Source of the DNA: Desulfobacteraceae bacterium
GTDB lineage: Bacteria > Desulfobacterota > Desulfobacteria > Desulfobacterales > Desulfosalsimonadaceae
DNA: 64,000 bases
Reading direction: 5' to 3'
Assembly: GCA_003599885.1 (NCBI GenBank)
Contig: QZKW01000044.1
Location: forward strand, 1-64,000
Shown here one piece after another: positions 1 to 64,000 of the stretch; the first letter of the stretch is position 1; each line of letters starts with the position of its first letter. The notes beneath the pieces are model-generated. The model had not been told where the DNA came from. It searched no databases and saw nothing but the letters and a program-made list of their open reading frames with translations. Both the position numbers and the translations under genes were made by a program.

Positions 1-1129
1 AATCCCCTTTCGTGATATTCGGCAATCCTCCCGTAAAGTCACGGTCCCACAACCCCACCACAATCACTTCATCCCCTTCCTTCAGACCGCTTTGCGCCAG
101 ATCAAAGGAGAATTTGGTGCATCCGATTCCCGCCGGCACCTTTGAAAAATAGCGGATCGCTGAAAAAGGCGTATCAAACACAGCGGCCGGATCGGTTCCG
201 TCAAACACGGAGATATACACAGGCGGGGACCCTTCCACATATTCCGCAGGCAACGTGAACTCACCGGATATTTTTATCGTCCCCGGCGGAAGAACATCAA
301 AGGTAAATTCCAGGTCAACGCCTGTCAGAACAAGGCCGTCAGTGATGGTCAGAAGGGTCGAAAATTCATCTCCCCGGCTGTAAAACCCGATCCTGTCGCC
401 TGCATCCACGGTCCCGCTGTTGTTTCTATCCAGCAGGGCAAATACCTGAACGTTTTCCACCGGAACGTTTTGGCCGTAGGGCAGGATATCGATGGTGTAA
501 TTGACGGGATTTGCATCGGTCTTTGTAAGGGTTTCAAAACCGATAACCCCGGTAAAATCTAAACTGGTAAAATTTGAAGAATCAATATCGCCGGTATATG
601 CCACCACTGTCACCGGACCTGTGTCATCCCCTGAAATTGTTCCGGAGATGCTGGCTTCATAATCATATACCTCCCGGTTGATGTCGATATGAAACCCGCT
701 GTTTTCGCCTTCGACAAGGGTAATGGCCGGAGAAATGCGGCCCTCTTCCACATAAACACCGATCTCATCACCGGCATCCGGAAACGGCACCGCACCTGAA
801 TAATTTCGGTCCAAAAAGGCAATTAAATATACGGCGTCCCCGGGGTTGATTTTTTTGTCTGAGAGATCCATCCGAAACGACATGCCGGATTTATCCGCCA
901 CCATATACTCGATCACCACTTCCCGGGGTCTGTTCTCCAGCGCCTCCGCATCCAGGGTATTGGTCAGCGCCACCAGCACCGGCGCATCCGAATCCCTGTC
1001 GGCTTCCGGGAGGGTGAAGGTTCCGGACAGAAAAAGCTCCGGATCATCCGGCGTATCGCCGCATCCGCACAGCCCGGAAAAAACAGCCACACATATGGCC
1101 AAAAGCAGGAATCGTTTAGGGATATGCAT
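1..1129 (-). CDS. Large repeat-containing lipoprotein with calcium-loop motifs (partial, C-terminus outside window)
   Basis: About 376 residues are visible; the reading frame is open to the window edge. The N-terminus MHIPKRFLLLAICV with a lipobox ending LCGC around residue 23 indicates a secreted lipoprotein. The rest is a series of beta-rich segments of roughly 110-130 residues. Each includes a phrase of the type A-x-L-D-R-N-x-S-G; one is a full calcium-loop pattern, DRNNSGTVDAGD, comparable to dockerin or EF-hand loops. The ATG overlaps the stop of the beta-barrel gene by 14 bp, so it is the last visible gene of the RND/LolA-like/barrel operon. No enzyme domain was recognised. It may be a surface or periplasmic partner of the export system; that role is inferred from position only. 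Confidence 0.75.
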   Translation of the reverse strand, partial: MHIPKRFLLLAICVAVFSGLCGCGDTPDDPELFLSGTFTLPEADRDSDAPVLVALTNTLDAEALENRPREVVIEYMVADKSGMSFRMDLSDKKINPGDAVYLIAFLDRNYSGAVPFPDAGDEIGVYVEEGRISPAITLVEGENSGFHIDINREVYDYEASISGTISGDDTGPVTVVAYTGDIDSSNFTSLDFTGVIGFETLTKTDANPVNYTIDILPYGQNVPVENVQVFALLDRNNSGTVDAGDRIGFYSRGDEFSTLLTITDGLVLTGVDLEFTFDVLPPGTIKISGEFTLPAEYVEGSPPVYISVFDGTDPAAVFDTPFSAIRYFSKVPAGIGCTKFSFDLAQSGLKEGDEVIVVGLWDRDFTGGLPNITKGD

Positions 1130-2729
1130 ACCGGATCGTCACCATGATAAGGTCATTGTCTTTATAGTAATAAAAGAGAGAGTCTTCTTCATAATCACCC
1201 TCGCCATGGCCATTGATGCCGACATAACCCAGCTCCGCTTCAAATCCGTTCTGAAAATCATATCCGATTTTGGGCCACCATATAATGCCCCCGCGATAGG
1301 TTTCAAATATCCCGGTCATTGAAACCTTGACATGGTCATCAAAATACGCATCCTGAAAACGGCAGGTCAAAAAATCGGAAATCCGGGGGCGGTCAAGATC
1401 ATCATCAAAGTAGTGGGCCTGAAACCATTCCAGCGTCAGCAGAGACTCTCCCGCATGACCGGGAATAAGCTTCTGGAGCGGGATGAAATAGTTCATGCCC
1501 AGGGAATACGACACGTAATCGGATTTACGGGTGTCATAGGGGAACGTCAGATCCTGGAGCATGTCCGTGTTCTGAAGCACAAAACCGTTTTTATTGGGGG
1601 AATAGGCGGCCTCGGCCTGAAAAACAAAATCCTCATAAGGCCAGGCGAGATCGGCCCCGATATAATCCACAATTTCATATACGGGTTGCAGCAGCACGGA
1701 CACCGGCTGGTTTTCGACCATCACCGTGCCATAGGGCAGGAGCAGCGGTTCCCGGTCAGGGCCGTGATATCCGCTCACCGACATGTCCATGCCGTAAAAG
1801 GTGCCGGCGATTCGTTCACCGTAGGCAAAATTTTTGCTGTTTGCGTCCATGGGATCCGATTCCCCGAAAATCAGGGGATACGCATCCTCAACCTGTTTTA
1901 CCGCCCAGAAATTATTGGTGACGGGCAAGACTGCCGCCGTATGCACCGGCACAAACACTGTCTCTGCGGTGAATCCATCAAAAAAAAGCATGCCGGAGAG
2001 GGACGGAACGCCCATCCGGATGCGGTCCTGGTCTTTGAACATCAATTCCCTGTAATCCGTGGGATTGAAATAAGCGGTGGAATTCATGAAATCGGCAGTT
2101 CCCCACCCATAAATCTGATTGCCGATGCGAACCCGGCATTTCTCAGTCTTCCAGTTATAATACAATTCCCGGAAGATCACTTCACTGGATTCACTGGTGA
2201 TTCGCAGATTTCGATGGGTTTCGCTGTCTGCGGCATAGACATAATCATCGCCGATGGTGTCGTTTATAAAGGTGGGAAAAAAGAAAAGATCTGTGGTTGA
2301 AAATAAATAATTGTTTTCAGCGCCGTAAGTGGCCTCCAAACGGGCGCTGATTTCATTTTTTTTGTACGCCTCGTCAAAATGCAGTTCCCGGCGGGTATTG
2401 ATATAGTTTTCAAAGGCGGTTTCAAGACGCCAGGTAAAAGCAGGGCCATCTTTTGAGGCGGTTTCTGACTCATCGGAAGCCTTGCCGGTATCCTGGACCG
2501 CTGTTTCGCTTGCAGGATCCCAGTCTTTGTCCAGTTCAACGGGGTCCTCCTCCCCACTGGTTTCACCGGCGGATGCCGCAGCCAGAAAACTGTCCGCCGG
2601 GCAACTCCCGGATACCGGCAGCACCGGTGGAACATGGGCCAGCACGCCCCAGACAGTCAAAAAAATGAGCGACCTTAAACCCATGCCAATTATTTCAGAT
2701 AGCGGCCCTATTCGCTCGGTCATCAACAT
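1116..2729 (-). CDS. DUF1302-like outer-membrane beta-barrel protein
   Basis: About 537 residues. A hydrophobic stretch near residues 15-35 is a probable signal peptide. It is followed by a low-complexity Glu/Asp/Ser linker and then alternating aromatic beta strands typical of a 16-18 strand barrel. Phrases such as YNWKTEKCRVRIGNQIYGWG and NPTDYRELMF match the way DUF1302 proteins read. The chain ends with an aromatic strand (VTIRYAYP), as outer-membrane barrels do. It lies 50 bp after a LolA-like gene and downstream of an RND permease, the same order as the second operon at 28.9-33.7 kb. It probably forms the outer-membrane part of a lipid or hydrophobic-compound export route (inference). 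The start is uncertain: a TTG at 2744 is possible, but ATG at 2729 has a slightly better upstream purine stretch. Confidence 0.75.
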   Translation of the reverse strand: MLMTERIGPLSEIIGMGLRSLIFLTVWGVLAHVPPVLPVSGSCPADSFLAAASAGETSGEEDPVELDKDWDPASETAVQDTGKASDESETASKDGPAFTWRLETAFENYINTRRELHFDEAYKKNEISARLEATYGAENNYLFSTTDLFFFPTFINDTIGDDYVYAADSETHRNLRITSESSEVIFRELYYNWKTEKCRVRIGNQIYGWGTADFMNSTAYFNPTDYRELMFKDQDRIRMGVPSLSGMLFFDGFTAETVFVPVHTAAVLPVTNNFWAVKQVEDAYPLIFGESDPMDANSKNFAYGERIAGTFYGMDMSVSGYHGPDREPLLLPYGTVMVENQPVSVLLQPVYEIVDYIGADLAWPYEDFVFQAEAAYSPNKNGFVLQNTDMLQDLTFPYDTRKSDYVSYSLGMNYFIPLQKLIPGHAGESLLTLEWFQAHYFDDDLDRPRISDFLTCRFQDAYFDDHVKVSMTGIFETYRGGIIWWPKIGYDFQNGFEAELGYVGINGHGEGDYEEDSLFYYYKDNDLIMVTIRYAYP

Positions 2730-2779
2730 CCGTTTCCAGTTCAAAAAGTAAAGGGTGTTTTACGCAGCCGTCTTTATGA

Positions 2780-3532
2780 TTAACGCAAGGCATCCTTATT
2801 AAAGGTCGCGTCGTCAATGGCAATATTATATTTAAGGCCCTTCAGGGTCAACTCGGTTTTGCCTTTGCCGTCCGCCAGCTCCATTTTTATTTTATGGGGG
2901 GTCAGTATCCCGTCAATGACTTTGACCTGATGATTCTCCATGAATTTATGGAATGCGCCATCTTTGAAAAAATCCACCCGGACCACAAAATAATCGGATT
3001 TACGCACAAAAAAAGCAACCTTGTCATACACTTTTTCGTCTGTCTGCTTGATCCCTTCTACCTTGTAACAGTCCTCGCCAACGGCTTTTTCTTCCCCGAT
3101 GCGCTTAAACTCATACTCATCAATATCCACGGAGGTAAGGTCTTCAAAATAAAAATGCGAGTTGACAAAGGGTTTGTCCCTGCCGGAAGACACAATGCGT
3201 TTCACTTTGCCGGAGGACAGCGTCAGCCACTGGTCATCATCCACGCTCTTGTGGGAATGGGTCAGCAGCTTAATCTGGGTGGGACGGATAAAAGTGATGA
3301 GCGCTTTATCCTCATCGTTATCATACTGCTTCATTTGCAGCATGAATTCCTTTTCCTCCACCCCGCCGCCTTTGTAAATTTCCATGATGATCTTGCTGGC
3401 CGCCGAATCCGGCTGCTTCAGCGCATCGGCCTTTTCCATGATTTCCCGGCCCGTCAATTCTTGTGTTTGGGCAAAGGAAGGCAGGCTTAAGAAAAGTATC
3501 ACGAAACACAAAAAAACAGAATTTCTTTTCAT
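2780..3532 (-). CDS. LolA-like outer-membrane lipoprotein-sorting family protein
   Basis: 250 residues with a clear signal peptide (FLCFVILFLSLPSFAQ) and a LolA/LolB-type half-barrel reading: TGREIMEKADALK, then strands with FIRPTQIKLLTHSHKS, DDDQWLTLSSGKVKRI and YFEDLTSVDIDEYEFKRI. This is the LolA-like family found next to MMPL-type RND permeases. It would be a periplasmic carrier of a hydrophobic ligand between the RND pump and the barrel; the ligand is unknown. The ATG at 3532 follows AAGGAG with 7 nt spacing. It sits 71 bp after the RND gene and 50 bp before the barrel gene, on the same strand. The paralogue at 30388-31197 shares the layout. Confidence 0.85.
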   Translation of the reverse strand: MKRNSVFLCFVILFLSLPSFAQTQELTGREIMEKADALKQPDSAASKIIMEIYKGGGVEEKEFMLQMKQYDNDEDKALITFIRPTQIKLLTHSHKSVDDDQWLTLSSGKVKRIVSSGRDKPFVNSHFYFEDLTSVDIDEYEFKRIGEEKAVGEDCYKVEGIKQTDEKVYDKVAFFVRKSDYFVVRVDFFKDGAFHKFMENHQVKVIDGILTPHKIKMELADGKGKTELTLKGLKYNIAIDDATFNKDALR

Positions 3533-3603
3533 CAAACATCTCCTTATAAATTAACAGCTATGGATATATTTAAAATTCACAAAATTGGTTTAGATTGAGT
3601 TTG

Positions 3604-6252
3604 TTACGGTGAAACCGCCATTTCCTGAACACGATGGGGCAGTTTCCTGACTCCGGCCTCTTCTTTGACATGGCCCATGTTAATCAACTTGATCACAGAA
3701 GGCAATAACAGAAGCGCACCGATGGTGGTTGCCGTCATAGTCAGCATCATCAAAAGACCGAAATCGATCAGCGGTTTAAACGTTGACAGAAGCAGAACGG
3801 AAAAACCGAAAGTCAGGGCAAGGGATGTAAAAATAATGGCTTTGCCCGCCGCTTGCAGCGTGTGTTCAAGAGCCAGATCCAGGCTATCCCCGTTTGTTAT
3901 GAACTTCCGGAATGTATTTAAAAAATGAATGGTATCATCCACACCAATGCCGATGGTAATGGCGGCAATCGTTGAGGTCGCGATATCCAGCCGTATCCCG
4001 GTCCAGCCCATAAATCCGAAATTGGCAATTACCGCAACACTCATAGGGATCAACGACAACAAACCGGCCTTTAAATTCTTCATAAGCATCAGCACCACCA
4101 TCCCGATGACGACCAAAGAAAAAAACAGACTTTGGACCTGTCCTGAAACAATATAGTCAACGCTTTTGATCAGCAGCGCGGGATGGCCGCTTATTTTAAA
4201 TGAATACCCCGGGGGCAGCGTCTGGGTCAAATGTTCGGATATGCGTGAAAAAATATTTTTCAAAGCGGAGGTGCCAAGGGGTTCACCACCGTTCTGACTC
4301 AACCGCGTTAACACATTGCAGGTTTGAAACTGCGGGTCCACGTACGCTTCAAAATGATCCACCCGACCGTCGGAATTGGCGTCTTCATCCGAGTAAATTT
4401 CCAGATAATCCGTAATGTCCGCATTATTGTCCGGAATGGCAAAAAATGACCGGTCATCGTTATTCATGGCCATATGCATGGTTTTGATGACATCGGGAAA
4501 CGCATCGGTCCGGCCAATGCACAAATCCTGATTTTCACGTGATCCCAGCCAGGTTCTGAAATCTGAAATGATATTCAAATATTTTGAAGTCTTGATTCCA
4601 TCAGCCTGCCCTGAATCAATGAGTACATTAAATCCCCACCGCCCCCCGAATTTTTCGCATACGGCTGTTGCGCTGGTCCGGATGTAATTGTCTTTCTTAA
4701 AAAACTGGAGCAGTTCCGTCTCTACTTTAAGGCGCAGCAATCCGAAAACCGAAACCACAACCAAGACCATCACAACCGCGATCACTTTTTTATAATGATA
4801 AATCGACAAATAGGACATCACGCCAATAATCCGATCAACAAACGACGGTTTTGACTGTTTCCGACGGCTAAACCTTGCGCCGTCAGCATGATGCGGCATC
4901 AGCTCAAGGCCGGCGGGGATAACCGTGGCGGAGATAAATACGGCAAAAACAATACCGAGGGATGTAAAAAGCCCCCATTCGCGCAGAGCCTCCAGCGGGT
5001 GTGTGGCGAGGGTCATAAAAGAAAAAATCGTCGTCACGCCGGCCAGCAAGACCGTGACTGAGATATGCGACATGGAATCCCTTAAGCCCCGAGCCTTTCC
5101 TTCTTGGGTGATCAGATCATAATCTTCATAATACTGGTTGAGAATATGAATGGCGTAAGAACTGCCTATGGCAATCATGAGCACCGGAATGGATATGCCA
5201 ATCGTGGTGATTTTTGCGCCCATATGCCCCATCAATCCAAGAATCCATATGGTGGCCATCGAAAGGGTCATGACAGGAAGCGCCACCCCCCGGATTGATT
5301 TAAAATTGATAAAGAAAATAATAATTGTGACCAGCATCACCAGCGGCACCAGCATGAAGAGATCATTTTGCATGAAATTATTGATCCAGATATAAATGAT
5401 CGGCTGGCCCTGGGGAATGATATTGAGTTCTTTATAACTTCCCGCAATTTCTAAAATTTCACGGGCAATGGCATCAGAGTCGGACATATCCTTAAACCGG
5501 ATGATTAACCCCAGATCGGTGATATTGCCCTTAGCGTCCGTTGAATATATCCCTTTTTCAAATGCGGGATTTCTTTTCATCCGGCTGATGAATTCCTGAA
5601 TTTCCTGATCTGTTTTTGGGATGATGCGAAGGCCATTGCCGCCCTTCTCAATCAGATCGATGGTTGCCAGCATGTCATCTTCACCGGTGATATCTTTGGC
5701 GGTAAACGGAGAAACGATTTCATCGATCGTTTGACGGGATTTAAGTTCACCGGCTGTTGCCGCCGCAGTTTTTAGTTTTTGTTTTACCCTTTCAGATAAG
5801 GGACCGGCAGCAATGCCGATGGTTTCCAATTTCCGGCTCAGCAAGCGCTTAAATGCCGGATCAGCATTAAAAAAATTCAGCAGTTCATCGGCAGTGATGG
5901 CCTGAGCAGAAAGCACCTGAGCCAGCTTGTCAGTCCGCTGCTGTTCCTGAGACGGGTTATAATGCTCAAATTCTTCCAGATCCATCAGCAAATGATTGAT
6001 ATTGTTTAAAACATCATACTGCCAGAGATTATTATGAGACACCGCAAGAATAACAAAGGTGTCACAGTCGCCATAAATTTCTTTGACCTTATTATAGTAT
6101 TGATATTCGATGTCCTGCTGCGGCAAAAACGTCGCGATGCTCGTATCAAATTTAAGATTGAGCATCCCCGATCCCAATAAGACCGTCACCACAAAAAAGC
6201 TGATCAAAACCACTTTCGGCCATTTCAGCACCCACCGCATGTATCGATCCAT
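3604..6252 (-). CDS. RND superfamily (MMPL/patched-like) permease, paralogue 1
   Basis: 882 residues in the usual two-halved RND/MMPL form. One membrane segment lies near residues 13-33, then a large periplasmic domain, a five-helix block near 298-450, a second single helix near 488-508, a second periplasmic domain and a final block near 705-860. The proton-relay phrase GIGVDDTIHF lies at 768-777. Residues 624-635 (DANSDGRVDHFE) form a canonical EF-hand calcium loop in the second periplasmic domain. An AGGGAG about 8 nt upstream supports the ATG. It heads the operon with the LolA-like and barrel genes and is divergent from two further paralogues. The substrate is not evident; hydrophobic lipids are the usual cargo of such operons. 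Confidence 0.9.
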   Translation of the reverse strand: MDRYMRWVLKWPKVVLISFFVVTVLLGSGMLNLKFDTSIATFLPQQDIEYQYYNKVKEIYGDCDTFVILAVSHNNLWQYDVLNNINHLLMDLEEFEHYNPSQEQQRTDKLAQVLSAQAITADELLNFFNADPAFKRLLSRKLETIGIAAGPLSERVKQKLKTAAATAGELKSRQTIDEIVSPFTAKDITGEDDMLATIDLIEKGGNGLRIIPKTDQEIQEFISRMKRNPAFEKGIYSTDAKGNITDLGLIIRFKDMSDSDAIAREILEIAGSYKELNIIPQGQPIIYIWINNFMQNDLFMLVPLVMLVTIIIFFINFKSIRGVALPVMTLSMATIWILGLMGHMGAKITTIGISIPVLMIAIGSSYAIHILNQYYEDYDLITQEGKARGLRDSMSHISVTVLLAGVTTIFSFMTLATHPLEALREWGLFTSLGIVFAVFISATVIPAGLELMPHHADGARFSRRKQSKPSFVDRIIGVMSYLSIYHYKKVIAVVMVLVVVSVFGLLRLKVETELLQFFKKDNYIRTSATAVCEKFGGRWGFNVLIDSGQADGIKTSKYLNIISDFRTWLGSRENQDLCIGRTDAFPDVIKTMHMAMNNDDRSFFAIPDNNADITDYLEIYSDEDANSDGRVDHFEAYVDPQFQTCNVLTRLSQNGGEPLGTSALKNIFSRISEHLTQTLPPGYSFKISGHPALLIKSVDYIVSGQVQSLFFSLVVIGMVVLMLMKNLKAGLLSLIPMSVAVIANFGFMGWTGIRLDIATSTIAAITIGIGVDDTIHFLNTFRKFITNGDSLDLALEHTLQAAGKAIIFTSLALTFGFSVLLLSTFKPLIDFGLLMMLTMTATTIGALLLLPSVIKLINMGHVKEEAGVRKLPHRVQEMAVSP

Positions 6253-6324
6253 TGCCGTTCTCCCTAATAACTTCGTTCGTCTGTATATCTATTACAAAAA
6301 GAATTCTAATTTATCCGGCTGTCA

Positions 6325-6342
6325 TGACTGACTTATCAGTCA
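6325..6342. promoter_or_regulatory. Palindromic operator candidate, copy 1
   Basis: The 18-bp site TGACTGAC TT ATCAGTCA has perfect 7-bp arms around a 4-bp centre. It lies about 73 bp upstream of the leftward RND start. Its size and symmetry fit a TetR-type dimer. No matching regulator gene lies in this locus, so the regulator would be encoded elsewhere. Confidence 0.6.
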
Positions 6343-6494
6343 CTCGCTTTGCTAAAAAAAACCTCCCGCCGGGCGGCGTTCGGCCATGCGCATAAACCCT
6401 CTGCATTCCATTGTTTTATTGACAGGAAACAGAATTGGTTTAGAATGAGTCCGGTTTGCGCATCTTATTTTAAGCTGTCGAGTTTTAATTTTTA

Positions 6495-6512
6495 CGACTG
6501 ACACATCAGTCA
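6495..6512. promoter_or_regulatory. Palindromic operator candidate, copy 2
   Basis: The site CGACTGAC AC ATCAGTCA matches copy 1 at 15 of 18 positions, the differences being the first base and the two central ones. It lies about 112 bp upstream of the rightward RND start at 6624. The two copies probably allow one regulator to control both divergent units. Confidence 0.6.
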
Positions 6513-6623
6513 TTTCACTTATGACACAACCATACCGATAAAAACAAGAAAAATCTTTTCGCCGGCACCCATTTTTAATTCACTTCACCTTTAACTTTAT
6601 ACCGTCCACAACATTCTGATATA

Positions 6624-9242
6624 ATGCTGAATGCTTATCTAAAACAGATCTTAAAACGCCCCCTGCTCCCAATACTTGTCCTGATATGCGTCACAATAGG
6701 GATGATTCCGGGCATTTTCAAAATTCAATTCGACAATTCCATCGAATCCTTCATGCCCCAAAAGGATGCTGCTTATATCGCCTATTCAAAAGCACGGGAA
6801 GTTTACGGTGATAATGACCGTTTTATCCTGATGGCCGTTTCCCATGGCCATCTTTGGTCCGGCCCCGCATTTGAACAAATCGACCGCTTCATTACTGATA
6901 TCGAAGCGTATAAGGATTACAACGCCCAAAAAGAATCCCAACGCATCAAACGCTTCCGCGAAGCCGTCCGCATCAATCCTATCGATTTCCAGGATCTGAT
7001 CCATCAGTTTTCGGATGACCCGGTGTTTGTCCGGTTTCTGAAACGCAAAGTGCCGGAAGATATTCAGCAAAAACACCAGCTCAATACTGACGATATCCGA
7101 CGGTTGGAAAAATCTCTGAATAAAGATTCAGCACTCAAACAAACCAAAATCATCGATACCATTCTCTCTCCGTTCACAGTAAAAGATATCAGCGGCGAAA
7201 ACGACACATTAGAAACTTTTGATTTAATTCAAAAAGATTCTAAGGGTAAGCGGAAGGTGCCCGTGTCCCCGGCAGATATCCAGACATTTCAAAACCGGTT
7301 GATGAAAAACCCGGCGTTTCAACAGGGAATTTATGCGATTGATCCGGATACCCATGAAATTAGTGATTTTGCGGTTCTGATTAAATTTTCAGGCGCCCCT
7401 GACCAGGAGGCTATTGTATCTGAAATCATTCAAATTACCGAAGCATATCCGGATCTTGACATCACCATTGCCGGCGTTCCCTTTGTCAATAAAAAATTCA
7501 ATGATTATATCAAAGACGATCTCCACAAGAACATCCCGCTCGTGCTTCTGGTGGTCATCATTGTTTTTTATCTCAATTTCAGGTCCAAAAGAGGGATTGT
7601 GCTGCCCCTGCTCACCCTCGGCATGGCTGAAATCTGGACCATTGGACTGATGGGGCATCTTGGCTGCAAGCTGACTCCCGTGGCCGCCACGCTGCCCGCC
7701 TTGCTCATCGCTGTCGGCAGCTCATATGCCATCCATATCGTAAACCAGTATTATGCGGATTTTGACCTGATTTCCCGATACAACAAGCATAAAGGCGTTG
7801 AACTGGCCATGTCCCATATTTCCATCACGGTGTTTCTGGCCGGATTCACAACATTTGCCGCCTTTTTAACCGTGGTTACCAGTCAGGTGACAGCCATCCA
7901 GGCATGGGGCGTATTCTCGGCCATCGGCATTTTTTTTGCGGTGTTTATTTCCGTAACCCTGATCCCCTGCGCACTGGTTTTTTTACCGCACCGGTACCCG
8001 CGTTCGCTGATTGGGAAAGATGATCTCAAACGCACAACGCTCATGGACAGATTTCTTGCACTCATCGCAAAAGGCGCTGTCCGGCATCCCAAAAAGGTAT
8101 ATGGCGTGGTGCTGCTGGTTCTGGCAATCGCCATCCCGGGGGCGCTCCAACTAAAAGTAGACACGGAATTTCTCCATTATTTCAAGGACAGCGACCCGGT
8201 TCGCAGAAGTGTAACAATTGCCGGGGACAAATTCGGGGGCGGATGGGGATTCAATATCATTTTGAATTCCGGAACAACGGATGGCATCAAATCGCCGGAA
8301 TTTTTGAACACGATCGAAAACATCCGGGCCTGGCTGGTGGATAAAGAAAACGATGACCTCAATGTGGGCCGGACCGACGCATTCCCGGATTTTATCAAAC
8401 GTATGCACATGGCCATGAACAATGACGCCCCTGCGTTTTATCACGTTCCGGAGAGCCGGGTGGACATTCTGGATTATCTGGAGATTTTTTCAGATGAAGA
8501 CAAAGACTCAGACGGTCGCCTGGATATGTTCGAACCCTTTGTTGACACACACTTTCAACGATCAAACATTCTGGTCCGCCTGACCCATAAGGCCCATGAC
8601 AGACTCGGAACCACGGAAATCAATCATCTGGTCCATAAAATAGACGCCCATCTGACAGAAACGCTGCCCGAAGCCTGGTCTTTTTCCATCACCGGATATC
8701 CCATCATCAATGTTAAAATGGCGGATTATGTGGTGATGGGACAAATGCAGGGACTGTTTCTGTCCCTTGTGATTGTCGCCATCGTCATCATGATGCTGTT
8801 TAATCGGTTCAACGCGGGCCCCCTGGCGCTCATCGATATTGCGGTAACGATACTAATCAATTTCGGCGTCATGGGCTGGTTCGGCATTGAACTGGACATG
8901 GTCACATCGGTCATCGCCGCTATCACCATCGGCATCGGGGTTGATGACACCATTCATTTTTTAAACACCTACCGGTTGTATAAAAATGATGGCAACTCAG
9001 TTTCCGAGGCCATTGAACAGACCATTCTTGTTGCGGGAAAAGCCATTATTTTCACATCTATGGCGCTGGTTTTCGGCTTTTTAATGCTGTCCACATCCAA
9101 CTTTAAGCCCATCATCTTGTTCGGACTTTTGTTATCCATGACTGTTACCATCAGTTCTATCTGTTCCATCCTGCTGATTCCGGCAGCCATCCGGATAACG
9201 GGGATTGATTTAACCCGGCGAAACGTTGTTCGGGAAGCATGA
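6624..9242 (+). CDS. RND superfamily (MMPL/patched-like) permease, paralogue 2
   Basis: 872 residues, a paralogue of the permease at 3604-6252 along its whole length. Shared phrases include SPFTVKDISGENDTLETFDLIQK, GRTDAFPDFIKRMHMAMNND and the relay motif GIGVDDTIHFLNTY. Residues 626-637 (DKDSDGRLDMFE) again form a canonical EF-hand loop in the second periplasmic domain. The layout is two single helices plus two blocks of about five helices. No strong ribosome site precedes the ATG. It is followed 98 bp later by paralogue 3 on the same strand, so the two are probably cotranscribed. Neither has its own LolA-like or barrel gene, and they may share those of the divergent operon. Confidence 0.88.
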   Translation: MLNAYLKQILKRPLLPILVLICVTIGMIPGIFKIQFDNSIESFMPQKDAAYIAYSKAREVYGDNDRFILMAVSHGHLWSGPAFEQIDRFITDIEAYKDYNAQKESQRIKRFREAVRINPIDFQDLIHQFSDDPVFVRFLKRKVPEDIQQKHQLNTDDIRRLEKSLNKDSALKQTKIIDTILSPFTVKDISGENDTLETFDLIQKDSKGKRKVPVSPADIQTFQNRLMKNPAFQQGIYAIDPDTHEISDFAVLIKFSGAPDQEAIVSEIIQITEAYPDLDITIAGVPFVNKKFNDYIKDDLHKNIPLVLLVVIIVFYLNFRSKRGIVLPLLTLGMAEIWTIGLMGHLGCKLTPVAATLPALLIAVGSSYAIHIVNQYYADFDLISRYNKHKGVELAMSHISITVFLAGFTTFAAFLTVVTSQVTAIQAWGVFSAIGIFFAVFISVTLIPCALVFLPHRYPRSLIGKDDLKRTTLMDRFLALIAKGAVRHPKKVYGVVLLVLAIAIPGALQLKVDTEFLHYFKDSDPVRRSVTIAGDKFGGGWGFNIILNSGTTDGIKSPEFLNTIENIRAWLVDKENDDLNVGRTDAFPDFIKRMHMAMNNDAPAFYHVPESRVDILDYLEIFSDEDKDSDGRLDMFEPFVDTHFQRSNILVRLTHKAHDRLGTTEINHLVHKIDAHLTETLPEAWSFSITGYPIINVKMADYVVMGQMQGLFLSLVIVAIVIMMLFNRFNAGPLALIDIAVTILINFGVMGWFGIELDMVTSVIAAITIGIGVDDTIHFLNTYRLYKNDGNSVSEAIEQTILVAGKAIIFTSMALVFGFLMLSTSNFKPIILFGLLLSMTVTISSICSILLIPAAIRITGIDLTRRNVVREA

Positions 9243-9340
9243 GGCGCAACCGCATCGACTCCTGACGTATTGCGAAACTATCAGGATTAATCAATATTCT
9301 AATATGTTATTCACTATTGAAAAGGGAAAACGGGAACGTC

Positions 9341-11953
9341 ATGAATGCTTATATCCGTTTTATTATCAAAAGGCCGTTGATCACGCTGGGCGTTTTCACT
9401 GCGATCACCCTTTTTTTCGCATCCGGCACCCTCAAGCTGCAATTTGACACCACCGTCGAGGCTTTTCTTCCCAAACAGGACAGTGAATATCAATTTTACA
9501 ACCAGGTAAAGGAAATCTATGGCGATACGGACACTTATATTATTCTTGCCATTGCCCATGACAATTTATGGAGTCCCGGCGCTTTCACGGAAATGGACCA
9601 CCTGCTTTCCGATATCGAGGAATACCAGCACTATGACGAGACTCGGGAGAGAGGGCGGCTTGACCGTCTGAATAATTTTTCTTTAAAGGAAACGATTACT
9701 TACGAAGAACTATGCGACGGGTTCAAGAATGATCCCGGCTTTACCCGGTTTCTCAGCAGGGCGATGGGGCAAATCCATAAGCCTGATGAAATCGTTAACA
9801 AAAGAGCATTCCGGCGTCTCAACAAGCTGGCTGTGGCTGCAAGGGATCTCAAAAAACTTGAAATGATCGATCGCATTATTTCACCCTTCACCTCAAAAGA
9901 CATTATCGGAGAAAACGATGCCCTGGAGACCGTGAGCCTTATTAAAAAGGATGTCCGCGGCAACAGGATACTGCCCCGATCAACAGAAGACTTTCAGGCA
10001 TTCCAGAAAATGCTTCAAAGAAATCCAGCTTTTGAGCGGAGCCTGTACAGCCGGGACCCGGCCACCGGACAAATCAGCGACCTCGGTTTTGTGATCCGGT
10101 TCAGACCGGTGGGGCACTATGATGCCATTGCCCGTGAAATTCTAAATATATCTGATAGTTATAAAAATCTGAAAATCATACCCCAGGGCCAGCCTCTCAT
10201 CTACATATGGACCAATAATTATGTTCAAAGGGATCTTTTCAATCTTTTATCTCTGGCCATGCTGGTGTCGATTATCGTGTGCACCATGAATTTCGGTTCC
10301 ATCCGCAGCACGTCGCTTCCCCTCGTCTGCCTCGGCATGGCTTCGTGCTGGGTTCTGGGTCTTATGGGGCATCTGGGATTTAAAATCACCACCATCGGGA
10401 TGTCTATCCCGCCGCTCATGATTGTGGTGGGAAGCTCCTATTCGATTCATATCCTCAACCAGTATTACACCGATTTTGACATGATTTCCCGGAAAGGAAA
10501 AATTGAGGGGCTCTATGAATCCATGGGACATATCGGACATACGGTTTTTCTGGCCGGACTCACCACGCTGGTTTCATTTCTGACCCTTGCCAATCATCAG
10601 CTTTCCGCTATGAGAGAATGGGGCATCTTTTCGGCAGCCGGCGTTCTGTTTGCCATTTTTATATCGGTTTCCGTTATTCCGGCGAGCCTTGCCCTGATGC
10701 CCCACAGGAAAGGGTTTCTCAAGCTGAAAAAAGAGAAATCCTCAAAAAAAGAAACGGCGGATATCATTATCTCGTGGATGACAAAAGCGGCTGTTCACCA
10801 TCCCAAAAAGGTGCTGGCGGTTGTCGCCGTCCTCCTGTGCCTCTCTCTTTTGGAAATTTCGAAAATCAAGATTGAAACCGAATTTCTTCAGAATTTCAAA
10901 GAAACAGACCCCATCCGGACCAGCGAAAAAATCATCGGGGAAAAATTCGGCGGGCGCTGGGGATTTAATATTCTGATTGATTCCGGAACGCCCGGCGGTG
11001 TCAAGTCCTCCAGATTTCTGAACGCCGTTGCGGATTTCCGGACTTGGCTGGAATCGGATGCCAACAAGGACCTCAATGTGGGCCGCACCGACGGGTTTAC
11101 GGATTTCATCGAGACCATGCACATGGCCATGAACAATGATGCGCCAGCCTTTTTCGCAATTCCTGAAAGTAATGCGGACATCAGGGATTACCTGGAGATT
11201 TTTACGGATGACGACGATAATTCAGACGGCAGGCCCGACAGCTTTGAGTCCTATGTGGATGCGAAATTCCAGACCTGCAATGTGCTGACCCGGATATACC
11301 AGAAAGAAGACTATCTTGTCGGCACCTTTGAGCTGAAACGGATCTTTAAAAAAATATCCGATCACCTGGGAAAAACGCTTCCCCCGCCGTATACGTTCCG
11401 GATCACGGGGCATCCGGCCATGGTGATAAAAACTGCGGGCTATATTGCCGACGGGCAAATCCAGAGCCTGTGGCAGTCCTGGGTGGTGGTGGGGCTTGCC
11501 ATTCTGATCCTGGTGAGAAGCTTTATCGCGGGTTTTCTGGCGCTGATCCCCTTAAGTGTGGCTTTTATTATCAATTTCGGCATCATGGGGTTATTCGGCA
11601 TACGGCTGGACGTGGCCACTTCCGTGATCGCCGCCATCACCATCGGTATCGGCGACGACAATACCATTCATTTTATCAATACTTATATTTACCAGCGAAA
11701 AAAGAACCTGAACGCCACCATTGACCAGATCATCACAGCGACCCTCGCCTCTTCCGGGAAAGCCATCATCTTTACCTCTCTGGCGCTGATGGCGGGATTT
11801 TCCATTTTCATGTTTTCATCTTTCAGGCCCGTCATTCTTTTCGGATTCCTCATGGCTGTGGCCATCACAGCCACCAATGTGGGCGCGCTGCTGGTACTGC
11901 CCGCCATCATCAAAGTCGCCGGATTGGATTTTAAAAAGGCGGAGGGGTTATAA
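9341..11953 (+). CDS. RND superfamily permease, paralogue 3, with altered relay motif
   Basis: 870 residues from the ATG, which is preceded by GGGAA; an in-frame TTG at 9317 is less likely. Similarity to paralogue 1 is very high (QGQPLIYIWTNNY, FGGRWGFNILIDSG, GRTDGFTDFIETMHMAMNND). Residues 625-636 (DDNSDGRPDSFE) form an EF-hand loop. The relay motif reads GIGDDNTIHF (769-778) where the other two have GIGVDDTIHF, so the second acidic residue is Asn and an extra Asp precedes the first. The gene converges on dedA with only 2 bp between the stops. The coding frame is intact, so the motif change is not a sign of decay by itself. Confidence 0.88.
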   Translation: MNAYIRFIIKRPLITLGVFTAITLFFASGTLKLQFDTTVEAFLPKQDSEYQFYNQVKEIYGDTDTYIILAIAHDNLWSPGAFTEMDHLLSDIEEYQHYDETRERGRLDRLNNFSLKETITYEELCDGFKNDPGFTRFLSRAMGQIHKPDEIVNKRAFRRLNKLAVAARDLKKLEMIDRIISPFTSKDIIGENDALETVSLIKKDVRGNRILPRSTEDFQAFQKMLQRNPAFERSLYSRDPATGQISDLGFVIRFRPVGHYDAIAREILNISDSYKNLKIIPQGQPLIYIWTNNYVQRDLFNLLSLAMLVSIIVCTMNFGSIRSTSLPLVCLGMASCWVLGLMGHLGFKITTIGMSIPPLMIVVGSSYSIHILNQYYTDFDMISRKGKIEGLYESMGHIGHTVFLAGLTTLVSFLTLANHQLSAMREWGIFSAAGVLFAIFISVSVIPASLALMPHRKGFLKLKKEKSSKKETADIIISWMTKAAVHHPKKVLAVVAVLLCLSLLEISKIKIETEFLQNFKETDPIRTSEKIIGEKFGGRWGFNILIDSGTPGGVKSSRFLNAVADFRTWLESDANKDLNVGRTDGFTDFIETMHMAMNNDAPAFFAIPESNADIRDYLEIFTDDDDNSDGRPDSFESYVDAKFQTCNVLTRIYQKEDYLVGTFELKRIFKKISDHLGKTLPPPYTFRITGHPAMVIKTAGYIADGQIQSLWQSWVVVGLAILILVRSFIAGFLALIPLSVAFIINFGIMGLFGIRLDVATSVIAAITIGIGDDNTIHFINTYIYQRKKNLNATIDQIITATLASSGKAIIFTSLALMAGFSIFMFSSFRPVILFGFLMAVAITATNVGALLVLPAIIKVAGLDFKKAEGL

Positions 11954-11955
11954 TT

Positions 11956-12597
11956 TCAGAATGCATCATCATGCCGGATGGAATGTTTTTTTCTGATCCA
12001 TTTGCGGATTTTTATCACGACATAAATTCCCGCAAGGATGGAAACCGCAATAAGGGCGGCCTGTACACCTTTGGCCACCTTAAAAACCTGATCGATATAT
12101 TCACCTCCAGCATAGGCCCCAAAAACAAGGGCCGGTACGCTGATCAGGGCAGCAAAAAAGTCATAGAGGAAGAATTTCATGAATTTTGTTTTGAGTACCC
12201 CGCCCATATAGAAAATGGCGGCCCGAAAACCAGGAAGAAACCGGGCGATGAAAAAGATCCTGTCATGGTGTTTTTCAATAACAGATATGGCCTTTCGTAT
12301 ATGAAAAGGTTTGATGAATTTCGATAAAAAATGATGATTTAAAAATGATGGCCCTGTTATTTTCCCGATCATGAACACGCTGCTGTCGCCCATGAGTACG
12401 CCGATTAAGGCAAGGGGTAGAAAGAGGCGGATGTCAAGGTATCCAGAATAGGCAAGATAGCCTCCAGTGATTAAAATCACGTCCTCCGGCAACGGCAGAC
12501 CGAATCCGCACAAAAGCAGAATTCCGATGAGCACAAAATATAATACCACCGGGTGGGCCATCGAAGATGCCGCATTCATTGCGAAATCAAATAACAT
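11956..12597 (-). CDS. DedA family (SNARE-associated/VTT) membrane protein
   Basis: 213 residues with the DedA hallmarks: GFGLPLPEDVILITGGYLA near residues 31-50, a re-entrant region, and ARFLPGFRAAIFYMGGVLKTKFMKFF at about 117-142. About four to five hydrophobic segments are visible, with a basic C-terminus (KIRKWIRKKHSIRHDD). DedA proteins are inner-membrane proteins; several act in flipping of undecaprenyl phosphate or phospholipid and in membrane homeostasis. The specific lipid cannot be read here. No clear ribosome site precedes the ATG. A small signal-peptide-like reading frame lies 15 bp upstream. Confidence 0.9.
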   Translation of the reverse strand: MLFDFAMNAASSMAHPVVLYFVLIGILLLCGFGLPLPEDVILITGGYLAYSGYLDIRLFLPLALIGVLMGDSSVFMIGKITGPSFLNHHFLSKFIKPFHIRKAISVIEKHHDRIFFIARFLPGFRAAIFYMGGVLKTKFMKFFLYDFFAALISVPALVFGAYAGGEYIDQVFKVAKGVQAALIAVSILAGIYVVIKIRKWIRKKHSIRHDDAF

Positions 12598-12612
12598 AAT
12601 TTTATTGCAGGG

Positions 12613-12822
12613 TTAATAAAAAGAGTTGAAATTAGACAGCCGGTTGGTGATGGCAGTGCCAGTCGCACTCTCCATGAAGGCCGGAATAAGCAGAACCGTT
12701 TGGGGGTTTTTCTCCGGGCGCTGGACTGCAGAGAATTCATGTGCAGCATTGAAGGGTAAAATACAGAGCACCAGGAGCAGAGAAATGGTAAGGCGTAATA
12801 TATATTTTCTCTTTTGAATCAT
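12613..12822 (-). CDS. Possible small secreted protein (hypothetical)
   Basis: About 69 residues starting MIQKRKYILRLTISLLLVL, then a signal-peptidase-like region (PFNAAHEFSA) and a short polar tail. It ends 15 bp before dedA on the same strand. Support is only the signal-like N-terminus and position; no good ribosome site and no recognised family. A chance reading frame remains possible. Confidence 0.3.
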   Translation of the reverse strand: MIQKRKYILRLTISLLLVLCILPFNAAHEFSAVQRPEKNPQTVLLIPAFMESATGTAITNRLSNFNSFY

Positions 12823-13100
12823 TCGTGTTTCACACAAGTCAATGCAACTGGTTTACTGCGGAACAAAAACCCCTCTGAAAAATTTGTTGTTAATATCCAC
12901 CACCTTTTTGCGAACGTGTCAATCACGAAATCAGACGGAAAAGAATCCCGAGGCAATTTGAGGAACGGTCATGCATAAATGGGTAAGCCCCCCAATTCCG
13001 GAATACGCATCGGTATGTTGGTAAATAGTTGCCTGCCATGTATAAAGTCGAAGGCATTGACCGTTGCGCCAGCCATCGCCAAACAGCCAGCCGCCCGCCT

Positions 13101-13916
13101 TCACCCCAACGCCACATCCAGAATCATCATCACCGAAAACCCCACCATGGTGGCCATGGTGACGATATCAATATTCGCCTCATTGCGCTGGGATTCGGGG
13201 ATCAGCTCTTCCACCACTACAAAAATCATGGCGCCGGCGGCAAAACAAAGGGCATAGGGCAGAATGTGCTGCATATGCAGAACAAACGCCGCCCCGACCA
13301 CCCCGGCAACAGGTTCAACCACGCCGGAGGCCTGCCCCATCATAAAACTTTTCATCCGGCCCATGCCTTCTCTCCGAAGCGGCAGGGACACCGCCGCGCC
13401 CTCCGGAAAATTCTGAAGGCCGATGCCGATGGCCAGCGCAATGGCCCCGCCGATGGTCGCAGAAGAGAGATTGGCAGCCACAGCCCCAAAAGCGACGCCC
13501 ACCGCAAGACCTTCGGGAATATTGTGCAGCGTGATGGCAAGAACCAGGAGCGTGCTTCGCTGCCAGGATGTCTTTATCCCCTCGCTTTGCCCCATCGGCA
13601 GGCCCATATGGAGATGCGGCAGCAGGAGGTCGGTCAGCCTCATGAAAATCCCGCCGCTCATAAATCCGATGACGGCTGTCAGCCAGGGGGTGTGCCCCAT
13701 CTGCCGGGCCATTTCGATGCCCGGAGCCAGCAGAGACCAGAAGCTGGCGGCGATCATCACTCCGGCGGCAAAACCGAGCATGGAATCCATGAGCCTGGGC
13801 TTGACTGATTTTACAAAAAATACGAGCGCCGCGCCGGCCGCTGTCACACCCCACGTAAAGAGCGTGGCGATGAGCGCCTGGGTGACGGGGCTGTATTGCT
13901 GAATAAAATCGATCAT
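13101..13916 (-). CDS. ZIP family divalent metal transporter
   Basis: 271 residues with eight hydrophobic segments. The two metal-site motifs of ZIP transporters are present: HNIPEGLAVGVAFG in TM4 and QNFPEGAAVSLPL in TM5. A His-containing loop (LLLPHLHMGLPMG) lies between TM3 and TM4, as is usual, and GEELIP-like EELIPES lies in TM7. Import of zinc or a related divalent ion into the cytoplasm is the expected role; the length fits the GufA/ZupT group. It lies 18 bp downstream of the HtrA protease gene on the same strand and may be transcribed from the long Bat operon. Confidence 0.9.
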   Translation of the reverse strand: MIDFIQQYSPVTQALIATLFTWGVTAAGAALVFFVKSVKPRLMDSMLGFAAGVMIAASFWSLLAPGIEMARQMGHTPWLTAVIGFMSGGIFMRLTDLLLPHLHMGLPMGQSEGIKTSWQRSTLLVLAITLHNIPEGLAVGVAFGAVAANLSSATIGGAIALAIGIGLQNFPEGAAVSLPLRREGMGRMKSFMMGQASGVVEPVAGVVGAAFVLHMQHILPYALCFAAGAMIFVVVEELIPESQRNEANIDIVTMATMVGFSVMMILDVALG

Positions 13917-13934
13917 ATTGTTTTCACAATGGGG

Positions 13935-15413
13935 TTATCTTGTTAATTTGACAACCACCATGCCCGTGTCCGACCGTTTGATATACAATTGAACGGAACC
14001 GCCCTTTTTAATTCCCTCCAGAATCCGGTTGTAACCGGAAACGTTTTTCACCGGCTGATGATTAATTTCCTTGATAATATCGCCTTCCTGGATACCGGCA
14101 GCGGCACTTTTGCCAGCTGCCTGAACTTCAATCACAATCACGCCGTCAGTATCGGTTAAGCCGAATCTCCGGGCGACCTCCGGCGTTATATCAGCAATCT
14201 GCATACCGAGACCGCTATCGGCAGAATCCGGCTGCGTCCCTTGAGCCGTCACCCCGAGCTTGGCCTCATCCCTTCGGGCAATGATGACATCTACTGTCTT
14301 GACCTTGCCCTTACGGTTCAGGACGATTTCCGCCTTACTCTCCACGGAAAGATCGGCAATCAGACGGGACAGATCCCGGGTGGAATTCAAAGATTTGCCA
14401 TTGATGGAAAGAACAATGTCTCCTTGCTGAATGCCGGCCCTGTCCGCCGGATCGCCGGGGAAGACCTCAGAAATCAAAACGCCCTGACTGACGCCGTAAT
14501 ACTCTTTCAGGTCATCGTCCAGATCCTGAATGCCCACGCCCAGCCACCCTCGGGTCACTGCGCCGCTGCTTTTTAATTGTTCAAAAACAGCATTGGCGAT
14601 GTTGATCGGTATGGCGAAACCAATCCCGTCCCCGCCGTTGACGATGGCGGTATTGATGCCCACGACTTCGCCATCCATATTAAGCAGGGGACCGCCACTG
14701 TTACCCGGATTGATGGAGGCATCCGTCTGAATAAAATCATCATAAGGGCCTGCGCCGATGACCCGGCCTCTGGCGCTGATGATGCCGGCAGTGACCGTAT
14801 GTTCCAGACCGAAGGGGCTGCCGATGGCCAGCACCCATTGTCCGATTTCGATTTTATCGGAATCGCCGATGGCCAGCACCGGCAGATCATGATCGGCTTT
14901 GATTTTAATCAGGGCCAGGTCCGTTGATGCATCCGTACCGATGATTTCCGCGCGGTATTCTTTTCCGTCCGTCAGCTTGACCTCAATTTCATCCGCGCCA
15001 TCGATCACATGGTTGTTGGTGACAATATACCCGGCCTTATCCAGAATAAAACCAGAGCCTAAGCTCGCTTGTTTGAACTGGCGCTGGGGCTGGTTTTTGA
15101 AAAATTCCTCAAAATACCGGCCAAAAGGATCTTGCTGGCCCTGAGGGCCTCTGAAAAAATGTTCAAACACCCGGCCGGCCCCGCCGCTCATGGTCCTTAC
15201 CGTGCTGATGTTGACCACCGCCGGGCTGCAATTTTTAGCAAGGCCGGTGAAATCCTGGGGAACCATTCTGGCGGGCTGGCCCCAGCCGCCTAAAGCAGCG
15301 GATGGCGCGAAAGGATTTGAGACAAAAACAAAGGCCGATACAACCAGCATCACGGACAGGAAAAACCACCGCTGCCCTATATTCCGGGAATTTTCTGTTT
15401 TTACGGATTTCAT
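13935..15413 (-). CDS. HtrA/DegP-type periplasmic serine protease (Do family)
   Basis: About 492 residues. A cytosolic start and single hydrophobic segment (WFFLSVMLVVSAFVFVSN) serve as signal peptide. The trypsin-like domain has the triad His135 (TNNHVIDG), Asp165 (STDLALIK) and Ser239 (NPGNSGGPL). Two PDZ domains follow, near 275-365 and 395-490. It degrades or holds misfolded envelope proteins. The start at 15413 was chosen because AAGGAG lies 6 nt before it; ATG at 15416 is also possible. The gene follows batE by about 105 bp on the same strand. Coupling an HtrA gene with a Bat operon suggests a shared envelope-stress function (inference). Confidence 0.92.
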   Translation of the reverse strand: MKSVKTENSRNIGQRWFFLSVMLVVSAFVFVSNPFAPSAALGGWGQPARMVPQDFTGLAKNCSPAVVNISTVRTMSGGAGRVFEHFFRGPQGQQDPFGRYFEEFFKNQPQRQFKQASLGSGFILDKAGYIVTNNHVIDGADEIEVKLTDGKEYRAEIIGTDASTDLALIKIKADHDLPVLAIGDSDKIEIGQWVLAIGSPFGLEHTVTAGIISARGRVIGAGPYDDFIQTDASINPGNSGGPLLNMDGEVVGINTAIVNGGDGIGFAIPINIANAVFEQLKSSGAVTRGWLGVGIQDLDDDLKEYYGVSQGVLISEVFPGDPADRAGIQQGDIVLSINGKSLNSTRDLSRLIADLSVESKAEIVLNRKGKVKTVDVIIARRDEAKLGVTAQGTQPDSADSGLGMQIADITPEVARRFGLTDTDGVIVIEVQAAGKSAAAGIQEGDIIKEINHQPVKNVSGYNRILEGIKKGGSVQLYIKRSDTGMVVVKLTR

Positions 15414-15517
15414 CATTTTCTCCTTCATGTATAAAATAAAACAGTTCACAGCACTTTTAAAAGATAAGACATGAAGCATTAAAACACGATTAAAATCACA
15501 TTAAATTTTTCTTATCT

Positions 15518-16408
15518 TCACCGGACCAGTCCGGTACTGTTTTCTGGAACCCAGCAGGTCCGGCCATCCGGCAGGCGAATATTATACCACGAGCCCCGTT
15601 GCTCTACAAGATCGAACTCCGTGCCTGCATGAAGCGGTTCGGTGAAGCTGGGCGCGTAATTATCGCTGTTGCCTTTGCGGGCGACGATTGATGGATCGAG
15701 AATCACGCCGGGAGTGACCTGCCGGAGGATGACCGCCTCGGCTATCAGCGACCCGCCCATCATGGCGGTCAGCACCACCGCCAGTATGAACGGCCATCCA
15801 AAGACCGGACGATTCAATAGTCTTTGAGCCGCCGCCACCATCCAGACAATAGCGAATAAAATGCCGAACACCATGAGCTTCATCGGGGTCGACAGGTCGT
15901 AATGCCAGAAAAAAATCGTCTGGAACACCCGCGTTTCCTGGGGGATTGCAATGCTGTCCTGCCGTTTGTTCCTTGCGTATTCAAGGTTCTGGCGCAGGTT
16001 GGCATCATTGGGAATATACTGGGCAGCCTTCCGGTAATTCAATATGGCCCGCCCCATATCCTGGGCCTGAAACCAGCTGTTGCCGATATTATAATACAAG
16101 CGGCCGTTTTCAACCCCGCCCTGAGTGATGAGGCGCTCGTATCCCAGGGCCGCCTGCCGGAAAAGGGCCCGGGCCTTTTCCGGATCGGTTCCGGCGGCCT
16201 GACCTGCCTGCTCAAACAAGTCGTTCGCCTGATCAAACAATTGCCGGATCTGGGTTTGTTTTTGGGCAGGGGGCAACCATTCACCCCCTGCTGCCGGGCG
16301 GGGAATCAGGGGAAGGAGCAGAAGAAAGAAAAGCATCAGGGGCATGATCCTGCCTAACCGGGCATCAAACGTCCTTTGATTCGTCATATTTTCAGCGATT
16401 TTTTCCAT
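15518..16408 (-). CDS. batE: BatE-like TPR and SH3-domain membrane protein
   Basis: 296 residues. There is an N-terminal signal or anchor (LMLFFLLLLPLIP), then a TPR region (NGRLYYNIGNSWFQAQDMGRAILNYRKAAQYIPND) near 105-140. Two hydrophobic helices lie near 175-225, and a C-terminal SH3-like module (GTEFDLVEQRGSWYNIRLPDGRTCWV) near 260-290. This architecture is that of BatE in aerotolerance operons. It would sit in the inner membrane with the TPR and SH3 parts in the periplasm. The gene starts 5 bp after the batD stop. Its molecular role is not established in the family. Confidence 0.8.
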   Translation of the reverse strand: MEKIAENMTNQRTFDARLGRIMPLMLFFLLLLPLIPRPAAGGEWLPPAQKQTQIRQLFDQANDLFEQAGQAAGTDPEKARALFRQAALGYERLITQGGVENGRLYYNIGNSWFQAQDMGRAILNYRKAAQYIPNDANLRQNLEYARNKRQDSIAIPQETRVFQTIFFWHYDLSTPMKLMVFGILFAIVWMVAAAQRLLNRPVFGWPFILAVVLTAMMGGSLIAEAVILRQVTPGVILDPSIVARKGNSDNYAPSFTEPLHAGTEFDLVEQRGSWYNIRLPDGRTCWVPENSTGLVR

Positions 16409-16413
16409 TATCG

Positions 16414-18270
16414 TTACAATAGCCGATCCAGTTTTTTCTGTAAGTTGCGGGCCATTTCCACGGCGCTTTCCCCGCCGGCCCTGGCATTCCCGTAACGGGC
16501 CGCCTCGCCATCCGCAAACAATGACTCAAGCTCCGCCAGTGCCTCCGGATCGATTTTTTTCAGGCGTAACGGCCCGGCCACATCCTGAAACGTCAATACG
16601 CCGGGCTGGAGACGCAACTTGGCCCGCAAATAGGTTTTAAACGCTTCCAGAATCGCGGCGGCCATTTCCGGTGTTCCGATGGCTTGGGCGGCGCTGATCT
16701 CCCGGGCAAGCCGGATACCGGCTTTTTTGGCAAGAGATAAGCCGGGGTCGGTCTTTTTCTTCCGGTAGACCCATGTTCCGGCAAACAGGAGAAAATAGAA
16801 GACCGGGGGCAGCATCAGAACCGCAAGCCCGGCCGGGGAGGAGAGCCAAAGCGCCGGGTCATGAGTCTGCCGGTTCAGAACGCTGTCGTCTTCATAATTA
16901 TGGGCAATCCCTGCTGCCCAGGTTTCTATCTGGCTGCCCGCGGGATCATTGGATAAAAGGCCTTCGGCATCCTTTGCCGTCACCATCCGCGTGGGGCTGA
17001 CGGTCAGGGGGATGGGGGCGGTCCGGGCGGTCTGATACGTTTCGGTGCGGGTGTCGAAATATGACAGCAGCAAAGGCGGAACCGCCGACACATCGGCCCT
17101 CAGAGGGCGGATGGTATGGGTAAATATCTTCCGGTCTCCGGATATTTCACCGGCTGCCCGTTCTGACGGCACCTTAAAATCACGGATCAGGTCCGGCTGT
17201 TTCTGGAGCGGCGGCAGTTCAACCGGTTCCAGAAATTCCGGGCCGCTGACGGCGACCGTCAAGGTGACGGGGTCTCCCACATTTACGGTGGTTGGTGTGG
17301 CTTCTGCCGCTATGCTGTAATCACCCACAAGCCCCGAAAAATCTTCAGGGCGTCCGGCCATTGGAAGTTCTTTCACCTCCAAATCAAGCCTGTTTGACGG
17401 TGCAATCCCCTGCCGATAGACTCCCTGGCGCATGTTTTGATTGAAAAAATTTGAAAAAAACTCATCGCCAAACGGACGACGCTGGTTCCGGTATCCGGTA
17501 AGGGTTTTATACGTCACCGTGACCGGGTCAATGGAAAGAGTGCCGGATCTGCCGGGAATCAGGACTTTCTGGAACGAAAGGGTTGAGTATACCCGGCCAT
17601 TCAGCTCCCCCTGCCCTTTTTCAACAATGATCTCGCCGGAATTGGCGGGAATCCGGTAATACTGTTTGCCGGAACGTGTGTCAACGGGAGGATCGGCTAC
17701 AAAAAACCGGTCCTTGTTTTCCAGAAACGGAATCGAAAAACTGGCGGTGTCGACATCTCCGGCCAGATACCAGGTCACGGTCAACGTGACCGGCTCGCCC
17801 ACATAGCAGCTGTTTTTGGACACGCGCATTCTCAGCTTGAACTCATCGGTTTCCGTTGGCTTTTGGGCCAGAATGCTGACCGGCCGGGTGCTGGCTGTCT
17901 GTCCGTCGGCACTAACCGATATCGGCGGAATTTCGATCCGCCCTTCCCGCAGCGGGATGATCTGGTAGGAAAACACGTAGCCCTGGCGGACATCCTGGGT
18001 CATGCGGCCATTAATGATGCTGATGGAGCGGCTTGAGTTCTGGCTGCCGCCCTGAAATGACACGGAAAAACCATCCATTTGCGAAAGGTCGGGCTGGTCG
18101 GGAGATTCGCTGCCGCTTACAATGATCTGCATGGTCACGGGCTCGCCCACAAACACTTCCGCCTGCGCCAAACGGACCTCCGCCGAAAAGGGCTGCGAGC
18201 CCGCCGATACGGCAAGGCTCAGCATGAATACTAATAACAAACCCCATATGATGCCAAAACCACGGCCCAT
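16414..18270 (-). CDS. batD: BatD family (oxygen tolerance) membrane protein
   Basis: 618 residues. The signal peptide is followed by Ig-like/BatD domains: VRLAQAEVFVGEPVTMQI at the start, then NSCYVGEPVTLTVTWYL, and later EATPTTVNVGDPVTLTVAVSGP. One membrane helix lies near residue 490 (GLAVLMLPPVFYFLLFAGTW) with a cytoplasmic helical tail that reads like DUF4381 tails. BatD is a periplasmic-facing component of the MoxR/Bat system. The gene overlaps or abuts the TPR gene upstream: a GTG at 18276 would overlap its stop, but the ATG at 18270 has AAGGA at better spacing. Confidence 0.88.
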   Translation of the reverse strand: MGRGFGIIWGLLLVFMLSLAVSAGSQPFSAEVRLAQAEVFVGEPVTMQIIVSGSESPDQPDLSQMDGFSVSFQGGSQNSSRSISIINGRMTQDVRQGYVFSYQIIPLREGRIEIPPISVSADGQTASTRPVSILAQKPTETDEFKLRMRVSKNSCYVGEPVTLTVTWYLAGDVDTASFSIPFLENKDRFFVADPPVDTRSGKQYYRIPANSGEIIVEKGQGELNGRVYSTLSFQKVLIPGRSGTLSIDPVTVTYKTLTGYRNQRRPFGDEFFSNFFNQNMRQGVYRQGIAPSNRLDLEVKELPMAGRPEDFSGLVGDYSIAAEATPTTVNVGDPVTLTVAVSGPEFLEPVELPPLQKQPDLIRDFKVPSERAAGEISGDRKIFTHTIRPLRADVSAVPPLLLSYFDTRTETYQTARTAPIPLTVSPTRMVTAKDAEGLLSNDPAGSQIETWAAGIAHNYEDDSVLNRQTHDPALWLSSPAGLAVLMLPPVFYFLLFAGTWVYRKKKTDPGLSLAKKAGIRLAREISAAQAIGTPEMAAAILEAFKTYLRAKLRLQPGVLTFQDVAGPLRLKKIDPEALAELESLFADGEAARYGNARAGGESAVEMARNLQKKLDRLL

Positions 18271-18272
18271 GA

Positions 18273-19577
18273 TCACCAGTCCTTGTCCACATCCTGATAC
18301 CAGCCGGGCCCAACCTGCCGGCGGATTTTCTTGTTTTCCTTTTCTTCCCCCAAAATGCGCTCGGCATCATCAGGCATCAGGGCAATGGGGGAGCCGGATT
18401 CCGGCTGATTGTCCTGATCCTGTAAATCCGCCTGTCCGGCCTGATTCTGCTGATCTTGCGGCTGGGTCCCGGCCTCCTGTTGTTGTTCTGCCTGCCCCTG
18501 TTTTGTCTGATCTGTGGGATCGCCCTGCTGTTTTTGAACGTCCTTATTTTGGCTGTCCTTACCCTGGCTGTCCTTGTTTTGACTGTCCTTATACTGAAGC
18601 AGATCCAGGGCGTTTTTCATCTCTTCCAGGGCAGCTTCCTGATTTTCCGACGCCTCGGGAGTTTGCCCGGCCTTTAACTTATCTTCCGCTTCCTTCTGCC
18701 GGGCCTGGGCCTGATCCAGATGATCTTTGGCAGCCTGGGCCGGATCAGGAACCTGGCCGGACGATGGCGGCGTTGCCGGCTTCCCCGGCTCAGCCCCGCT
18801 GAGTTTTTCGCTGGTTTTCCGGGTTTGCTCCCGCAGCTGCTCCTGCTCTTTCGCCATGTCCTGCAGCGCGTCTTGCGCCTGTTTATTCGCTTCCGGCTGT
18901 TCTGCCTCAGGGGATTTTTTCTCAGGTGTTTGCGATGCATCCGGCTGGGACTGGGCCCGGTCATTCAGGTCCGACTGCTTGTCGATGAGTTCCTTCAACT
19001 CTTCCGCTGCCTGTTTCTGGTTTTGGGCCATCTCCTGCTGCCGGGCCATGGCCTCCTGAATGGATTTCATGGTTCGCCGGACCAGTTCAATATTCTCGGA
19101 CGCATCCTGAATCAGCGGATTGCTGCGATCTTTCGGCGATTTGCTTAACAGATCCTTTGCCTCATGGTAGTAGCGGACGCTCCGGTTCCCTGCCTCCAGT
19201 GCGGCTTTCGGGTCCGCTGCCTGTGCCTGGGTTGCCTTTGAAAATTCAAGGGTGCCGAGATTGTAAAGAGATTCAGCTTCCAGCGGAATGTCCGTTGATC
19301 CCAGGGCGGACTTTTCCCATGCGTCTTTTGCCTTGTCCAGATCGCCTTTCCGGAAGAACGCCGCACCCTTGTTGAAATCAATATAGGCATCCGAAGGTCT
19401 CTCCTTCGCCGCCTGATCGTAGGCGGACAGCGCGTCGTCATAATTTCCGGCTTTGTATGCAGCGTTTCCTTTTTCCACAAGCTCACGAGGAGACTCGGCA
19501 AAAGAGATGGCAGACCCCGTCATCGTTACGGAGACAATTAAAAGAATCAATAAATATTTTAAGTTATGCCGCTTCAT
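18273..19577 (-). CDS. batC: BatC-like TPR protein with long Gln-rich tail
   Basis: About 434 residues. A signal peptide (KYLLILLIVSVTMTGSAISFA) precedes TPR repeats: LVEKGNAAYKAGNYDDALSAYDQAAKERP and FNKGAAFFRKGDLDKAKDAWEKSA. Residues from about 170 onward are a very charged and Gln-rich region with coiled-coil character. It includes a short repeat of the type NKDSQGKDSQ. The C-terminus (PGWYQDVDKDW) is well ordered again and is typical of BatC. The start at 19577 overlaps batB by 14 bp; a start at 19622 would need a 59-bp overlap. It probably scaffolds the VWA proteins in the periplasm (inference). Confidence 0.85.
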   Translation of the reverse strand: MKRHNLKYLLILLIVSVTMTGSAISFAESPRELVEKGNAAYKAGNYDDALSAYDQAAKERPSDAYIDFNKGAAFFRKGDLDKAKDAWEKSALGSTDIPLEAESLYNLGTLEFSKATQAQAADPKAALEAGNRSVRYYHEAKDLLSKSPKDRSNPLIQDASENIELVRRTMKSIQEAMARQQEMAQNQKQAAEELKELIDKQSDLNDRAQSQPDASQTPEKKSPEAEQPEANKQAQDALQDMAKEQEQLREQTRKTSEKLSGAEPGKPATPPSSGQVPDPAQAAKDHLDQAQARQKEAEDKLKAGQTPEASENQEAALEEMKNALDLLQYKDSQNKDSQGKDSQNKDVQKQQGDPTDQTKQGQAEQQQEAGTQPQDQQNQAGQADLQDQDNQPESGSPIALMPDDAERILGEEKENKKIRRQVGPGWYQDVDKDW

Positions 19578-20598
19578 GGACTTTTTTCCCGTTTTTCCGG
19601 TCGCCTGACGCCATTTCCGCAATCAGCAGGACAAAAGCCAGGGCCAGAAAAATCTGAAACTTTTCATCATAGCGTTGGATGGTTTCGGATTGCATGCTTT
19701 TCTGGTCCGCGGAAAGGATCAGGGACTGATAGACCTTACCCAGATCAATGGCGCCGGTGGCCACATTCAGGTATTTGCCGCCCGGTGTGGCAAGGGCCAT
19801 TTTCCGCAAGGTATCGGCATCCAGCCGGGTCCAGATTTCCTGTCCGTTATGCTTTAAAAAGGTTTGTTCGCCTTTGTCGTTGATCATGGGAATCCGCCGG
19901 CCCTCATTTTCATCGCCGATGCCGATGGCAATCAGCCGGATACCCCTTTCGCCGACCAGCTTTGCAGCTTCCACCGGAAAACTGTCATGGTCCTCGCCGT
20001 CGGTGATCAGGACGATGTCCCGGTGCTGACCGGCAGCATCGTCAAACACCTCGCCGACGATGGTGCGAAGAGCGTCCCCGATCAGGGTGCCGCCCCTGTC
20101 AATGCTGTCTGTGGAAATATCCTCCAGCATCATGCGAAAAAAGCCGTAGTCTAATGTCAGCGGGCATTTGACCACGGCTGTTCCGGCAAAGGCCACCAGG
20201 GCCACCCGGTCACCCTCCAGCGCCTCAATGCAATCGGAAATCGCCAGCCTGGCGCGTTCCAGGCGATTGGGCTGCAAATCCTCGGCCAGCATGCTTTTGG
20301 AAACATCCAGCAAAAACACCACATCCCGGCCTTGCCGTTCAATGGTTTCCGGCTTCAGATTCCAGGCAGGCCGGGCAGCAGCAATAATGATCAGGGCGAT
20401 GGCCGCAATAACGCCCGCCGCTTTCCATCGTCGCTTGACCGGACTGACGGAAAGATGGAGTTTATCAATCATGCCTGAATCCACAAACCGTTTTAACAAT
20501 TGTCGACGCCGACCGGCGGCATGGACATACAGGCCGATCACCAATGGGATGGCCCACAACAAAAACAGCATATGGATGGATTGCAGTTTCATGCCCAT
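19564..20598 (-). CDS. batB: BatB-like VWA-domain membrane protein
   Basis: 344 residues: two N-terminal helices, a von Willebrand A domain (about 90-290) and one C-terminal helix (FQIFLALAFVLLIAEMA). The MIDAS motif DVSKS lies at 98-102, followed by the conserved GGTLIGDAL and LITDGEDH elements. BatA and BatB are thought to form a complex whose metal site is acted on by the MoxR ATPase. Its ATG overlaps the batA stop by one base, showing translational coupling. Confidence 0.9.
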   Translation of the reverse strand: MGMKLQSIHMLFLLWAIPLVIGLYVHAAGRRRQLLKRFVDSGMIDKLHLSVSPVKRRWKAAGVIAAIALIIIAAARPAWNLKPETIERQGRDVVFLLDVSKSMLAEDLQPNRLERARLAISDCIEALEGDRVALVAFAGTAVVKCPLTLDYGFFRMMLEDISTDSIDRGGTLIGDALRTIVGEVFDDAAGQHRDIVLITDGEDHDSFPVEAAKLVGERGIRLIAIGIGDENEGRRIPMINDKGEQTFLKHNGQEIWTRLDADTLRKMALATPGGKYLNVATGAIDLGKVYQSLILSADQKSMQSETIQRYDEKFQIFLALAFVLLIAEMASGDRKNGKKVHEAA

Positions 20599-21653
20599 TA
20601 CGGCAGCCTCCTGAACACGGTGCAGGACAAAAGGATTTCCCCAGCGATCAGGGCCAGCGCAAGGAGTGCAAACGGCAGAAATCCCTCCTTGTAGTCCACA
20701 TACCGGAGCGCCTGAATTTCGCTTTTTTCAAGCCGGTCGATTTCCTGATAGACCCCTGACAGGCTCCCGTCATCTTCGGCTTCCCGGAATACGCCCCCGG
20801 TCTTGTCCGCTATCATTTTTAATGTGGCGACGTCAGCCTCGCTGCCCCCCGGTACGGCAAACACCCCCAGAGGGGTCCGGATCGTGGCCGAGTCCCCGCC
20901 GCCAATGGCAATGGTATACACCCGGATGCCCCATTTGGCCGCCAGCTCGGCGGCTTCCAGCGGGGTACGCTTGCCGGTGTTGTTCTGCCCATCTGTCAGC
21001 AGGATAATGATTTTACTTTTTATCTTGTAGGCTCCGGGAATTTCTTTCTTTTGCTTTTCAAGTGACTCCTCGGCGGTCTGGAGCCGGGCCGCCGCCAGGG
21101 CCAGGGCATCTCCGATGGCGGTGCCGTCTTCCGGTTTCTGGGAAACGAGTTTTGTATTGTCCACAAACCGGGGCAGGGTATCATGGGCCAGGGTCAGGGG
21201 GCAGACCGTATCCGGATACCGGGCATAGGCGATCATGCCGATCTGATCATCGGGGCGGCCCGGCAGGTCCGCTCCGTTACCCAGGGCGAAATCCAGAAAT
21301 ACTTTTTTCACCACATCCAGCCGGGTCATCTGCGTTCCCTGATACGTCATTTCCGCGCCCATGCTCCCCGACCGGTCCACCACCATCTGAATGGCGATCC
21401 CCTCGGAAACATCCCGCACTTTTTCAATGCCGGTCTGGGGTCTGGCCAGAGCGACCACCAGGCAGACCAGAGCGGCACCCCGCAAAACCTGCGGCAGAAT
21501 TAACAACTGCTGCCGCATGGAGATGCCGGATGCGCCCGCATGATTCACATCGGAAAACCGCACGGTGCCGGTTTTATGGACCAGCCGCTTCAAAAAAAAT
21601 GCGGCGGCAATGACAATTAGTAATAAAAGCGCCCAAGGCGAATGAAAATGCAT
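20598..21653 (-). CDS. batA: BatA-like VWA-domain membrane protein
   Basis: About 351 residues with the same plan as BatB: two N-terminal helices, a VWA domain with MIDAS DRSGS near residue 93 and the later DGTAIGDALALAAARL and ILLTDGQNN elements, then a C-terminal helix. It acts in the inner membrane with its VWA domain probably periplasmic. It starts at ATG 21653, preceded by a GTG in frame. It lies after the gap with the inverted repeat at 21700-21797, which splits the operon into an upstream regulatory half and a downstream Bat half. Confidence 0.9.
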   Translation of the reverse strand: MHFHSPWALLLLIVIAAAFFLKRLVHKTGTVRFSDVNHAGASGISMRQQLLILPQVLRGAALVCLVVALARPQTGIEKVRDVSEGIAIQMVVDRSGSMGAEMTYQGTQMTRLDVVKKVFLDFALGNGADLPGRPDDQIGMIAYARYPDTVCPLTLAHDTLPRFVDNTKLVSQKPEDGTAIGDALALAAARLQTAEESLEKQKKEIPGAYKIKSKIIILLTDGQNNTGKRTPLEAAELAAKWGIRVYTIAIGGGDSATIRTPLGVFAVPGGSEADVATLKMIADKTGGVFREAEDDGSLSGVYQEIDRLEKSEIQALRYVDYKEGFLPFALLALALIAGEILLSCTVFRRLP

Positions 21654-21699
21654 CACAAGTAGCCAGTTATATTATCAGATAATCATGAAAACCCTTTTT

Positions 21700-21797
21700 A
21701 GAATCCGGGAGTCAGAAGTCAGAACTGGGGGAGGGGAAAGGATACGGAGCCGATGCGGCTGCGATTCTTTCGTCCTGACTTCTGACTTCCGGATTCT
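21700..21797. repeat. 23-bp inverted repeat (one mismatch) with heptad sub-repeats in the Bat operon
   Basis: Arms at 21700-21722 and 21775-21797 match at 22 of 23 positions around a 52-base centre. Each arm contains two tandem copies of GTCAGAA-like heptads. The right arm overlaps the last codons of the DUF4381 gene. Transcribed, it would form a long stem between the DUF4381 and batA genes. Roles could be attenuation, mRNA protection or a dispersed repeat family; which cannot be told from one copy. Confidence 0.75.
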
Positions 21798-22848
21798 AAT
21801 TTCCCGCCTCATTCATACGGGTTTCCTGCACAAACGTTCGGCAACTGTCAATCGTATTTTGGATATCCTCACTGCTCGGCAGATGGGCCGCGAATTTCAC
21901 CAGATCACAGTGGGTGAGAAATTGCTTCAGCAAGCCCTGATATCGGATATCCAGCGCGGAACCGGTTCTCAGTCCATCCAGGAACTCCTCGGTGGTCTGC
22001 TCCGGCGCGCGGATGCCGAAACGGCCTTCAATATACCGACGGAGAATACCGGATATTTCCTGATAAAACACCTTGACCTCCCCTTTTTCTATCAACCGGG
22101 CCGCAATCAGCTGATCCAGCGCCAGAAATGCCGATTCATGGGGAGGTATAAAAATTTCCGCAGCAACCAGCCGGGCATTGCGCCGTTTCCGGATAATCAG
22201 GAAAGCACCCAGACCCATCAATAATAGTCCGGCGGCAATCCCCGCTGTCCAATACCATACGGCCATGGATGGCGGCAAAGAAGACGGCGGACGGATATCA
22301 TGGGGATTCATGCCCTTTTCATCCGCAGTTTTCGGCAGCACGGAGGTCACCGTAACCGGAACAGGTTCGGTATCAATGCTTTGATCGGCTTTGTCCTTTT
22401 CTCCGGCTTTCCAGAAATGCACGGTCATGGCGGGAATGGTATATGCGCCGGACAAAAACGGCTCCAGGACATAAATTCGGCTAACGCTTATCCGACTGTC
22501 TTCCGTCAGTTCCTGAGATGGGGCCGTTACTTCCACCAGGGAAAAGCTCACCTCTTTCTCATCCGTTTCCGGCAGTTGATCCGGCAATTCCGCCTCATAA
22601 CCGGAAGGAATCAGGGCGGTGATTTTTAATTCCAGCCGGTCGGCCACCGTGATGGTGGATGGGTCGACATCCACAGCGACAGTCACCTGACCTTTTTCAA
22701 AGGTTTTATGAATGCCAGAGGCCGCTTTATTTTCGGTTTCCGGCGTCTGGCGGCAGACGACCAGCATCAGCAACCCCGCCGCGCCCAGAACAAGCAGAAC
22801 TCTCAGCAGGCTCTCAGGAAGTATCTTTTTTTTACTCAAATTCATCAT
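21796..22848 (-). CDS. DUF4381/BatD-like membrane protein
   Basis: 350 residues. An N-terminal helix (LLRVLLVLGAAGLLMLVV) precedes a periplasmic Ig-like domain (VTVAVDVDPSTITVADRLELKITALIP). A second helix lies near 200-220 (MAVWYWTAGIAAGLLLMGLGAFLII), followed by a cytoplasmic helical domain with EISGILRRYIEGRFGIRAPEQTTEEFL, the hallmark of DUF4381-like tails. Such proteins sit between DUF58 and BatA in MoxR operons. The gene begins 31 bp after the DUF58 stop. Confidence 0.8.
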   Translation of the reverse strand: MMNLSKKKILPESLLRVLLVLGAAGLLMLVVCRQTPETENKAASGIHKTFEKGQVTVAVDVDPSTITVADRLELKITALIPSGYEAELPDQLPETDEKEVSFSLVEVTAPSQELTEDSRISVSRIYVLEPFLSGAYTIPAMTVHFWKAGEKDKADQSIDTEPVPVTVTSVLPKTADEKGMNPHDIRPPSSLPPSMAVWYWTAGIAAGLLLMGLGAFLIIRKRRNARLVAAEIFIPPHESAFLALDQLIAARLIEKGEVKVFYQEISGILRRYIEGRFGIRAPEQTTEEFLDGLRTGSALDIRYQGLLKQFLTHCDLVKFAAHLPSSEDIQNTIDSCRTFVQETRMNEAGN

Positions 22849-22879
22849 TTTATATCTATCAGCCTGGCATCATGGTCGG

Positions 22880-23761
22880 TTACTGGCGGAGCCGGCGGCC
22901 CCGGATTTTGAAAAACCGCACCAGATCTCCGACATAATCCCGGTTGGTGTCAATTTCCAGATGATCGACCCCTGTGGACCGGAAAAGGTTCCGCACTCGC
23001 TGTAGACGGGCCAAGCCCAGTGCCTCGTAGCGCTTTCGGACGTCCCGGCTGCCGGTATCCATGACCACCCGCCTGCCAGTTTCCGCGTCTTCCAGTTCGA
23101 TTAATCCAACCTCCGGCATCTGCATTTCCCTGGGATCACTCACCGACACGGCAATCAAATCATGCCGTTTGCCCATGACCCGGAGGGGTTTTTCAAATCC
23201 CTCATCAAAGAAATCGGAAATCAGAAACACCACGCAGCGCTTGGTTGTTATCCGGGTCAGGTATTCAATGGCCCCTTTAATATCGGTGCGGGTGCGCTCC
23301 GGAGAAAACGACAGCAGCTCCCGGATAATCCTCAGCACATGGGTCGCGCCCTTGGCCGGGGGGATGAATTTTTCCACCCGATCGGTGAACAGGGCAAGGC
23401 CCACCTTGTCGTTGTTTTTTATGGCGGAGAACGCCACCAGCGCGCAGAGTTCCGCCGCGACCTCGTTTTTCGTCCGCTGAATGCTTCCGAACCCGCCGGA
23501 AGCGGACATGTCCACCAGAAACAGGACGGTGAGTTCCCGCTCTTCCACATACAATTTCACATGGGGGGAGCCGGTCCTTGCCGTGACGTTCCAGTCGATG
23601 GTCCGGACATCGTCGCCCATCTGATATTCCCGGACCTCGGAGAACGACATGCCCCGGCCCTTGAAAATGCTTTCGTACTCCCCGGCCAGCAGGTGGTTGA
23701 CCGCCTTGCTCGTATAAATCTGGATATACCGGATTTTTTTGGCAAGCTCTTTTGAGATCAT
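22880..23761 (-). CDS. DUF58 domain protein of MoxR operon
   Basis: 293 residues, no membrane segment. It carries the DUF58 signature: SKAVNHLLAGEYESIFKGRGMSFSEVREYQMGDDVRTIDWNVTARTG near 18-62. The following VWA-like fold has VLFLVDMSASGGFG in place of a full MIDAS. DUF58 proteins are regular partners of MoxR AAA ATPases. The ATG overlaps the moxR stop by 4 bp (ATGA), showing coupling. Its exact function in the family is not settled; an adaptor between MoxR and the VWA proteins is the common proposal. Confidence 0.92.
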   Translation of the reverse strand: MISKELAKKIRYIQIYTSKAVNHLLAGEYESIFKGRGMSFSEVREYQMGDDVRTIDWNVTARTGSPHVKLYVEERELTVLFLVDMSASGGFGSIQRTKNEVAAELCALVAFSAIKNNDKVGLALFTDRVEKFIPPAKGATHVLRIIRELLSFSPERTRTDIKGAIEYLTRITTKRCVVFLISDFFDEGFEKPLRVMGKRHDLIAVSVSDPREMQMPEVGLIELEDAETGRRVVMDTGSRDVRKRYEALGLARLQRVRNLFRSTGVDHLEIDTNRDYVGDLVRFFKIRGRRLRQ

Positions 23762-24747
23762 GGCACATCCACGGTTTGAAGGATCAGTTCAATAATATTT
23801 TCAGATGTTTTTTCTTCCGCTTCCGCCTCATAGGTCATGAGAACCCGGTGCCGCAGCACATCCATTGCCACGGATTTCACATCCTGGGGAATCACATATC
23901 CCCGGCCTTCCATGAGAGCAGAGGCCTTGGACGCCATAGCCAGAAAAATAGTGGCCCGGGGAGACGCGCCGTAACGGATCAGGGGCCGGATATCCAGCCT
24001 GTAGGCCTCAGGGTTCCGCGTGGCTTCCACCAGGTTGACGATGTATTCTTCGATTTTTTCATCCATGAAAATATCGTCCGCCAATTCCCGGAGCCTTCGG
24101 ATATCTTCCATGCCGATCACCGGGGCAACGCTCGTGGCCGGCCGGGAACGGGCCATTTTTTTAAGTATCCGGTGTTCCTGGTCCTTGGTGGGATAGGTCA
24201 CCGTCAGCTTCATCATGAACCGATCCACCTGGGCTTCCGGCAGGGGATACGTGCCTTCCTGTTCTATGGGGTTCTGGGTGGCCAGCACCAGAAACGGGTC
24301 GGGAACGGGATAACTGGCGTCCCCGATGGTCACCTGCCGCTCCTGCATGGCCTCCAGCAGGGCGCTCTGGACTTTGGCCGGCGCCCGGTTGATTTCGTCC
24401 GCCAGCACGATATTGGCAAAAATCGGGCCTTTTTTGGTGGTGAATTCGCAGGTCCTGGGATTGTAAATGAGAGTGCCGATCACGTCTGCGGGCAGCAGGT
24501 CCGGGGTGAACTGGATCCGCTTGAACACGGCGCTGACGAGTCCCGCCAGGGTGGTTACGGTCAGAGTTTTGGCGAGCCCCGGAACCCCTTCAATCAGCAC
24601 ATGCTGATTGCACAAAAACGCCATAATCATCCGATCCACCAGAAGGTCCTGCCCCACAATGACCTCATGCACGGCAGCCCTTATCTGCTGGATGGTCCGG
24701 CTTTCCTGCTCCACTTTTTCGGTGATCTGTTTGACGTCAACCGCCAT
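23758..24747 (-). CDS. moxR: MoxR family AAA+ ATPase
   Basis: 329 residues. Walker A (EGVPGLAKT) near residue 50, Walker B (IVLADEINRAPAKVQSALLEAMQERQVT) near 110, sensor 1 (LATQNPIEQEGTYPLPEAQVDRF) and a C-terminal lid with SPRATIFLAMASKASAL. MoxR proteins are chaperone-like ATPases that mature or insert metal into VWA proteins, here BatA and BatB. It is the first gene of the operon. ATG 24747 follows AAAGGAG with 9 nt spacing; an in-frame TTG at 24756 is inside the ribosome-site spacer. Confidence 0.93.
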   Translation of the reverse strand: MAVDVKQITEKVEQESRTIQQIRAAVHEVIVGQDLLVDRMIMAFLCNQHVLIEGVPGLAKTLTVTTLAGLVSAVFKRIQFTPDLLPADVIGTLIYNPRTCEFTTKKGPIFANIVLADEINRAPAKVQSALLEAMQERQVTIGDASYPVPDPFLVLATQNPIEQEGTYPLPEAQVDRFMMKLTVTYPTKDQEHRILKKMARSRPATSVAPVIGMEDIRRLRELADDIFMDEKIEEYIVNLVEATRNPEAYRLDIRPLIRYGASPRATIFLAMASKASALMEGRGYVIPQDVKSVAMDVLRHRVLMTYEAEAEEKTSENIIELILQTVDVP

Positions 24748-24826
24748 CTTATTCAACTCCTTTGTTTTTTCTCATACGTTAAAACAGGTATTTTCACTGT
24801 CAAGAAGGGGGCCTTTGCCTTAAGGT

Positions 24827-25204
24827 TCAGGCTGCCGCGGCGTCTGACGGCCTTTTCAGCAGAGATCTCACCTGCCCGATCAGTCCCTGGATACCTTCCG
24901 ATTTATCATAATATCCTGCCGCGCCCTTGATCCGTTTTTTCTGTTCCACAACCGGATAGACACTGGCCACCAGAACCAGGGTCTTTTTAAAAAACGCCTC
25001 CATCACATCATGGAGAACAGCGCCGTCGACCGTATCCGTCAGATTGATATCCAAAAGAACCAGATCAATCGAATGGGCCAATAATATTTCATGGGCGAGT
25101 TCCGCATTGTTCGCCAGAAACACCTGATACCCTTCCTTTTCCATCAATCTCCCGTATAAACTTCTGATTCTTTCTTCATCATCGACGATCAGAATTGTTT
25201 TCAT
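24827..25204 (-). CDS. Stand-alone response-regulator receiver protein
   Basis: About 125 residues forming one receiver domain: acidic pocket VDDEE at 7-11, phospho-acceptor Asp at about 52 (LVLLDINLTD), and the conserved Lys in GYYDKSEG. There is no output domain, so signalling must be by protein contact, as in CheY-like proteins. It lies 79 bp upstream of moxR on the same strand and may be part of that operon, but no sensor kinase is in the window. Start chosen at MKTILIVDDE; a longer in-frame start would add an unusual basic extension. Confidence 0.85.
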   Translation of the reverse strand: MKTILIVDDEERIRSLYGRLMEKEGYQVFLANNAELAHEILLAHSIDLVLLDINLTDTVDGAVLHDVMEAFFKKTLVLVASVYPVVEQKKRIKGAAGYYDKSEGIQGLIGQVRSLLKRPSDAAAA

Positions 25205-25653
25205 GCCTGCATCTCCCTGCCTTTGCTTGAGTGTTTTTTTGACCACGGCGGCAGATTACGATATACAGGATAATAAAAAGGTTAAAAAAAGATTAAAGTT
25301 TTCTTATAAAACCGGAGCTGGAAAAGGAAGGTTTTTTATTATAACTACTATTATTTCAAGTAATTAAATTTTTGATAACCTGATAGCTGGCATATGCAGA
25401 CGTGCCCAGAATGATTTCCAGAGTAAGGATATAGAAAGCGGCACAGGCAGTTATAATTATCCATGAACTGCCGTTGGCAAAAGTGGGCGTTTCAGAAAAA
25501 ACCAACACCGGCTGGCAGGGCTAAGTTTTTCCGAGTTGAAAATCCAAGGAATTTGATGTGAGCCTGTTATGCGAGGACTGGACGATACTATCGCATCGTC
25601 CAGTCCATTTTCTTGTTTAAGAAGCAGACAAATCATCTCTATCAGAAATTGAT
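25205..25653. other. Intergenic stretch with one strong hairpin
   Basis: About 450 bp without a credible gene between the receiver protein and the IPTL-CTERM-like protein. The part 25260-25370 is AT-rich and may hold the promoter of the receiver gene. The only clear structure is the hairpin at 25575-25606. Confidence 0.5.
25575..25606. terminator. Perfect 12-bp stem hairpin downstream of the IPTL-CTERM-like gene
   Basis: GGACTGGACGAT and ATCGTCCAGTCC form a perfect stem around an 8-base loop. It lies about 48 bp beyond the stop of the gene at 25654-26286, so it may end that transcript. The T-rich flank is on the plus-strand side, so it is not a textbook minus-strand terminator. Confidence 0.5.
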
Positions 25654-26286
25654 TCAGGCTGACCGGCGCATTTGGCGCATGGCGAATGTCAGCAGCACCA
25701 GAACCATCAGAAGCGCCCCGATGGAGTTCATCGATGGTATCGATGCTGGCACCGGGTTGGACAATTCGTTCGATGAAAAGGAGAAACCGCAAATGGATTC
25801 AGAATTGTTCTGATGCGCAACAATTACAACGGTCGCGCCGACGGGCGCAGAAAAGCTGAAGGACTGGGGAAGTGAACTCCCGACATCTCCCAGATAATTT
25901 TCCGACATATCCTCAGGATTGAAAGATCCCAGATAGGCCACCAGATGTACATTTGTTCCGCAGTCCATCGTATCAAGCTGCACGGTGACGCAAGTGCCGG
26001 GGCCGGTATTCTTATAGGTAAAAGTTTTGTAACGATACGGCGGATTATCCGCCAAAGTGCCGGGAAAAGCCTTGGCAGGATCGCATTGGCTTGGGATCGC
26101 ATCCCGGAACAGCCGCTTCGCCATTGTCGGATCATTCCCGTCAAAAGTCTGGGTTCCGGAAGACACCAAACGCACAACTGCGTCCGGGGTTTTAACCGAC
26201 TCCGGCGCCCCTGGTAAATCGTTAATGGCCGCCCAGACATTCGAACCGGTAAATAAAAACATCATAGCAAGAACAATACGTAACAT
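25654..26286 (-). CDS. Secreted protein with IPTL-CTERM-like sorting tail
   Basis: 210 residues. A signal peptide (LRIVLAMMFLFTGSNVWA) starts at an ATG preceded by GGAGGT. The body is a beta-rich extracellular module (RYKTFTYKNTGPGTCVTVQLDTMDCGTNVHLVAYLGSFNP) resembling pre-peptidase C-terminal type domains. The end is a Pro-rich stretch, the phrase IPSMNSIGALL, a hydrophobic helix and the basic tip RQMRRSA. That tripartite tail is the plan of IPTL-CTERM exosortase substrates, although the usual IPTLSEWG core is diverged. No exosortase is in the window. Function of the mature protein is unknown. Confidence 0.7.
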   Translation of the reverse strand: MLRIVLAMMFLFTGSNVWAAINDLPGAPESVKTPDAVVRLVSSGTQTFDGNDPTMAKRLFRDAIPSQCDPAKAFPGTLADNPPYRYKTFTYKNTGPGTCVTVQLDTMDCGTNVHLVAYLGSFNPEDMSENYLGDVGSSLPQSFSFSAPVGATVVIVAHQNNSESICGFSFSSNELSNPVPASIPSMNSIGALLMVLVLLTFAMRQMRRSA

Positions 26287-26829
26287 CTTCCACCTCCACA
26301 TTTGGTTATCAACATTACAAAAAATCCGGCTCACGCATTCGCGAACCAGTTTAAAAACTGTTTCATCGATTAAATCAGGAAAGTTGGGTTCAAACCCTGA
26401 CTTGACATTTTAATGATACAAACGGATCGATCCGAATCCGGCCAGGGAACTTGGCAATCAATTCAAGATGTTGTTCAAGATCATTACTGGAAAAAAGCAT
26501 TCCTTACCGGTCAAACCCTGAGAAAAAAATGCCGGAATATCCCGTTTGCCACTATTTTTTTCGTGCAATTTCCAGTAGCAAATAAATCTTTCTCCGTCAA
26601 TATGTAATTAAATCAAGCCCTATAAATAGTATTTAGCCTCTTTCAATCCGGCTAGGACTTCCCGATCAAGCCGGATTTTACAAAATTAAACTTTTGCGAA
26701 GCCATCATTGAAAAACACCTGATAATAAGATATTGTTTCCGAATAGTTCCGGGCTATTTCAAGCCGATGGGTAGGGATTGCAGCGACATTCCAACCCAAA
26801 CTCCCGACAAAACAAGTGGAGAAACCCCT
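26287..26829. other. Intergenic stretch with a 9-bp inverted repeat
   Basis: 543 bp without a convincing gene; a 64-codon frame at 26413-26607 lacks a ribosome site and family features. Positions 26645-26653 and 26669-26677 form a perfect 9-bp inverted repeat (AATCCGGCT) with a 15-base loop and a short T run after it. The promoters of the two divergent flanking genes must lie here. Confidence 0.45.
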
Positions 26830-28167
26830 ATGCCTTCCCTCGACACTAAAGTCGACTACCGTCACCCAGAAATCATCCTGCAAAATCTCATCCGCTTTGA
26901 CACCACCAATCCGCCGGGCAATGAAAAGGCGTGTGTCGAATATATCACGAGCCTGTTCAAACAAAATGGAATTGAATCCATCTTAATTGCAAAAGACCCC
27001 AACCGTCCCAATTTAATTGCCCGGCTGAAAGGCCGCGGCTCCGCCCCGCCGCTTCTTATGTATGGGCATGCGGATGTGGTGACCACGGAAAACCAGACAT
27101 GGCGGCACCCCCCCTTTGAAGGAAAAATAACAGACGGGTTTGTCTGGGGCCGGGGTGCTCTGGACATGAAGGGGATGGTTGCCATGATGGCCGCCGCACT
27201 TCTGCGGGCAACGGCCGAAAACCTGAAACCCGCCGGGGACATTGTTTTTGCCGTTCTCAGCGACGAGGAATCCGGCGGCAATTTCGGCGCCCGGTATCTG
27301 GTGGAAAATCATCCGGAGCAGTTTTCCGGTATCCGCTATGCCATTGGGGAGTTCGGGGCCACGGCCATCTACGTCGGCCGTCAGAGGTTTTATCCCATCC
27401 AGGTATCGGAAAAACAGATTTGCTGGATCGAAGCCACCTTCAGGGGACCGGGCGGACATGGATCGCTTCCGATAAAAAACAGCGCCATGTCCCAAATGGC
27501 GAGATTTATCAACACAATCAGCCGCAAAAGCCTGCCGCCGCATATCACCGACATCCCACGACAAATGATTGAGACCATTGCTTCCGCCATGCCGAAGCCT
27601 GCTGGCCTGATCATGCGCCAGCTGCTCAACCCGATGCTGACGGAAGGTGTTTTGAAACTGTTGGGGCCCAAAGGCGACAAATTCAAACCGCTCTTTTTAA
27701 ACACCATCAATCCGACGGTTGTCCGGGGCGGCAGTAAAATCAACGTGATTCCCTCGGAAGTAACCCTTCAGCTGGACTGCCGGCTCCTGCCGGGATTTAC
27801 CCCTGAAGACCTGGTCGCGGAACTAAGGAAGACAACCGGAACGGATATTGCCATCAACCTCCTCAGCTATGATCCCGCTCCCTCCAAACCGGATCTTTCC
27901 ATGTTCGGCCTGCTGGCCGATATCCTGCGGGAAGCGGACCCCGAAGGCATACCCGTGCCCATGCTGCTGCCCGGCGCAACGGACGGACGATTTTTCTCGC
28001 GTCTGAACATCCAGACCTATGGATTTACCCCCATGAACCTGCCGCCGGAATTTGACTTTTTTTCCACCATCCATGCGGCCGATGAACGGGTGCCGGTTGA
28101 CGCGCTCCATTTTGGGGCAAATACCATTTTCCGGCTGCTTGAACGTTACGGAGTGCCTGCAAAATAA
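26830..28167 (+). CDS. M20 family metallopeptidase (ArgE/DapE/CPG2-like)
   Basis: About 445 residues from the ATG that follows a GGAG sequence. Metal and catalytic motifs are intact: YGHADVV (His80, Asp82), RGALDMKGM (Asp112) and SDEESGG (Glu146-Glu147). A dimerisation domain follows (FRGPGGHGSLPIKNSAMSQMARFI), then the C-terminal metal His in the phrase FSTIHAADERVP. It is a cytosolic di-zinc hydrolase acting on N-acyl amino acids or small peptides; the exact substrate is not visible. It is monocistronic, with no metabolic neighbours to refine the call. Confidence 0.9.
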   Translation: MPSLDTKVDYRHPEIILQNLIRFDTTNPPGNEKACVEYITSLFKQNGIESILIAKDPNRPNLIARLKGRGSAPPLLMYGHADVVTTENQTWRHPPFEGKITDGFVWGRGALDMKGMVAMMAAALLRATAENLKPAGDIVFAVLSDEESGGNFGARYLVENHPEQFSGIRYAIGEFGATAIYVGRQRFYPIQVSEKQICWIEATFRGPGGHGSLPIKNSAMSQMARFINTISRKSLPPHITDIPRQMIETIASAMPKPAGLIMRQLLNPMLTEGVLKLLGPKGDKFKPLFLNTINPTVVRGGSKINVIPSEVTLQLDCRLLPGFTPEDLVAELRKTTGTDIAINLLSYDPAPSKPDLSMFGLLADILREADPEGIPVPMLLPGATDGRFFSRLNIQTYGFTPMNLPPEFDFFSTIHAADERVPVDALHFGANTIFRLLERYGVPAK

Positions 28168-28312
28168 GCATCTAATCATCTCAACGGGTTTGCTCTTGAC
28201 AGGACCCGCTCCTACCGATTATAGGCGTTGGCTATCTATTTACTTTTTCGTTTCATTGCTCCAGGTTATTCCCGGAAGCGATACAGATCCCATTCCAGTC
28301 AGGAGGTAAACC

Positions 28313-28801
28313 ATGGAACCATGCCCCTGCGGCAGCAGCCAGACCTACAGTGAATGCTGTGAGCCCTTTATCCAGGGCCTGAATCAACCCACGACCGCCG
28401 AAGCCCTCATGCGGTCCCGCTACAGCGCTTTTGTGAAAGAACAAATCGATTATATTTATAATACCATGCCACCGGCCAAACGCCGCGACTTCAATCGGGC
28501 GGAGACGGAAGCCTGGTCTAAAAATTCCGAATGGCAGGGACTTGAGATCCTTCAGACCAAAGACGGGGGAACCGGGGATGAAGCCGGTACGGTGGAATTT
28601 ATCGCCCGGTTTCTGGACAAAGGAAATCCGGTCGAGCATCATGAAGTGGCTGAGTTTGAAAAGATTGACGGGCAATGGTTTTTTATGGATGGCCGCGCAC
28701 CCAAACCGGCTCCGGTCATTCGCCAGGGACCGAAAACCGGGCGGAACGATCCCTGCCCTTGCGGCAGCGGCAAAAAATTCAAAAAATGCTGCGGGGCATA
28801 A
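28313..28801 (+). CDS. ychJ: YchJ family protein with two SEC-C metal-binding motifs
   Basis: 162 residues with a SEC-C motif at each end: [13 protein letters not shown] near residues 4-16 and [13 protein letters not shown] near the C-terminus. Between them is the YchJ NTF2-like core ([24 protein letters not shown]). The length matches the family. The SEC-C motifs bind zinc; the biological role of YchJ is not defined. A strong ribosome site (AGGAGG) precedes the ATG. Confidence 0.93.
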
Positions 28802-28861
28802 GACCGGGACAACCGGTCAAGCCACACAGACATCTTCTTCTTGAATGACGATTTCTTTCAT

Positions 28862-30391
28862 CTAAAAACTGTATTTGGCTTCAAGAAAGATCCGGTCGTT
28901 TTGTCCGATACGTTGCATCTCCGGCAGATCTCCCGATTGATAGGTCACAATTCCGAACAGGACAGACAGGGGGTCACTTACATCATATTCCATTGTGTAA
29001 CGTTCAAAAGCGCCGTCGTCCCCGGTTAAACCGAACAGCGACGCCAAAACGGTCAGGGTATAGGTTTCATTGACAAACGTCCGGGTAAACCGAAAGGCGG
29101 ATTGGAACTGATCCTCAGTCACCTGGTCCGGAGGTTCTTTGAGAGCGGATTCAAATTCAATGATATGCCGATTGGCCGCCTCTATGCTGAGGGTTGTTTC
29201 TGAAAATCCGGAATATTCAAAGCCCGCCAGCACATCGATGCGGTCATATTTTTTACCGGGCGTATTTGCAAATTCTAACCCGTGAATGAAAGCGGCTTCA
29301 CTTTTTAAAAGCCAGTTTCCAAGTGCAATGTTAGCCGTCGTTCCGGCCATCTGCAGCCGGTCATGGGGGAGCTGGAATACTGGAAAAGAATATCCGTCAA
29401 TGGCTTCAAACCGGTACTCATCATTATAATAATCCGCATAATAGGCCGATAAATCCCACCCGGAGAAAATGCCGTTGAGCGCCAGGGCGAATTCCGTATT
29501 TTCAAGGGTGCTGTCGGGTTTGTTTTCAGGCGGCGGCGGAAGAGGAGACGGATAAAAATCACTGCCGAATGACGGATTCTTGTTAAACCGGATCTCATGA
29601 ATTGCCATGGCTGAAAGATTGAAGTCGCCGATATAATAGTCCAGACGGGTCATGGTCAGCGGCAGCCTCAGGTCTTCAATGTCCGTCATTCCCGGTTCCC
29701 TCATGTCCAGCGGGTTAATGACATCGGTTACCCGTATGGTGTCGGATTTGCCCCAGACCACGATCTGACGGCCGGTTTTAATATCGATAGCATCAGTAAT
29801 GGACCCGAGCAGGTAGGCTTCCCGGAGTTCAATTTCAGATTCATAATCATCGATCACATCGTTTGTGTAATCATCTTTACCGTTAACCCGGTAGGCAAAA
29901 TCGTAAAAGCCCTTGCCACTGACCAGCGCCTGCCATTGGCTGGGAAGGTCGATATTTAAGTCAAGCTGCAGTTCCGTCCGAAGCCGTGACAATCCCCGCC
30001 AGTCTGTCTGGCTATATGAGGGCGGGTTGTGCGCGAAATTGTAACTGGAACCGATTTTAAAATACCCATCGATGCTGAACGGAGAGGACCCGGCAAAAAT
30101 GTCCGGCGGCGGTGCCGCAGCCGAGTCCCCTGGGGCAGGAGAATCCCCGAACGTATCATCATCAAATCCCTTGAGAACATCTGCCGCGTCATCTGGTGGT
30201 TCAGAATTACCCTGAACGAGATCATCGGCTGCGGTGTCATCGTCAAAACCTTCCAATATTTCACTAACATTGCTGCCTTCTTCAGAAAGCGCCATTTTCG
30301 GAAACGACATCACCACAGCAAAGATAAACAGCATATAAAGGAAAACGCGGATTCGAAAAATCGTCAGATCACGGCATTGCATTGGGTTCAC
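28862..30391 (-). CDS. DUF1302-like outer-membrane beta-barrel protein of second RND operon
   Basis: 509 residues. The signal segment (FLYMLFIFAVVMSFPKMALS) is followed by an acidic linker with two copies of a motif of the type VSEILEGFDDDT and ADVLKGFDDDT near 40-85. The barrel then begins with FSIDGYFKIGSSYNFA and ends with the aromatic strand IFLEAKYSF. DTIRVTDVINPLDMREPG is a characteristic DUF1302 phrase. Its start (GTG at 30391, overlapping the LolA-like stop by 4 bp) shows tight coupling. A third GFDD element occurs in the RND protein of the same operon, which may mark a shared docking peptide (inference). Confidence 0.82.
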   Translation of the reverse strand: MNPMQCRDLTIFRIRVFLYMLFIFAVVMSFPKMALSEEGSNVSEILEGFDDDTAADDLVQGNSEPPDDAADVLKGFDDDTFGDSPAPGDSAAAPPPDIFAGSSPFSIDGYFKIGSSYNFAHNPPSYSQTDWRGLSRLRTELQLDLNIDLPSQWQALVSGKGFYDFAYRVNGKDDYTNDVIDDYESEIELREAYLLGSITDAIDIKTGRQIVVWGKSDTIRVTDVINPLDMREPGMTDIEDLRLPLTMTRLDYYIGDFNLSAMAIHEIRFNKNPSFGSDFYPSPLPPPPENKPDSTLENTEFALALNGIFSGWDLSAYYADYYNDEYRFEAIDGYSFPVFQLPHDRLQMAGTTANIALGNWLLKSEAAFIHGLEFANTPGKKYDRIDVLAGFEYSGFSETTLSIEAANRHIIEFESALKEPPDQVTEDQFQSAFRFTRTFVNETYTLTVLASLFGLTGDDGAFERYTMEYDVSDPLSVLFGIVTYQSGDLPEMQRIGQNDRIFLEAKYSF

Positions 30392-31197
30392 AATCCTTTT
30401 TCCATCCTTCTGACAGTAAACAAATCTTCTTCCAGCCCCTGGTTGAATTTGACATTGTTGAATTTCAATATGGTTTTATGAACCGTCTGGTTGCCTTTCT
30501 TTTTCGCCACATGCATTTCAGTTCCCACCCAAATGCCATCGATCTGCTCTAGTTTAACCATGTCCATGTATTTGACAGAATCACCGGTTTTTTCCCAGTT
30601 CACTGCCCGGACCACAAAATCAATGTCTTTTTGAACAATGACCAGAGATTTGGTATACCCGGTTTCATCAATGATTTCCTTCGAGCGGGGCTTTGATTCG
30701 ATCACCCATGCGTCTTTCCCCCGGACCTGGGTCTCCTTTTTTAAATAAAAATCATAGTCTTCCAGGTTTCGGGAGGTCATGTCCGAATAATTCAGGTCGG
30801 ATCCCATAAAACTGTCACTTTTATCACTGGACGCGATCCGCTTGGTTTTTTTCAGCGCCGGCAGGTACAGCCACTGGTCGTCATCCTTGTCCGGATCATC
30901 GTAATCATAGGTTAAAAACGAGGTGTCTTTAACATCCGCCGGATGCAGAAAAAACATGAGCCGGAGGGTATCTTCGCCCTTGTCTTTTGAAAATACCGAC
31001 AATTTGCGGATCCGCTCTTCGTCATTTTTGTCAATCAGCGTCATGATCATTTCCGATGTCTGATTGTCGCCATCGTTCCTGTCATCGACTTTCTGCATGA
31101 TCTCACGGGCTTTTTCATCATCAGCCATTGAAAAAGATGGTGGGATGAGAAACGTAATCATCAGCGTCAGTCCGATGAGTCGAAAAACTGTCTTCAT
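30388..31197 (-). CDS. LolA-like outer-membrane lipoprotein-sorting family protein, second operon
   Basis: 269 residues with a signal peptide (LIGLTLMITFLIPPSFSMA) and the LolA-like half-barrel. Phrases include AREIMQKVDDRNDGDNQTSEM, FLHPADVKDTSFLTYDYDD and DDQWLYLPALKKTKRIASSDKSDSFMGSDLNYSDM. The latter is strongly typical of the family that accompanies RND permeases. It is a paralogue of the protein at 2780-3532. A GGAGGA ribosome site precedes ATG 31197. Predicted role: periplasmic shuttling of a hydrophobic substrate between the RND permease and the barrel. Confidence 0.88.
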   Translation of the reverse strand: MKTVFRLIGLTLMITFLIPPSFSMADDEKAREIMQKVDDRNDGDNQTSEMIMTLIDKNDEERIRKLSVFSKDKGEDTLRLMFFLHPADVKDTSFLTYDYDDPDKDDDQWLYLPALKKTKRIASSDKSDSFMGSDLNYSDMTSRNLEDYDFYLKKETQVRGKDAWVIESKPRSKEIIDETGYTKSLVIVQKDIDFVVRAVNWEKTGDSVKYMDMVKLEQIDGIWVGTEMHVAKKKGNQTVHKTILKFNNVKFNQGLEEDLFTVRRMEKGL

Positions 31198-31316
31198 TTC
31201 TTCCTCCTTTTTGTCGGGTCTATTATTCCGGGGTTGCATTTATAAATTACTTATTTTAATGGTAAAAACCATTTAGACACCGGGAAAAGTTTGCTTGTTT
31301 GATGTATTTTTCCGCC

Positions 31317-33728
31317 TCATACTGTTTTCTTCGGATTTGCAAGGATCATCAGCGCCGGGGAAATAAAGTAGTCCGCCGCCAGTGCCGTTATAATGGTAAA
31401 CCCGGTCAGAAAACCGAAACGGATAATATTCTGCATGCTGGCAAACATGTAGATGAAAAACCCGACGGACAGAACAAGCGAGGTGACCAGCATGGCGCGC
31501 CCCGTGCTGTGCAGTGTGTCAAATACCGCTTTTTCCGGGTCGCCGGACAACTCATAATAGCGCCGGAAATTGTGCATAAAATGGATGGTGTCATCCACGG
31601 CAAGGCCGATGGCAATACTGGCCACCATCATGGTGAACAAATCCATGGGGAACCCGAACCAGCCAATGACACCCAGCATCAGGATGATGGGTACCAGATT
31701 GGGGATCATGCTCAACAGACCGATCCGGATGCGGCCGATCAAAAGGATCATTAACAAGGTAATCACCACCAGCGCGATGAAATAGCTTTCCGCCATGCTC
31801 GTGATGGTATTGTTGAATGTTTTAGCCAGCAGGGCGACCAGTCCGGTGATCTGAAACTCAACATCCGCAAAGTTTTTGTTCAGGTAAGCGGCTATTTCTT
31901 CTTCCACAGGATCAAATAAAGTACCATCCACAAAGGGGACTTTAAGCGTCAGCCGGGCCATGGAAAACTGGCTGTCGACAAAATCCTCGAGATCATCCGA
32001 ACCGCTGTTTTCAAACAGTAAAAATTCCTGCGCCACCAGCGGTTTGCTTTGCGGGATGGTATAGGCGTCCGGGTTGTTTTCATTTAACGCCTGGTTGATC
32101 TCTTTTAATAGCGTGGTGACAGACCAGGCTTTTCCAATAAACATTTCCTGATTGGATATTTTGACAAATTCCTTGCCGGCAGTTTCAATTCTGTTCAGCA
32201 GCTCCGGGTCATAGAGGCCGTTTTCCCGGTTGGTTTTAAATAAAACTTCCATACTCATGGATCCGTTGAGTTCCTTGTCGATTTTTTCAGTGGCCACCCG
32301 GATCGAACTGGTTTCCGGCAGCCATTTCAACGGATAATGGGAAAATCGGATGGAAAATATGCCAACAAAAGCAATGGCAACGATGCAGAAGCTGACAAAA
32401 AGAATTTTTTTGGGGTGGGTTGTGGAAAAACGGGCGATATTTTCCAGCACTTTATCCATGATCCGGTTATTTTTTCTCAAGGTTTCCGTTTTTTTGGTAC
32501 TTAACGGGATGATGGCAATCAGGGCGGGCAGCAGAACAATCGTGTAAATAAACGCCAGCACGACCCCGGCGCCTGCAAATATCCCGAGTTCCGCCACTGG
32601 CGCCACAGATGCGTTCGCAAAAGACATTAACCCGGCAGCAGTGGTCAGGTTGGTCATCACCACGGCCAGGCCCGAATGGCCGAGGGCAAACACAATGGAT
32701 TTTTCCTTGTTTTTTGTTTTCCTCAGACGGTGAAAGAATATAGCAAGGATATGAACCGATGACCCCACGCCCACGGCCAGGATGAAAGACGGCAGGATTT
32801 CCGTCACCAATTTCATGGGAACACCGAAAATCGCCATCAGACTGATGGTGGAAAGCAAAGACAGGATAACAATCACCATTGGCAGAAAGACACCCGAAAT
32901 TCTCCGGAACATGATGTATAACATGATCGATACAGTCAGAATCGCGAGCAGCATGAATTTCTGCATGTCCGACATCATGGCTTCTTTTAAGAAATGAACC
33001 ACGGCCGGGGAGCCGGCCAGGTAGATGGGAAGGTCATCAGATTGATATTTTTTTATGATTTTTTCAACCGCCACCACCACTTCCGTATTTTCTTCGTCGG
33101 TCAGGTATTTTCTTTTCGTGCCGGCAGGGGCCTGAATATCGGCATCAAAATCATCAAACCCTTCCATGATGTCGGTTTTCTGTCCTGCGGACGAAAGGCT
33201 CTGAGTCCGGATGATTATCGTGGTAAAAGTTCCGTCTTTGGATATCAGCATGTTTTCATACATGGGGTTGGACATGGCACGCTGTTTAATCATCTGAAGC
33301 TGGCCGGCGGTTTTCGGCCGGTTTTCCAAAAGGTCTTCAACGATTAAAAGATCTCCTTCGCCCCTTGTATTGCGGGCGTTCACAAGGCTGGTGATATCGT
33401 CAATGTAAGGAACATTTTCTTCCAGTTCCGTGTGCAGTTTAGCCAGCGTCTTTAAAAAATTGACATCAAACACCTGCTTCGGCTTGAGGGCCACGATAAC
33501 CACTTCATCTCGGCCGAACTGGTCCCTGAAATTATTGTAAGTCAGAAGGGCAGGGTCTGATTTGTGTAAAAACGCTTCTGTTGAGGTGTCGATTTCAATT
33601 GTCGGGAGCTGGGACAGCAAGGCGCCGATGGCAATCAGCATCAGAAAAATCGTTTTGATCCGGTGATGATAAATTTTGCGGGCAAACGCTGAGAACTGGA
33701 TTTCAATCCGGTTTCGAATATTTTTCAT
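31317..33728 (-). CDS. RND superfamily (MMPL/patched-like) permease of second operon
   Basis: About 803 residues with the RND two-halved form and the relay motif LAVDDTIHFMHNF near residue 710. The sterol-sensing-like block includes GVGSSVHILAIFFHRL. It is more distant from the trio at 3.6-12 kb and lacks the EF-hand loop they share. A phrase MEGFDDFDAD lies in the first periplasmic domain, echoing the GFDD repeats of the partner barrel. ATG 33728 follows AAGGAA; a TTG two codons earlier is less likely. It sits 12 bp after the TetR gene, in one operon with the LolA-like and barrel genes. Confidence 0.9.
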   Translation of the reverse strand: MKNIRNRIEIQFSAFARKIYHHRIKTIFLMLIAIGALLSQLPTIEIDTSTEAFLHKSDPALLTYNNFRDQFGRDEVVIVALKPKQVFDVNFLKTLAKLHTELEENVPYIDDITSLVNARNTRGEGDLLIVEDLLENRPKTAGQLQMIKQRAMSNPMYENMLISKDGTFTTIIIRTQSLSSAGQKTDIMEGFDDFDADIQAPAGTKRKYLTDEENTEVVVAVEKIIKKYQSDDLPIYLAGSPAVVHFLKEAMMSDMQKFMLLAILTVSIMLYIMFRRISGVFLPMVIVILSLLSTISLMAIFGVPMKLVTEILPSFILAVGVGSSVHILAIFFHRLRKTKNKEKSIVFALGHSGLAVVMTNLTTAAGLMSFANASVAPVAELGIFAGAGVVLAFIYTIVLLPALIAIIPLSTKKTETLRKNNRIMDKVLENIARFSTTHPKKILFVSFCIVAIAFVGIFSIRFSHYPLKWLPETSSIRVATEKIDKELNGSMSMEVLFKTNRENGLYDPELLNRIETAGKEFVKISNQEMFIGKAWSVTTLLKEINQALNENNPDAYTIPQSKPLVAQEFLLFENSGSDDLEDFVDSQFSMARLTLKVPFVDGTLFDPVEEEIAAYLNKNFADVEFQITGLVALLAKTFNNTITSMAESYFIALVVITLLMILLIGRIRIGLLSMIPNLVPIILMLGVIGWFGFPMDLFTMMVASIAIGLAVDDTIHFMHNFRRYYELSGDPEKAVFDTLHSTGRAMLVTSLVLSVGFFIYMFASMQNIIRFGFLTGFTIITALAADYFISPALMILANPKKTV

Positions 33729-33740
33729 GGTCAATTCCTT

Positions 33741-34370
33741 TTATGCATTTGTAGAGATCGCTCTGAAAACCAGGGTTTCAATTTCACCGGAAATATCATC
33801 AGGCCATTTACTGAGGATCTTTTCAGGACCTATTCTATTGATTTGCTGATGGATTAATGCTTCCATCTGTTGAAGAAAAATTAACGGACCGGCGATCATA
33901 AAGTGGATCAGAAAAGAGGATGCCGGGTGAAACTCTTTTTTTTCAACTCCTTGCTTCAGAATCTGCGCCATTACTTCCAAAATGACGGTCAAAGCCTGAA
34001 CCACTCCTTCCGGCAGGTTCTTTCCGCCGGAAGCAGCCTCCCGAAGCATGATCGGGGGAATCCGCGGGTTTTCCCGAATGGCTTGAGAAATCGTTTGAAT
34101 ATAAATATGCAGATTTTCAGATGGCTGTTTATCCCAGATGATATTTTTTCCCATGGCAGCCGCCATGTTTCCGAACGTTGAACTCAGCACCGCATTATAA
34201 AGCGCTTCCTTATCCCCGATATGGTAATAAATCATTGCCTTGTTGATTTTAGCCTGCCGGGCGATTTCATCCATGCGGGCCCCGGCATACCCCTTGTCCG
34301 CAAATTCGTTGGTAGCGGACTCAAGTATGCGGTCATAAATCAAGGATTTGTCTTTTTTGGGGTTTGTCAT
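33741..34370 (-). CDS. TetR family transcriptional regulator of second RND operon
   Basis: About 209 residues. The N-terminal HTH is well formed: ILESATNEFADKGYAGARMDEIARQAKINKAMIYYHIGDKEALYNAVL. The C-terminal ligand domain is helical. ATG 34370 with TGAGGA upstream is preferred; the longer frame to 34451 would run into the palindromic operator at 34444-34463. Its gene is first in the TetR-RND-LolA-barrel operon, so it probably represses its own operon and responds to the exported substrate or a related acyl compound (inference). Confidence 0.9.
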   Translation of the reverse strand: MTNPKKDKSLIYDRILESATNEFADKGYAGARMDEIARQAKINKAMIYYHIGDKEALYNAVLSSTFGNMAAAMGKNIIWDKQPSENLHIYIQTISQAIRENPRIPPIMLREAASGGKNLPEGVVQALTVILEVMAQILKQGVEKKEFHPASSFLIHFMIAGPLIFLQQMEALIHQQINRIGPEKILSKWPDDISGEIETLVFRAISTNA

Positions 34371-34443
34371 AGAATCCTCAGGTTTCCTTTTTTTCTGATA
34401 AATATACCTGCAATAACAATTATCAATAACGCAACCATATAGT

Positions 34444-34463
34444 TTAACCAACTGGTTGGTTAA
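34444..34463. promoter_or_regulatory. 20-bp palindromic operator candidate upstream of TetR
   Basis: TTAACCAACTGGTTGGTTAA is a palindrome with perfect 9-bp arms and only the two central bases unpaired. It lies about 74 bp upstream of the TetR start, the normal place for an autoregulated TetR operator. It differs in sequence from the palindrome pair at 6.3-6.5 kb, so a different regulator acts there. Confidence 0.75.
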
Positions 34464-34558
34464 TTAAATCAAATCAGCGTATCTGTCAATGAAAACATGC
34501 ATGGGGGAGAAAAGAATACAGACTGGGGACATAAAAGGAGAGGCCCATCGCCTGTGGG

Positions 34559-35356
34559 CTATTTACCGGTAAATACAGGATTCCGCTTTTCGATAAATGC
34601 GGCCCGACCTATCTTCAGGTCATCACTGTTGAATGCTTCCGTAATCAGTTTCTGCGCATCGCTTAGGTATTCGGAACCGATCAAAAAATATTTTCCAATC
34701 ATGTTGAGAATCTTTTTGGTTCCTTTTAATGACAGGGGCGCATTTTTGGAAATCTCGTCCGCCATGGCGTAAACGGTTTCTGAAAGGCTATCTGCCGGAA
34801 CCAGATGATCCACGAGCCCCATCTCTTGAACTTCTTTCCCCTGGTAGGTGCGGCCCGTGAAAAATATTTCACGGGTTTTAGCCATTCCAACCACTTCGAT
34901 AAACTGGCTTAACCCTTCGGGATGATAAACGATTCCCAGCTTTGCAGGAGGCATGCCGGCTTTGATATGGTCCGCGCCGATACGGATATCACAGCATACC
35001 GCAAGGTTCAAGGCAGCGCCGAAACAGTAGCCGTTCATCATGGCAATGACCGGAAAAGGAAAATTTTTCACAGTGTCGAGCGCCAGCGTCAGGGGGTTGC
35101 CTGTTTTTAAAAGTTCCGCGGCTTCCGGTGAAAGTTCCGTCGGGATGGCTGAAATATCATATCCGGAAGAAAACGCTTTTTCTGAATTGCCGGTAATGAC
35201 AACGCAGCGCACCGAATCATTTTCCGCCCATTCCGTCAAAACCAGATGCAGCTCCGCCAACATCGAGAGCGTCAATGAATTGCCCCTGTCCGGCCGGTTC
35301 AATTTCAGGGTTCCCACATGACCCGAAATTTCTTTGATCAACACTTCTTTTTCCAA
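34559..35356 (-). CDS. Crotonase-fold (enoyl-CoA hydratase/isomerase superfamily) enzyme lacking hydratase glutamates
   Basis: 265 residues with the crotonase fold: oxyanion-hole segment SSGYDISAIP near 64-73 and VIAMMNGYCFGAALNLAVCCDIRIGAD near 100-126. At the positions of the two catalytic glutamates of enoyl-CoA hydratase it has Asn (GAALN) and Pro (MPPAKLG). It is therefore unlikely to be an ordinary hydratase. The MPPAKLGI region recalls the methylmalonyl-CoA decarboxylase branch of the superfamily (recalled, not searched). It is a single gene with no operon partners. A CoA thioester as substrate is secure; the reaction is not. Confidence 0.8.
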   Translation of the reverse strand: MEKEVLIKEISGHVGTLKLNRPDRGNSLTLSMLAELHLVLTEWAENDSVRCVVITGNSEKAFSSGYDISAIPTELSPEAAELLKTGNPLTLALDTVKNFPFPVIAMMNGYCFGAALNLAVCCDIRIGADHIKAGMPPAKLGIVYHPEGLSQFIEVVGMAKTREIFFTGRTYQGKEVQEMGLVDHLVPADSLSETVYAMADEISKNAPLSLKGTKKILNMIGKYFLIGSEYLSDAQKLITEAFNSDDLKIGRAAFIEKRNPVFTGK

Positions 35357-35648
35357 TTCGGCTTCCTTTGTTTTTAATTTTTCGCTGACAGGGTGGTCAC
35401 TGATTTATTACTGTGAAAATAAGAGAATAAGTCTTATAATATGTTATAAATCATTACGGCAAAATACGGCAGCCAGCCAAAGCGCTAAAGCATAACCGAC
35501 TGCGGCTTATTTTCCGTAAGGGTAACATCAATCCCCGGAGTTTGCCACGATAATGAGCGCATGCCCCCGATTCCGAACAATGCTGACCATTACTAAAGAA
35601 TAGCTCGTCATCAGCCCCAAACGCCGGGGGCTATCGAAGGGTGCAGGA

Positions 35649-36491
35649 ATGGTCCATCTGCCCACAGTCAGTCTCAGGCGTCTTGTCCCGTTTCTGGTGC
35701 TTGCGGCAATGCTAACCGTCAGCGAAGGGATCCGTGCGGAGTGCAAGGAGCCGATCCCGCCCGAGGACCGGATCGGCCGGGCGACGATCGTTACTGTGTC
35801 CGGCATCGGTATCATTACCGCGTGGGGGGTTGCCAACTGGGACTACTTTTCCAAGACACCCCAGGCCAAATCCGAGGGATGGTTCAGCCAGAACACGGAT
35901 GAAGGCGGCGTGGACAAACTCGGGCATTTATACACCACCTACGCGACCGCACAAGGCATTTCAAGCCTGTTTGACTACTGGTGTTTTACCGCGGAGGACG
36001 CAGCCTTGTATGGCTCCCTCTCCTCACTTGCCATCATGGGGTACATGGAGTTTGGGGATGCCTTCAGCGGCTACGGCTTTTCTTATGAGGATTTCATTGC
36101 CAACTTCATCGGCGGGATCGCCAGCTATTGCCGGTACCGGTATCCGGACCTGGCAAAGAAGGTTGATCTGCGGTGGGAAATCGGAATTCACCCGAATAAA
36201 GGAGACATCACCACCGATTATGAAAACTCTAAATACCTGATTGCGCTCAAGCTGAACGGCTTCGGCTCCTTAAGCAAGAGCATGCTCAGGCATTTCGAAA
36301 TTCACATCGGATACTATACAAGAGGGTATTCAGATCCGGACAAAATCCATAAAAGGAACGTCTATGCGGGCATCGGGCTGAACCTGACCGACCTGCTCCG
36401 GAGACATGGCTACCCAAAGCTCGCCACCTTCCTGAATTACTACCAGCCGCCGGGAACTTATGTCGCTGCCGATAACAGACTGGGGGATTGA
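35649..36491 (+). CDS. DUF2279 (YfiM-like) periplasmic protein
   Basis: 280 residues. A signal peptide (LVPFLVLAAMLTVSEGIRA) leads into a domain with GGVDKLGHLYTTYATAQG, MEFGDAFSGYGFSYEDFIANFIG and a C-terminal half rich in aromatic strands. These match the DUF2279/YfiM group of predicted periplasmic or membrane-associated proteins. Biological role unknown. The start region is GC-rich compared with the flanks. The only purine-rich site (AGGA) directly abuts the ATG, so the start is a little uncertain. No operon partners. Confidence 0.7.
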   Translation: MVHLPTVSLRRLVPFLVLAAMLTVSEGIRAECKEPIPPEDRIGRATIVTVSGIGIITAWGVANWDYFSKTPQAKSEGWFSQNTDEGGVDKLGHLYTTYATAQGISSLFDYWCFTAEDAALYGSLSSLAIMGYMEFGDAFSGYGFSYEDFIANFIGGIASYCRYRYPDLAKKVDLRWEIGIHPNKGDITTDYENSKYLIALKLNGFGSLSKSMLRHFEIHIGYYTRGYSDPDKIHKRNVYAGIGLNLTDLLRRHGYPKLATFLNYYQPPGTYVAADNRLGD

Positions 36492-36730
36492 ACAAATGCC
36501 TGCCCAGATCAGAACCTGTTTGGGTCTATATGGAAGATAGTTTTTATATTATTATAAGCCAGTTGAAAAAGATATGGTTTTTGGGCCGGTAAAATGCTAC
36601 AAATCGCACCCATAAGATTTACCTCTTCTTGTAACGACGCAGCGAGCATGGAAACCCTTTGCAATCAAACGAGAGTTATACTCTATGACGCTTTGAGCGA
36701 TTTTCCACATCCTGATTTGAGAGGACGGTT

Positions 36731-38887
36731 TTGACCATTTTAGCTGAAGGCACCCAAAACAAACTGATAACGATTGATGATGATGGAAAATACATCGTCT
36801 ATCAAAACGAAAACAAGCGGCGCAACTTCGCCAACCCAGAGGAAAAAGTCCAGGCAGAGGCCTTTCTGTCCTTGATTTTGATATACAACTATCCACCCCA
36901 GCGTATCCGTCAATTCGTCAAGGTGACAATGGGGTCTGATACCAAAGAGGCGGATATTGTCGTCTATAACGACGATGCTTGCACCAAGCCGCACATTGTT
37001 GTCGAATGCAAAAAAGAAGAAGTTTCGGAAGCGGAATTTGAGCAGGCGGCGAACCAGGCTTTTTCATACGCTCAGGCCCTTGCAGGCACCATCAAGTATG
37101 TGTGGGTCACTTCAAAAATCAAAAACGCCTATTTTCGGGTGGATAAGGACAGCAGCACCAGGAGCACTGAGTCTGATATTCCGCAGTATGGCGTTCTAAA
37201 ACTGGCGCGGTACAAATACGCCAAAGATGGCGGCACGGTTGGCGGACAGCGGCTTTTCGAGCTGGAAGTTGTCACCCAGGATGAGTTGACCCGCCGTTTT
37301 AAACAAGCGCATCAAGCCTTGTGGGGCGGTGGTGAACTGAACCCGTCCGAGGCGTTCGACGAGCTGGACAAACTGATATTCTGCAAAATCTGGGATGAAC
37401 GCAAGCCGAGAAAAAAAGGAGAGCCCTACAGTTTTCAGGTGTTTGCCGAACCAAAGGCCGATGAAGAGGAAAAAGAAGAGGACCGGCTGAGCAGAGAAAA
37501 CAATAAGCTGCTGAAAAGAATCCAGGAAATTTATGAAGAAGGCCGCAAAAAAGACAAGGAAGTTTTCAAGGATGACATTCGCCTTTCGGCGTCGAAATGC
37601 CGGTCGGTAGTCAGCTATCTGGAAAGCGTCAATCTGGGCAAAACAGACCTGGACAGCAAGGGCCGGGCCTTTGAGGAATTTCTGGGGTCTTTCTTTCGCG
37701 GCGATTTCGGCCAGTATTTTACCCCACGGCCCATCGTCAAGTTCATTGTCGATGTGCTGCCCATAACCAGTGAATCGCTGGTTTTGGATACTTCTTGCGG
37801 CAGCGGCGGTTTTCTGCTTCATGCCCTGGACAAAGTGCGTAGGCAGGCTGGTGAATACTATCCCCAGACGGAAGGCCACCCCGAAACTGCTGAACATCAC
37901 CGCCACTGGCACGACTTTGCGAAAAATAACCTTTTCGGCATTGAGATCAATGAGCAGATCGCCCGCACCGCCAAGATGAACATGATTATCCACGATGACG
38001 GTCATACCAATGTCATCAGCGCCGACGGATTGCTTCCGGACGATGAATTGCACAAAAAGTCCGGCAATCCAGGTTTTGCCTATAATCGTTTCAATTTCAT
38101 CATTACCAATCCCCCCTTTGGCTCTTCGGTCAAACAGACTGAAAAGGCATACCTAAGCAACTACCGGATGGCGGCCAAGGAAGTGGACTGGCTGAACCCC
38201 AAAAGCAAGGCCGCTACGCGCCCCAACCAAAGCACCGAAGTGCTGTTTATCGAGCAATGCCACCAGTTTCTTGCAGATGGCGGTTATCTGGCGATTGTCG
38301 TGCCCGACGGCATTCTGACCAACTCCAGCATGCAGTATGTGCGGGACAAGATTGAAGAAGATTACCGCATCGTGGCCGTGGTTTCCATGCCGCAGACCGC
38401 TTTCATGGCCACCGGCGCTGGAGTGAAAAGCTCTGTGCTGTTTCTGAAAAAGCTGACGGAAAAACAGAGCGAAAAAATCAGAAACGCCAAAACCGCCCTC
38501 AAGGACCGCATAAAAGAAGAACATGCATTTAACCGGGAACTTGCACGGCTGGAAAAGGAGCGGGATACCCGGATCAAAAGCCTGGAAGGTTTTGCCAATC
38601 CCGGCAACCTGACCGGCAAGGCGTTGAAGGAATCCGAGGCGTTTCTGGAATGGAAAAAAACCGTCAATGACGAATGCGCGGAAAAAATTGACGCCTTTAA
38701 AGAACGGTTACTGGAACAGTATGAGACCAAACGCCGGGAATTGCAGGAGGATTACGATATTTTCATGGCGATTGCCGAGGATATCGGTTATGACGCTGCT
38801 AACAGACCAACGGGGAATAACGAGCTGGATGTAATTACGCCGGAACTGGCCCGGTTTGTAGATGCGATTGAAGCTGGGGAGGCGTGA
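36731..38887 (+). CDS. Restriction-modification fusion: HsdR_N nuclease plus N6-adenine methyltransferase
   Basis: 718 residues. The N-terminal part (about 30-180) is an HsdR_N-type PD-(D/E)xK nuclease: Asp75 in TKEADIVVYN and Glu92-x-Lys94 in VVECKK. A linker with coiled coil follows. From about 300 it is a HsdM-type methylase: GQYFTPRPIVKFI, SAM motif DTSCGSGGF (353-361) and catalytic NPPF (460-463). No SF2 helicase/translocase domain is present. The C-terminal 150 residues are a long charged coiled coil. It starts at TTG 36731, preceded by GAGGA. With the specificity gene just downstream it forms a two-gene system of BcgI-like or type IIG plan rather than classical type I. Confidence 0.85.
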   Translation: MTILAEGTQNKLITIDDDGKYIVYQNENKRRNFANPEEKVQAEAFLSLILIYNYPPQRIRQFVKVTMGSDTKEADIVVYNDDACTKPHIVVECKKEEVSEAEFEQAANQAFSYAQALAGTIKYVWVTSKIKNAYFRVDKDSSTRSTESDIPQYGVLKLARYKYAKDGGTVGGQRLFELEVVTQDELTRRFKQAHQALWGGGELNPSEAFDELDKLIFCKIWDERKPRKKGEPYSFQVFAEPKADEEEKEEDRLSRENNKLLKRIQEIYEEGRKKDKEVFKDDIRLSASKCRSVVSYLESVNLGKTDLDSKGRAFEEFLGSFFRGDFGQYFTPRPIVKFIVDVLPITSESLVLDTSCGSGGFLLHALDKVRRQAGEYYPQTEGHPETAEHHRHWHDFAKNNLFGIEINEQIARTAKMNMIIHDDGHTNVISADGLLPDDELHKKSGNPGFAYNRFNFIITNPPFGSSVKQTEKAYLSNYRMAAKEVDWLNPKSKAATRPNQSTEVLFIEQCHQFLADGGYLAIVVPDGILTNSSMQYVRDKIEEDYRIVAVVSMPQTAFMATGAGVKSSVLFLKKLTEKQSEKIRNAKTALKDRIKEEHAFNRELARLEKERDTRIKSLEGFANPGNLTGKALKESEAFLEWKKTVNDECAEKIDAFKERLLEQYETKRRELQEDYDIFMAIAEDIGYDAANRPTGNNELDVITPELARFVDAIEAGEA

Positions 38888-38889
38888 TT

Positions 38890-40302
38890 ATGGATTACCA
38901 GCTTTCGGAAACGGTAAATCAGGATAAGATATTTTTGGTAAAGCGGAGCGATCTTGAGGGGCGATTAGACTGCGAATATTACAAGCCTGAAAGAAAATTA
39001 TTTTTCACTCGCCTTCGAGCCAACAATTATATCGATAAGCTGATGACTGCAATTAAAGATGGCTCTTACGGCGTACTTCCACCCGGTGACTGCTATGATG
39101 ATTGTCATCCCGTAAAGTTTTTAAGAGCCACGGACTTAAAGCCGGATTTGAATTTGAGTTTTGAATCATATAAAAAAGTGCCCCAGAAATATTTCGATAA
39201 CCACAAACGTGCCCGCTTAAGACGAAATGATATTTTGATAGCAGTAAAGGGTGCCACAATAGCTTCAAATAAGAGTGTCGCATTTGTCTCAAGCCCCGTT
39301 GAAAATGCCATTGTCAACGGGTCTATTTTTAGATTTCAATGTACGGATTTATACATACCAGAATTTATTGCTTTTATGCTTGAATTGCCATCCACAAAAA
39401 AACAACTGAAATACAACTTGGTGGCTAATAATGCAGTCGATTATGTCGATAAATCAATAATTAAGAATTTATTGGTATACCTCCCGCCAATCGGCATACA
39501 AAAACAAATCCTCACCAAGATGCACATTGTCTATGCTGAAAAAAAACAAAAAGAGGCTCAGGCGCAGCAACTCCTTGATTCAATTAACAGCTACCTGCTG
39601 AACGAGCTTGGTATTGAGCTGCCGCCGGAAGAGAAAAACACCATCCGCCAACGGATGTTTTTCCGCAAGTTCAGCGAGGTAAGCGCTGGGCGGTTTGATG
39701 CGGCGGCATTTCAGCAACAGGTTGAAAACACAAGAAAAGCAATTAAGAGCGGGATTTTCAACACAGACAAGCTCAAACATGTCGTTAAGTTCAAGGCTGA
39801 ACAAGTCACTGAAATTGATGCCCGAACATATATTGGTCTGGAAAATATTCAATCCAATACAGGTGAATATTTGCCATCTGAAGAGAAAACGAGCATATCC
39901 AGCGCTGGAACCTTCAAGCAGGATGATATCTTGTTTCCAAAGCTTCGACCCTATTTGAACAAAGTCTTCCATGCATCTTTCGATGGCGTATGTTCGACCG
40001 AGTTTCATGTCCTGCAAGCATCAAAGATTGATCCGGCTTTTTTTTCATTTTTCTTGCGGTCAAAGGCGGTTGTGAATCAAACAACATGCCTTATGACCGG
40101 GAATACATTACCGCGTCTACAAACCATTGACATTCAGGACCTTGATATCCCTCTTCCCCCTCTCGAAAAGCAAACCGAAATCGCCGCCCATATCCAGGCC
40201 ATCCGAAACCGGGCCAAACAGCTCCGGGTCGAGGCCGCCGCCGGGCTTGAACAGGCCAAACGGGAAGTGGAGGCGATGATTATCGGGGAAACCAGCCATT
40301 GA
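38890..40302 (+). CDS. HsdS-like specificity subunit with two target-recognition domains
   Basis: About 470 residues. Two TRD-type halves are visible: SDLEGRLDCEYYKPERKLF... to about 235, and FRKFSEVSAGRFDAAAFQQQ... from about 255. Each ends in a coiled-coil spacer (IGIQKQILTKMHIVYAEKKQKEAQAQQLL and LEKQTEIAAHIQAIRNRAKQL). A full two-TRD subunit implies a bipartite recognition site. The ATG at 38890 has GGGGAGG 7 nt upstream; a GTG at 38884 would overlap the methylase stop. It guides the fused nuclease-methylase encoded upstream. Confidence 0.9.
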   Translation: MDYQLSETVNQDKIFLVKRSDLEGRLDCEYYKPERKLFFTRLRANNYIDKLMTAIKDGSYGVLPPGDCYDDCHPVKFLRATDLKPDLNLSFESYKKVPQKYFDNHKRARLRRNDILIAVKGATIASNKSVAFVSSPVENAIVNGSIFRFQCTDLYIPEFIAFMLELPSTKKQLKYNLVANNAVDYVDKSIIKNLLVYLPPIGIQKQILTKMHIVYAEKKQKEAQAQQLLDSINSYLLNELGIELPPEEKNTIRQRMFFRKFSEVSAGRFDAAAFQQQVENTRKAIKSGIFNTDKLKHVVKFKAEQVTEIDARTYIGLENIQSNTGEYLPSEEKTSISSAGTFKQDDILFPKLRPYLNKVFHASFDGVCSTEFHVLQASKIDPAFFSFFLRSKAVVNQTTCLMTGNTLPRLQTIDIQDLDIPLPPLEKQTEIAAHIQAIRNRAKQLRVEAAAGLEQAKREVEAMIIGETSH

Positions 40303-40374
40303 TCGTTTGAGAAGATCATAATCCGGGAACTGCTTGCTCGTTTATTCCCCTATATATCATCCAACCCATTGTCA

Positions 40375-40976
40375 TTCTTACTTTTCTTTTGAAAGAAAAG
40401 TAACAAAAGAAACCTGCCCGTGCGCTGCGGAAAGCCCCCTGCCCCTTCCGGTTTCCGTGGCGTGGGCAAAAACTCGCTGACAAAGTGGAAAATCGAGGGA
40501 TTGTTGTGTCGATAGCGTTTATCTCAATCGGCAGGTTCATTGGCATTTATCCGCTCAAACAGTTTGCCCCCGTCTTCCACGGAAACTGGAAGGGGCAGGG
40601 CCGCATCGCAATGGGCCAAAACCACCACCGGCGAAAAGTGTTGTCCTATTGACGGGAAAGAATCCCGACAAAACGAAGATGGGATAATTTCCGGGCAGTC
40701 TGTTTTTGGTCAGGAAAAAGAAGCTGCTGAGAATTTTTGGCCCATCGCGCTGCGTCCCTGACAGGCGGTTTTTCGTGGAGAAAGGGGGAAACTGTCTGAG
40801 CGGCGGCAAAGCAACTCATTTGATGCTTGAACTGTTTGACTGCATGCCTCCATCAGGATGCGCCGATCTGTAAGCGAGTTTTTCCCCCGCCACGTAAAAG
40901 CGCCTGTCTGGGAATCAAGCGGCGCGGGGCTGGTTTCTTTTGCTACTTTTCTTTGCCACCAAAGAAAAGTAGAAAT
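40375..40976. mobile_element. Putative non-autonomous element with ~100-bp inverted ends
   Basis: The two ends are inverted copies of each other. Left 40378-40403 and right 40943-40972 each contain a perfect 12-bp hairpin (arms near TTACTTTTCTTT). Similarity runs on inward through AAAAGAAACC and then GTGGCG..GGGG..AAAAACTCGCT, for about 100 bp in all. An internal inverted repeat of about 24 bp with one mismatch lies at 40437-40460 and 40577-40600. No frame in it looks like a real protein. The whole 737-bp gap between the specificity gene and the TIGR03084 gene holds only this. No transposase is present; target duplications could not be fixed. Confidence 0.55.
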
Positions 40977-41039
40977 TACAGGTATTTGCCGGTAAAAACA
41001 AGGCAGGATTACCAGAGACAAAGGCCTCTCCGGCATTCT

Positions 41040-41840
41040 TCAAACAATATTTTTCCGTACACCCTTCGCCGGGGCATCTTGCGGGGGTCCGGCAAATGCC
41101 TGGGCGATTTGCATCCACTGGGCGGCGATATCGCCTTGAATAGTTAACCCGGTATCGGCCGGATGACGTCTCTGGGTAACCACCAGACAAAAATCCAGGG
41201 CCTGCCCGCTCACCACATTTTCCGCATCTTCCGGTCCCCAAGACCACAATTCACCCGACGGACTGGCAAGCGCGACCCGGACCGCCTTTTCCGGAACGGC
41301 CAACCCCCTGTTTTTAAAACTCCATTTAAAGGTGGATACCCCTAAAAAAGCAATATGTTTGAGCCGGTCCGTACCCGGACGGATAATCTTGAGAGCGTCC
41401 GCGATATCCTGGCCATGGGCCCAGGTTTCCATAATCCGGGCAGTGGCTGAACTGCGCGCGCTCATGGTGGGGCCGTACCAGGGAACCCGGGCATCCGGTT
41501 CCAAATTTTCAAACGCCGCCACCAACCGCGTCCGCTCTTTCCGCCACCAGGCCAGCAGATCGGCATCGGACATCCCGTTGCCCATGGCGTTGACCTTCCG
41601 GTACACATCGTCATAACTTGTGATGCCTTCCAGAATATTTTCGAGTTCCGCATTAAAGGCCTTGGCATCGGTTGCCGACAGATAAGCAGTTTTATCAAAA
41701 TATGCCAGATGACTGATCTCATCTTTAACGGTCCAGTTGAAAAAAGGTGTCGTCGTCTGCCAGCCGCCGAAATCCAGGTCTTTCACCATATCATCCAGGG
41801 CCGAATATTCATCGGCAAGGTCTTTAGAAATCGCTTTCAT
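41040..41840 (-). CDS. TIGR03084 family (DinB/maleylpyruvate-isomerase-like) protein
   Basis: 266 residues. The N-terminal four-helix DinB-type domain shows metal-binding histidines in DEISHLAYFD and METWAHGQDIAD. The C-terminal part (LAVPEKAVRVALASPSGELWSWGPEDAENVVSGQALDFCLVVTQRRH) is an SCP2-like lobe seen in this family. TIGR03084 proteins often occur with acyl-CoA dehydrogenase and AtuA-like genes; their reaction is not known. Its ATG overlaps the dehydrogenase stop by one base, so it is translationally coupled and last in the acyl-CoA operon. Confidence 0.85.
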   Translation of the reverse strand: MKAISKDLADEYSALDDMVKDLDFGGWQTTTPFFNWTVKDEISHLAYFDKTAYLSATDAKAFNAELENILEGITSYDDVYRKVNAMGNGMSDADLLAWWRKERTRLVAAFENLEPDARVPWYGPTMSARSSATARIMETWAHGQDIADALKIIRPGTDRLKHIAFLGVSTFKWSFKNRGLAVPEKAVRVALASPSGELWSWGPEDAENVVSGQALDFCLVVTQRRHPADTGLTIQGDIAAQWMQIAQAFAGPPQDAPAKGVRKNIV

Positions 41841-42991
41841 TAGTATCCTTCCAGCTTGGCAATCACATCACTCATCACCTCACTGGCCCCTCCGCCGATG
41901 GACAGCAACCGGCCATCCCGGTAAGCCCTGGATATCCGCATTTCATTCATCAACCCCAAACCGCCATACATCTGCAGGCACCCGTCCGCCACTTTGCTGA
42001 GCAGGCTCCCGCCAAAGAGTTTGCCCATGGAAATCTCCTTTGAAACATTCTGGCCGGCCATTTTCATGCGCACAATATGATATGTCAGTTGTTTAAGGCA
42101 TTCGATTTCACTCAGCCATTCCACGAGCCGGTGTCGCAGCACCTGCTTTTTGATCAGGGGATTACCGAACACAATCCGGCCTTTGAGGTATTCAACGGTT
42201 TCATCAATAATATCTTTGGCGCTGATGTAGGTCAGCGGAAGCACGGCAAACCGTTCATGCTGGAACTGCATCATCTGCTGGATAAACCCCTCCCCTTCCC
42301 TGCCGATAAGGTTTTCAGCCGGAATCCGCATGTCGTCAAAATAGAGTTCTGCGGTATCGCTGCTTCGCATTCCCATTTTATCGAGTTTTTTGCTGATCTT
42401 GAAACCGGGAAGGTTCGTGGGGACCACAAACAGGCTGAAGGAATGGTATCCCGGCTGCTCGCTGGTGCGGGCCAGCAGGGTGAGAAAATCAGCCTGAGTG
42501 CCGTTGGTGATGTAGGTTTTGGAGCCGTTCAAAATGTATGAATCGCCATCTTTCTTAGCGAATGTTTTCAGCGCCGCCACATCGGAACCGGCATCCGGTT
42601 CGGTCACGGCGATGGCGGAAACCATGTCTCCCTGGATGGCCGGTTTTAGATAGGTTTCCTTTAAATACTCGCTGCCGAATTCATCAATGGCCGGGGTGGC
42701 CATGCTCATCTGGACCGCAATGGCCATGGGGACGCCGCCGCATTTGATGTGGGCCAGCTCTTCCATGACCACAGTTTCGTACCAGTAATCGAGTCCCTCT
42801 CCGCCGTATTTTTCATCATAGCGGATGCCGAGAAAACCCAGATCCCCCATTTTCTTAAACAGGTCGTGCAGCGGGGCGATTCCTTTTTCTTCCCATTCGT
42901 CCACATACGGATTGATTTCCCGGTTGACAAAATCCCGGACTGCCTTGCGCACCAGATCATGGTCTTTGGTAAAATAAATTTCGCTTCCCAT
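41840..42991 (-). CDS. Acyl-CoA dehydrogenase, probably branched-chain type
   Basis: 383 residues with the full ACAD signature: AITEPDAGSD-like AVTEPDAGSD near 128-137 and FAD-binding YITNGTQADF. The C-terminal stretch GGGASEVMSDVIAKLEGY carries Gly where MCAD-type enzymes have the catalytic Glu. An alternative base, Glu246 in FQHERFAVL, sits where isovaleryl-CoA dehydrogenase has its own. That pattern favours isovaleryl-CoA, citronellyl-CoA or similar branched substrates (family knowledge applied by eye). It passes electrons to ETF. It lies in an operon with a biotin carboxylase and crotonases. Confidence 0.92.
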   Translation of the reverse strand: MGSEIYFTKDHDLVRKAVRDFVNREINPYVDEWEEKGIAPLHDLFKKMGDLGFLGIRYDEKYGGEGLDYWYETVVMEELAHIKCGGVPMAIAVQMSMATPAIDEFGSEYLKETYLKPAIQGDMVSAIAVTEPDAGSDVAALKTFAKKDGDSYILNGSKTYITNGTQADFLTLLARTSEQPGYHSFSLFVVPTNLPGFKISKKLDKMGMRSSDTAELYFDDMRIPAENLIGREGEGFIQQMMQFQHERFAVLPLTYISAKDIIDETVEYLKGRIVFGNPLIKKQVLRHRLVEWLSEIECLKQLTYHIVRMKMAGQNVSKEISMGKLFGGSLLSKVADGCLQMYGGLGLMNEMRISRAYRDGRLLSIGGGASEVMSDVIAKLEGY

Positions 42992-43029
42992 GGGTTTTTC
43001 TCCTTAAAATATATTAAAAAAATGTATAG

Positions 43030-44796
43030 TTACGACAAAATGGACACAGGAACCGCAATTATCTTTGCCCGCAAATATTCCCCCAGCGTTTTGGCCTGGG
43101 GATCATTTCTAACGGATGCCGCCACCCCTTCCCCCAGCACGCCTTTGATGTAAAAATTAAGCGCGAACAGATTGGGCAGTTCATAGCGTTCAATCTCAAA
43201 GGGCTCCATGTCCGGCAGCAGTTCTTTTAATTTTTCAACTGTTAAAAACCGGTTTAAAAATGAATAGGTCTTTATATTTTTAGCCCACACCCCGAGATTG
43301 GCATTGCCGCCCTTGTCGCCGGACCGGGTGGCGAACAACCGTCCGAAGTAAATTTTACGCAAATTTGCCATGGGGATATCGCTTAAACTCACTTGCGCCG
43401 GTTGAACATCCTTTATGTCAGGATAATCCTCCACCGGTTTTATGGTAAATTCCGATCCGTTGATATAGATCCTTTGTTCAAGGAATTCATTGCTCACCAG
43501 CGTCGGCCAGTGCTGAAGGGCTGGAGAGCCTTCTGACGGCGGGGCCGTCATGGTAAACCCCGGAATACTGGACAACGCCATTTCCACCAGCTTGCTTGAA
43601 AACAGTTTCCCAGCCTTTTTCTGGTCCGGATCCATGAGAGAGATTTTTAGATGCGCGCAAGCGACATCATTGTGGTCGGGATTGTCCTTGTCAATCCGGA
43701 TCAACTGGACGTCGGTGAATGCGAACTGGTCCTTGCCGCCCAAAAGATCAAAAATGGTTTCCTCCACAATTTTGGCCTTTTTTTCAATATCCAGGCCGGT
43801 CAGCACCACGGTCATGGAATTCCGGTGTCCAAAAAGGTTGTTGATGCAAACTTTTGCGGAATCCGTGGGCGGTTCTCCTTTAACACCATCAATCAAAACC
43901 CGGTCAGGTCCCTGCTGGGATATATGAATCGTGTCAAAACGCGCCCTTACATCCGGCGTCAGATATGCCGGTTCCCGGATCTCATACAACAGCTGGGCCG
44001 TGACGGTGCCCACGGAAACCAGTCCGCCGGTGCCGGGATGCTTGGTGATGACAAACGAGCCGTCCGAATGCATTTCAGCAATGGGATATCCCACGTTTTT
44101 AAAACTGGGAACTTCTTCAAAAAACGAATAATTCCCGCCCGTGGCCTGGGCGCCGCATTCGATAATATGACCGGCCACATAGGCGCCGGCCATCTGGTCC
44201 CAGTCATCCTCCTCCCACCCGAACTTCCAGGCGCAGGGACCGGAGACCAGGGCTGCATCCGCCAAACGGCCGCCGATAACGATATCCGACCCTTCGGTCA
44301 GCGCTTTGGTGATCCCCCAGCCGCCCAGATAGGCATTGGCTGTAATCGGCATGGCGCCGGCTTCCTTGAGGCTGATGCCTTTATCCAGATGGGTAAATGT
44401 TTCCCCCTGCTCCTGAAGTTCCTGAATCCTGGGCAACAGATCATCGCCTTCAATAAAGGCGATTTTGGGATGGATACCGAGTTCCGCAGCAATCTTTTCA
44501 AGTTCGGCGGCAAGGCCCTTGGGATTCAACCCGCCGGCATTGGCGACAATTTTAATGTTTTTTTCCAGGCACAGCCCCATCACGTCATTCATCTGCTTGA
44601 GAAATGTGGTGGCGTATCCTTTGTCAGGGGCCTTCATTTTCATCCGGAACAACAGCGCCATGGTCAGTTCCGCCAGATAGTCACCGGTCAGCACATGGAT
44701 TTCCCCGCCTTCAATCAGTTCTCTGGCAGCAGACAGCTTGTCTCCCAGATATCCGCTGCAATTGGCAATAATGAGTTTGTCTTTATCTTTCATCAT
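43030..44796 (-). CDS. AtuA-like (DUF1446) acyclic terpene utilization family protein
   Basis: 588 residues. The N-terminal domain (IIANCSGYLGDKLSAARELIEGGEIHVLTGDYLAELTMALL) and VIGGRLADAALVSGPCAWKFGWEEDDWDQMAGAYVAGHIIECGAQATGGNYS are diagnostic of DUF1446/AtuA. The C-terminal domain (ATRSGDKGGNANLGVWA) is the second AtuA-like module, usually a separate domain of about 100 residues. AtuA is required for citronellol/geraniol catabolism in Pseudomonas but has no assigned reaction. The gene abuts the crotonase upstream. It points to a branched or isoprenoid acyl-CoA as substrate of this operon. Confidence 0.92.
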   Translation of the reverse strand: MMKDKDKLIIANCSGYLGDKLSAARELIEGGEIHVLTGDYLAELTMALLFRMKMKAPDKGYATTFLKQMNDVMGLCLEKNIKIVANAGGLNPKGLAAELEKIAAELGIHPKIAFIEGDDLLPRIQELQEQGETFTHLDKGISLKEAGAMPITANAYLGGWGITKALTEGSDIVIGGRLADAALVSGPCAWKFGWEEDDWDQMAGAYVAGHIIECGAQATGGNYSFFEEVPSFKNVGYPIAEMHSDGSFVITKHPGTGGLVSVGTVTAQLLYEIREPAYLTPDVRARFDTIHISQQGPDRVLIDGVKGEPPTDSAKVCINNLFGHRNSMTVVLTGLDIEKKAKIVEETIFDLLGGKDQFAFTDVQLIRIDKDNPDHNDVACAHLKISLMDPDQKKAGKLFSSKLVEMALSSIPGFTMTAPPSEGSPALQHWPTLVSNEFLEQRIYINGSEFTIKPVEDYPDIKDVQPAQVSLSDIPMANLRKIYFGRLFATRSGDKGGNANLGVWAKNIKTYSFLNRFLTVEKLKELLPDMEPFEIERYELPNLFALNFYIKGVLGEGVAASVRNDPQAKTLGEYLRAKIIAVPVSILS

Positions 44797-45642
44797 TTAT
44801 TTTCCTTTAAATACAGGAGGCCGTTTTTCTTTTCTCGCCGCCAGCGCTTCAAAAAAATCAGCGGTTGAAAAAGCATTATTTAAATATTCATTTTCACGAT
44901 CCAGGGTTTCAGTGATGGCCGCTATCAGGGGCTGATTGAGTGCGCGTTTGGTGAGTTTCACCGACAGGCCTGCACCGGCCGGGGGGATCAGTTGCAGGGC
45001 AATCTTCCGGGCATGGGGCAACAGGTCATCATGGGGCAGCACCTTGTTGATGATCCCCAGATCAAACAAACGCTGTGCGGACAGGGTTTCACCCAAAAAC
45101 AGAATCTCCTTTGCCCGGTGAAATCCCAACAGCCGGGGCAAAAGGTAACTTGATGCCAGTTCAGGCGCCACCCCCATTTTGACAAAAGGGAGTCTGGCCC
45201 AGGCATGTTCGGACATGTAGATCAGATCGGCGCAGGCAAGCGGCAGGGTAAACCCGCCTCCGATGGCAAGGCCGTTGATGGCCGCAATCACCGGCTTGTC
45301 AAACTGCCACATTTTCAGGCACAATTTCTTCTGAGCAATATCGGTAAAATCAATATGTTTCTTTTTTTCTGCGTCCAGTTTTTCCAGATAGGACATATTG
45401 AAGTATCCGCCGCTGGAAAAGGCTTCTTTTGCGGGATCTTCAGTGTCGCCGGATTTGGCTCCGGTGAGGATCATGGCAAGGGCGGTATCATCTTTTTCCA
45501 TCATTTCCACGGCCCGGTAGAGTTCCAGCAGCATGCCAAAGGTCATGGCGTTCTTAATCCCGGGATTGGAAAGCGCCACTGTGACAATCCCGGTTTCTTC
45601 ATCCTTTATATAAACGATCTCTTCAAATGCCGTTACGTCCAT
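44797..45642 (-). CDS. Enoyl-CoA hydratase/isomerase family protein, probably isomerase-like
   Basis: 281 residues of crotonase fold. The segment GLAIGGGFTLPLACADLIY has Thr in place of the first hydratase Glu. LPFVKMGVAPELASSYLLPRLLG has Val at the second but carries the Pro-Glu seen in delta3-delta2-enoyl-CoA isomerase-type members. A double-bond isomerisation is more likely than hydration (inference). It starts with a GGAGG ribosome site. It is 54 bp downstream of the next crotonase and directly abuts the AtuA-like gene. Confidence 0.87.
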   Translation of the reverse strand: MDVTAFEEIVYIKDEETGIVTVALSNPGIKNAMTFGMLLELYRAVEMMEKDDTALAMILTGAKSGDTEDPAKEAFSSGGYFNMSYLEKLDAEKKKHIDFTDIAQKKLCLKMWQFDKPVIAAINGLAIGGGFTLPLACADLIYMSEHAWARLPFVKMGVAPELASSYLLPRLLGFHRAKEILFLGETLSAQRLFDLGIINKVLPHDDLLPHARKIALQLIPPAGAGLSVKLTKRALNQPLIAAITETLDRENEYLNNAFSTADFFEALAARKEKRPPVFKGK

Positions 45643-45696
45643 TTGCCGTCCTCCATGGCCGGTTTGGGGATGATGCTGCGAAGCCTGTCCGGTATT

Positions 45697-46476
45697 TTAT
45701 CTGCCCTTGAACATGGGGGGCCGTTTCTCAATAAATGCCGTGATTCCCTCCACGGCATCTTCGGTTGCAGCGACTTCTGAAAGTTTTTCGCAAAGAAAAT
45801 CCAAGCCGTCTTCAAAGCCCATGTCCTGAATGGCATAAAACGCTTGTTTTCCGATTTTCATACCAATGGGACTTTTGGCAGCCAGATTGTCAAGAATGGT
45901 ATCCACGGTTTCGTCAAGTTTTTCAGGCGATACCGCCCGGGTGATCAGCCCCATTTCCCGGGCCTGATCCGCCGACAGTTTTTCGCCCAACAGCACCATT
46001 TCCATGGCTTTTTTCTTCAACACATTTCTGAAAATCAGCGCACCGATCATCATGGGGAAAAGCCCCACATTGACTTCCGGGGTGCCGAATTTGGCGTCAT
46101 TTCGCGCAATCACGATATCACAGGCCAGCATAAAGCCGGTTCCGCCAGCCAGACAGTATCCGTTCACCCTTGCCACGGTTGGTTTCGGATACCCCGCCAG
46201 CCTTTTTAGGAGGTTGGCATAGTTTTGAAATGCCTGATTTTTGCTGCCGCCTTCCGCGATTATGGCGCTGCCAAGGTCCGCACCGGAACAAAACGCTTTT
46301 TCGCCGGCACCGGTGATGCAAACAACCCGCACCGCATCGTCTTTTTCCGCCTGGTCAAGATATTCCCGAAACAGTCCGACCGCCTGCGCGCTGATGGAAT
46401 TGCGGAATTTCTCCCGGTTAATGGTTATGTGCGCGACCCGGTCTCTGACTGCATAAAGCAAATCTTTTTCCGTCAT
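45697..46476 (-). CDS. Enoyl-CoA hydratase family protein (methylglutaconyl/isohexenylglutaconyl-CoA hydratase candidate)
   Basis: 259 residues of crotonase fold. NGYCLAGGTGFMLACDIVIARND lacks the first hydratase Glu but FGTPEVNVGLFP keeps the second. The AGGTG pattern is found in hydratases of LiuC/AtuE type as I recall. A hydratase acting on the product of the neighbouring carboxylase would fit the pathway. ATG 46476 follows AGGAG with good spacing; an earlier ATG at 46494 lacks a ribosome site. It begins 31 bp after the BCCP gene stop. Confidence 0.85.
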   Translation of the reverse strand: MTEKDLLYAVRDRVAHITINREKFRNSISAQAVGLFREYLDQAEKDDAVRVVCITGAGEKAFCSGADLGSAIIAEGGSKNQAFQNYANLLKRLAGYPKPTVARVNGYCLAGGTGFMLACDIVIARNDAKFGTPEVNVGLFPMMIGALIFRNVLKKKAMEMVLLGEKLSADQAREMGLITRAVSPEKLDETVDTILDNLAAKSPIGMKIGKQAFYAIQDMGFEDGLDFLCEKLSEVAATEDAVEGITAFIEKRPPMFKGR

Positions 46477-46507
46477 GGCTTTTCTCCTGTTCATGCCTCA
46501 AAATATT

Positions 46508-47041
46508 TCACAAAACCGATGAAACCGCCTCTTTGATTTCAGTTTTTTCAATATCCACCAGAATGTCGCCGGGCATCACCTTGTCGCCTTCGGCCACATT
46601 GACTTTCTTAACCGTCCCGTCAAAGGGCGCGTTCAGGGTGGTTTCCATTTTCATGGCGGAAACAATGACCACTGTCTGGCCTTTTTTTACGCTATCGCCT
46701 TCGACAACCGAAACGGCAATGACAACAGCCGGCATGGGTGGCGTGACTTCCGATGGACTCGATCCCGGTCCTTTTTTCCTTGTTTTTGTCTGTTCAACCC
46801 GTTCCGCGTCCTGCACAAAATAGGATTTTCCCCGGATCATGATGATTTTTCCATCATTCTGGTCACCCACATAGGCATTGATTCTCTGACCGTTTATAAC
46901 CAGATGCAGTTGGTGGTCATTGACCGCGGAAAAACTGACGTCAAACTTTTTTTCCCCGATAACCGCCTTGATTTTTTCCTCGCCGTCATTTTCCAGTTCC
47001 ACGGGAAAGGTTTCTTCATTTATTTTAAGCCGGTATTCCAT
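46508..47041 (-). CDS. Biotin carboxyl carrier protein subunit of acyl-CoA carboxylase
   Basis: 177 residues. The N-terminal half is a beta-rich domain like the linker of propionyl- and methylcrotonyl-CoA carboxylase alpha chains. The last 75 residues are a biotinyl domain with the biotin-accepting Lys in VSAMKMETTLNAPFDG. It would be biotinylated by BirA and carry CO2 from the biotin carboxylase to the carboxyltransferase. In most methylcrotonyl-type enzymes this part is fused to the biotin carboxylase; here it is separate and lies 18 bp downstream of it. Confidence 0.93.
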   Translation of the reverse strand: MEYRLKINEETFPVELENDGEEKIKAVIGEKKFDVSFSAVNDHQLHLVINGQRINAYVGDQNDGKIIMIRGKSYFVQDAERVEQTKTRKKGPGSSPSEVTPPMPAVVIAVSVVEGDSVKKGQTVVIVSAMKMETTLNAPFDGTVKKVNVAEGDKVMPGDILVDIEKTEIKEAVSSVL

Positions 47042-47059
47042 AAAAGTTGCTCCGTTTAT

Positions 47060-48553
47060 TTAAAGGCCATGCCGCCAGTGCCCCAACGTCTGCCAGGGCG
47101 TCGGGATCTCGTCATGGAGTGAAACCGTTTTCCTCATTTTTCGGGTGCCGCACATTTCATCCACAATAAAAGCGATTCGGGCGATATCGGCATCGGTCAT
47201 GTACGGTTTCCAGTTTGAAAAATGGGTATCAATAAAATCCGTAAAAACTTCTCCCCGGACAAAAGGCTCTGATTGCAGGACGTTCATCAGAAATTCAATG
47301 GGCGTTTTGATCCCCAGCACAATATAACTCTTCAATGCCTTGACCATTTTATGAATGGCCTGTTCCCGTGTTTCAGCATGAACGATCAGTTTTGAAAGGA
47401 TCGGGTCATAATCCACAGGCACGTCAAAACCGGAATATACCCCGCAATCATTGCGGATCCCCGGGCCTGAGGGCTCCTTCAGAAATATGATTTTACCCGG
47501 TGACGGGAAAAATCCGTTTTCGGGATCTTCGGCGTAAATCCGGCATTCAATGGCATGGCCGCGGCCTTTAATGTCTTCCTGCGTAAGCGCCAGTTTTTTA
47601 CCAGACGCGATTTCAAGCTGAAGACGGACCAGATCAAGTCCGGTAACCATTTCCGTTACCGGATGCTCCACCTGGAGACGGGTGTTGACCTCCAGAAAAT
47701 AAAATTTGAGGTTTTCATCCACCAGAAACTCAACGGTTCCTGCATTGACATATCCGGATGCCTTGGCCGCCGTCACCGCGGCCTGGCCCATTGCCTCCCG
47801 GAGCGCCGGAGTCAGGACTGAAGACGGGGTTTCTTCAATGATTTTCTGGTGCCTTCGCTGCACCGAGCATTCCCTTTCCAGCAGATGGATGGTGTTTCCG
47901 AACTGGTCCGCAAGCACCTGAAACTCAATATGACGGGCTTTTGTAAAAAATTTTTCCAGGTAAATCTCGCCATTGCCGAAGGCGCTCTTTGCCTCACGGG
48001 AGGCCGCTGCGCAGGCATCGGCCATTTCGTCAGACGATTGAACTATCCGGATGCCTTTGCCGCCGCCACCGGCCGTGGCTTTTATGAGAACGGGATATCC
48101 GAGTTTTTCGGCTTCTGCGGTCATGACACCGGCGTCCGCTTCCGTGCTGATCAGCCCCGGCGTCACCGGCACTCCGCTGTTTACCATGATTTTCCGGGAG
48201 GTTATTTTATCTCCTAAATCTTTAATCACTTTTGCCGGCGGACCGATAAAAATAACGCCCTGCTGATCGCATTTTTCCACAAATGCGCTGTTTTCAGACA
48301 AAAAACCGTAACCCGGATGAATGGCTTCAGCACCCGTTATTTTGGCGGCATTGATAATTTTATCCATATCCAGATAACTCTGCGACGGTTCGGAAGGCCC
48401 CAGATAGACGGCTTCGTCAGCGGAAAGCACATGCAGCGCTTTTTTATCCGCATCCGAATACACCGCCACGGTTTTAACCCCCATATCCCGGCAGGTATTG
48501 ATCACCCGAAGCGCGATTTCACCGCGGTTTGCAATGAGTATTTTTTTAAACAT
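47060..48553 (-). CDS. Biotin carboxylase subunit of acyl-CoA carboxylase
   Basis: 497 residues. ATP-grasp biotin carboxylase signatures: MFKKILIANRGEIALRVI at the start, ATAGGGGKGIRIV glycine loop, and EVNTRLQVEHPVTEMVTGLDLV. The ATG at 48553 has AGGGGGG upstream. A longer frame reaches 48727 but would overlap the carboxyltransferase gene heavily. It carboxylates the biotin of the separate carrier protein using ATP and bicarbonate. The chain ends after the BC domain with a short tail, so there is no fused BCCP. Confidence 0.94.
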   Translation of the reverse strand: MFKKILIANRGEIALRVINTCRDMGVKTVAVYSDADKKALHVLSADEAVYLGPSEPSQSYLDMDKIINAAKITGAEAIHPGYGFLSENSAFVEKCDQQGVIFIGPPAKVIKDLGDKITSRKIMVNSGVPVTPGLISTEADAGVMTAEAEKLGYPVLIKATAGGGGKGIRIVQSSDEMADACAAASREAKSAFGNGEIYLEKFFTKARHIEFQVLADQFGNTIHLLERECSVQRRHQKIIEETPSSVLTPALREAMGQAAVTAAKASGYVNAGTVEFLVDENLKFYFLEVNTRLQVEHPVTEMVTGLDLVRLQLEIASGKKLALTQEDIKGRGHAIECRIYAEDPENGFFPSPGKIIFLKEPSGPGIRNDCGVYSGFDVPVDYDPILSKLIVHAETREQAIHKMVKALKSYIVLGIKTPIEFLMNVLQSEPFVRGEVFTDFIDTHFSNWKPYMTDADIARIAFIVDEMCGTRKMRKTVSLHDEIPTPWQTLGHWRHGL

Positions 48554-48563
48554 GATGGCCCCC

Positions 48564-50180
48564 CTACATTCTGAAAACGCCGAATCCATATACATCATCC
48601 CTGATCGGTCCGTTGAGCGATGCGGATATGGCAAGCCCCAGAATATCCCTTGTCTTTGCCGGATCGATAATGCCGTCATCCCACAATTGGGACGTAGCGT
48701 AATAAGCGTTTCCTTCCTTGTGGGCATTTTCCATCACCGGCCCTTTAATAAACTGGATTTCTTCTTCAGTCATGGGAGGCTGCCCCAAGCGTGCTCTCTG
48801 ATCATTGGTGATGGTCACCAGCACACTGGCCGCCTGTTCTCCACCCATGACGCCGATCTGAGCGTTCGGCCACATCCACATGAATCTCGGAGAATAGGCC
48901 CGGCCGCACATGGCGTAGTTACCCGCGCCGAAAGACGCACCCACCACAACCGTAAATTTCGGGACTGACGCTGTCGACACAGCGTTGACCATTTTATGCC
49001 CATCTTTGGTAATGCCGCCCCGTTCATACTGACTGCCCACGATAAATCCATTGATATTCTGAAGGAATAAAAGCGGAATTTTTCGTTTGTCACAGAGCTG
49101 AATAAACTGAGTGGCTTTTTTGGCACTGTCTGAAAACAGAATTCCATTATTACCCAGAATGCCCACCGGATATCCGTGAATATGTGCCCACCCGGTCACT
49201 ATGGTCGAGCCAAACATTTCCTTGAATTCCAGAAATTTGCTGCCGTCCACGATGCGGGCGATCACTTCCCGGCAATCATAGGGTTTGGACAGGTCCGGAC
49301 TGACGATGCCATACAATTCCTTGGGATCATATAAGGGCGGTTCGGGTTCAACCATATTGAGTTTTGATTTTTCGTTTGCCGGGAGGTTCTTCACAATACT
49401 CCGAATAATCTGAATGGCGTGGGGGTCATCTTCCGCATAATAATCGGAAACACCGGAGTCAGTGCAATGGAGTTCCGGTCCGCCCAGTTCATTAGCGGAA
49501 ACCTCCTCTCCGGTTGCAGCTTTGACCAGGGGCGGGCCGCCCAGAAAAATAGCGCCATGCCCTTTGACTTGAACAATGTCATCACACATAGCAGCCCCAT
49601 ACGCACCACCGGCTGTGCAAAGCCCCATCACCCCGACGATCTGAGGAATTCCCATTTTAGACATCCTGGCCTGATTGTAAAAGACCCGCCCTCCGTCATC
49701 TAAATCCGGAAAAATTTCGGACTGCATGGGTAGATATGCACCTGCCGAATCGAGCAGGGATACCAATGGAAGACGATTTTCCATTGCAATGGCCTGACAC
49801 CGGAGGGATTTTTTGACCCCCATGGGATAAATGGACCCCCCTTTTATAGTGGCGTCATTGAGACTGATCATGCATTCCCGGCCTTCAATCACACCGATAC
49901 CGACAATGACCCCGGCCTTATGAATTTTGCCGTCATACATCCCTTTCGCGGCTAAAGGAGCGATTTCCAGAAACGGGGTATTTTTATCGAGCAGCAATTC
50001 CAGTTTCTTTTTTGCCGGAATTTTTCCGGATTCCTTCTCCCGGTCCAGCGCCTTTTTCGAGCGCTGATTCATGGCGATATCAAGCTCTCTGTTCAAATCT
50101 TCGACAAGGGCTGTCATTTCCTGAACATTTTTCTTATAGCCTTCAGAGTTCACGTCAATTTTGCTTTCAATGACTTCCAT
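48564..50180 (-). CDS. Acyl-CoA carboxylase carboxyltransferase subunit (methylcrotonyl/geranyl-CoA carboxylase beta-like)
   Basis: 538 residues, the usual length of MCC beta chains. Signatures: YGAAMCDDIVQVKGHGAIFLGGPPLVKAATGEEVSANELGGPELHCTDSGVSDYYAEDD, the oxyanion segment, and GASFGAGNYAMCGRAYSPRFMWMWPNAQIGVMGGEQAASVL. The last stretch is characteristic of methylcrotonyl-type rather than propionyl-type enzymes. It transfers CO2 from biotin to a 3-methyl-enoyl-CoA. It is the first structural gene after TetR. Methylcrotonyl-CoA and geranyl-CoA cannot be separated by eye. Confidence 0.93.
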   Translation of the reverse strand: MEVIESKIDVNSEGYKKNVQEMTALVEDLNRELDIAMNQRSKKALDREKESGKIPAKKKLELLLDKNTPFLEIAPLAAKGMYDGKIHKAGVIVGIGVIEGRECMISLNDATIKGGSIYPMGVKKSLRCQAIAMENRLPLVSLLDSAGAYLPMQSEIFPDLDDGGRVFYNQARMSKMGIPQIVGVMGLCTAGGAYGAAMCDDIVQVKGHGAIFLGGPPLVKAATGEEVSANELGGPELHCTDSGVSDYYAEDDPHAIQIIRSIVKNLPANEKSKLNMVEPEPPLYDPKELYGIVSPDLSKPYDCREVIARIVDGSKFLEFKEMFGSTIVTGWAHIHGYPVGILGNNGILFSDSAKKATQFIQLCDKRKIPLLFLQNINGFIVGSQYERGGITKDGHKMVNAVSTASVPKFTVVVGASFGAGNYAMCGRAYSPRFMWMWPNAQIGVMGGEQAASVLVTITNDQRARLGQPPMTEEEIQFIKGPVMENAHKEGNAYYATSQLWDDGIIDPAKTRDILGLAISASLNGPIRDDVYGFGVFRM

Positions 50181-50243
50181 GATTCTTTTCCTCAGTATCG
50201 ATCAATATTTTTTGCCATAATGCCTGAGTGTCGATTCAGGTTT

Positions 50244-50882
50244 TTAGGTCGACATTTTTTGGCACAGTAACGGGCAGCCGGGCGCCTCCGGCTTTTTTTG
50301 TATCAATTTCAGACAGACTTCAAACATCGGTTCAAATGCATCCATCAGGTTTTCCGGTTTTCCCCTGAGCAGCCAATTAATGACGATGTGTTCTAGTGAT
50401 CCGATCAGGGTGGCCCTTAAATAATAAGGGTCGATATCGGCATTGATCTCCCCGGACTCAACGCCTTCGCTGATGCAGCGGTCGACAATTTTCAGGTAAT
50501 CGCGGATTTCTTTATGTGCATCCGTATCGATGAATTTCCGGTTATTCTTGAGAATCAGCAGCAAGACGGCAGTAAAATCAGGATTTTCACTATAATACAG
50601 CAACTGCATATATAAGGTGGCGTGCAGCTTGTTCACCGCTCCCCGGACCAGCTTTAAATGAAAATTCAAATCTTCATGCAGCTTTTGCATGTGATCTCTG
50701 GGAATGGAAAACAAGAGATTTTCCTTGGTGCTGAAATACTCATACACAAAGGCATCTGATGCCCCGGCCGCCTTGGCGATTTCTGAAATAGTCGTTTCCT
50801 GAAACCCTTTTTCAGCAAAAACCTTTGCCGCAACAGCCAGTATCTGTTTTTTCCGGGCTTCCATTTTCTTTTTAACAACCAT
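50244..50882 (-). CDS. TetR family transcriptional regulator of the acyl-CoA operon
   Basis: About 212 residues. HTH: AKVFAEKGFQETTISEIAKAAGASDAFVYEYFSTKENLLF, followed by a helical ligand domain. ATG 50882 follows GGAAGGA with 6 nt spacing and is preferred to ATG 50909. It lies 63 bp upstream of the carboxyltransferase gene on the same strand. It probably represses the operon in the absence of an acyl-CoA effector (inference). An inverted pair TAAAAGTAA / TTACTTTTA lies upstream, too diverged from a standard operator to call. Confidence 0.88.
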   Translation of the reverse strand: MVVKKKMEARKKQILAVAAKVFAEKGFQETTISEIAKAAGASDAFVYEYFSTKENLLFSIPRDHMQKLHEDLNFHLKLVRGAVNKLHATLYMQLLYYSENPDFTAVLLLILKNNRKFIDTDAHKEIRDYLKIVDRCISEGVESGEINADIDPYYLRATLIGSLEHIVINWLLRGKPENLMDAFEPMFEVCLKLIQKKPEAPGCPLLCQKMST

Positions 50883-51338
50883 TTCTTTCCTTCCGGATTG
50901 ATTTTCCATAGTGATTCAAAGCCTGATATAAAAGTAACGGAGAAACTTATTTTAAATTTTATCTTCTCAATCTTTTTATTATGGTAAAAAAATATAGTTT
51001 CGCTTTTATTTTGTCAATAAAATATTAGCTTTACTTTTAAAATTTGAATAAAATTACGTCAACACAATCCATGCGCATAGAAATATTGATCATACCCACG
51101 GTCATTCAACCAGAATTCCAGAATAAAAAAACCGCCAATCCACACGAATCAAAAAAATGAGGAACAGCGCATATCCGGAAAATTCAATCGGCCTGGGAAG
51201 GCATCGCCAAATTGGTCTTTGTCCCGAATGATTTGATCTGGAAGTGCAATAACTGTTCACACACAAGCACCTGCAACGAAGAGTTATGGAAACCGCAAAA
51301 CTTGAACGTTAAACTTTTAAAAAAGGAGTCAAAAAGCA
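50883..51338. other. AT-rich intergenic stretch upstream of TetR
   Basis: 456 bp. It must hold the promoter of the TetR/carboxylase operon (minus strand). A 67-codon frame at 51212-51415 has CxxC motifs but no ribosome site and overlaps a better candidate. Nothing else definite is visible. Confidence 0.4.
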
Positions 51339-51620
51339 ATGAAATACAGATTAACTTTCACAGGCGGTGTTATAGTGGGCTTACTTACAGCCATTCGGAT
51401 AATTGCTTTAGATAAAGATGTCCTTGAAGCGGGGAAAGAATCACTCGGAAAGGATGAGGAGGAAATTACTCAAAAGGAAATCCAAACTGATGAGGGCGAC
51501 GATCACGATGAAGATGACATGAACCCTAAAGATCAAAACTCTGTAGAAAGTTCTCAGAAAAAAACTGATTCTGAAAAAGAGCTACCAGCAATCTGGCTGG
51601 TGGCCCAGCACTTTATTTAA
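51339..51620 (+). CDS. Small acidic protein with N-terminal hydrophobic segment (hypothetical)
   Basis: 93 residues. A hydrophobic N-terminus (FTGGVIVGLLTAIRIIAL) is followed by a very acidic stretch (DEGDDHDEDDMNPKDQNSVESS) and a hydrophobic end. AAGGAG lies 10 nt before the ATG. No family recognised. It lies just outside the integrative element, on the chromosome side of its left repeat. Confidence 0.45.
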   Translation: MKYRLTFTGGVIVGLLTAIRIIALDKDVLEAGKESLGKDEEEITQKEIQTDEGDDHDEDDMNPKDQNSVESSQKKTDSEKELPAIWLVAQHFI

Positions 51621-51743
51621 AAAAGAATATTTTTTGATTTGAATGGACATCCAGACATAACTAGTATTGTCCAAAACAGATAATTACAGGAGGTCAAGCG
51701 TATGCTCCCGAGATAAGCCTGGAGCGAAAAGTCCCACACCAAA

Positions 51744-51779
51744 TAAAAAAGGGTTTCCGCTAAAAGCGATAACCCCTTG
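51744..51779 (-). terminator. Rho-independent terminator, original tRNA-Arg terminator at left junction
   Basis: Read on the minus strand: a stem of about 12 bp (GGGGTTATCGC with GCGGAAACCC) with a TTTT loop and a run of six T. It directly follows the tRNA 3' remnant, as a tRNA terminator should. A close copy lies beside the intact tRNA-Arg at 61265-61301. Confidence 0.75.
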
Positions 51780-51785
51780 ATATTA

Positions 51786-51833
51786 ATGGCACGCCCGGAG
51801 GGATTCGAACCCCCGGCCTACGGATTCGAAGTC
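51786..51833. repeat. Left attachment site (tRNA-Arg 3' remnant)
   Basis: 48 bp matching 61308-61355 at 47 positions (G for A at one place). It includes the CCA end, acceptor strand, T arm and part of the anticodon arm on the minus strand, and stops in the middle of the tRNA. It is not a functional tRNA gene. Confidence 0.9.
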
Positions 51834-51952
51834 TCTTTTTTTGCCTGTCATGTTGTTTCATGTAATCTCATTTTTATCTTGATTTTATTACGAATTATCC
51901 TTATTATTCTTCATCTATAATCATCAAAGTTCATGCCATTTCATGAAAAAAA

Positions 51953-51971
51953 GTGGGATAGATGTGGGATA
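51953..51971 (+). promoter_or_regulatory. Putative integrase arm-type sites, left end
   Basis: Two direct copies of GTGGGATA start 11 bp apart, at 51953 and 51964, about 120 bp inside the left repeat. The same pair with the same spacing and flanks occurs at 61233-61251 at the other end. That symmetry suggests arm-type binding sites of the integrase N-terminal domain. Confidence 0.6.
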
Positions 51972-51992
51972 AAATGCAAAGGGGGTAAATAA

Positions 51993-53183
51993 TTGAAGCG
52001 AATAAAATCAAAATTCCCTGGTGTCCGATATCGTGAACATGAAACCCGAAAACACGGAATTAAACCCGATAGATATTTTTCCATCCGCTTTACCGTGGAT
52101 GGCGGGAAGAAAGAAGAGGGTTTAGGGTGGGCATCAGACGGTTGGACCGAAAAAAAAGCCAGTGAAAAACTTTCAGAGTTGAAAACAAATATTAGAATCG
52201 GGCAAGGTGCGCGTTCTCTTTCTGAACAACGTCAAATGTCTGAAGCCGTCCGGAAAGAAACTGAACGATCACAGTTGACAGTTTCTTGTGCCTGGGAAGG
52301 TTATTCGAAAATAGCTGCCAGTAAAAAATCATATGACCGTGAAGAAATGTTTTTCAGATTATGGATTCAACCAGGTATCGGTGCCAGAACTTTACCCGGC
52401 GTTGCTGCAATCCATCTTGAAAAAATAAAAAAAGTCATGGCGGATAATGGCATGGCTCCCCGAAGCATTCAATACTCTTTGGCAATTATCCGGCAATTAT
52501 TCAACTATGCAAAAAAACACGATCTCTTTCAAGGAGACAATCCTGTTAGTAAAGTATCGATGCCGAAATTCGACAACCGCCGAATGAGATTCTTGACTCA
52601 TAACGAAGCGGATCTGCTGCTGGAAGAATTACTCAAACGGAGCAAGCAAACTCATGACATGGCTCTTTTGTCACTATACACAGGCATGAGGGCTGGTGAA
52701 ATCTTTTCGTTGACCTGGGGCGATGTGGACGTTCTGACTGGCATTTTGACGTTGAGGAATACCAAAAATTCAAAAACTCGGTTTGCCTTCATGACAGATA
52801 AAATCAAAGCCATGTTTTTAAGTAGATCGTGTGGAAATGTAAATGACCTTGTTTTCCCTGATCGTAATGGTGGAAAAATTGTTCAGATATCAGAAGCGTT
52901 TACTCGAGGCGTTAATCAGCTTAAATTTAACGAAGGCGTAACAGATAGACGGTTTAAGGTGACGTTTCACACATGCAGGCATACATACGCTTCATGGATG
53001 GTTGAGAGCGGCGCGGATCTCTATGCAGTTAAAGAATTGCTTGGCCATAGCGATTTTAAAATGACGTCGCGCTACGCGCACTTGGGGCAAAATACTTTAC
53101 AGGCAGCAGTTCGGCAAATGGAAGCAATGAAGACAACTATCGGCACGGACATTGTGCAAATTAAGGAAGGTCAAAAACAATAA
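51993..53183 (+). CDS. int: Tyrosine recombinase integrase of the element
   Basis: 396 residues from TTG 51993, which is preceded by GGGGG at 7 nt. An N-terminal arm-binding domain (FPGVRYREHETRKHGIKPDRYFSIRF) is followed by a SAM-like core-binding domain and the catalytic domain. The full catalytic set is present: Arg233 (TGMRAGEI), His326-x-x-Arg329 (HTCRHTYASW), His352 (GHSDFKM) and Tyr361 (SRYAHLG). It recombines the attachment core in tRNA-Arg. It is transcribed inward from the left repeat. No separate excisionase of classical type is adjacent; the AlpA-like or tandem-HTH proteins could serve. Confidence 0.95.
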   Translation: MKRIKSKFPGVRYREHETRKHGIKPDRYFSIRFTVDGGKKEEGLGWASDGWTEKKASEKLSELKTNIRIGQGARSLSEQRQMSEAVRKETERSQLTVSCAWEGYSKIAASKKSYDREEMFFRLWIQPGIGARTLPGVAAIHLEKIKKVMADNGMAPRSIQYSLAIIRQLFNYAKKHDLFQGDNPVSKVSMPKFDNRRMRFLTHNEADLLLEELLKRSKQTHDMALLSLYTGMRAGEIFSLTWGDVDVLTGILTLRNTKNSKTRFAFMTDKIKAMFLSRSCGNVNDLVFPDRNGGKIVQISEAFTRGVNQLKFNEGVTDRRFKVTFHTCRHTYASWMVESGADLYAVKELLGHSDFKMTSRYAHLGQNTLQAAVRQMEAMKTTIGTDIVQIKEGQKQ

Positions 53184-53192
53184 TCCACTTAT

Positions 53193-53268
53193 TCCCGGCA
53201 TAGGTGGCGGCTGATCCCCGTCACTGAAAACCGCCTTCCCTGGGCGGCTGGCCGGGATACACCAGGGA
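53193..53268 (+). ncRNA. Structured leader with two crossing 7-bp stems
   Basis: TCCCGGC (53193-53199) pairs with GCCGGGA (53251-53257) and encloses GGCGG/CCGCC (53206-53210 with 53231-53235). TCCCTGG (53237-53243) pairs with CCAGGGA (53262-53268). The two 7-bp stems cross, so they form a pseudoknot or alternate. It lies between the integrase and the next gene, 21 bp before that gene's start. It could be a regulatory leader or a small RNA; expression is not shown. Confidence 0.35.
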
Positions 53269-53289
53269 CCGAAAAAGGGAACGGATGAT

Positions 53290-54015
53290 ATGAAAAAACC
53301 TTGGGAGGGAATGGAAACTTGGTACCGTATGCGGCACAGAATATCTTTTCAAAATTTTAAACCAGAGTGGGATAAATTTACAGATAAACCGTTCAATAAT
53401 GAAACTGCCATTGAATTTACGAAATGCTTTTTTAAAGTAAATAGATATTTACTTTATACTGATTTTCGATGTTACGTGTTGAATGATGCTCAAAAAGAAG
53501 AAGATCAAAAATTTGAAGATGACCATTTGTGGGAATATGCAACATCTTATATTCAATCATATATTCCGGATCGGACGCCTGAAGATTTAGAAATTGATCA
53601 ATTATTAACGATATGGGCGAAAACCGGACCTGGGCCAAATGAACGGGTGCGGAGACATTGTGTAGAAAAACTCGATGCAGGGCAAATGCTATCTCCTCCC
53701 CTTGCTCGGTTTGTTAATGATATCTTGATAGGTAGAAGCACTCCCATCTCCTCCAAAAAAGGGAAAGACCCTTCTTTTAACCGAAATAGAGATTTTTTAA
53801 TAGCCACAATAATTGATTACCTGCAATTTTACTTTGGATTTAAAGAGAGAGCTCACTATTCAGATAAGCGGTTTTATAACCCTCCGGCAAGCTGCGTTGA
53901 TGTGGTTGGCCTGGCTTTAAAATCTGATCCAGAGATTTGCCCTACCTTTGAAACGATCTTCAAAGCCTGGGGGAAATGGAAACCATTTTTTGTTAATTTA
54001 TTCCCGCTTTCATAA
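53290..54015 (+). CDS. Unrecognised element-encoded protein
   Basis: 241 residues, soluble, no signal peptide or membrane segment, rich in aromatic residues. I do not recognise a family. Notable phrases: LLTIWAKTGPGPNERVRRHCVEKLDAGQMLSPPLARFVNDILIG near 108-148, and RNRDFLIATIIDYLQFYFGF. Predicted helices dominate. It lies alone between the integrase and the AlpA-like regulator, the usual cargo position of P4-like elements. It could be a regulator, an inhibitor or a defence factor; nothing in the sequence decides. The 284 bp after it are AT-rich and gene-free. Confidence 0.75.
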   Translation: MKKPWEGMETWYRMRHRISFQNFKPEWDKFTDKPFNNETAIEFTKCFFKVNRYLLYTDFRCYVLNDAQKEEDQKFEDDHLWEYATSYIQSYIPDRTPEDLEIDQLLTIWAKTGPGPNERVRRHCVEKLDAGQMLSPPLARFVNDILIGRSTPISSKKGKDPSFNRNRDFLIATIIDYLQFYFGFKERAHYSDKRFYNPPASCVDVVGLALKSDPEICPTFETIFKAWGKWKPFFVNLFPLS

Positions 54016-54256
54016 TTTTTTTCATAATTTTAGATAGTTAATTTATTTTTTTGGAACGTTTATTCTACGGTCCATCATTCCCGCCTTTTTCTCCATAGTC
54101 CTTAGCCTTATATTCTTTCCTGACTTTCGCTTCAAAAATCTGTTCTTTTTTTTCCATTTTTCCATTTCCATTTGTCAAACAAAACTTCATTACTTTTCCC
54201 CGATTTTAATTTTTAAAAATGCCAGACTCCATCTCATCAAACATCATAATTGTTCT

Positions 54257-54271
54257 GTTATGATCCATAAC
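54257..54271. promoter_or_regulatory. Small palindrome upstream of the AlpA-like gene
   Basis: GTTATG ATC CATAAC has perfect 6-bp arms and lies 29 bp before the AlpA-like start, within an AT-rich promoter-like stretch. It may be an operator for the element's regulators. Confidence 0.45.
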
Positions 54272-54299
54272 TACTTATTTTTTAAAAGGAGAGTTTATT

Positions 54300-54596
54300 A
54301 TGCGTAGGGATACTTTTAATCAATGCGAAAAGAACAATCGTTCTTCTTGTGTGAGCGAATTTACGCCCGCCCGGAGGTTGGAGTTTTTGAAAGCAATGGC
54401 TGAAAAATGGCCGTCTGCAATCGTCGCAAGAACTGAGATTGAAAAGTTTTCGGGTGGAATGCTTAAAGGCCCTCACCTGGCAAACCTGGCTTGCCCAAAG
54501 GCCGGGGCTGTCGGTCCACCAAGCATAAAAATAGGGCGCAAAGTCGGCTACGAAGTATCCAGCCTGCTGTCCTGGATGGAGTCTCAGATAAAATAA
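54300..54596 (+). CDS. AlpA/excisionase-like HTH regulator
   Basis: 98 residues. The region from about 45 to 98 (VARTEIEKFSGGMLKGPHLANLACPKAGAVGPPSIKIGRKVGYEVSSLLSWME) reads as a MerR-like winged HTH of the AlpA/excisionase class. It has the helix-turn, a wing with a Gly-Arg-Lys tip and the final Trp helix. AAAAGGAG precedes the ATG. It is the first gene of the replication cluster. Such proteins control integrase or replication genes of P4-like elements and can assist excision. Confidence 0.7.
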   Translation: MRRDTFNQCEKNNRSSCVSEFTPARRLEFLKAMAEKWPSAIVARTEIEKFSGGMLKGPHLANLACPKAGAVGPPSIKIGRKVGYEVSSLLSWMESQIK

Positions 54597-54626
54597 CATG
54601 AAACACAAAAACAGGAGACAAAATCC

Positions 54627-54896
54627 ATGATGGATAAAAAATTTTTGTATGAAAAAATGATTGATCAGGCGTTGGATCTTCTCCAGGAGGAAGCCGGTAA
54701 AGACGCCACGTCCCTGGAAGCTGAAAAAACACTTCATGAAATTGTCTGTTTTTGCGCGGCAAGATTGCTGGGCAAAAAGCCCTACCTCGATGCCGATGTG
54801 ATCAAGGCAGCGATTATTGATTTTGATATTGATCAGGTCATTTGTGATTTGTGGTCAGAAATCGAATGCGTAGATTCAATTGGTCACAGGCTATGA
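54627..54896 (+). CDS. Small helical hypothetical protein
   Basis: 89 residues, mainly acidic helices (MIDQALDLLQEEAGKDATSLEAEKTLHEIVCFCAARLLG). No family recognised. It starts 30 bp after the AlpA-like gene with AGGAG upstream, and its stop overlaps the next start by 4 bp (ATGA). It belongs to the replication operon; a primase accessory role is possible but unproved. Confidence 0.7.
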   Translation: MMDKKFLYEKMIDQALDLLQEEAGKDATSLEAEKTLHEIVCFCAARLLGKKPYLDADVIKAAIIDFDIDQVICDLWSEIECVDSIGHRL

Positions 54897-55312
54897 AACT
54901 TATAGAAATTGATATCCGCCGGATTCTGAACCGGGAAAAAACCCTAAATTATTGGGGGATCGGTCCTTATGCCCTGGAAAAATCCCCGCCTGATCCTGGC
55001 CGCAAAATGTTGTTGGAGTATTGCGAAGAAGTAGAAGCGGCGTTGAAGTGGTTGGCAGGATCAGCCGGATATCACCGGAAAACCATCAATAGATATCATT
55101 CGAGTTATGGCCTGAAATGTATAGCGGAAAATATGACCGGGCAATATATTTCAAACGGCGCCATGATTACTGCGACTTTGATCATGGGTTTTCAATATGA
55201 GATTTTTCATTATGGGCCGAACTGCTGTTTTAATATTCATGAAAAATTCATCCGCCTGGCCGAAAAAAAAGCGGCTGGAGCATCAATCAAGAGGCCTTTT
55301 CTATGGCAGTAA
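54893..55312 (+). CDS. Hypothetical protein upstream of primase
   Basis: 139 residues starting MKLIEIDIRRILNREK, at an ATGA overlap with the previous gene. It contains a hydrophobic-aromatic stretch (ITATLIMGFQYEIFHYGPNCCFNIHEKFI) that could be a buried core rather than a membrane helix. No family recognised. Its end overlaps the primase start by 10 bp. Tight coupling suggests it works with the primase. Confidence 0.75.
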   Translation: MKLIEIDIRRILNREKTLNYWGIGPYALEKSPPDPGRKMLLEYCEEVEAALKWLAGSAGYHRKTINRYHSSYGLKCIAENMTGQYISNGAMITATLIMGFQYEIFHYGPNCCFNIHEKFIRLAEKKAAGASIKRPFLWQ

Positions 55313-57744
55313 AATTCAGTAAAAAACAGCTTTCAGATATTCAGGCCGAAATTTCCGGGAAATCCGGTGAAGTCCGTTTGCCTTGCCCTTTGTGTGATCG
55401 CGGGGCGGATGATAAGGCCTTGTCAGTCAATTCGGATTCAGGAAAATATATTTGTCATAGATGCGGCGTTCGTGGCGGCTTAATATCATCGACCGGACAA
55501 ACTAAGCCTATATCCAAAATAAATCCGGAAGAAAAAAAAAGCCTGGATGTAAACTACTACCTGCAGAAATCAAAGCCTGCAAATGACCATCCTTATTTAA
55601 AGGAAAAGTGTATCAAGCCTTATGGCGTCCGAATTTATAAGGATATGCTGTTGGTCCCTCTCCGGAAACCTGGGAATGATAAAGTGCAAGCACTTCAATT
55701 CATCAATCAGGACGGCAATAAACCCCTGGCCCGGGGAAGTGCAAAACGTGGTGCCTGTTTCATCCTTGGCAGCTTATCAAATGAAACCGAGATAGTTTAT
55801 CTTTGTGAAGGTTTTGCCACAAATTCGGCTGTATTTGAAGCCCTTGAAGAAGGTCCGCCCGTTGTCATGTGTGTAGACGCCGGAAATATGAAATCCGTGG
55901 CTGTCGAGATCCGGAAGAAATTCCCGAAAGTCAAAATTGTTTTATGCGCTGATAACGATAGGCATCGAGCTCCGGATGATGTGACATTTGATATCGGCTA
56001 TCGAAAGGCTCGTGATGCAGCAAAGGCCGTTTCCGGATCGGTTGTTATGCCTTCTATGCCTGGAATGGATTTTAATGACCTGGCAAAAGCGGAAGGATTG
56101 GAAACTGTCCGGGATGTTATCCTGGCGGGCGGTGATCCGGGACCGGCGAAACAAAAGGATAATCAAAAACCTGAAAGTCCAGTGGATAAGGATAAGCCCG
56201 TTATTCAGATTAAAGGCGGTGAACTGTCTCAAATAGCGGATATGGCCGAAGCACTGTTGATCGGTATGGGTGCCCCGTTTTACGCTTTAAATGGTCAACA
56301 CTTGGTAAGGCCTGTTGTCAGACCGTCTGAAAAATGGGAGCCATGCGTTGCCCTGGAAGGTATGACCGTAGCTTTTTTGGTGGATCGGATGACGCGGCGG
56401 ATTGTTTGGTTAAAATTTGATGGCCGGTCCGAGGCATGGCTGCCCAAAGATGCCCCCAAAGCAGTGGCGGAAACTATTTTGGCCCGGTCCGGTGTCTGGA
56501 AGTTTCCTCCTTTGCTGGGCGTTGGGAATTGTCCGACCATCCGCCCGGATGGTAGCCTGATTATAAAACCGGGATATGATCCGGAAACCCGATATTTTTT
56601 CCATTTCAATGGAAATTTTCCGGAAATTGCGGAAAATCCAGGCATGAATGACGCCCTGGCCGCTCTTGATCGCCTGCGTGAAGCAGTGTCAACCTATCGC
56701 TTTGCCGATAATATTTCAGAGTCAGTGGCTGTGGCCGCTCTGATTGCGGGTGTGATCCGCCCTGCCCTTGATCATTGCCCTTTTTGTTTGGTGTCCGCTC
56801 CTGTGGCCGGGTCCGGAAAATCTCAACTGGTGGATGGTATTGCTGTGCTTGGGTCCGGTGCCCCTGCGAGCACCATTAATGCTGAGGCGTCGACTGAAGA
56901 GTTAACCGCGTTACTTGACACACTGCTGATAGAGGGGGCAGCGGTTGTCAACCTGGATAATCTGAATAAGCCGGTCACGTCCGCCCGAATTTGTCAACTA
57001 CTGACACAATCGGCGGTGACTGTCCGGATCAAGGGTTTTTCCCGGTCCGTGACTATTTCTCCTCGTTATATCCTGTGCGGCACTGGAAATAATGCAGGGG
57101 TCATTGGGGATCTGGCCCGCCGGACAATCACAGCCGTGATTGATCCAGGGTGTGAGAGGCCTCAGGATCGGCGGTTTGATATGCCGTTTCCTGATTATTG
57201 CCTGAAGCATCGGGCGGATTTGGTCCGGGCTGTCCTGGTAGTGGTGCGGGCTTATGCTGTTGCCGGGTGTCCGGATCAAGGGTTGTCGTCAACCGGCAGC
57301 TTTGAAACCTGGAGCCGGTGGGTTAGGTGTCCTTTGGTATGGCTGGGGATGCAGGACCCGTGGCGAAGTCAAGACGCCCTAACTTCGCAAGATGAAAGCC
57401 TGCAAAATCTTATTGCAGTCCTGGAAGCGTGGTTTGATGTTTACGGGCGAGCTTCTATGACTGGTAAGTATGTAATAGCCCGTTGTAAAGAATCTAACCT
57501 CACTTCAAAAGAAAGTGTATTGCGTGATGCCTTAGAAAATATTGCCGTTGATAAAAAAGGCGAATTTAACCCCCGTATGCTGGGTCATTTTTTGAGGAAA
57601 AATCAAAACCGCATTGTACGAGGATACCAGGTCAAGGCAGCCGGTGAAGACCATCGAGCAATCTGCTGGCAGGTTAGCCGGGTTGATGATGATAAGGATC
57701 AAGTTTTCAATGAAGAAGACTATGTTTTCGAGGCGTGGGAATGA
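55303..57744 (+). CDS. P4-type primase-helicase (zinc ribbon, Toprim, ATPase)
   Basis: 813 residues. A zinc ribbon (C28-x2-C31, C51-x2-C54) leads into a Toprim-like domain with VYLCEGFATNSAVFEAL (Glu169) and VLCADNDRH (Asp217, Asp219). The C-terminal half is a P-loop ATPase: Walker A AGSGKS (502-507), Walker B-like VVNLDN (548-553) and a sensor region (ILCGTGNNAGVIGDLARRTI). The combination is that of satellite and plasmid replication primase-helicases. It would prime and unwind at the element's own origin. It is the largest and best defined gene of the element. Confidence 0.88.
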   Translation: MAVKFSKKQLSDIQAEISGKSGEVRLPCPLCDRGADDKALSVNSDSGKYICHRCGVRGGLISSTGQTKPISKINPEEKKSLDVNYYLQKSKPANDHPYLKEKCIKPYGVRIYKDMLLVPLRKPGNDKVQALQFINQDGNKPLARGSAKRGACFILGSLSNETEIVYLCEGFATNSAVFEALEEGPPVVMCVDAGNMKSVAVEIRKKFPKVKIVLCADNDRHRAPDDVTFDIGYRKARDAAKAVSGSVVMPSMPGMDFNDLAKAEGLETVRDVILAGGDPGPAKQKDNQKPESPVDKDKPVIQIKGGELSQIADMAEALLIGMGAPFYALNGQHLVRPVVRPSEKWEPCVALEGMTVAFLVDRMTRRIVWLKFDGRSEAWLPKDAPKAVAETILARSGVWKFPPLLGVGNCPTIRPDGSLIIKPGYDPETRYFFHFNGNFPEIAENPGMNDALAALDRLREAVSTYRFADNISESVAVAALIAGVIRPALDHCPFCLVSAPVAGSGKSQLVDGIAVLGSGAPASTINAEASTEELTALLDTLLIEGAAVVNLDNLNKPVTSARICQLLTQSAVTVRIKGFSRSVTISPRYILCGTGNNAGVIGDLARRTITAVIDPGCERPQDRRFDMPFPDYCLKHRADLVRAVLVVVRAYAVAGCPDQGLSSTGSFETWSRWVRCPLVWLGMQDPWRSQDALTSQDESLQNLIAVLEAWFDVYGRASMTGKYVIARCKESNLTSKESVLRDALENIAVDKKGEFNPRMLGHFLRKNQNRIVRGYQVKAAGEDHRAICWQVSRVDDDKDQVFNEEDYVFEAWE

Positions 57745-57809
57745 ACCCCCTACCCCTTTGCTTAATAAGACCGTGAAACTCGTTAAAGCAAGCGCTTTAT
57801 CGAAATATA

Positions 57810-58067
57810 ATGATGTTACAGTTTAAAAAATCTCAAAAAAATATATGCCCTTGGTCCGCTTCTGTTGGATCGCTTTATAAATGGCCGGTGGCGATGGGTC
57901 CCCTCTGGGCCTGTGACCATGCACGGGTTCGCAAGTCCCGATATTTTACCGTGTATAACTTTGGAAAATCGTATGGAAAAATGGAATATATATCATTTTT
58001 CGGCATATTGACTAATTGTTTCCGGTGTTTTGGTCTTTACGATAAACCCGGTTGTTTAAGTGAATAG
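57810..58067 (+). CDS. Doubtful small reading frame after the primase
   Basis: 85 codons, Cys- and aromatic-rich, no recognisable family and no ribosome site. Its stop falls exactly on the stem of the terminator at 58063. Otherwise the 57745-58112 stretch is gene-free. Probably a chance frame. Confidence 0.2.
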   Translation: MMLQFKKSQKNICPWSASVGSLYKWPVAMGPLWACDHARVRKSRYFTVYNFGKSYGKMEYISFFGILTNCFRCFGLYDKPGCLSE

Positions 58068-58093
58068 GGCAAATCTGCCCTATTTTATTTTTT
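58063..58093 (+). terminator. Rho-independent terminator after the replication operon
   Basis: A perfect 9-bp stem (AATAGGGCA / TGCCCTATT) with a 4-base AATC loop is followed by TTATTTTTT. It ends the transcript that includes the primase. Confidence 0.85.
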
Positions 58094-58112
58094 GAGTGTG
58101 AAGGATCTGATC

Positions 58113-58511
58113 ATGCAGAAAAAAAACCGAAGTTTTTCACCTGAAAACCTGCTGTCTGAATTTTCACCTGAATTTTTAAACCCGGTCTTTTGCCGGGAAT
58201 GGATTATAAAAAAAATTCATCCTGAAGGTGCTCGGTGCCCTCATTGCTACATGGAAATTTCCGATATCCGGGAACTTGAACGATTTTGGCGCGGTGATCA
58301 AGTCAAATGCCCTGGATGCGCGCGAAAATTTACCGCTCGAAGCAAAACCATACTGGCCGGGATAGGTGCGGATGATCGAAAATTGATTCTTTTTATGCTG
58401 TTTTTTGCCTTAAAAATGCCGATTTCTCAAATTGAAAAGTATGCAAAAATGGATAAAAGAACGCTTTTTTTATACCGTCATCGATTCGGATTATCTCATA
58501 AAAATGAATGA
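58113..58511 (+). CDS. IS1595-like zinc-ribbon/HTH protein without transposase catalytic domain
   Basis: 132 residues. CPHCYMEISDIRELERFWRGDQVKCPGCARKFTARSKTILAGI is the zinc ribbon found at the N-terminus of IS1595-type transposases. The next 45 residues (LILFMLFFALKMPISQIEKYAKMDKRTLFLYRHRFG) match their HTH. The chain then ends; the DDE/N catalytic domain is absent. ATG 58113 has AAGGA 8 nt upstream, and no further frame continues the domain. It is therefore a stand-alone DNA-binding module, perhaps an element regulator, rather than an active transposase. Confidence 0.75.
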   Translation: MQKKNRSFSPENLLSEFSPEFLNPVFCREWIIKKIHPEGARCPHCYMEISDIRELERFWRGDQVKCPGCARKFTARSKTILAGIGADDRKLILFMLFFALKMPISQIEKYAKMDKRTLFLYRHRFGLSHKNE

Positions 58512-58723
58512 TTTTATAATTTTTTCAAGGTGTTAAATATAAATTCCATAGAATATGGAATTTATAAGAGTTGGTGAGTTAACGAGTTATAAGAGATGGT
58601 TTTATCCTTCGCAAGAAAACTGTCAGAAAAATGAATGGAAAAAATGCAGTAAAAAAAATGACATATTATAGAAGTCCGGCAAAACTAACCGCCTTAACTC
58701 GTTAACTCACCGGAAGGCATAAA
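58512..58723. promoter_or_regulatory. Palindrome-rich noncoding stretch, origin or operator candidate
   Basis: 212 bp, strongly AT-rich. It holds a 27-bp perfect palindrome (58539-58565, 12-bp arms, 3-bp centre). It also has a 17-bp perfect inverted repeat with arms at 58573-58589 and 58695-58711 (GGTGAGTTAACGAGTTA), each arm containing a smaller symmetric GTTAAC core. The right arm abuts the ribosome site of the tandem-HTH gene. The stretch could be the replication origin of the element or an operator for the HTH protein. Confidence 0.55.
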
Positions 58724-59140
58724 ATGAAAATCCAAAAAAAATTTCATACCATTGCTGGCGTTGCTGAACTGTTGGCCGTTTCTGAAAAGTCCGTCCGGCG
58801 GTTGATTGATGTCGAAATTATTCCCTGTGTAATGTCTACCATAGGTCCCCGGATTCATAGAGATGACCTTTTGGGATATGTCCAAAATATCCTGAATCAA
58901 TATGCTGAAGAAGAAACCGGGCAATTGCCAAAGGAGATCAGGGAAAACCCTCAACTTATCACCATCGAGGCTGCTCAGTGCGCCTTGGATTGTTCCCGTT
59001 CAAAAGTCCGGAATCTGATAGAAGTCGGGGCCGTGGCTGCCTGTCGTGTAGGCCGCCTAATCCGGATATTGGCTGAATCAATGGAGCAGTTTCAATCTGA
59101 AAAGATTTTTCAGTTTATTAAAAAATCGACGGTCAGATGA
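58724..59140 (+). CDS. Tandem excisionase-type HTH protein
   Basis: 138 residues with two MerR/excisionase-like HTH units: FHTIAGVAELLAVSEKSVRRLIDVEIIP (about 7-34) and LITIEAAQCALDCSRSKVRNLIEVGAVAACRVGRLIRI (about 78-115). The second has a typical Gly-Arg-Leu wing. A GGAAGG ribosome site precedes the ATG. Directly upstream is a 17-bp inverted repeat suited to a dimeric or two-headed DNA-binding protein. It could be excisionase, origin-binding protein or repressor. Confidence 0.75.
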   Translation: MKIQKKFHTIAGVAELLAVSEKSVRRLIDVEIIPCVMSTIGPRIHRDDLLGYVQNILNQYAEEETGQLPKEIRENPQLITIEAAQCALDCSRSKVRNLIEVGAVAACRVGRLIRILAESMEQFQSEKIFQFIKKSTVR

Positions 59141-59241
59141 TTTTAAATGATGTCATGATGGTTCGATTATTATTAATTTTTACGATATTTATATCTTCAA
59201 GCGATGGGGAATGGGCCCCAAAGCCTCCTTTTGAAGGTGAC

Positions 59242-59273
59242 ATAATGGGCACCGGAAGTCCGGTGCCCATTAT
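59242..59273. repeat. 32-bp near-complete perfect palindrome
   Basis: Two 15-bp arms (ATAATGGGCACCGGA and its exact complement) are separated by only two bases. It lies between the tandem-HTH gene and the small gene at 59312. No T run follows on either side, so it is not a standard terminator. With its minimal loop it could extrude as a cruciform or bind a dimeric protein. Confidence 0.8.
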
Positions 59274-59311
59274 CAAGCACAAGTCAAGTTTTATAAATAG
59301 GATTAAAAAAA

Positions 59312-59506
59312 ATGAAGTTTGAAGATCGAGTAAAGGAAAAAATCCAGGCATCTGGCGGAACCATAAGCTTGGCAACCGCGATAACGCTTTGTGCTAATGA
59401 ATATCCAAGAGAACACAAAGATTATCTCTCCCGGTTTACGGCAGGGAAAGCAACTTCTTTGAATGAACTCAGAGTCTATTCTATATCCAGCAATTCAAAA
59501 AAATAA
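59312..59506 (+). CDS. Small hypothetical protein
   Basis: 64 residues (MKFEDRVKEKIQASGGTISLATAITLCANEYPREH...), charged and helical, with no recognised family. It follows the long palindrome by 38 bp. The ribosome site is weak (GGAT). The next gene starts 34 bp after its stop. Confidence 0.5.
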   Translation: MKFEDRVKEKIQASGGTISLATAITLCANEYPREHKDYLSRFTAGKATSLNELRVYSISSNSKK

Positions 59507-59539
59507 TGCTGACCCTGAAATAAAATTTGAGGTTATTCC

Positions 59540-60208
59540 ATGAAACAGAAAATTCAATACATTTCTTCAGATAAAGTACCTTATTATTCTATGCTGAGTG
59601 ATTATAAATGGGTACCTGACTTTGTAAAGCTGGAGGCGGCTAGATTTAAATTATTGCAGCTAAAAAACCAAGAACATGACCCATATATGCTTACGCGGGA
59701 AGAATTTTTGGAGCAAATCCGCGAACAATGGCAGGATTATGAGAATTATCGCTTGGAACGAATGAAACGATATTTAAATAATTTTCGTTTTAAAGGTTCA
59801 AACCCTTTCGATAGCTATATTATTTTGAAAACTGAAGTCCCCCCTTTTCTTCCATTTGAACAATTTGAGTCCGCTATTCGTGAAATGGATGGTTTGGGGA
59901 TTTCATCTGAAGACGTTCAAAAAAACAATTTAAGTATCATCGATCGCCAAAAGTCTCTTGAGAACTTAATTAAAAAGCTTTGTCCGAAAGATTTTTTTGT
60001 CATGTCTGGAGGCAATGTTGATTTCGATGTCCGTGAAAAATATGTCACCCGTTGGCGTGAATTGCAAAAAAAGGTAGATTTGCCCCTTGCTCCGAATGGG
60101 ATTTTGCTTAAAGAATCTCCACGTGAGGAAAAAAGAGCCTGGATGGAATTGGTTGGTCATGAATATGTAAACCCACATGCCGACTTGACTCCGGATTTCA
60201 ATGAATAG
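59540..60208 (+). CDS. Unrecognised element-encoded protein
   Basis: 222 residues, soluble, helical and charged; no signal peptide. I do not recognise a family. Phrases of note: EEFLEQIREQWQDYENYRLERMKRYLNNFRFKGSNPFDSYII and DFFVMSGGNVDFDVREKYVTRWRELQKKVDLPL. GAGG lies 8 nt before the ATG. It sits in the second half of the element with small Cys-rich proteins. Possible roles include interference with a helper phage, replication accessory or defence; none can be read directly. Confidence 0.75.
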   Translation: MKQKIQYISSDKVPYYSMLSDYKWVPDFVKLEAARFKLLQLKNQEHDPYMLTREEFLEQIREQWQDYENYRLERMKRYLNNFRFKGSNPFDSYIILKTEVPPFLPFEQFESAIREMDGLGISSEDVQKNNLSIIDRQKSLENLIKKLCPKDFFVMSGGNVDFDVREKYVTRWRELQKKVDLPLAPNGILLKESPREEKRAWMELVGHEYVNPHADLTPDFNE

Positions 60209-60230
60209 ATTAATAACAGATGAATGAAAA

Positions 60231-60485
60231 TTGGAATTCTCAGAGATCGCGGGCACCATAACCAGAAATATTGATTGTCCCTATTATGGCCGGTGTCTGG
60301 ATCATGAAGCCAAAAAGGATTCAAACGGGTGGAATTGCGAAGGGTGCCGATATGAGCAAGAAAAAGATGATCAACCGGAAACCGATTTTTCCGAATATTA
60401 TATTTTGCTTTGGGCGATTTTTAAACCAAACCTTTATGCAGAATATAATGCCACAAAAAAATTTAATCCTGAAAATATTGAATGA
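60231..60485 (+). CDS. Small Cys-rich, probably zinc-binding protein
   Basis: 84 residues beginning at a TTG. DCPYYGRCLDHEAKKDSNGWNCEGCRYE has four Cys in a C-x5-C...C-x2-C order suited to zinc. Similar short Cys-box proteins occur in deltaproteobacterial mobile elements as I recall, with no known role. The start is uncertain because no ATG is in frame and no ribosome site is clear. It ends at the terminator at 60485. Confidence 0.55.
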   Translation: MEFSEIAGTITRNIDCPYYGRCLDHEAKKDSNGWNCEGCRYEQEKDDQPETDFSEYYILLWAIFKPNLYAEYNATKKFNPENIE

Positions 60486-60524
60486 AAGCTGGATGAACGC
60501 CGAAACGGTCATCCAGCTTTTTTT
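60485..60524 (+). terminator. Strong rho-independent terminator
   Basis: A perfect 12-bp stem (AAAGCTGGATGA / TCATCCAGCTTT) with a 12-base loop is followed by a T run. It closes the second operon of the element. Confidence 0.9.
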
Positions 60525-60606
60525 ATTTCTTTACCTGTCCATCTGTTGATTATCGGCATAAAATTATTTCTTGATCATTTATAAAGTTTTTGCGAAAGTA
60601 AAAACG

Positions 60607-60769
60607 CCTACAATTTTACAAAGCGTCACCCGGACGTTAAACGGGATTTTTGTTTATACCGTAAATAAACCATTTTGCGCTATGGCTCCGGATCTCCGAA
60701 AGGACCGGGCAAAATTCTTTGTAATTTTGTAGGCAGCCTAAGGCGCATTTTTGTTTATGAGGTAAATAA
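60607..60769. repeat. Repeat-structured leader before the last element gene
   Basis: A 17-bp inverted pair (60607-60623 and 60717-60733, 15 of 17 matched) lies with a 23-bp direct repeat (60646-60668 and 60747-60769, 20 of 23 matched). The second direct copy contains the ribosome site and first base of the start codon of the gene at 60769. It may be a duplicated leader or a structured RNA. Confidence 0.5.
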
Positions 60770-61152
60770 TGAATACTCAAAAAAAAAGCATTGCAACAAA
60801 GAGCCCCGAAAGCGCGCGACAAAAGATTTCTACAAGTTCAGTAATGAAAGCATTGTCCAAAATTCCCTTATGCCCTGTATGCGGTGGTCACAGATTCAAA
60901 CGAAGCAAACTATATCCCGAATTCAAGTATTGCAAAGTTCATGGCATCAGGATGCACATATTTGATTTCACTCAGTTTGAGCCGATGTTCAATGCGATGT
61001 CCATGGTTAATCTGTTTCTAAGTTATTGTGATTTGTTCAAGGTTAAGCCTGTTTTTGAACCAGGCTTGGACATTAGCATGGATCTGGTGGATTTTTTGCA
61101 GGAAGTAACAGATACCTTCAGTAAGCTGAAAGGAGTTTATTACGATCAATAA
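60769..61152 (+). CDS. Zinc-ribbon-like hypothetical protein
   Basis: 127 residues. A basic N-terminus is followed by a likely zinc site (LCPVCGGHRFKRSKLYPEFKYCKVHGIRMHIFD, C-x2-C...C-x2-H) and a helical C-terminus. No family recognised. GAGGT precedes the ATG by 7 nt. It is the last gene of the element, followed by a terminator and the arm-site pair. Position near the attachment end fits late cargo. Confidence 0.65.
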   Translation: MNTQKKSIATKSPESARQKISTSSVMKALSKIPLCPVCGGHRFKRSKLYPEFKYCKVHGIRMHIFDFTQFEPMFNAMSMVNLFLSYCDLFKVKPVFEPGLDISMDLVDFLQEVTDTFSKLKGVYYDQ

Positions 61153-61183
61153 GATATAAATTTTCTTGAGAGAATCAAAAATG

Positions 61184-61219
61184 AACCGGATTAACTGAAA
61201 AGTTGATCCGGTTTTTTTT
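61184..61219 (+). terminator. Rho-independent terminator at right end of element
   Basis: An 11-of-12-bp stem (AACCGGATTAAC / GTTGATCCGGTT) with a 6-base loop is followed by eight T. It ends the transcript of the gene at 60769-61152. Confidence 0.88.
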
Positions 61220-61232
61220 GTTGATAAAAAAA

Positions 61233-61251
61233 GTGGGACAATGGTGGGATA
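61233..61251 (+). promoter_or_regulatory. Putative integrase arm-type sites, right end
   Basis: GTGGGACA and GTGGGATA start at 61233 and 61244, 11 bp apart. They match the left-end pair (51953, 51964) in sequence, spacing, orientation and flanking A runs. They lie about 57 bp inside the right attachment repeat. Confidence 0.6.
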
Positions 61252-61264
61252 AAATTATAATAAA

Positions 61265-61301
61265 TAAAAAAAGGGCTTACGATTTTAAGCGTAAACCCTT
61301 G
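61265..61301 (-). terminator. Terminator of tRNA-Arg carried by the element
   Basis: On the minus strand GGGTTTACG pairs with CGTAAGCCC (8 of 9), followed by seven T. It is a close but not identical copy of the terminator at 51744-51779, so the homology at the two junctions extends beyond the tRNA. Confidence 0.75.
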
Positions 61302-61307
61302 ATTTAT

Positions 61308-61355
61308 ATGGCACGCCCGGAGGGATTCGAACCCCCGACCTACGGATTCGAAGTC
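61308..61355. repeat. Right attachment site within tRNA-Arg
   Basis: 48 bp identical to 51786-51833 except for one base, covering the 3' half of the intact tRNA-Arg gene. It marks the right boundary of the element. Confidence 0.9.
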
Positions 61356-61385
61356 CGGTGCTCTATCCAGCTGAGCTACGGGCGC
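61309..61385 (-). tRNA. tRNA-Arg (anticodon UCG)
   Basis: 77 nt including an encoded CCA. The acceptor arms GCGCCCG and CGGGCGU pair fully with one G-U. D arm, anticodon loop CUUCGAA (anticodon UCG) and T arm GGGGG-TTCGAAT-CCCTC are all regular. It reads CGA. Its 3' half is shared with the attachment repeat, so the integrated element restores the gene. Confidence 0.95.
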
Positions 61386-61391
61386 ATATTT

Positions 61392-61427
61392 AAAAACCCA
61401 TCACATCAAAACGAATGCTGCGATGGG
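61392..61427 (-). terminator. Hairpin terminator of tRNA-His
   Basis: On the minus strand CCCATC pairs with GATGGG, enclosing an imperfect inner stem, and is followed by TTTTTAAAT. It lies 11 bp after the tRNA-His 3' end and before tRNA-Arg. Confidence 0.55.
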
Positions 61428-61437
61428 AGTTTTTTTA

Positions 61438-61514
61438 TGGGGTGAGTGAAGGGGCTCGAACCCTCGACATCCAGGACCACAACCTAGCGCTCTGCCAGCT
61501 GAGCTACACCCACC
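61438..61514 (-). tRNA. tRNA-His (anticodon GUG)
   Basis: The gene encodes G-1 opposite C73, GUGGGUG/CACUCAC acceptor arms, anticodon loop UUGUGGU (anticodon GUG), a T arm with GGTTCGAGCC, and CCA. The extra 5' G is the mark of bacterial tRNA-His. It lies 52 bp upstream of tRNA-Arg on the same strand. Confidence 0.95.
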
Positions 61515-61679
61515 ATAAGAAAGGAGTCTTTTTTACCAGACGTTTTTGATCTTATCAAGACATTTTTCATGCAACTGTTAAATTAATACAACCATGCGCT
61601 GGCATTCCGCTTCTGATACAAAAACTTGCTATTGACCATAAATGGCATTTTTATTACATGGTGAATACTAAAAAATTTT

Positions 61680-61892
61680 ATGAATGCAAACCAGTGGGGC
61701 TTATTTGTGAATGAATTAATCATATTTATTGTCCGGGCGATTTTCGGTGCCGTGTTCGCCCTGATCATCACCCGAATGTTCCGGCCTTCCGCCGAACCGA
61801 TTTACGTTGCAGGTCTTGGCGTTTTTCTTGTGGGTCTGGCCTATGGATTTGAATATTACAGAAAACGCAAGACAAACCCCAAAGGACAGTAA
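61680..61892 (+). CDS. Small two-helix membrane protein (hypothetical)
   Basis: 70 residues with two hydrophobic helices (LIIFIVRAIFGAVFALIITRMF and YVAGLGVFLVGLAYGFEYY) and a basic tail. No family recognised. No strong ribosome site. It ends 4 bp before the proposed selB start, so it may be cotranscribed with selB. Confidence 0.55.
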   Translation: MNANQWGLFVNELIIFIVRAIFGAVFALIITRMFRPSAEPIYVAGLGVFLVGLAYGFEYYRKRKTNPKGQ

Positions 61893-61896
61893 ACCC

Positions 61897-63810
61897 TTGA
61901 AGCAACTCATTTTAGGCACTGCGGGACATATCGACCATGGCAAGACGAGCCTGATCAAAGCAATCAGCGGTTATGACACCGACCGTCTCAAGGAAGAGAA
62001 ACTGCGCGGCATCACCATTGAACTCGGATTCGCAGCACTTGATCTTCCCAGCGGCGCGCACATCGGCATTGTTGATGTGCCGGGACATGAAAAATTCGTC
62101 AAAAACATGGTGGCCGGCGCCACAGGAATCGATGTGGTGGCCATGGTCATTGCCGCAGATGAAGGCGTCATGCCCCAAACCCGTGAACACCTTGAAATCT
62201 GTACCCTTCTCGGCATCGAATACGGTTTTATCGCGCTCACAAAAATCGACATGGTGGATCAGGAATGGGCGGAACTGGTCCAGGAAGACCTGCGATCGTT
62301 TGTGGAAGGCACCTTTCTAGAAGGTGCGCCGATCATCCCCCTGTCTTCAGTAACCGGCCAGGGCATCCCTGAATTTATCGCCACTCTGGACGATTTTTGC
62401 GCCAAAATACCCGAAAAAAAACACGGTGGATTGTTCCGTCTGCCTGTTGACCGCGTCTTTACCATCAAAGGATTCGGCACGGTCATCACCGGCACCCTGA
62501 TCTCCGGTAAAATTTCCGTGGGCGAAACCGTGATGATCTATCCGGGTGATACAAAATCCAAAATACGGGGACTTCAGGTCCATGATCAGCATGTTGAAAT
62601 GGCGGAAGCCGGCATGCGCACCGCCATCAACTTTCAGGGAATAGAAAAAGCAGTTGTCAACCGGGGAGACATTATCGCCCGTCTGGATTCCCTGAAAAAT
62701 TCATACATGCTGGATGTGGAGTTCGTTTTACTGAAAAGCAACATCAGACCGCTTAAAACCCGGGACCGGGTTCGGTTGCATACCGGCACCAGCGCCCTGC
62801 CCTGCAACATCATATTACTGGACAGGGATGAACTGAAACCCGGCGAATCGGCATTTGTTCAGCTTCGTCTGGACACCCCGGTCGCCTGCGTGAAGGACGA
62901 CCGTTTCGTCATCCGCAGCTACTCTCCGGTGCGGACCCTTGGCGGCGGCCGGATATTAAACCCGGTCCCGAACAAGCACAAACGGTTTAGACCGGAAATC
63001 ACCGCCCGCCTTCAGGAACTGGCATTCGGAGAGGACGAAACGCTGATTTCAGTCTATGCCATCGATGCCGGGTATGCCGAACTCTCCTATGCAGATTTGC
63101 CGGTTCTGACCAATCTTTCCGGCAAACAACTGGATAAAGCACTGCAATCGCTATTGTCCCAGCAAAAAATCATTCAGACGGACAAGGAAAACAGACGTTA
63201 TATTCATCAACAAACGCTTGAAGCCTTTCAACAAAAAACAACAGATATTCTTAAAGCCTATCATTCGGACCATCCCCTGAAAACCGGAATGTCCAAAGGA
63301 GAGCTCAATTCCAAATTTCCACCTGAACTGGGAGACAAGCTCTTCAACCAGATGCTTCACATGATGACAAAATCCGGCATGGTGATTCTGGTGGAGAACG
63401 CCATCAGCCTGCCCAGCCACAAGGTCACGCTCAAAGCCGACCAATCGGATATCAAGCAGAAAATCATCCAGACCTATGCCCGCGGCGGCCTTCAGCCTCC
63501 CTATTTTTCAGAGCTGGTGAAAACGCTTAACCTGGACCCGAAAGATGCAAAGAATGTTCTCATGCTTTTAATCGGCGAAGGGACAATGATAAAAGCCAAG
63601 GAAGACCTTTTTTTCCATAGTGACGCCATCGGGGATATCAAACAACGGCTGATCGAACAGATCAAATCCTCCGGCGAAATCACCACCCCCCAATTTAAAG
63701 AGATGACAGGCGCTTCAAGAAAGTATACAATCCCCCTGCTTGAATATTTTGATGACCAGAACCTGACGATCCGCATCGGTGATACCCGGAAACTCAGAAA
63801 GCAGGCTTGA
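61897..63810 (+). CDS. selB: Selenocysteine-specific translation elongation factor SelB
   Basis: About 637 residues from TTG 61897, which begins directly with the GTPase domain ([30 protein letters not shown]). G motifs: GHIDHGKT (10-17), DVPGHEKF and [16 protein letters not shown] is the SelB-type switch region, distinct from EF-Tu. Domains II and III follow, and four winged-helix repeats from about residue 370 bind the SECIS hairpin. A longer frame from 61807 would overlap the small gene upstream. It delivers Sec-tRNA to UGA codons, so the organism makes selenoproteins; no other sel gene is in the window. Confidence 0.95.
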
Positions 63811-63871
63811 ATTCCGACAGTTAATTCTAATTCCGGGAATTCGTATCCGGATGATCATAGGAGGAGACGCA

Positions 63872-64000
63872 ATGGAAGAATCAGTGAAGAATAACCAACC
63901 GGACAGCAATGGCAAAGACTTCCATTTTTTCGTATGGATTCGGGTTGCCGGGGCCATCGTGCTTGCTGTTGCCTTGATATGGGGCGTCATGAAGCTGATT
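63872..64000 (+). CDS. Start of a membrane protein (partial, runs out of window)
   Basis: 43 residues visible: a polar N-terminus of about 18 residues, then a transmembrane helix (IRVAGAIVLAVALIWGVMKLI). AGGAGG precedes the ATG at good spacing. It lies 61 bp after selB on the same strand. No family can be assigned from so little. Confidence 0.7.
   Translation, partial: MEESVKNNQPDSNGKDFHFFVWIRVAGAIVLAVALIWGVMKLI

Follow-up and report, generated by a model that had tools for sequence, protein, structure and literature searches.

The 64,000-nucleotide stretch analysed here (contig QZKW01000044.1; hereafter the window) carries, in a tRNA-Arg gene, an element whose satellite nature is well supported. 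As judged from its genes and their relatives, it probably, though by no means certainly, belongs to a new lineage of phage satellite that would redirect the capsid assembly of a helper. The first-pass annotation had described a satellite-like element in tRNA-Arg between 48-bp direct repeats, and both descriptions held. A repeat search gave a span of 9,522 bp from start to start. Other genomes have elements of similar size, layout and integration habit. A single mismatch separates the two repeats, leaving identical stretches of 30 and 17 bp.

51786..51833, no strand: left attachment repeat, 48 bp (47/48 positions shared with the right copy)
61308..61355, no strand: right attachment repeat, 48 bp, in the 3' part of tRNA-Arg
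61309..61385, minus strand: tRNA-Arg(TCG), the integration site (ARAGORN; Rfam tRNA)

The G+C content of the element is 42.1% compared with 49.8% and 48.8% in its flanks. The tRNA-Arg/tRNA-His/selB neighbourhood is kept across the genus, and the left neighbours of the element were present at none of the fetched loci of this type. A second such element is present in the same host genome. The host is a bacterium related to sulfate reducers; its order includes Desulfosarcina widdelii.

Genes for integration, replication and regulation were recognised along with several small frames:

51993..53183, plus strand: tyrosine integrase (Phage_integrase 3.8e-29)
53290..54015, plus strand: o241, no family match in Pfam, PHROGs, PADLOC or NCBIfam
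54300..54596, plus strand: o98, AlpA-like by resemblance, no significant family
54627..54896, plus strand: o89, no significant family
54851..55312, plus strand: o153, start uncertain (phrog_9576 5.1e-7 and phrog_17839 1.6e-5, both families with no assigned function)
55303..57744, plus strand: primase-helicase (phrog_29234 1.7e-99, phrog_2249 7.7e-50)
58573..58711, no strand: perfect inverted repeat with 17-bp arms and a 105-base spacer
58724..59140, plus strand: hth138, double HTH_17 / excisionase-type regulator (HTH_17 1e-11 over two stretches, TIGR01764 2.6e-11)
60769..61152, plus strand: o127, Cys-containing protein directly 3' of the c4-2 RNA, no significant family

The family matches agree with the earlier calls of an integrase and a primase-helicase. 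The catalytic residues of the integrase were judged by eye only, against what we take to be the tyrosine integrase motif; the protein is 43–49% identical to the integrases of L028, L029, L033 and L037. The primase-helicase has a full-length relative in G271 (42%). The primase query confirmed no relative in the genome and viral contigs; weak similarities to it are widespread. As to the AlpA-like regulator proposed previously, an HTH_17 regulator is indeed present as hth138, but the frame at 54300–54596 has no significant family match. This frame, o98, may be called AlpA-like by size, position and resemblance only, being 31–33% similar to short frames adjoining the primase genes of L029 and L037. 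The inverted repeat lies directly upstream of hth138 and is a possible operator.

In scans of Pfam, PHROGs and NCBIfam (Pfam only for o61, o64 and o84), no structural or terminase family was matched apart from the family link of o64, and no conjugation gene appeared among the matches to Pfam, PHROGs, PADLOC and NCBIfam. The element had been said to contain no virion or conjugation genes. The second part stands; the first is true for whole genes only, because the o64 family and the C-terminal tail of a phage head protease are related. Like phage satellites, the element is thus a discrete mobile unit with integrase and attachment repeats in which a full virion gene set is absent.

Two RNA elements and a possible target were predicted:

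53193..53267, plus strand: int-alpA RNA, just under the cut-off (RF02996 34.7 bits, cut-off 35.8)
60606..60623, plus strand: putative target arm of the c4-2 RNA, 16/18 complementary to 60717–60734
60673..60752, plus strand: c4-2 antisense-type RNA (RF02944 47.5 bits, cut-off 41, E 5e-8)

The L114 stretch matching the int-alpA RNA exceeds the cut-off, at 38.0. Of the six tRNA elements that carry o222, only three yielded a C4-class RNA. Two elements that share a genome have different paired arms, which are complementary within each element. When arm pairs were shuffled, 2/300 single-base shuffles reached 17/18; the window arms, at 16/18, fall under this threshold, so the test gives them no support.

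The P4 CI RNA is of C4 type, and the two predicted RNAs together recall the control of phage P4. The element resembles P4-like satellites (P4/P2) in its tRNA-type integration, integrase, primase-helicase (alpha-like in role), HTH regulator, predicted C4-class antisense RNA over the Rfam cut-off and size of about 10 kb. Psu and Ogr_Delta, presumably the Pfam models for P4 psu and delta, had no match in the element in family scans to E 1 and E 0.1; the proposed late-gene regulator described below is putatively related in role to delta. The element differs from P4 in that o222 belongs to a family unrelated by sequence and in the order of its host. The P4 gene set serving as the basis of comparison for P4-like satellites is that given in PMC8628076.

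Several of the unknown genes look like a module for hijacking a phage; these and the neighbouring o84 lie in the right half of the element:

58092..58511, plus strand: zn139, zinc-ribbon and HTH protein (34% over 118 aa, 1.9e-25, to a G178 prophage gene)
59312..59506, plus strand: o64, small scaffold-tail-like protein (52.9% over 51 aa to L026)
59540..60208, plus strand: o222, family marker (leave-one-out 3.6e-41 for the window member)
60231..60485, plus strand: o84, protein rich in Cys, with an uncertain TTG start (58.6% over 58 aa to L026)

The unnamed o222 family has eight members in eight genomes. Six lie in tRNA elements of 9.2–10.7 kb, all flanked by repeats (that of L026 only 16 bp), and two in the Mu-like elements L070 and L055. 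The gene adjoining o222 encodes the major capsid protein once (L052; phrog_1005 1.7e-36), a head protease twice (L054, phrog_3244 5.3e-15; L070, phrog_328 2.7e-40) and a scaffold-like protein four times (the window, L026, L053 and L068), while no recognised head gene stands beside the L055 member. The order o64–o222–o84 is kept in L026 at a different tRNA, with 33–59% identity, and relatives of o84 occur in L032, L054 and L055. On the strength of this adjacency, o222 is proposed to be a capsid redirector.

No relative of o222 was found in 50,697 phage records, in plasmid records queried with the L053 member or in viral contigs by pattern scan, and there was no BLAST match to the G178 prophage at 1e-4. 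The protein is predicted to be helical at low confidence; its two-sequence AlphaFold model was unusable (pLDDT 45.5). A PDB profile search with the eight sequences yielded 30 matches at E 5 or less, all of them partial: they were designed coiled coils or otherwise helical, the best being a designed protein at 0.0032. The same search with alignment A3 gave no matches. Matches in G419, G456 and G742 (9.9e-7 to 1.8e-5, partial, in frames of 474–535 aa) were dropped as coiled-coil cross-matches; in the leave-one-out test the G419 frame reached 1.1e-6 at best.

A profile built without o64 recovered it at 9.9e-13. The relation of its family to the head protease was seen with the L053 and L068 profile, which matched the tail of the G178 protease at 3.2e-8 as the best non-seed of 1,270 frames; none of 1,000 shuffled G178 tails reached the score of the real one. 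A profile of the window and L026 members alone gave 0.53 against the phage tail, and o64 had no BLAST match to the G178 prophage at 1e-4, so that the window protein appears linked to the phage solely via its family. The scaffold-like proteins of L053 and L068 had no relatives in phage records, and the scaffold-tail profiles did not recognise seven genes that occupy the protease/scaffold position in other phages.

In G178, the counterpart of zn139 lies close to the terminase genes of what looks like a complete prophage. The zn139 family was found in 28/291 genomes, and its relative in L116 had no match in phage records. From its homology, zn139 is proposed to be a late regulator, probably an activator. 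The capsid, protease-tail and tape-measure genes of the same prophage all match cargo of sister elements: the full-length major capsid protein of L052 is 43% identical over 333 aa (1e-104) to the prophage capsid, and L032, which like L033 carries a tape-measure-like gene, matches at 2.2e-24.

The satellites that have been studied well are those of Enterobacterales, staphylococci and vibrios. Capsid-forming PICIs are satellites carrying their own capsid genes; L052 resembles them in its capsid protein, but here there is one head gene per element, and the window element has no complete one. PLE11 and cf-PICIs are satellites known to carry a tape measure gene (PMC12987554), as L032 and L033 carry tape-measure-like ones; the window element is without one. 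The o64 family may resemble SaPI CpmB and Rcm as a small helical satellite protein that seems to share a segment with a phage scaffold, CpmB being described as out-competing the native scaffold via shared motifs (PMC12409344). No homology was found as far as tested, and the phage partner here is a head protease, through its C-terminal tail. Similarly, o222 may be compared with PLE TcaP and P4 Sid, external scaffolds and satellite-specific proteins thought to set capsid size (PMC10945586), in being satellite-specific and possibly helical, but no sequence link was found. Searches of open-licence PMC for satellites of Desulfobacterales and for Mu-like satellites found no paper.

From these relations we infer helper dependence, activation by zn139 and capsid redirection by o64 and o222. 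The element would insert into tRNA-Arg by its own integrase, replicate by its own primase-helicase and be kept silent by the HTH regulators and the C4-type antisense RNA, as in P4. As none of its own genes can be recognised as coding for a terminase, portal, capsid or tail protein, it would need a helper for packaging, most likely a siphophage of the G178 type. On helper induction zn139 would switch on late genes, and o64 would be a competitor of the phage scaffold in the manner of SaPI CpmB. The capsid size would be set by o222, which in seven of the eight elements has a head or scaffold gene as its neighbour. Carrying relatives of a phage's late regulator and capsid scaffold, the element may thus spread in phage shells fitted to it.

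The same adjacency and homology would also be expected of a satellite whose o64 and o222 merely block phage assembly, protecting the host population without aiding packaging, and a short scaffold-tail protein could be dominant-negative in the role of a scaffold. This is unlikely: the narrow size range of the six tRNA elements (9.2–10.7 kb) suggests a packaging limit, and some vehicle is required for elements to spread to tRNA genes in distant genomes. It is also quite improbable that the element is a shrunken prophage or a helper-free integrative element with leftover phage-like genes. No helper was seen in the host genome with three terminase-type models (PF03354 and phrog_15 none, phrog_2 one weak match at 9.1e-4), and the terminase-bearing L117, L118 and L120, which share the primase of the G178 prophage, may be remnants themselves. 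Nevertheless, the main reading frames are all open, the o64–o222–o84 order persists in L026 in spite of divergence and another tRNA, and the RNA arms diverge between two elements of one genome yet pair within each.

The unrecognised cargo had also been put forward as a place to look for a defence system. An integrative island with a new anti-phage system would leave room for o241 and o127, which had no significant family match and may conceivably act in defence, and a HigB toxin is found in L114 and AbiEii beside L122. Pfam, NCBIfam and PHROGs lent this no support, and PADLOC, run on ten proteins (o61, o64 and o84 left out), gave one weak match, of hth138 to mad1 (E 0.0031), covering 24 residues of a helix-turn-helix. 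Three conserved cargo genes (o64, o222 and zn139) group instead with capsid or terminase genes, and a defence island is thus very unlikely.

Beyond the satellite reading preferred here, a broader proposal is put forward only tentatively. The o222 gene might mark an undescribed satellite superfamily, both tRNA-integrating and compact Mu-like transposing, in which o222 would be a new capsid redirector and whose members, with their sisters, would be parasites of one siphophage lineage. If so, each element would have taken a different piece of that lineage's assembly line, be it the scaffold tail, the capsid, the tape measure or perhaps the terminase. Apart from this proposal, the satellite lineage is present in Desulfobacterales and beyond, and its cargo is alignable to one apparently complete prophage, so that the acquisition of capsid tricks can be compared member by member. 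Some members have a scaffold-like tail, one has the capsid gene, one a protease and one a tape measure. The comparison singles out o222, a small unnamed family, as a candidate gene for capsid control, and the two RNA arm pairs might form an immunity code used by two elements within a single host.

The Mu-like L070 is compact, at about 8 kb, and carries MuA, o222 and a Mor-like activator as well as a head protease in truncated form. A P-loop is present in its frame at 6038, which looks like a MuB-like ATPase, though the L055 MuB had no tblastn match at that place. A target duplication (15/25 end bases) was unconvincing, as five end pairs score 15 and one 19 regardless of duplication. L116 was ruled out as a terminase-only element by its portal, protease, capsid and tail genes. 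L117, L118, L119, L120 and L122 look terminase-only within the stretch seen but could be what is left of prophages. L119 nearly duplicates part of L116 (TerL 97.7%).

A discrete element in tRNA-Arg, as proposed in the first-pass annotation, was borne out by the tRNA and a 48-bp repeat pair that encloses the element.

Features of the element in the window
51786-51833 and 61308-61355: 48-bp direct repeats, one mismatch, spacing 9,522 bp
53193-53267: int-alpA RNA (Rfam, just under the cut-off)
58092-58511, plus: zn139, zinc-ribbon and HTH protein
59312-59506, plus: o64, small protein
59540-60208: o222, without a significant match to any family of Pfam, PHROGs, NCBIfam or PADLOC
60673-60752: c4-2 RNA (Rfam, over the cut-off)
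61309-61385, minus: tRNA-Arg(TCG) (ARAGORN)

Twelve plausible genes and one doubtful 61-aa frame lie on the plus strand between the repeats, and the G+C content is 42.1%, compared with 49.8% and 48.8% in the flanks. The tRNA-Arg(TCG) stands beside tRNA-His, upstream of selB, in seven of the eight same-genus loci examined; the stretch of the eighth, L080, held tRNA-His only. No empty site was identified, because the window's left neighbours occur in none of these eight loci. The integrase matches Phage_integrase (3.8e-29) and shows 43-49% identity to the integrases of loci L028, L029, L033 and L037; the first three of these loci are elements as well, whose repeats at the tRNA measure 60-73 bp. 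Within L033, of the same genus and integrase type, positions 3734-8273 hold a tape-measure-like 1202-aa gene, an HNH endonuclease and a weak small-terminase match. The phage-type primase-helicase (813 aa) has a full-length relative in genome G271 (42%) and some match at 1e-20 in 22 of 291 genomes. PADLOC returned a single weak match for ten element proteins. A perfect 17-bp inverted repeat at 58573-58711, arms 105 bases apart, directly 5' of the double-HTH gene, is a possible operator.

Genome searches with o222, over overlapping sets of 389, 389 and 395 genomes, gave matches in 6, 6 and 5 genomes, and convincing members were found in eight distinct genomes: the window's own, G271, G325, G280, G128, G270, G228 and G714. 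Three weak matches from the 395-genome search were dropped as coiled coils. When each member was left out in turn, it was recovered at 2.4e-23 to 5.2e-53, with the best outsider at 1.1e-6. The family was absent from 50,697 phage records (searched with the window and L053 members) and from 72,556 plasmid records (L053 member). Six of the eight members belong to elements that sit at a tRNA and are flanked by direct repeats.

Sizes of the o222 tRNA elements
Window: 9.5 kb
L026: 10.0 kb (repeat of 16 bp only)
L052: 10.2 kb (Desulfosarcina widdelii PP31, NZ_AP021875.1, order Desulfobacterales)
L053: 9.2 kb
L054: 10.7 kb
L068: 10.4 kb

The remaining two members are in Mu-like elements with MuA (phrog_310, 1.5e-80 in L055 and 6.9e-104 in L070); MuB is supported in L055 and, by reading only, in L070. 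Both L070 (2921-10492 of G228:C99) and L055 (G270:C83) are compact, with few or no virion genes besides MuA and o222. L070, of about 8 kb, additionally encodes a short head protease and a Mor-like late activator, and a non-phage gene follows the element; a contig end lies near L055. In L053, a 291-aa frame at 6706-7581 is built from three copies of a unit of about 90 aa and has the look of CxxxC-type zinc fingers.

The gene adjoining o222 differs between elements. In L052 it encodes a major capsid protein (phrog_1005, 1.7e-36) that matches 42 phage records, several of which bear that annotation. In L054 it encodes a head maturation protease (phrog_3244, 5.3e-15), and in L070 a Mu-type head protease that is short, with 204 aa for the 339 positions of the model (phrog_328, 2.7e-40). 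An o64-family protein takes this place in the window, L026, L053 and L068, and no recognised head gene adjoins o222 in L055. Scans of other L052 and L054 proteins gave replication proteins or no match. L032 carries an o64 protein but lacks o222, and its positions 13104-18783 also hold a gene resembling a tail chaperone, a relative of o84 and a tape measure gene.

The probable helper type is that of an apparently complete siphophage-type prophage in genome G178. An integrase, a primase and a zn139 relative are present in it, as are genes for the small and the large terminase, the portal, the head protease, the major capsid protein, the neck, the tape measure and the tail; between large terminase and portal (L116, 13697-14254) lies a membrane-protein frame with, by reading only, an ion-channel look. 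At 1e-4, 41 of 238 frames from the elements compared match this prophage. The capsid protein of L052 does so at 43% over 333 aa (1e-104), the tape measure of L032 at 2.2e-24, and the scaffold-like proteins at 4.6e-5 (L053) and 1.4e-5 (L068). From the window zn139 alone matched (34% over 118 aa, 1.9e-25), and its counterparts in L026 and L114 reached 1.1e-16 and 1.4e-21. Relatives of zn139 occur in 28 of 291 genomes, some inside transposase-looking frames of 335-544 aa. Six of ten stretches fetched (L116, L117, L118, L119, L120 and L122, from five genomes) have the relative upstream of and co-directional with terminase genes, assigned by PHROGs or BLAST, directly or with one gene between. A zinc-ribbon/HTH gene heading a packaging operon suggests a late activator, the role that delta has in P4, and zn139 is a candidate for such a role. 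In the stretch seen, L117, L118, L120 and L122 have genes for both terminase subunits, small and large, but none for a portal or a capsid; they are either satellites or remnants of prophages, and the terminases of L122 have an AbiEii gene next to them. Three terminase-type searches did not find a helper prophage in the host genome, with one weak match to phrog_2, which we take to be a terminase model.

A profile built from six satellite segments found the L054 head protease as its best non-seed among 714 frames (4.5e-4; next 0.18). Among 1,208 frames, this profile (0.0017) and a second satellite motif profile (8.4e-5) both matched a 467-aa frame of G178, its head maturation protease (phrog_53, 6.4e-71), with the motifs in the satellite order. 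A profile of the whole L053 and L068 proteins aligned to protease residues 313-465 at 3.2e-8, ahead of every other non-seed among 1,270 frames. When this tail was shuffled 1,000 times, no shuffle reached the real score (33.7 versus at most 10.4 bits). In the record of Burkholderia phage KS10, a nested scaffold gene is annotated in the last part of a head protease gene of Mu type. Speaking against the link, both motif profiles missed all seven phage genes tested from the protease/scaffold position, KS10 among them (three carry the annotation protease or Mu I, and the other four were picked by position). The window o64 was recovered at 9.9e-13 by a profile built without it, and a profile of the window and L026 proteins alone failed to reach the G178 tail (0.53). 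The o64 family is thus scaffold-tail-like, and the window protein is a member of it whose own direct link to the phage is weak.

Borders, family, adjacency, homologies and RNAs can be read in the sequence, and every functional step of the following scheme is one that we infer. At rest, the c4-2 RNA (directly 5' of o127) and the HTH regulators would keep integrase and replication repressed. Upon helper induction, zn139 would switch on late genes and the primase-helicase would amplify the circle. o64 may then compete with phage scaffold, as CpmB is described to do, while o222 may set capsid size in a Sid- or TcaP-like role; scaffold competition is also proposed for Rcm (CpmB and Rcm, PMC12409344; Sid and TcaP, PMC8628076 and PMC10945586). 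Precedents exist for satellites as such, for scaffold mimics, for late regulators of satellites and for tape measures carried by satellites (the last in PMC12987554). On psu and delta the window element falls outside P4 membership. As far as the literature searches can tell, three things are new: the lineage, the family of o222, and the pattern in which sister elements carry different pieces of one phage type's assembly line.

RNAs were searched in 12 sources, namely the window element, seven loci and four others. Six of them yielded a C4-class RNA (window, L114, L054, L032, L029 and L052), and just three of these six are tRNA elements with o222, of which there are six in all. The int-alpA RNA exceeded its cut-off in four sources (L114, L054, L032 and L055), and neither RNA was found in L026, L053, L068, L028 or L033. 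DNA of the c4-2 stretch occurs in 3 of 116 genomes: partially in G240 and G042, and at two places in the window's own. The second copy there is L114 (G000:C89), a whole 10,348-bp contig and another element of this kind. It encodes an integrase, a primase, a zn139 relative and a HigB toxin, and has its own c4-2 RNA and its own int-alpA RNA. Its integrase DNA shows 73% identity to that of the window over 165 bp, and similarity between the two c4-2 stretches is 80% over 164 bp. Both stretches fold better than 200 of 200 shuffles (z of -3.8 for the window and -3.6 for L114). A putative 17-18-nt arm pairs with an upstream stretch at 16 of 18 positions in one element and at 16 plus one GU of 17 in the other, and cross-pairing between the arms of window and L114 gives only 9-10 Watson-Crick pairs. 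The putative arm pairs would fit two immunity groups, such as those of P1 and P7; the comparison covers two sequences, and no null test supports the window arms.
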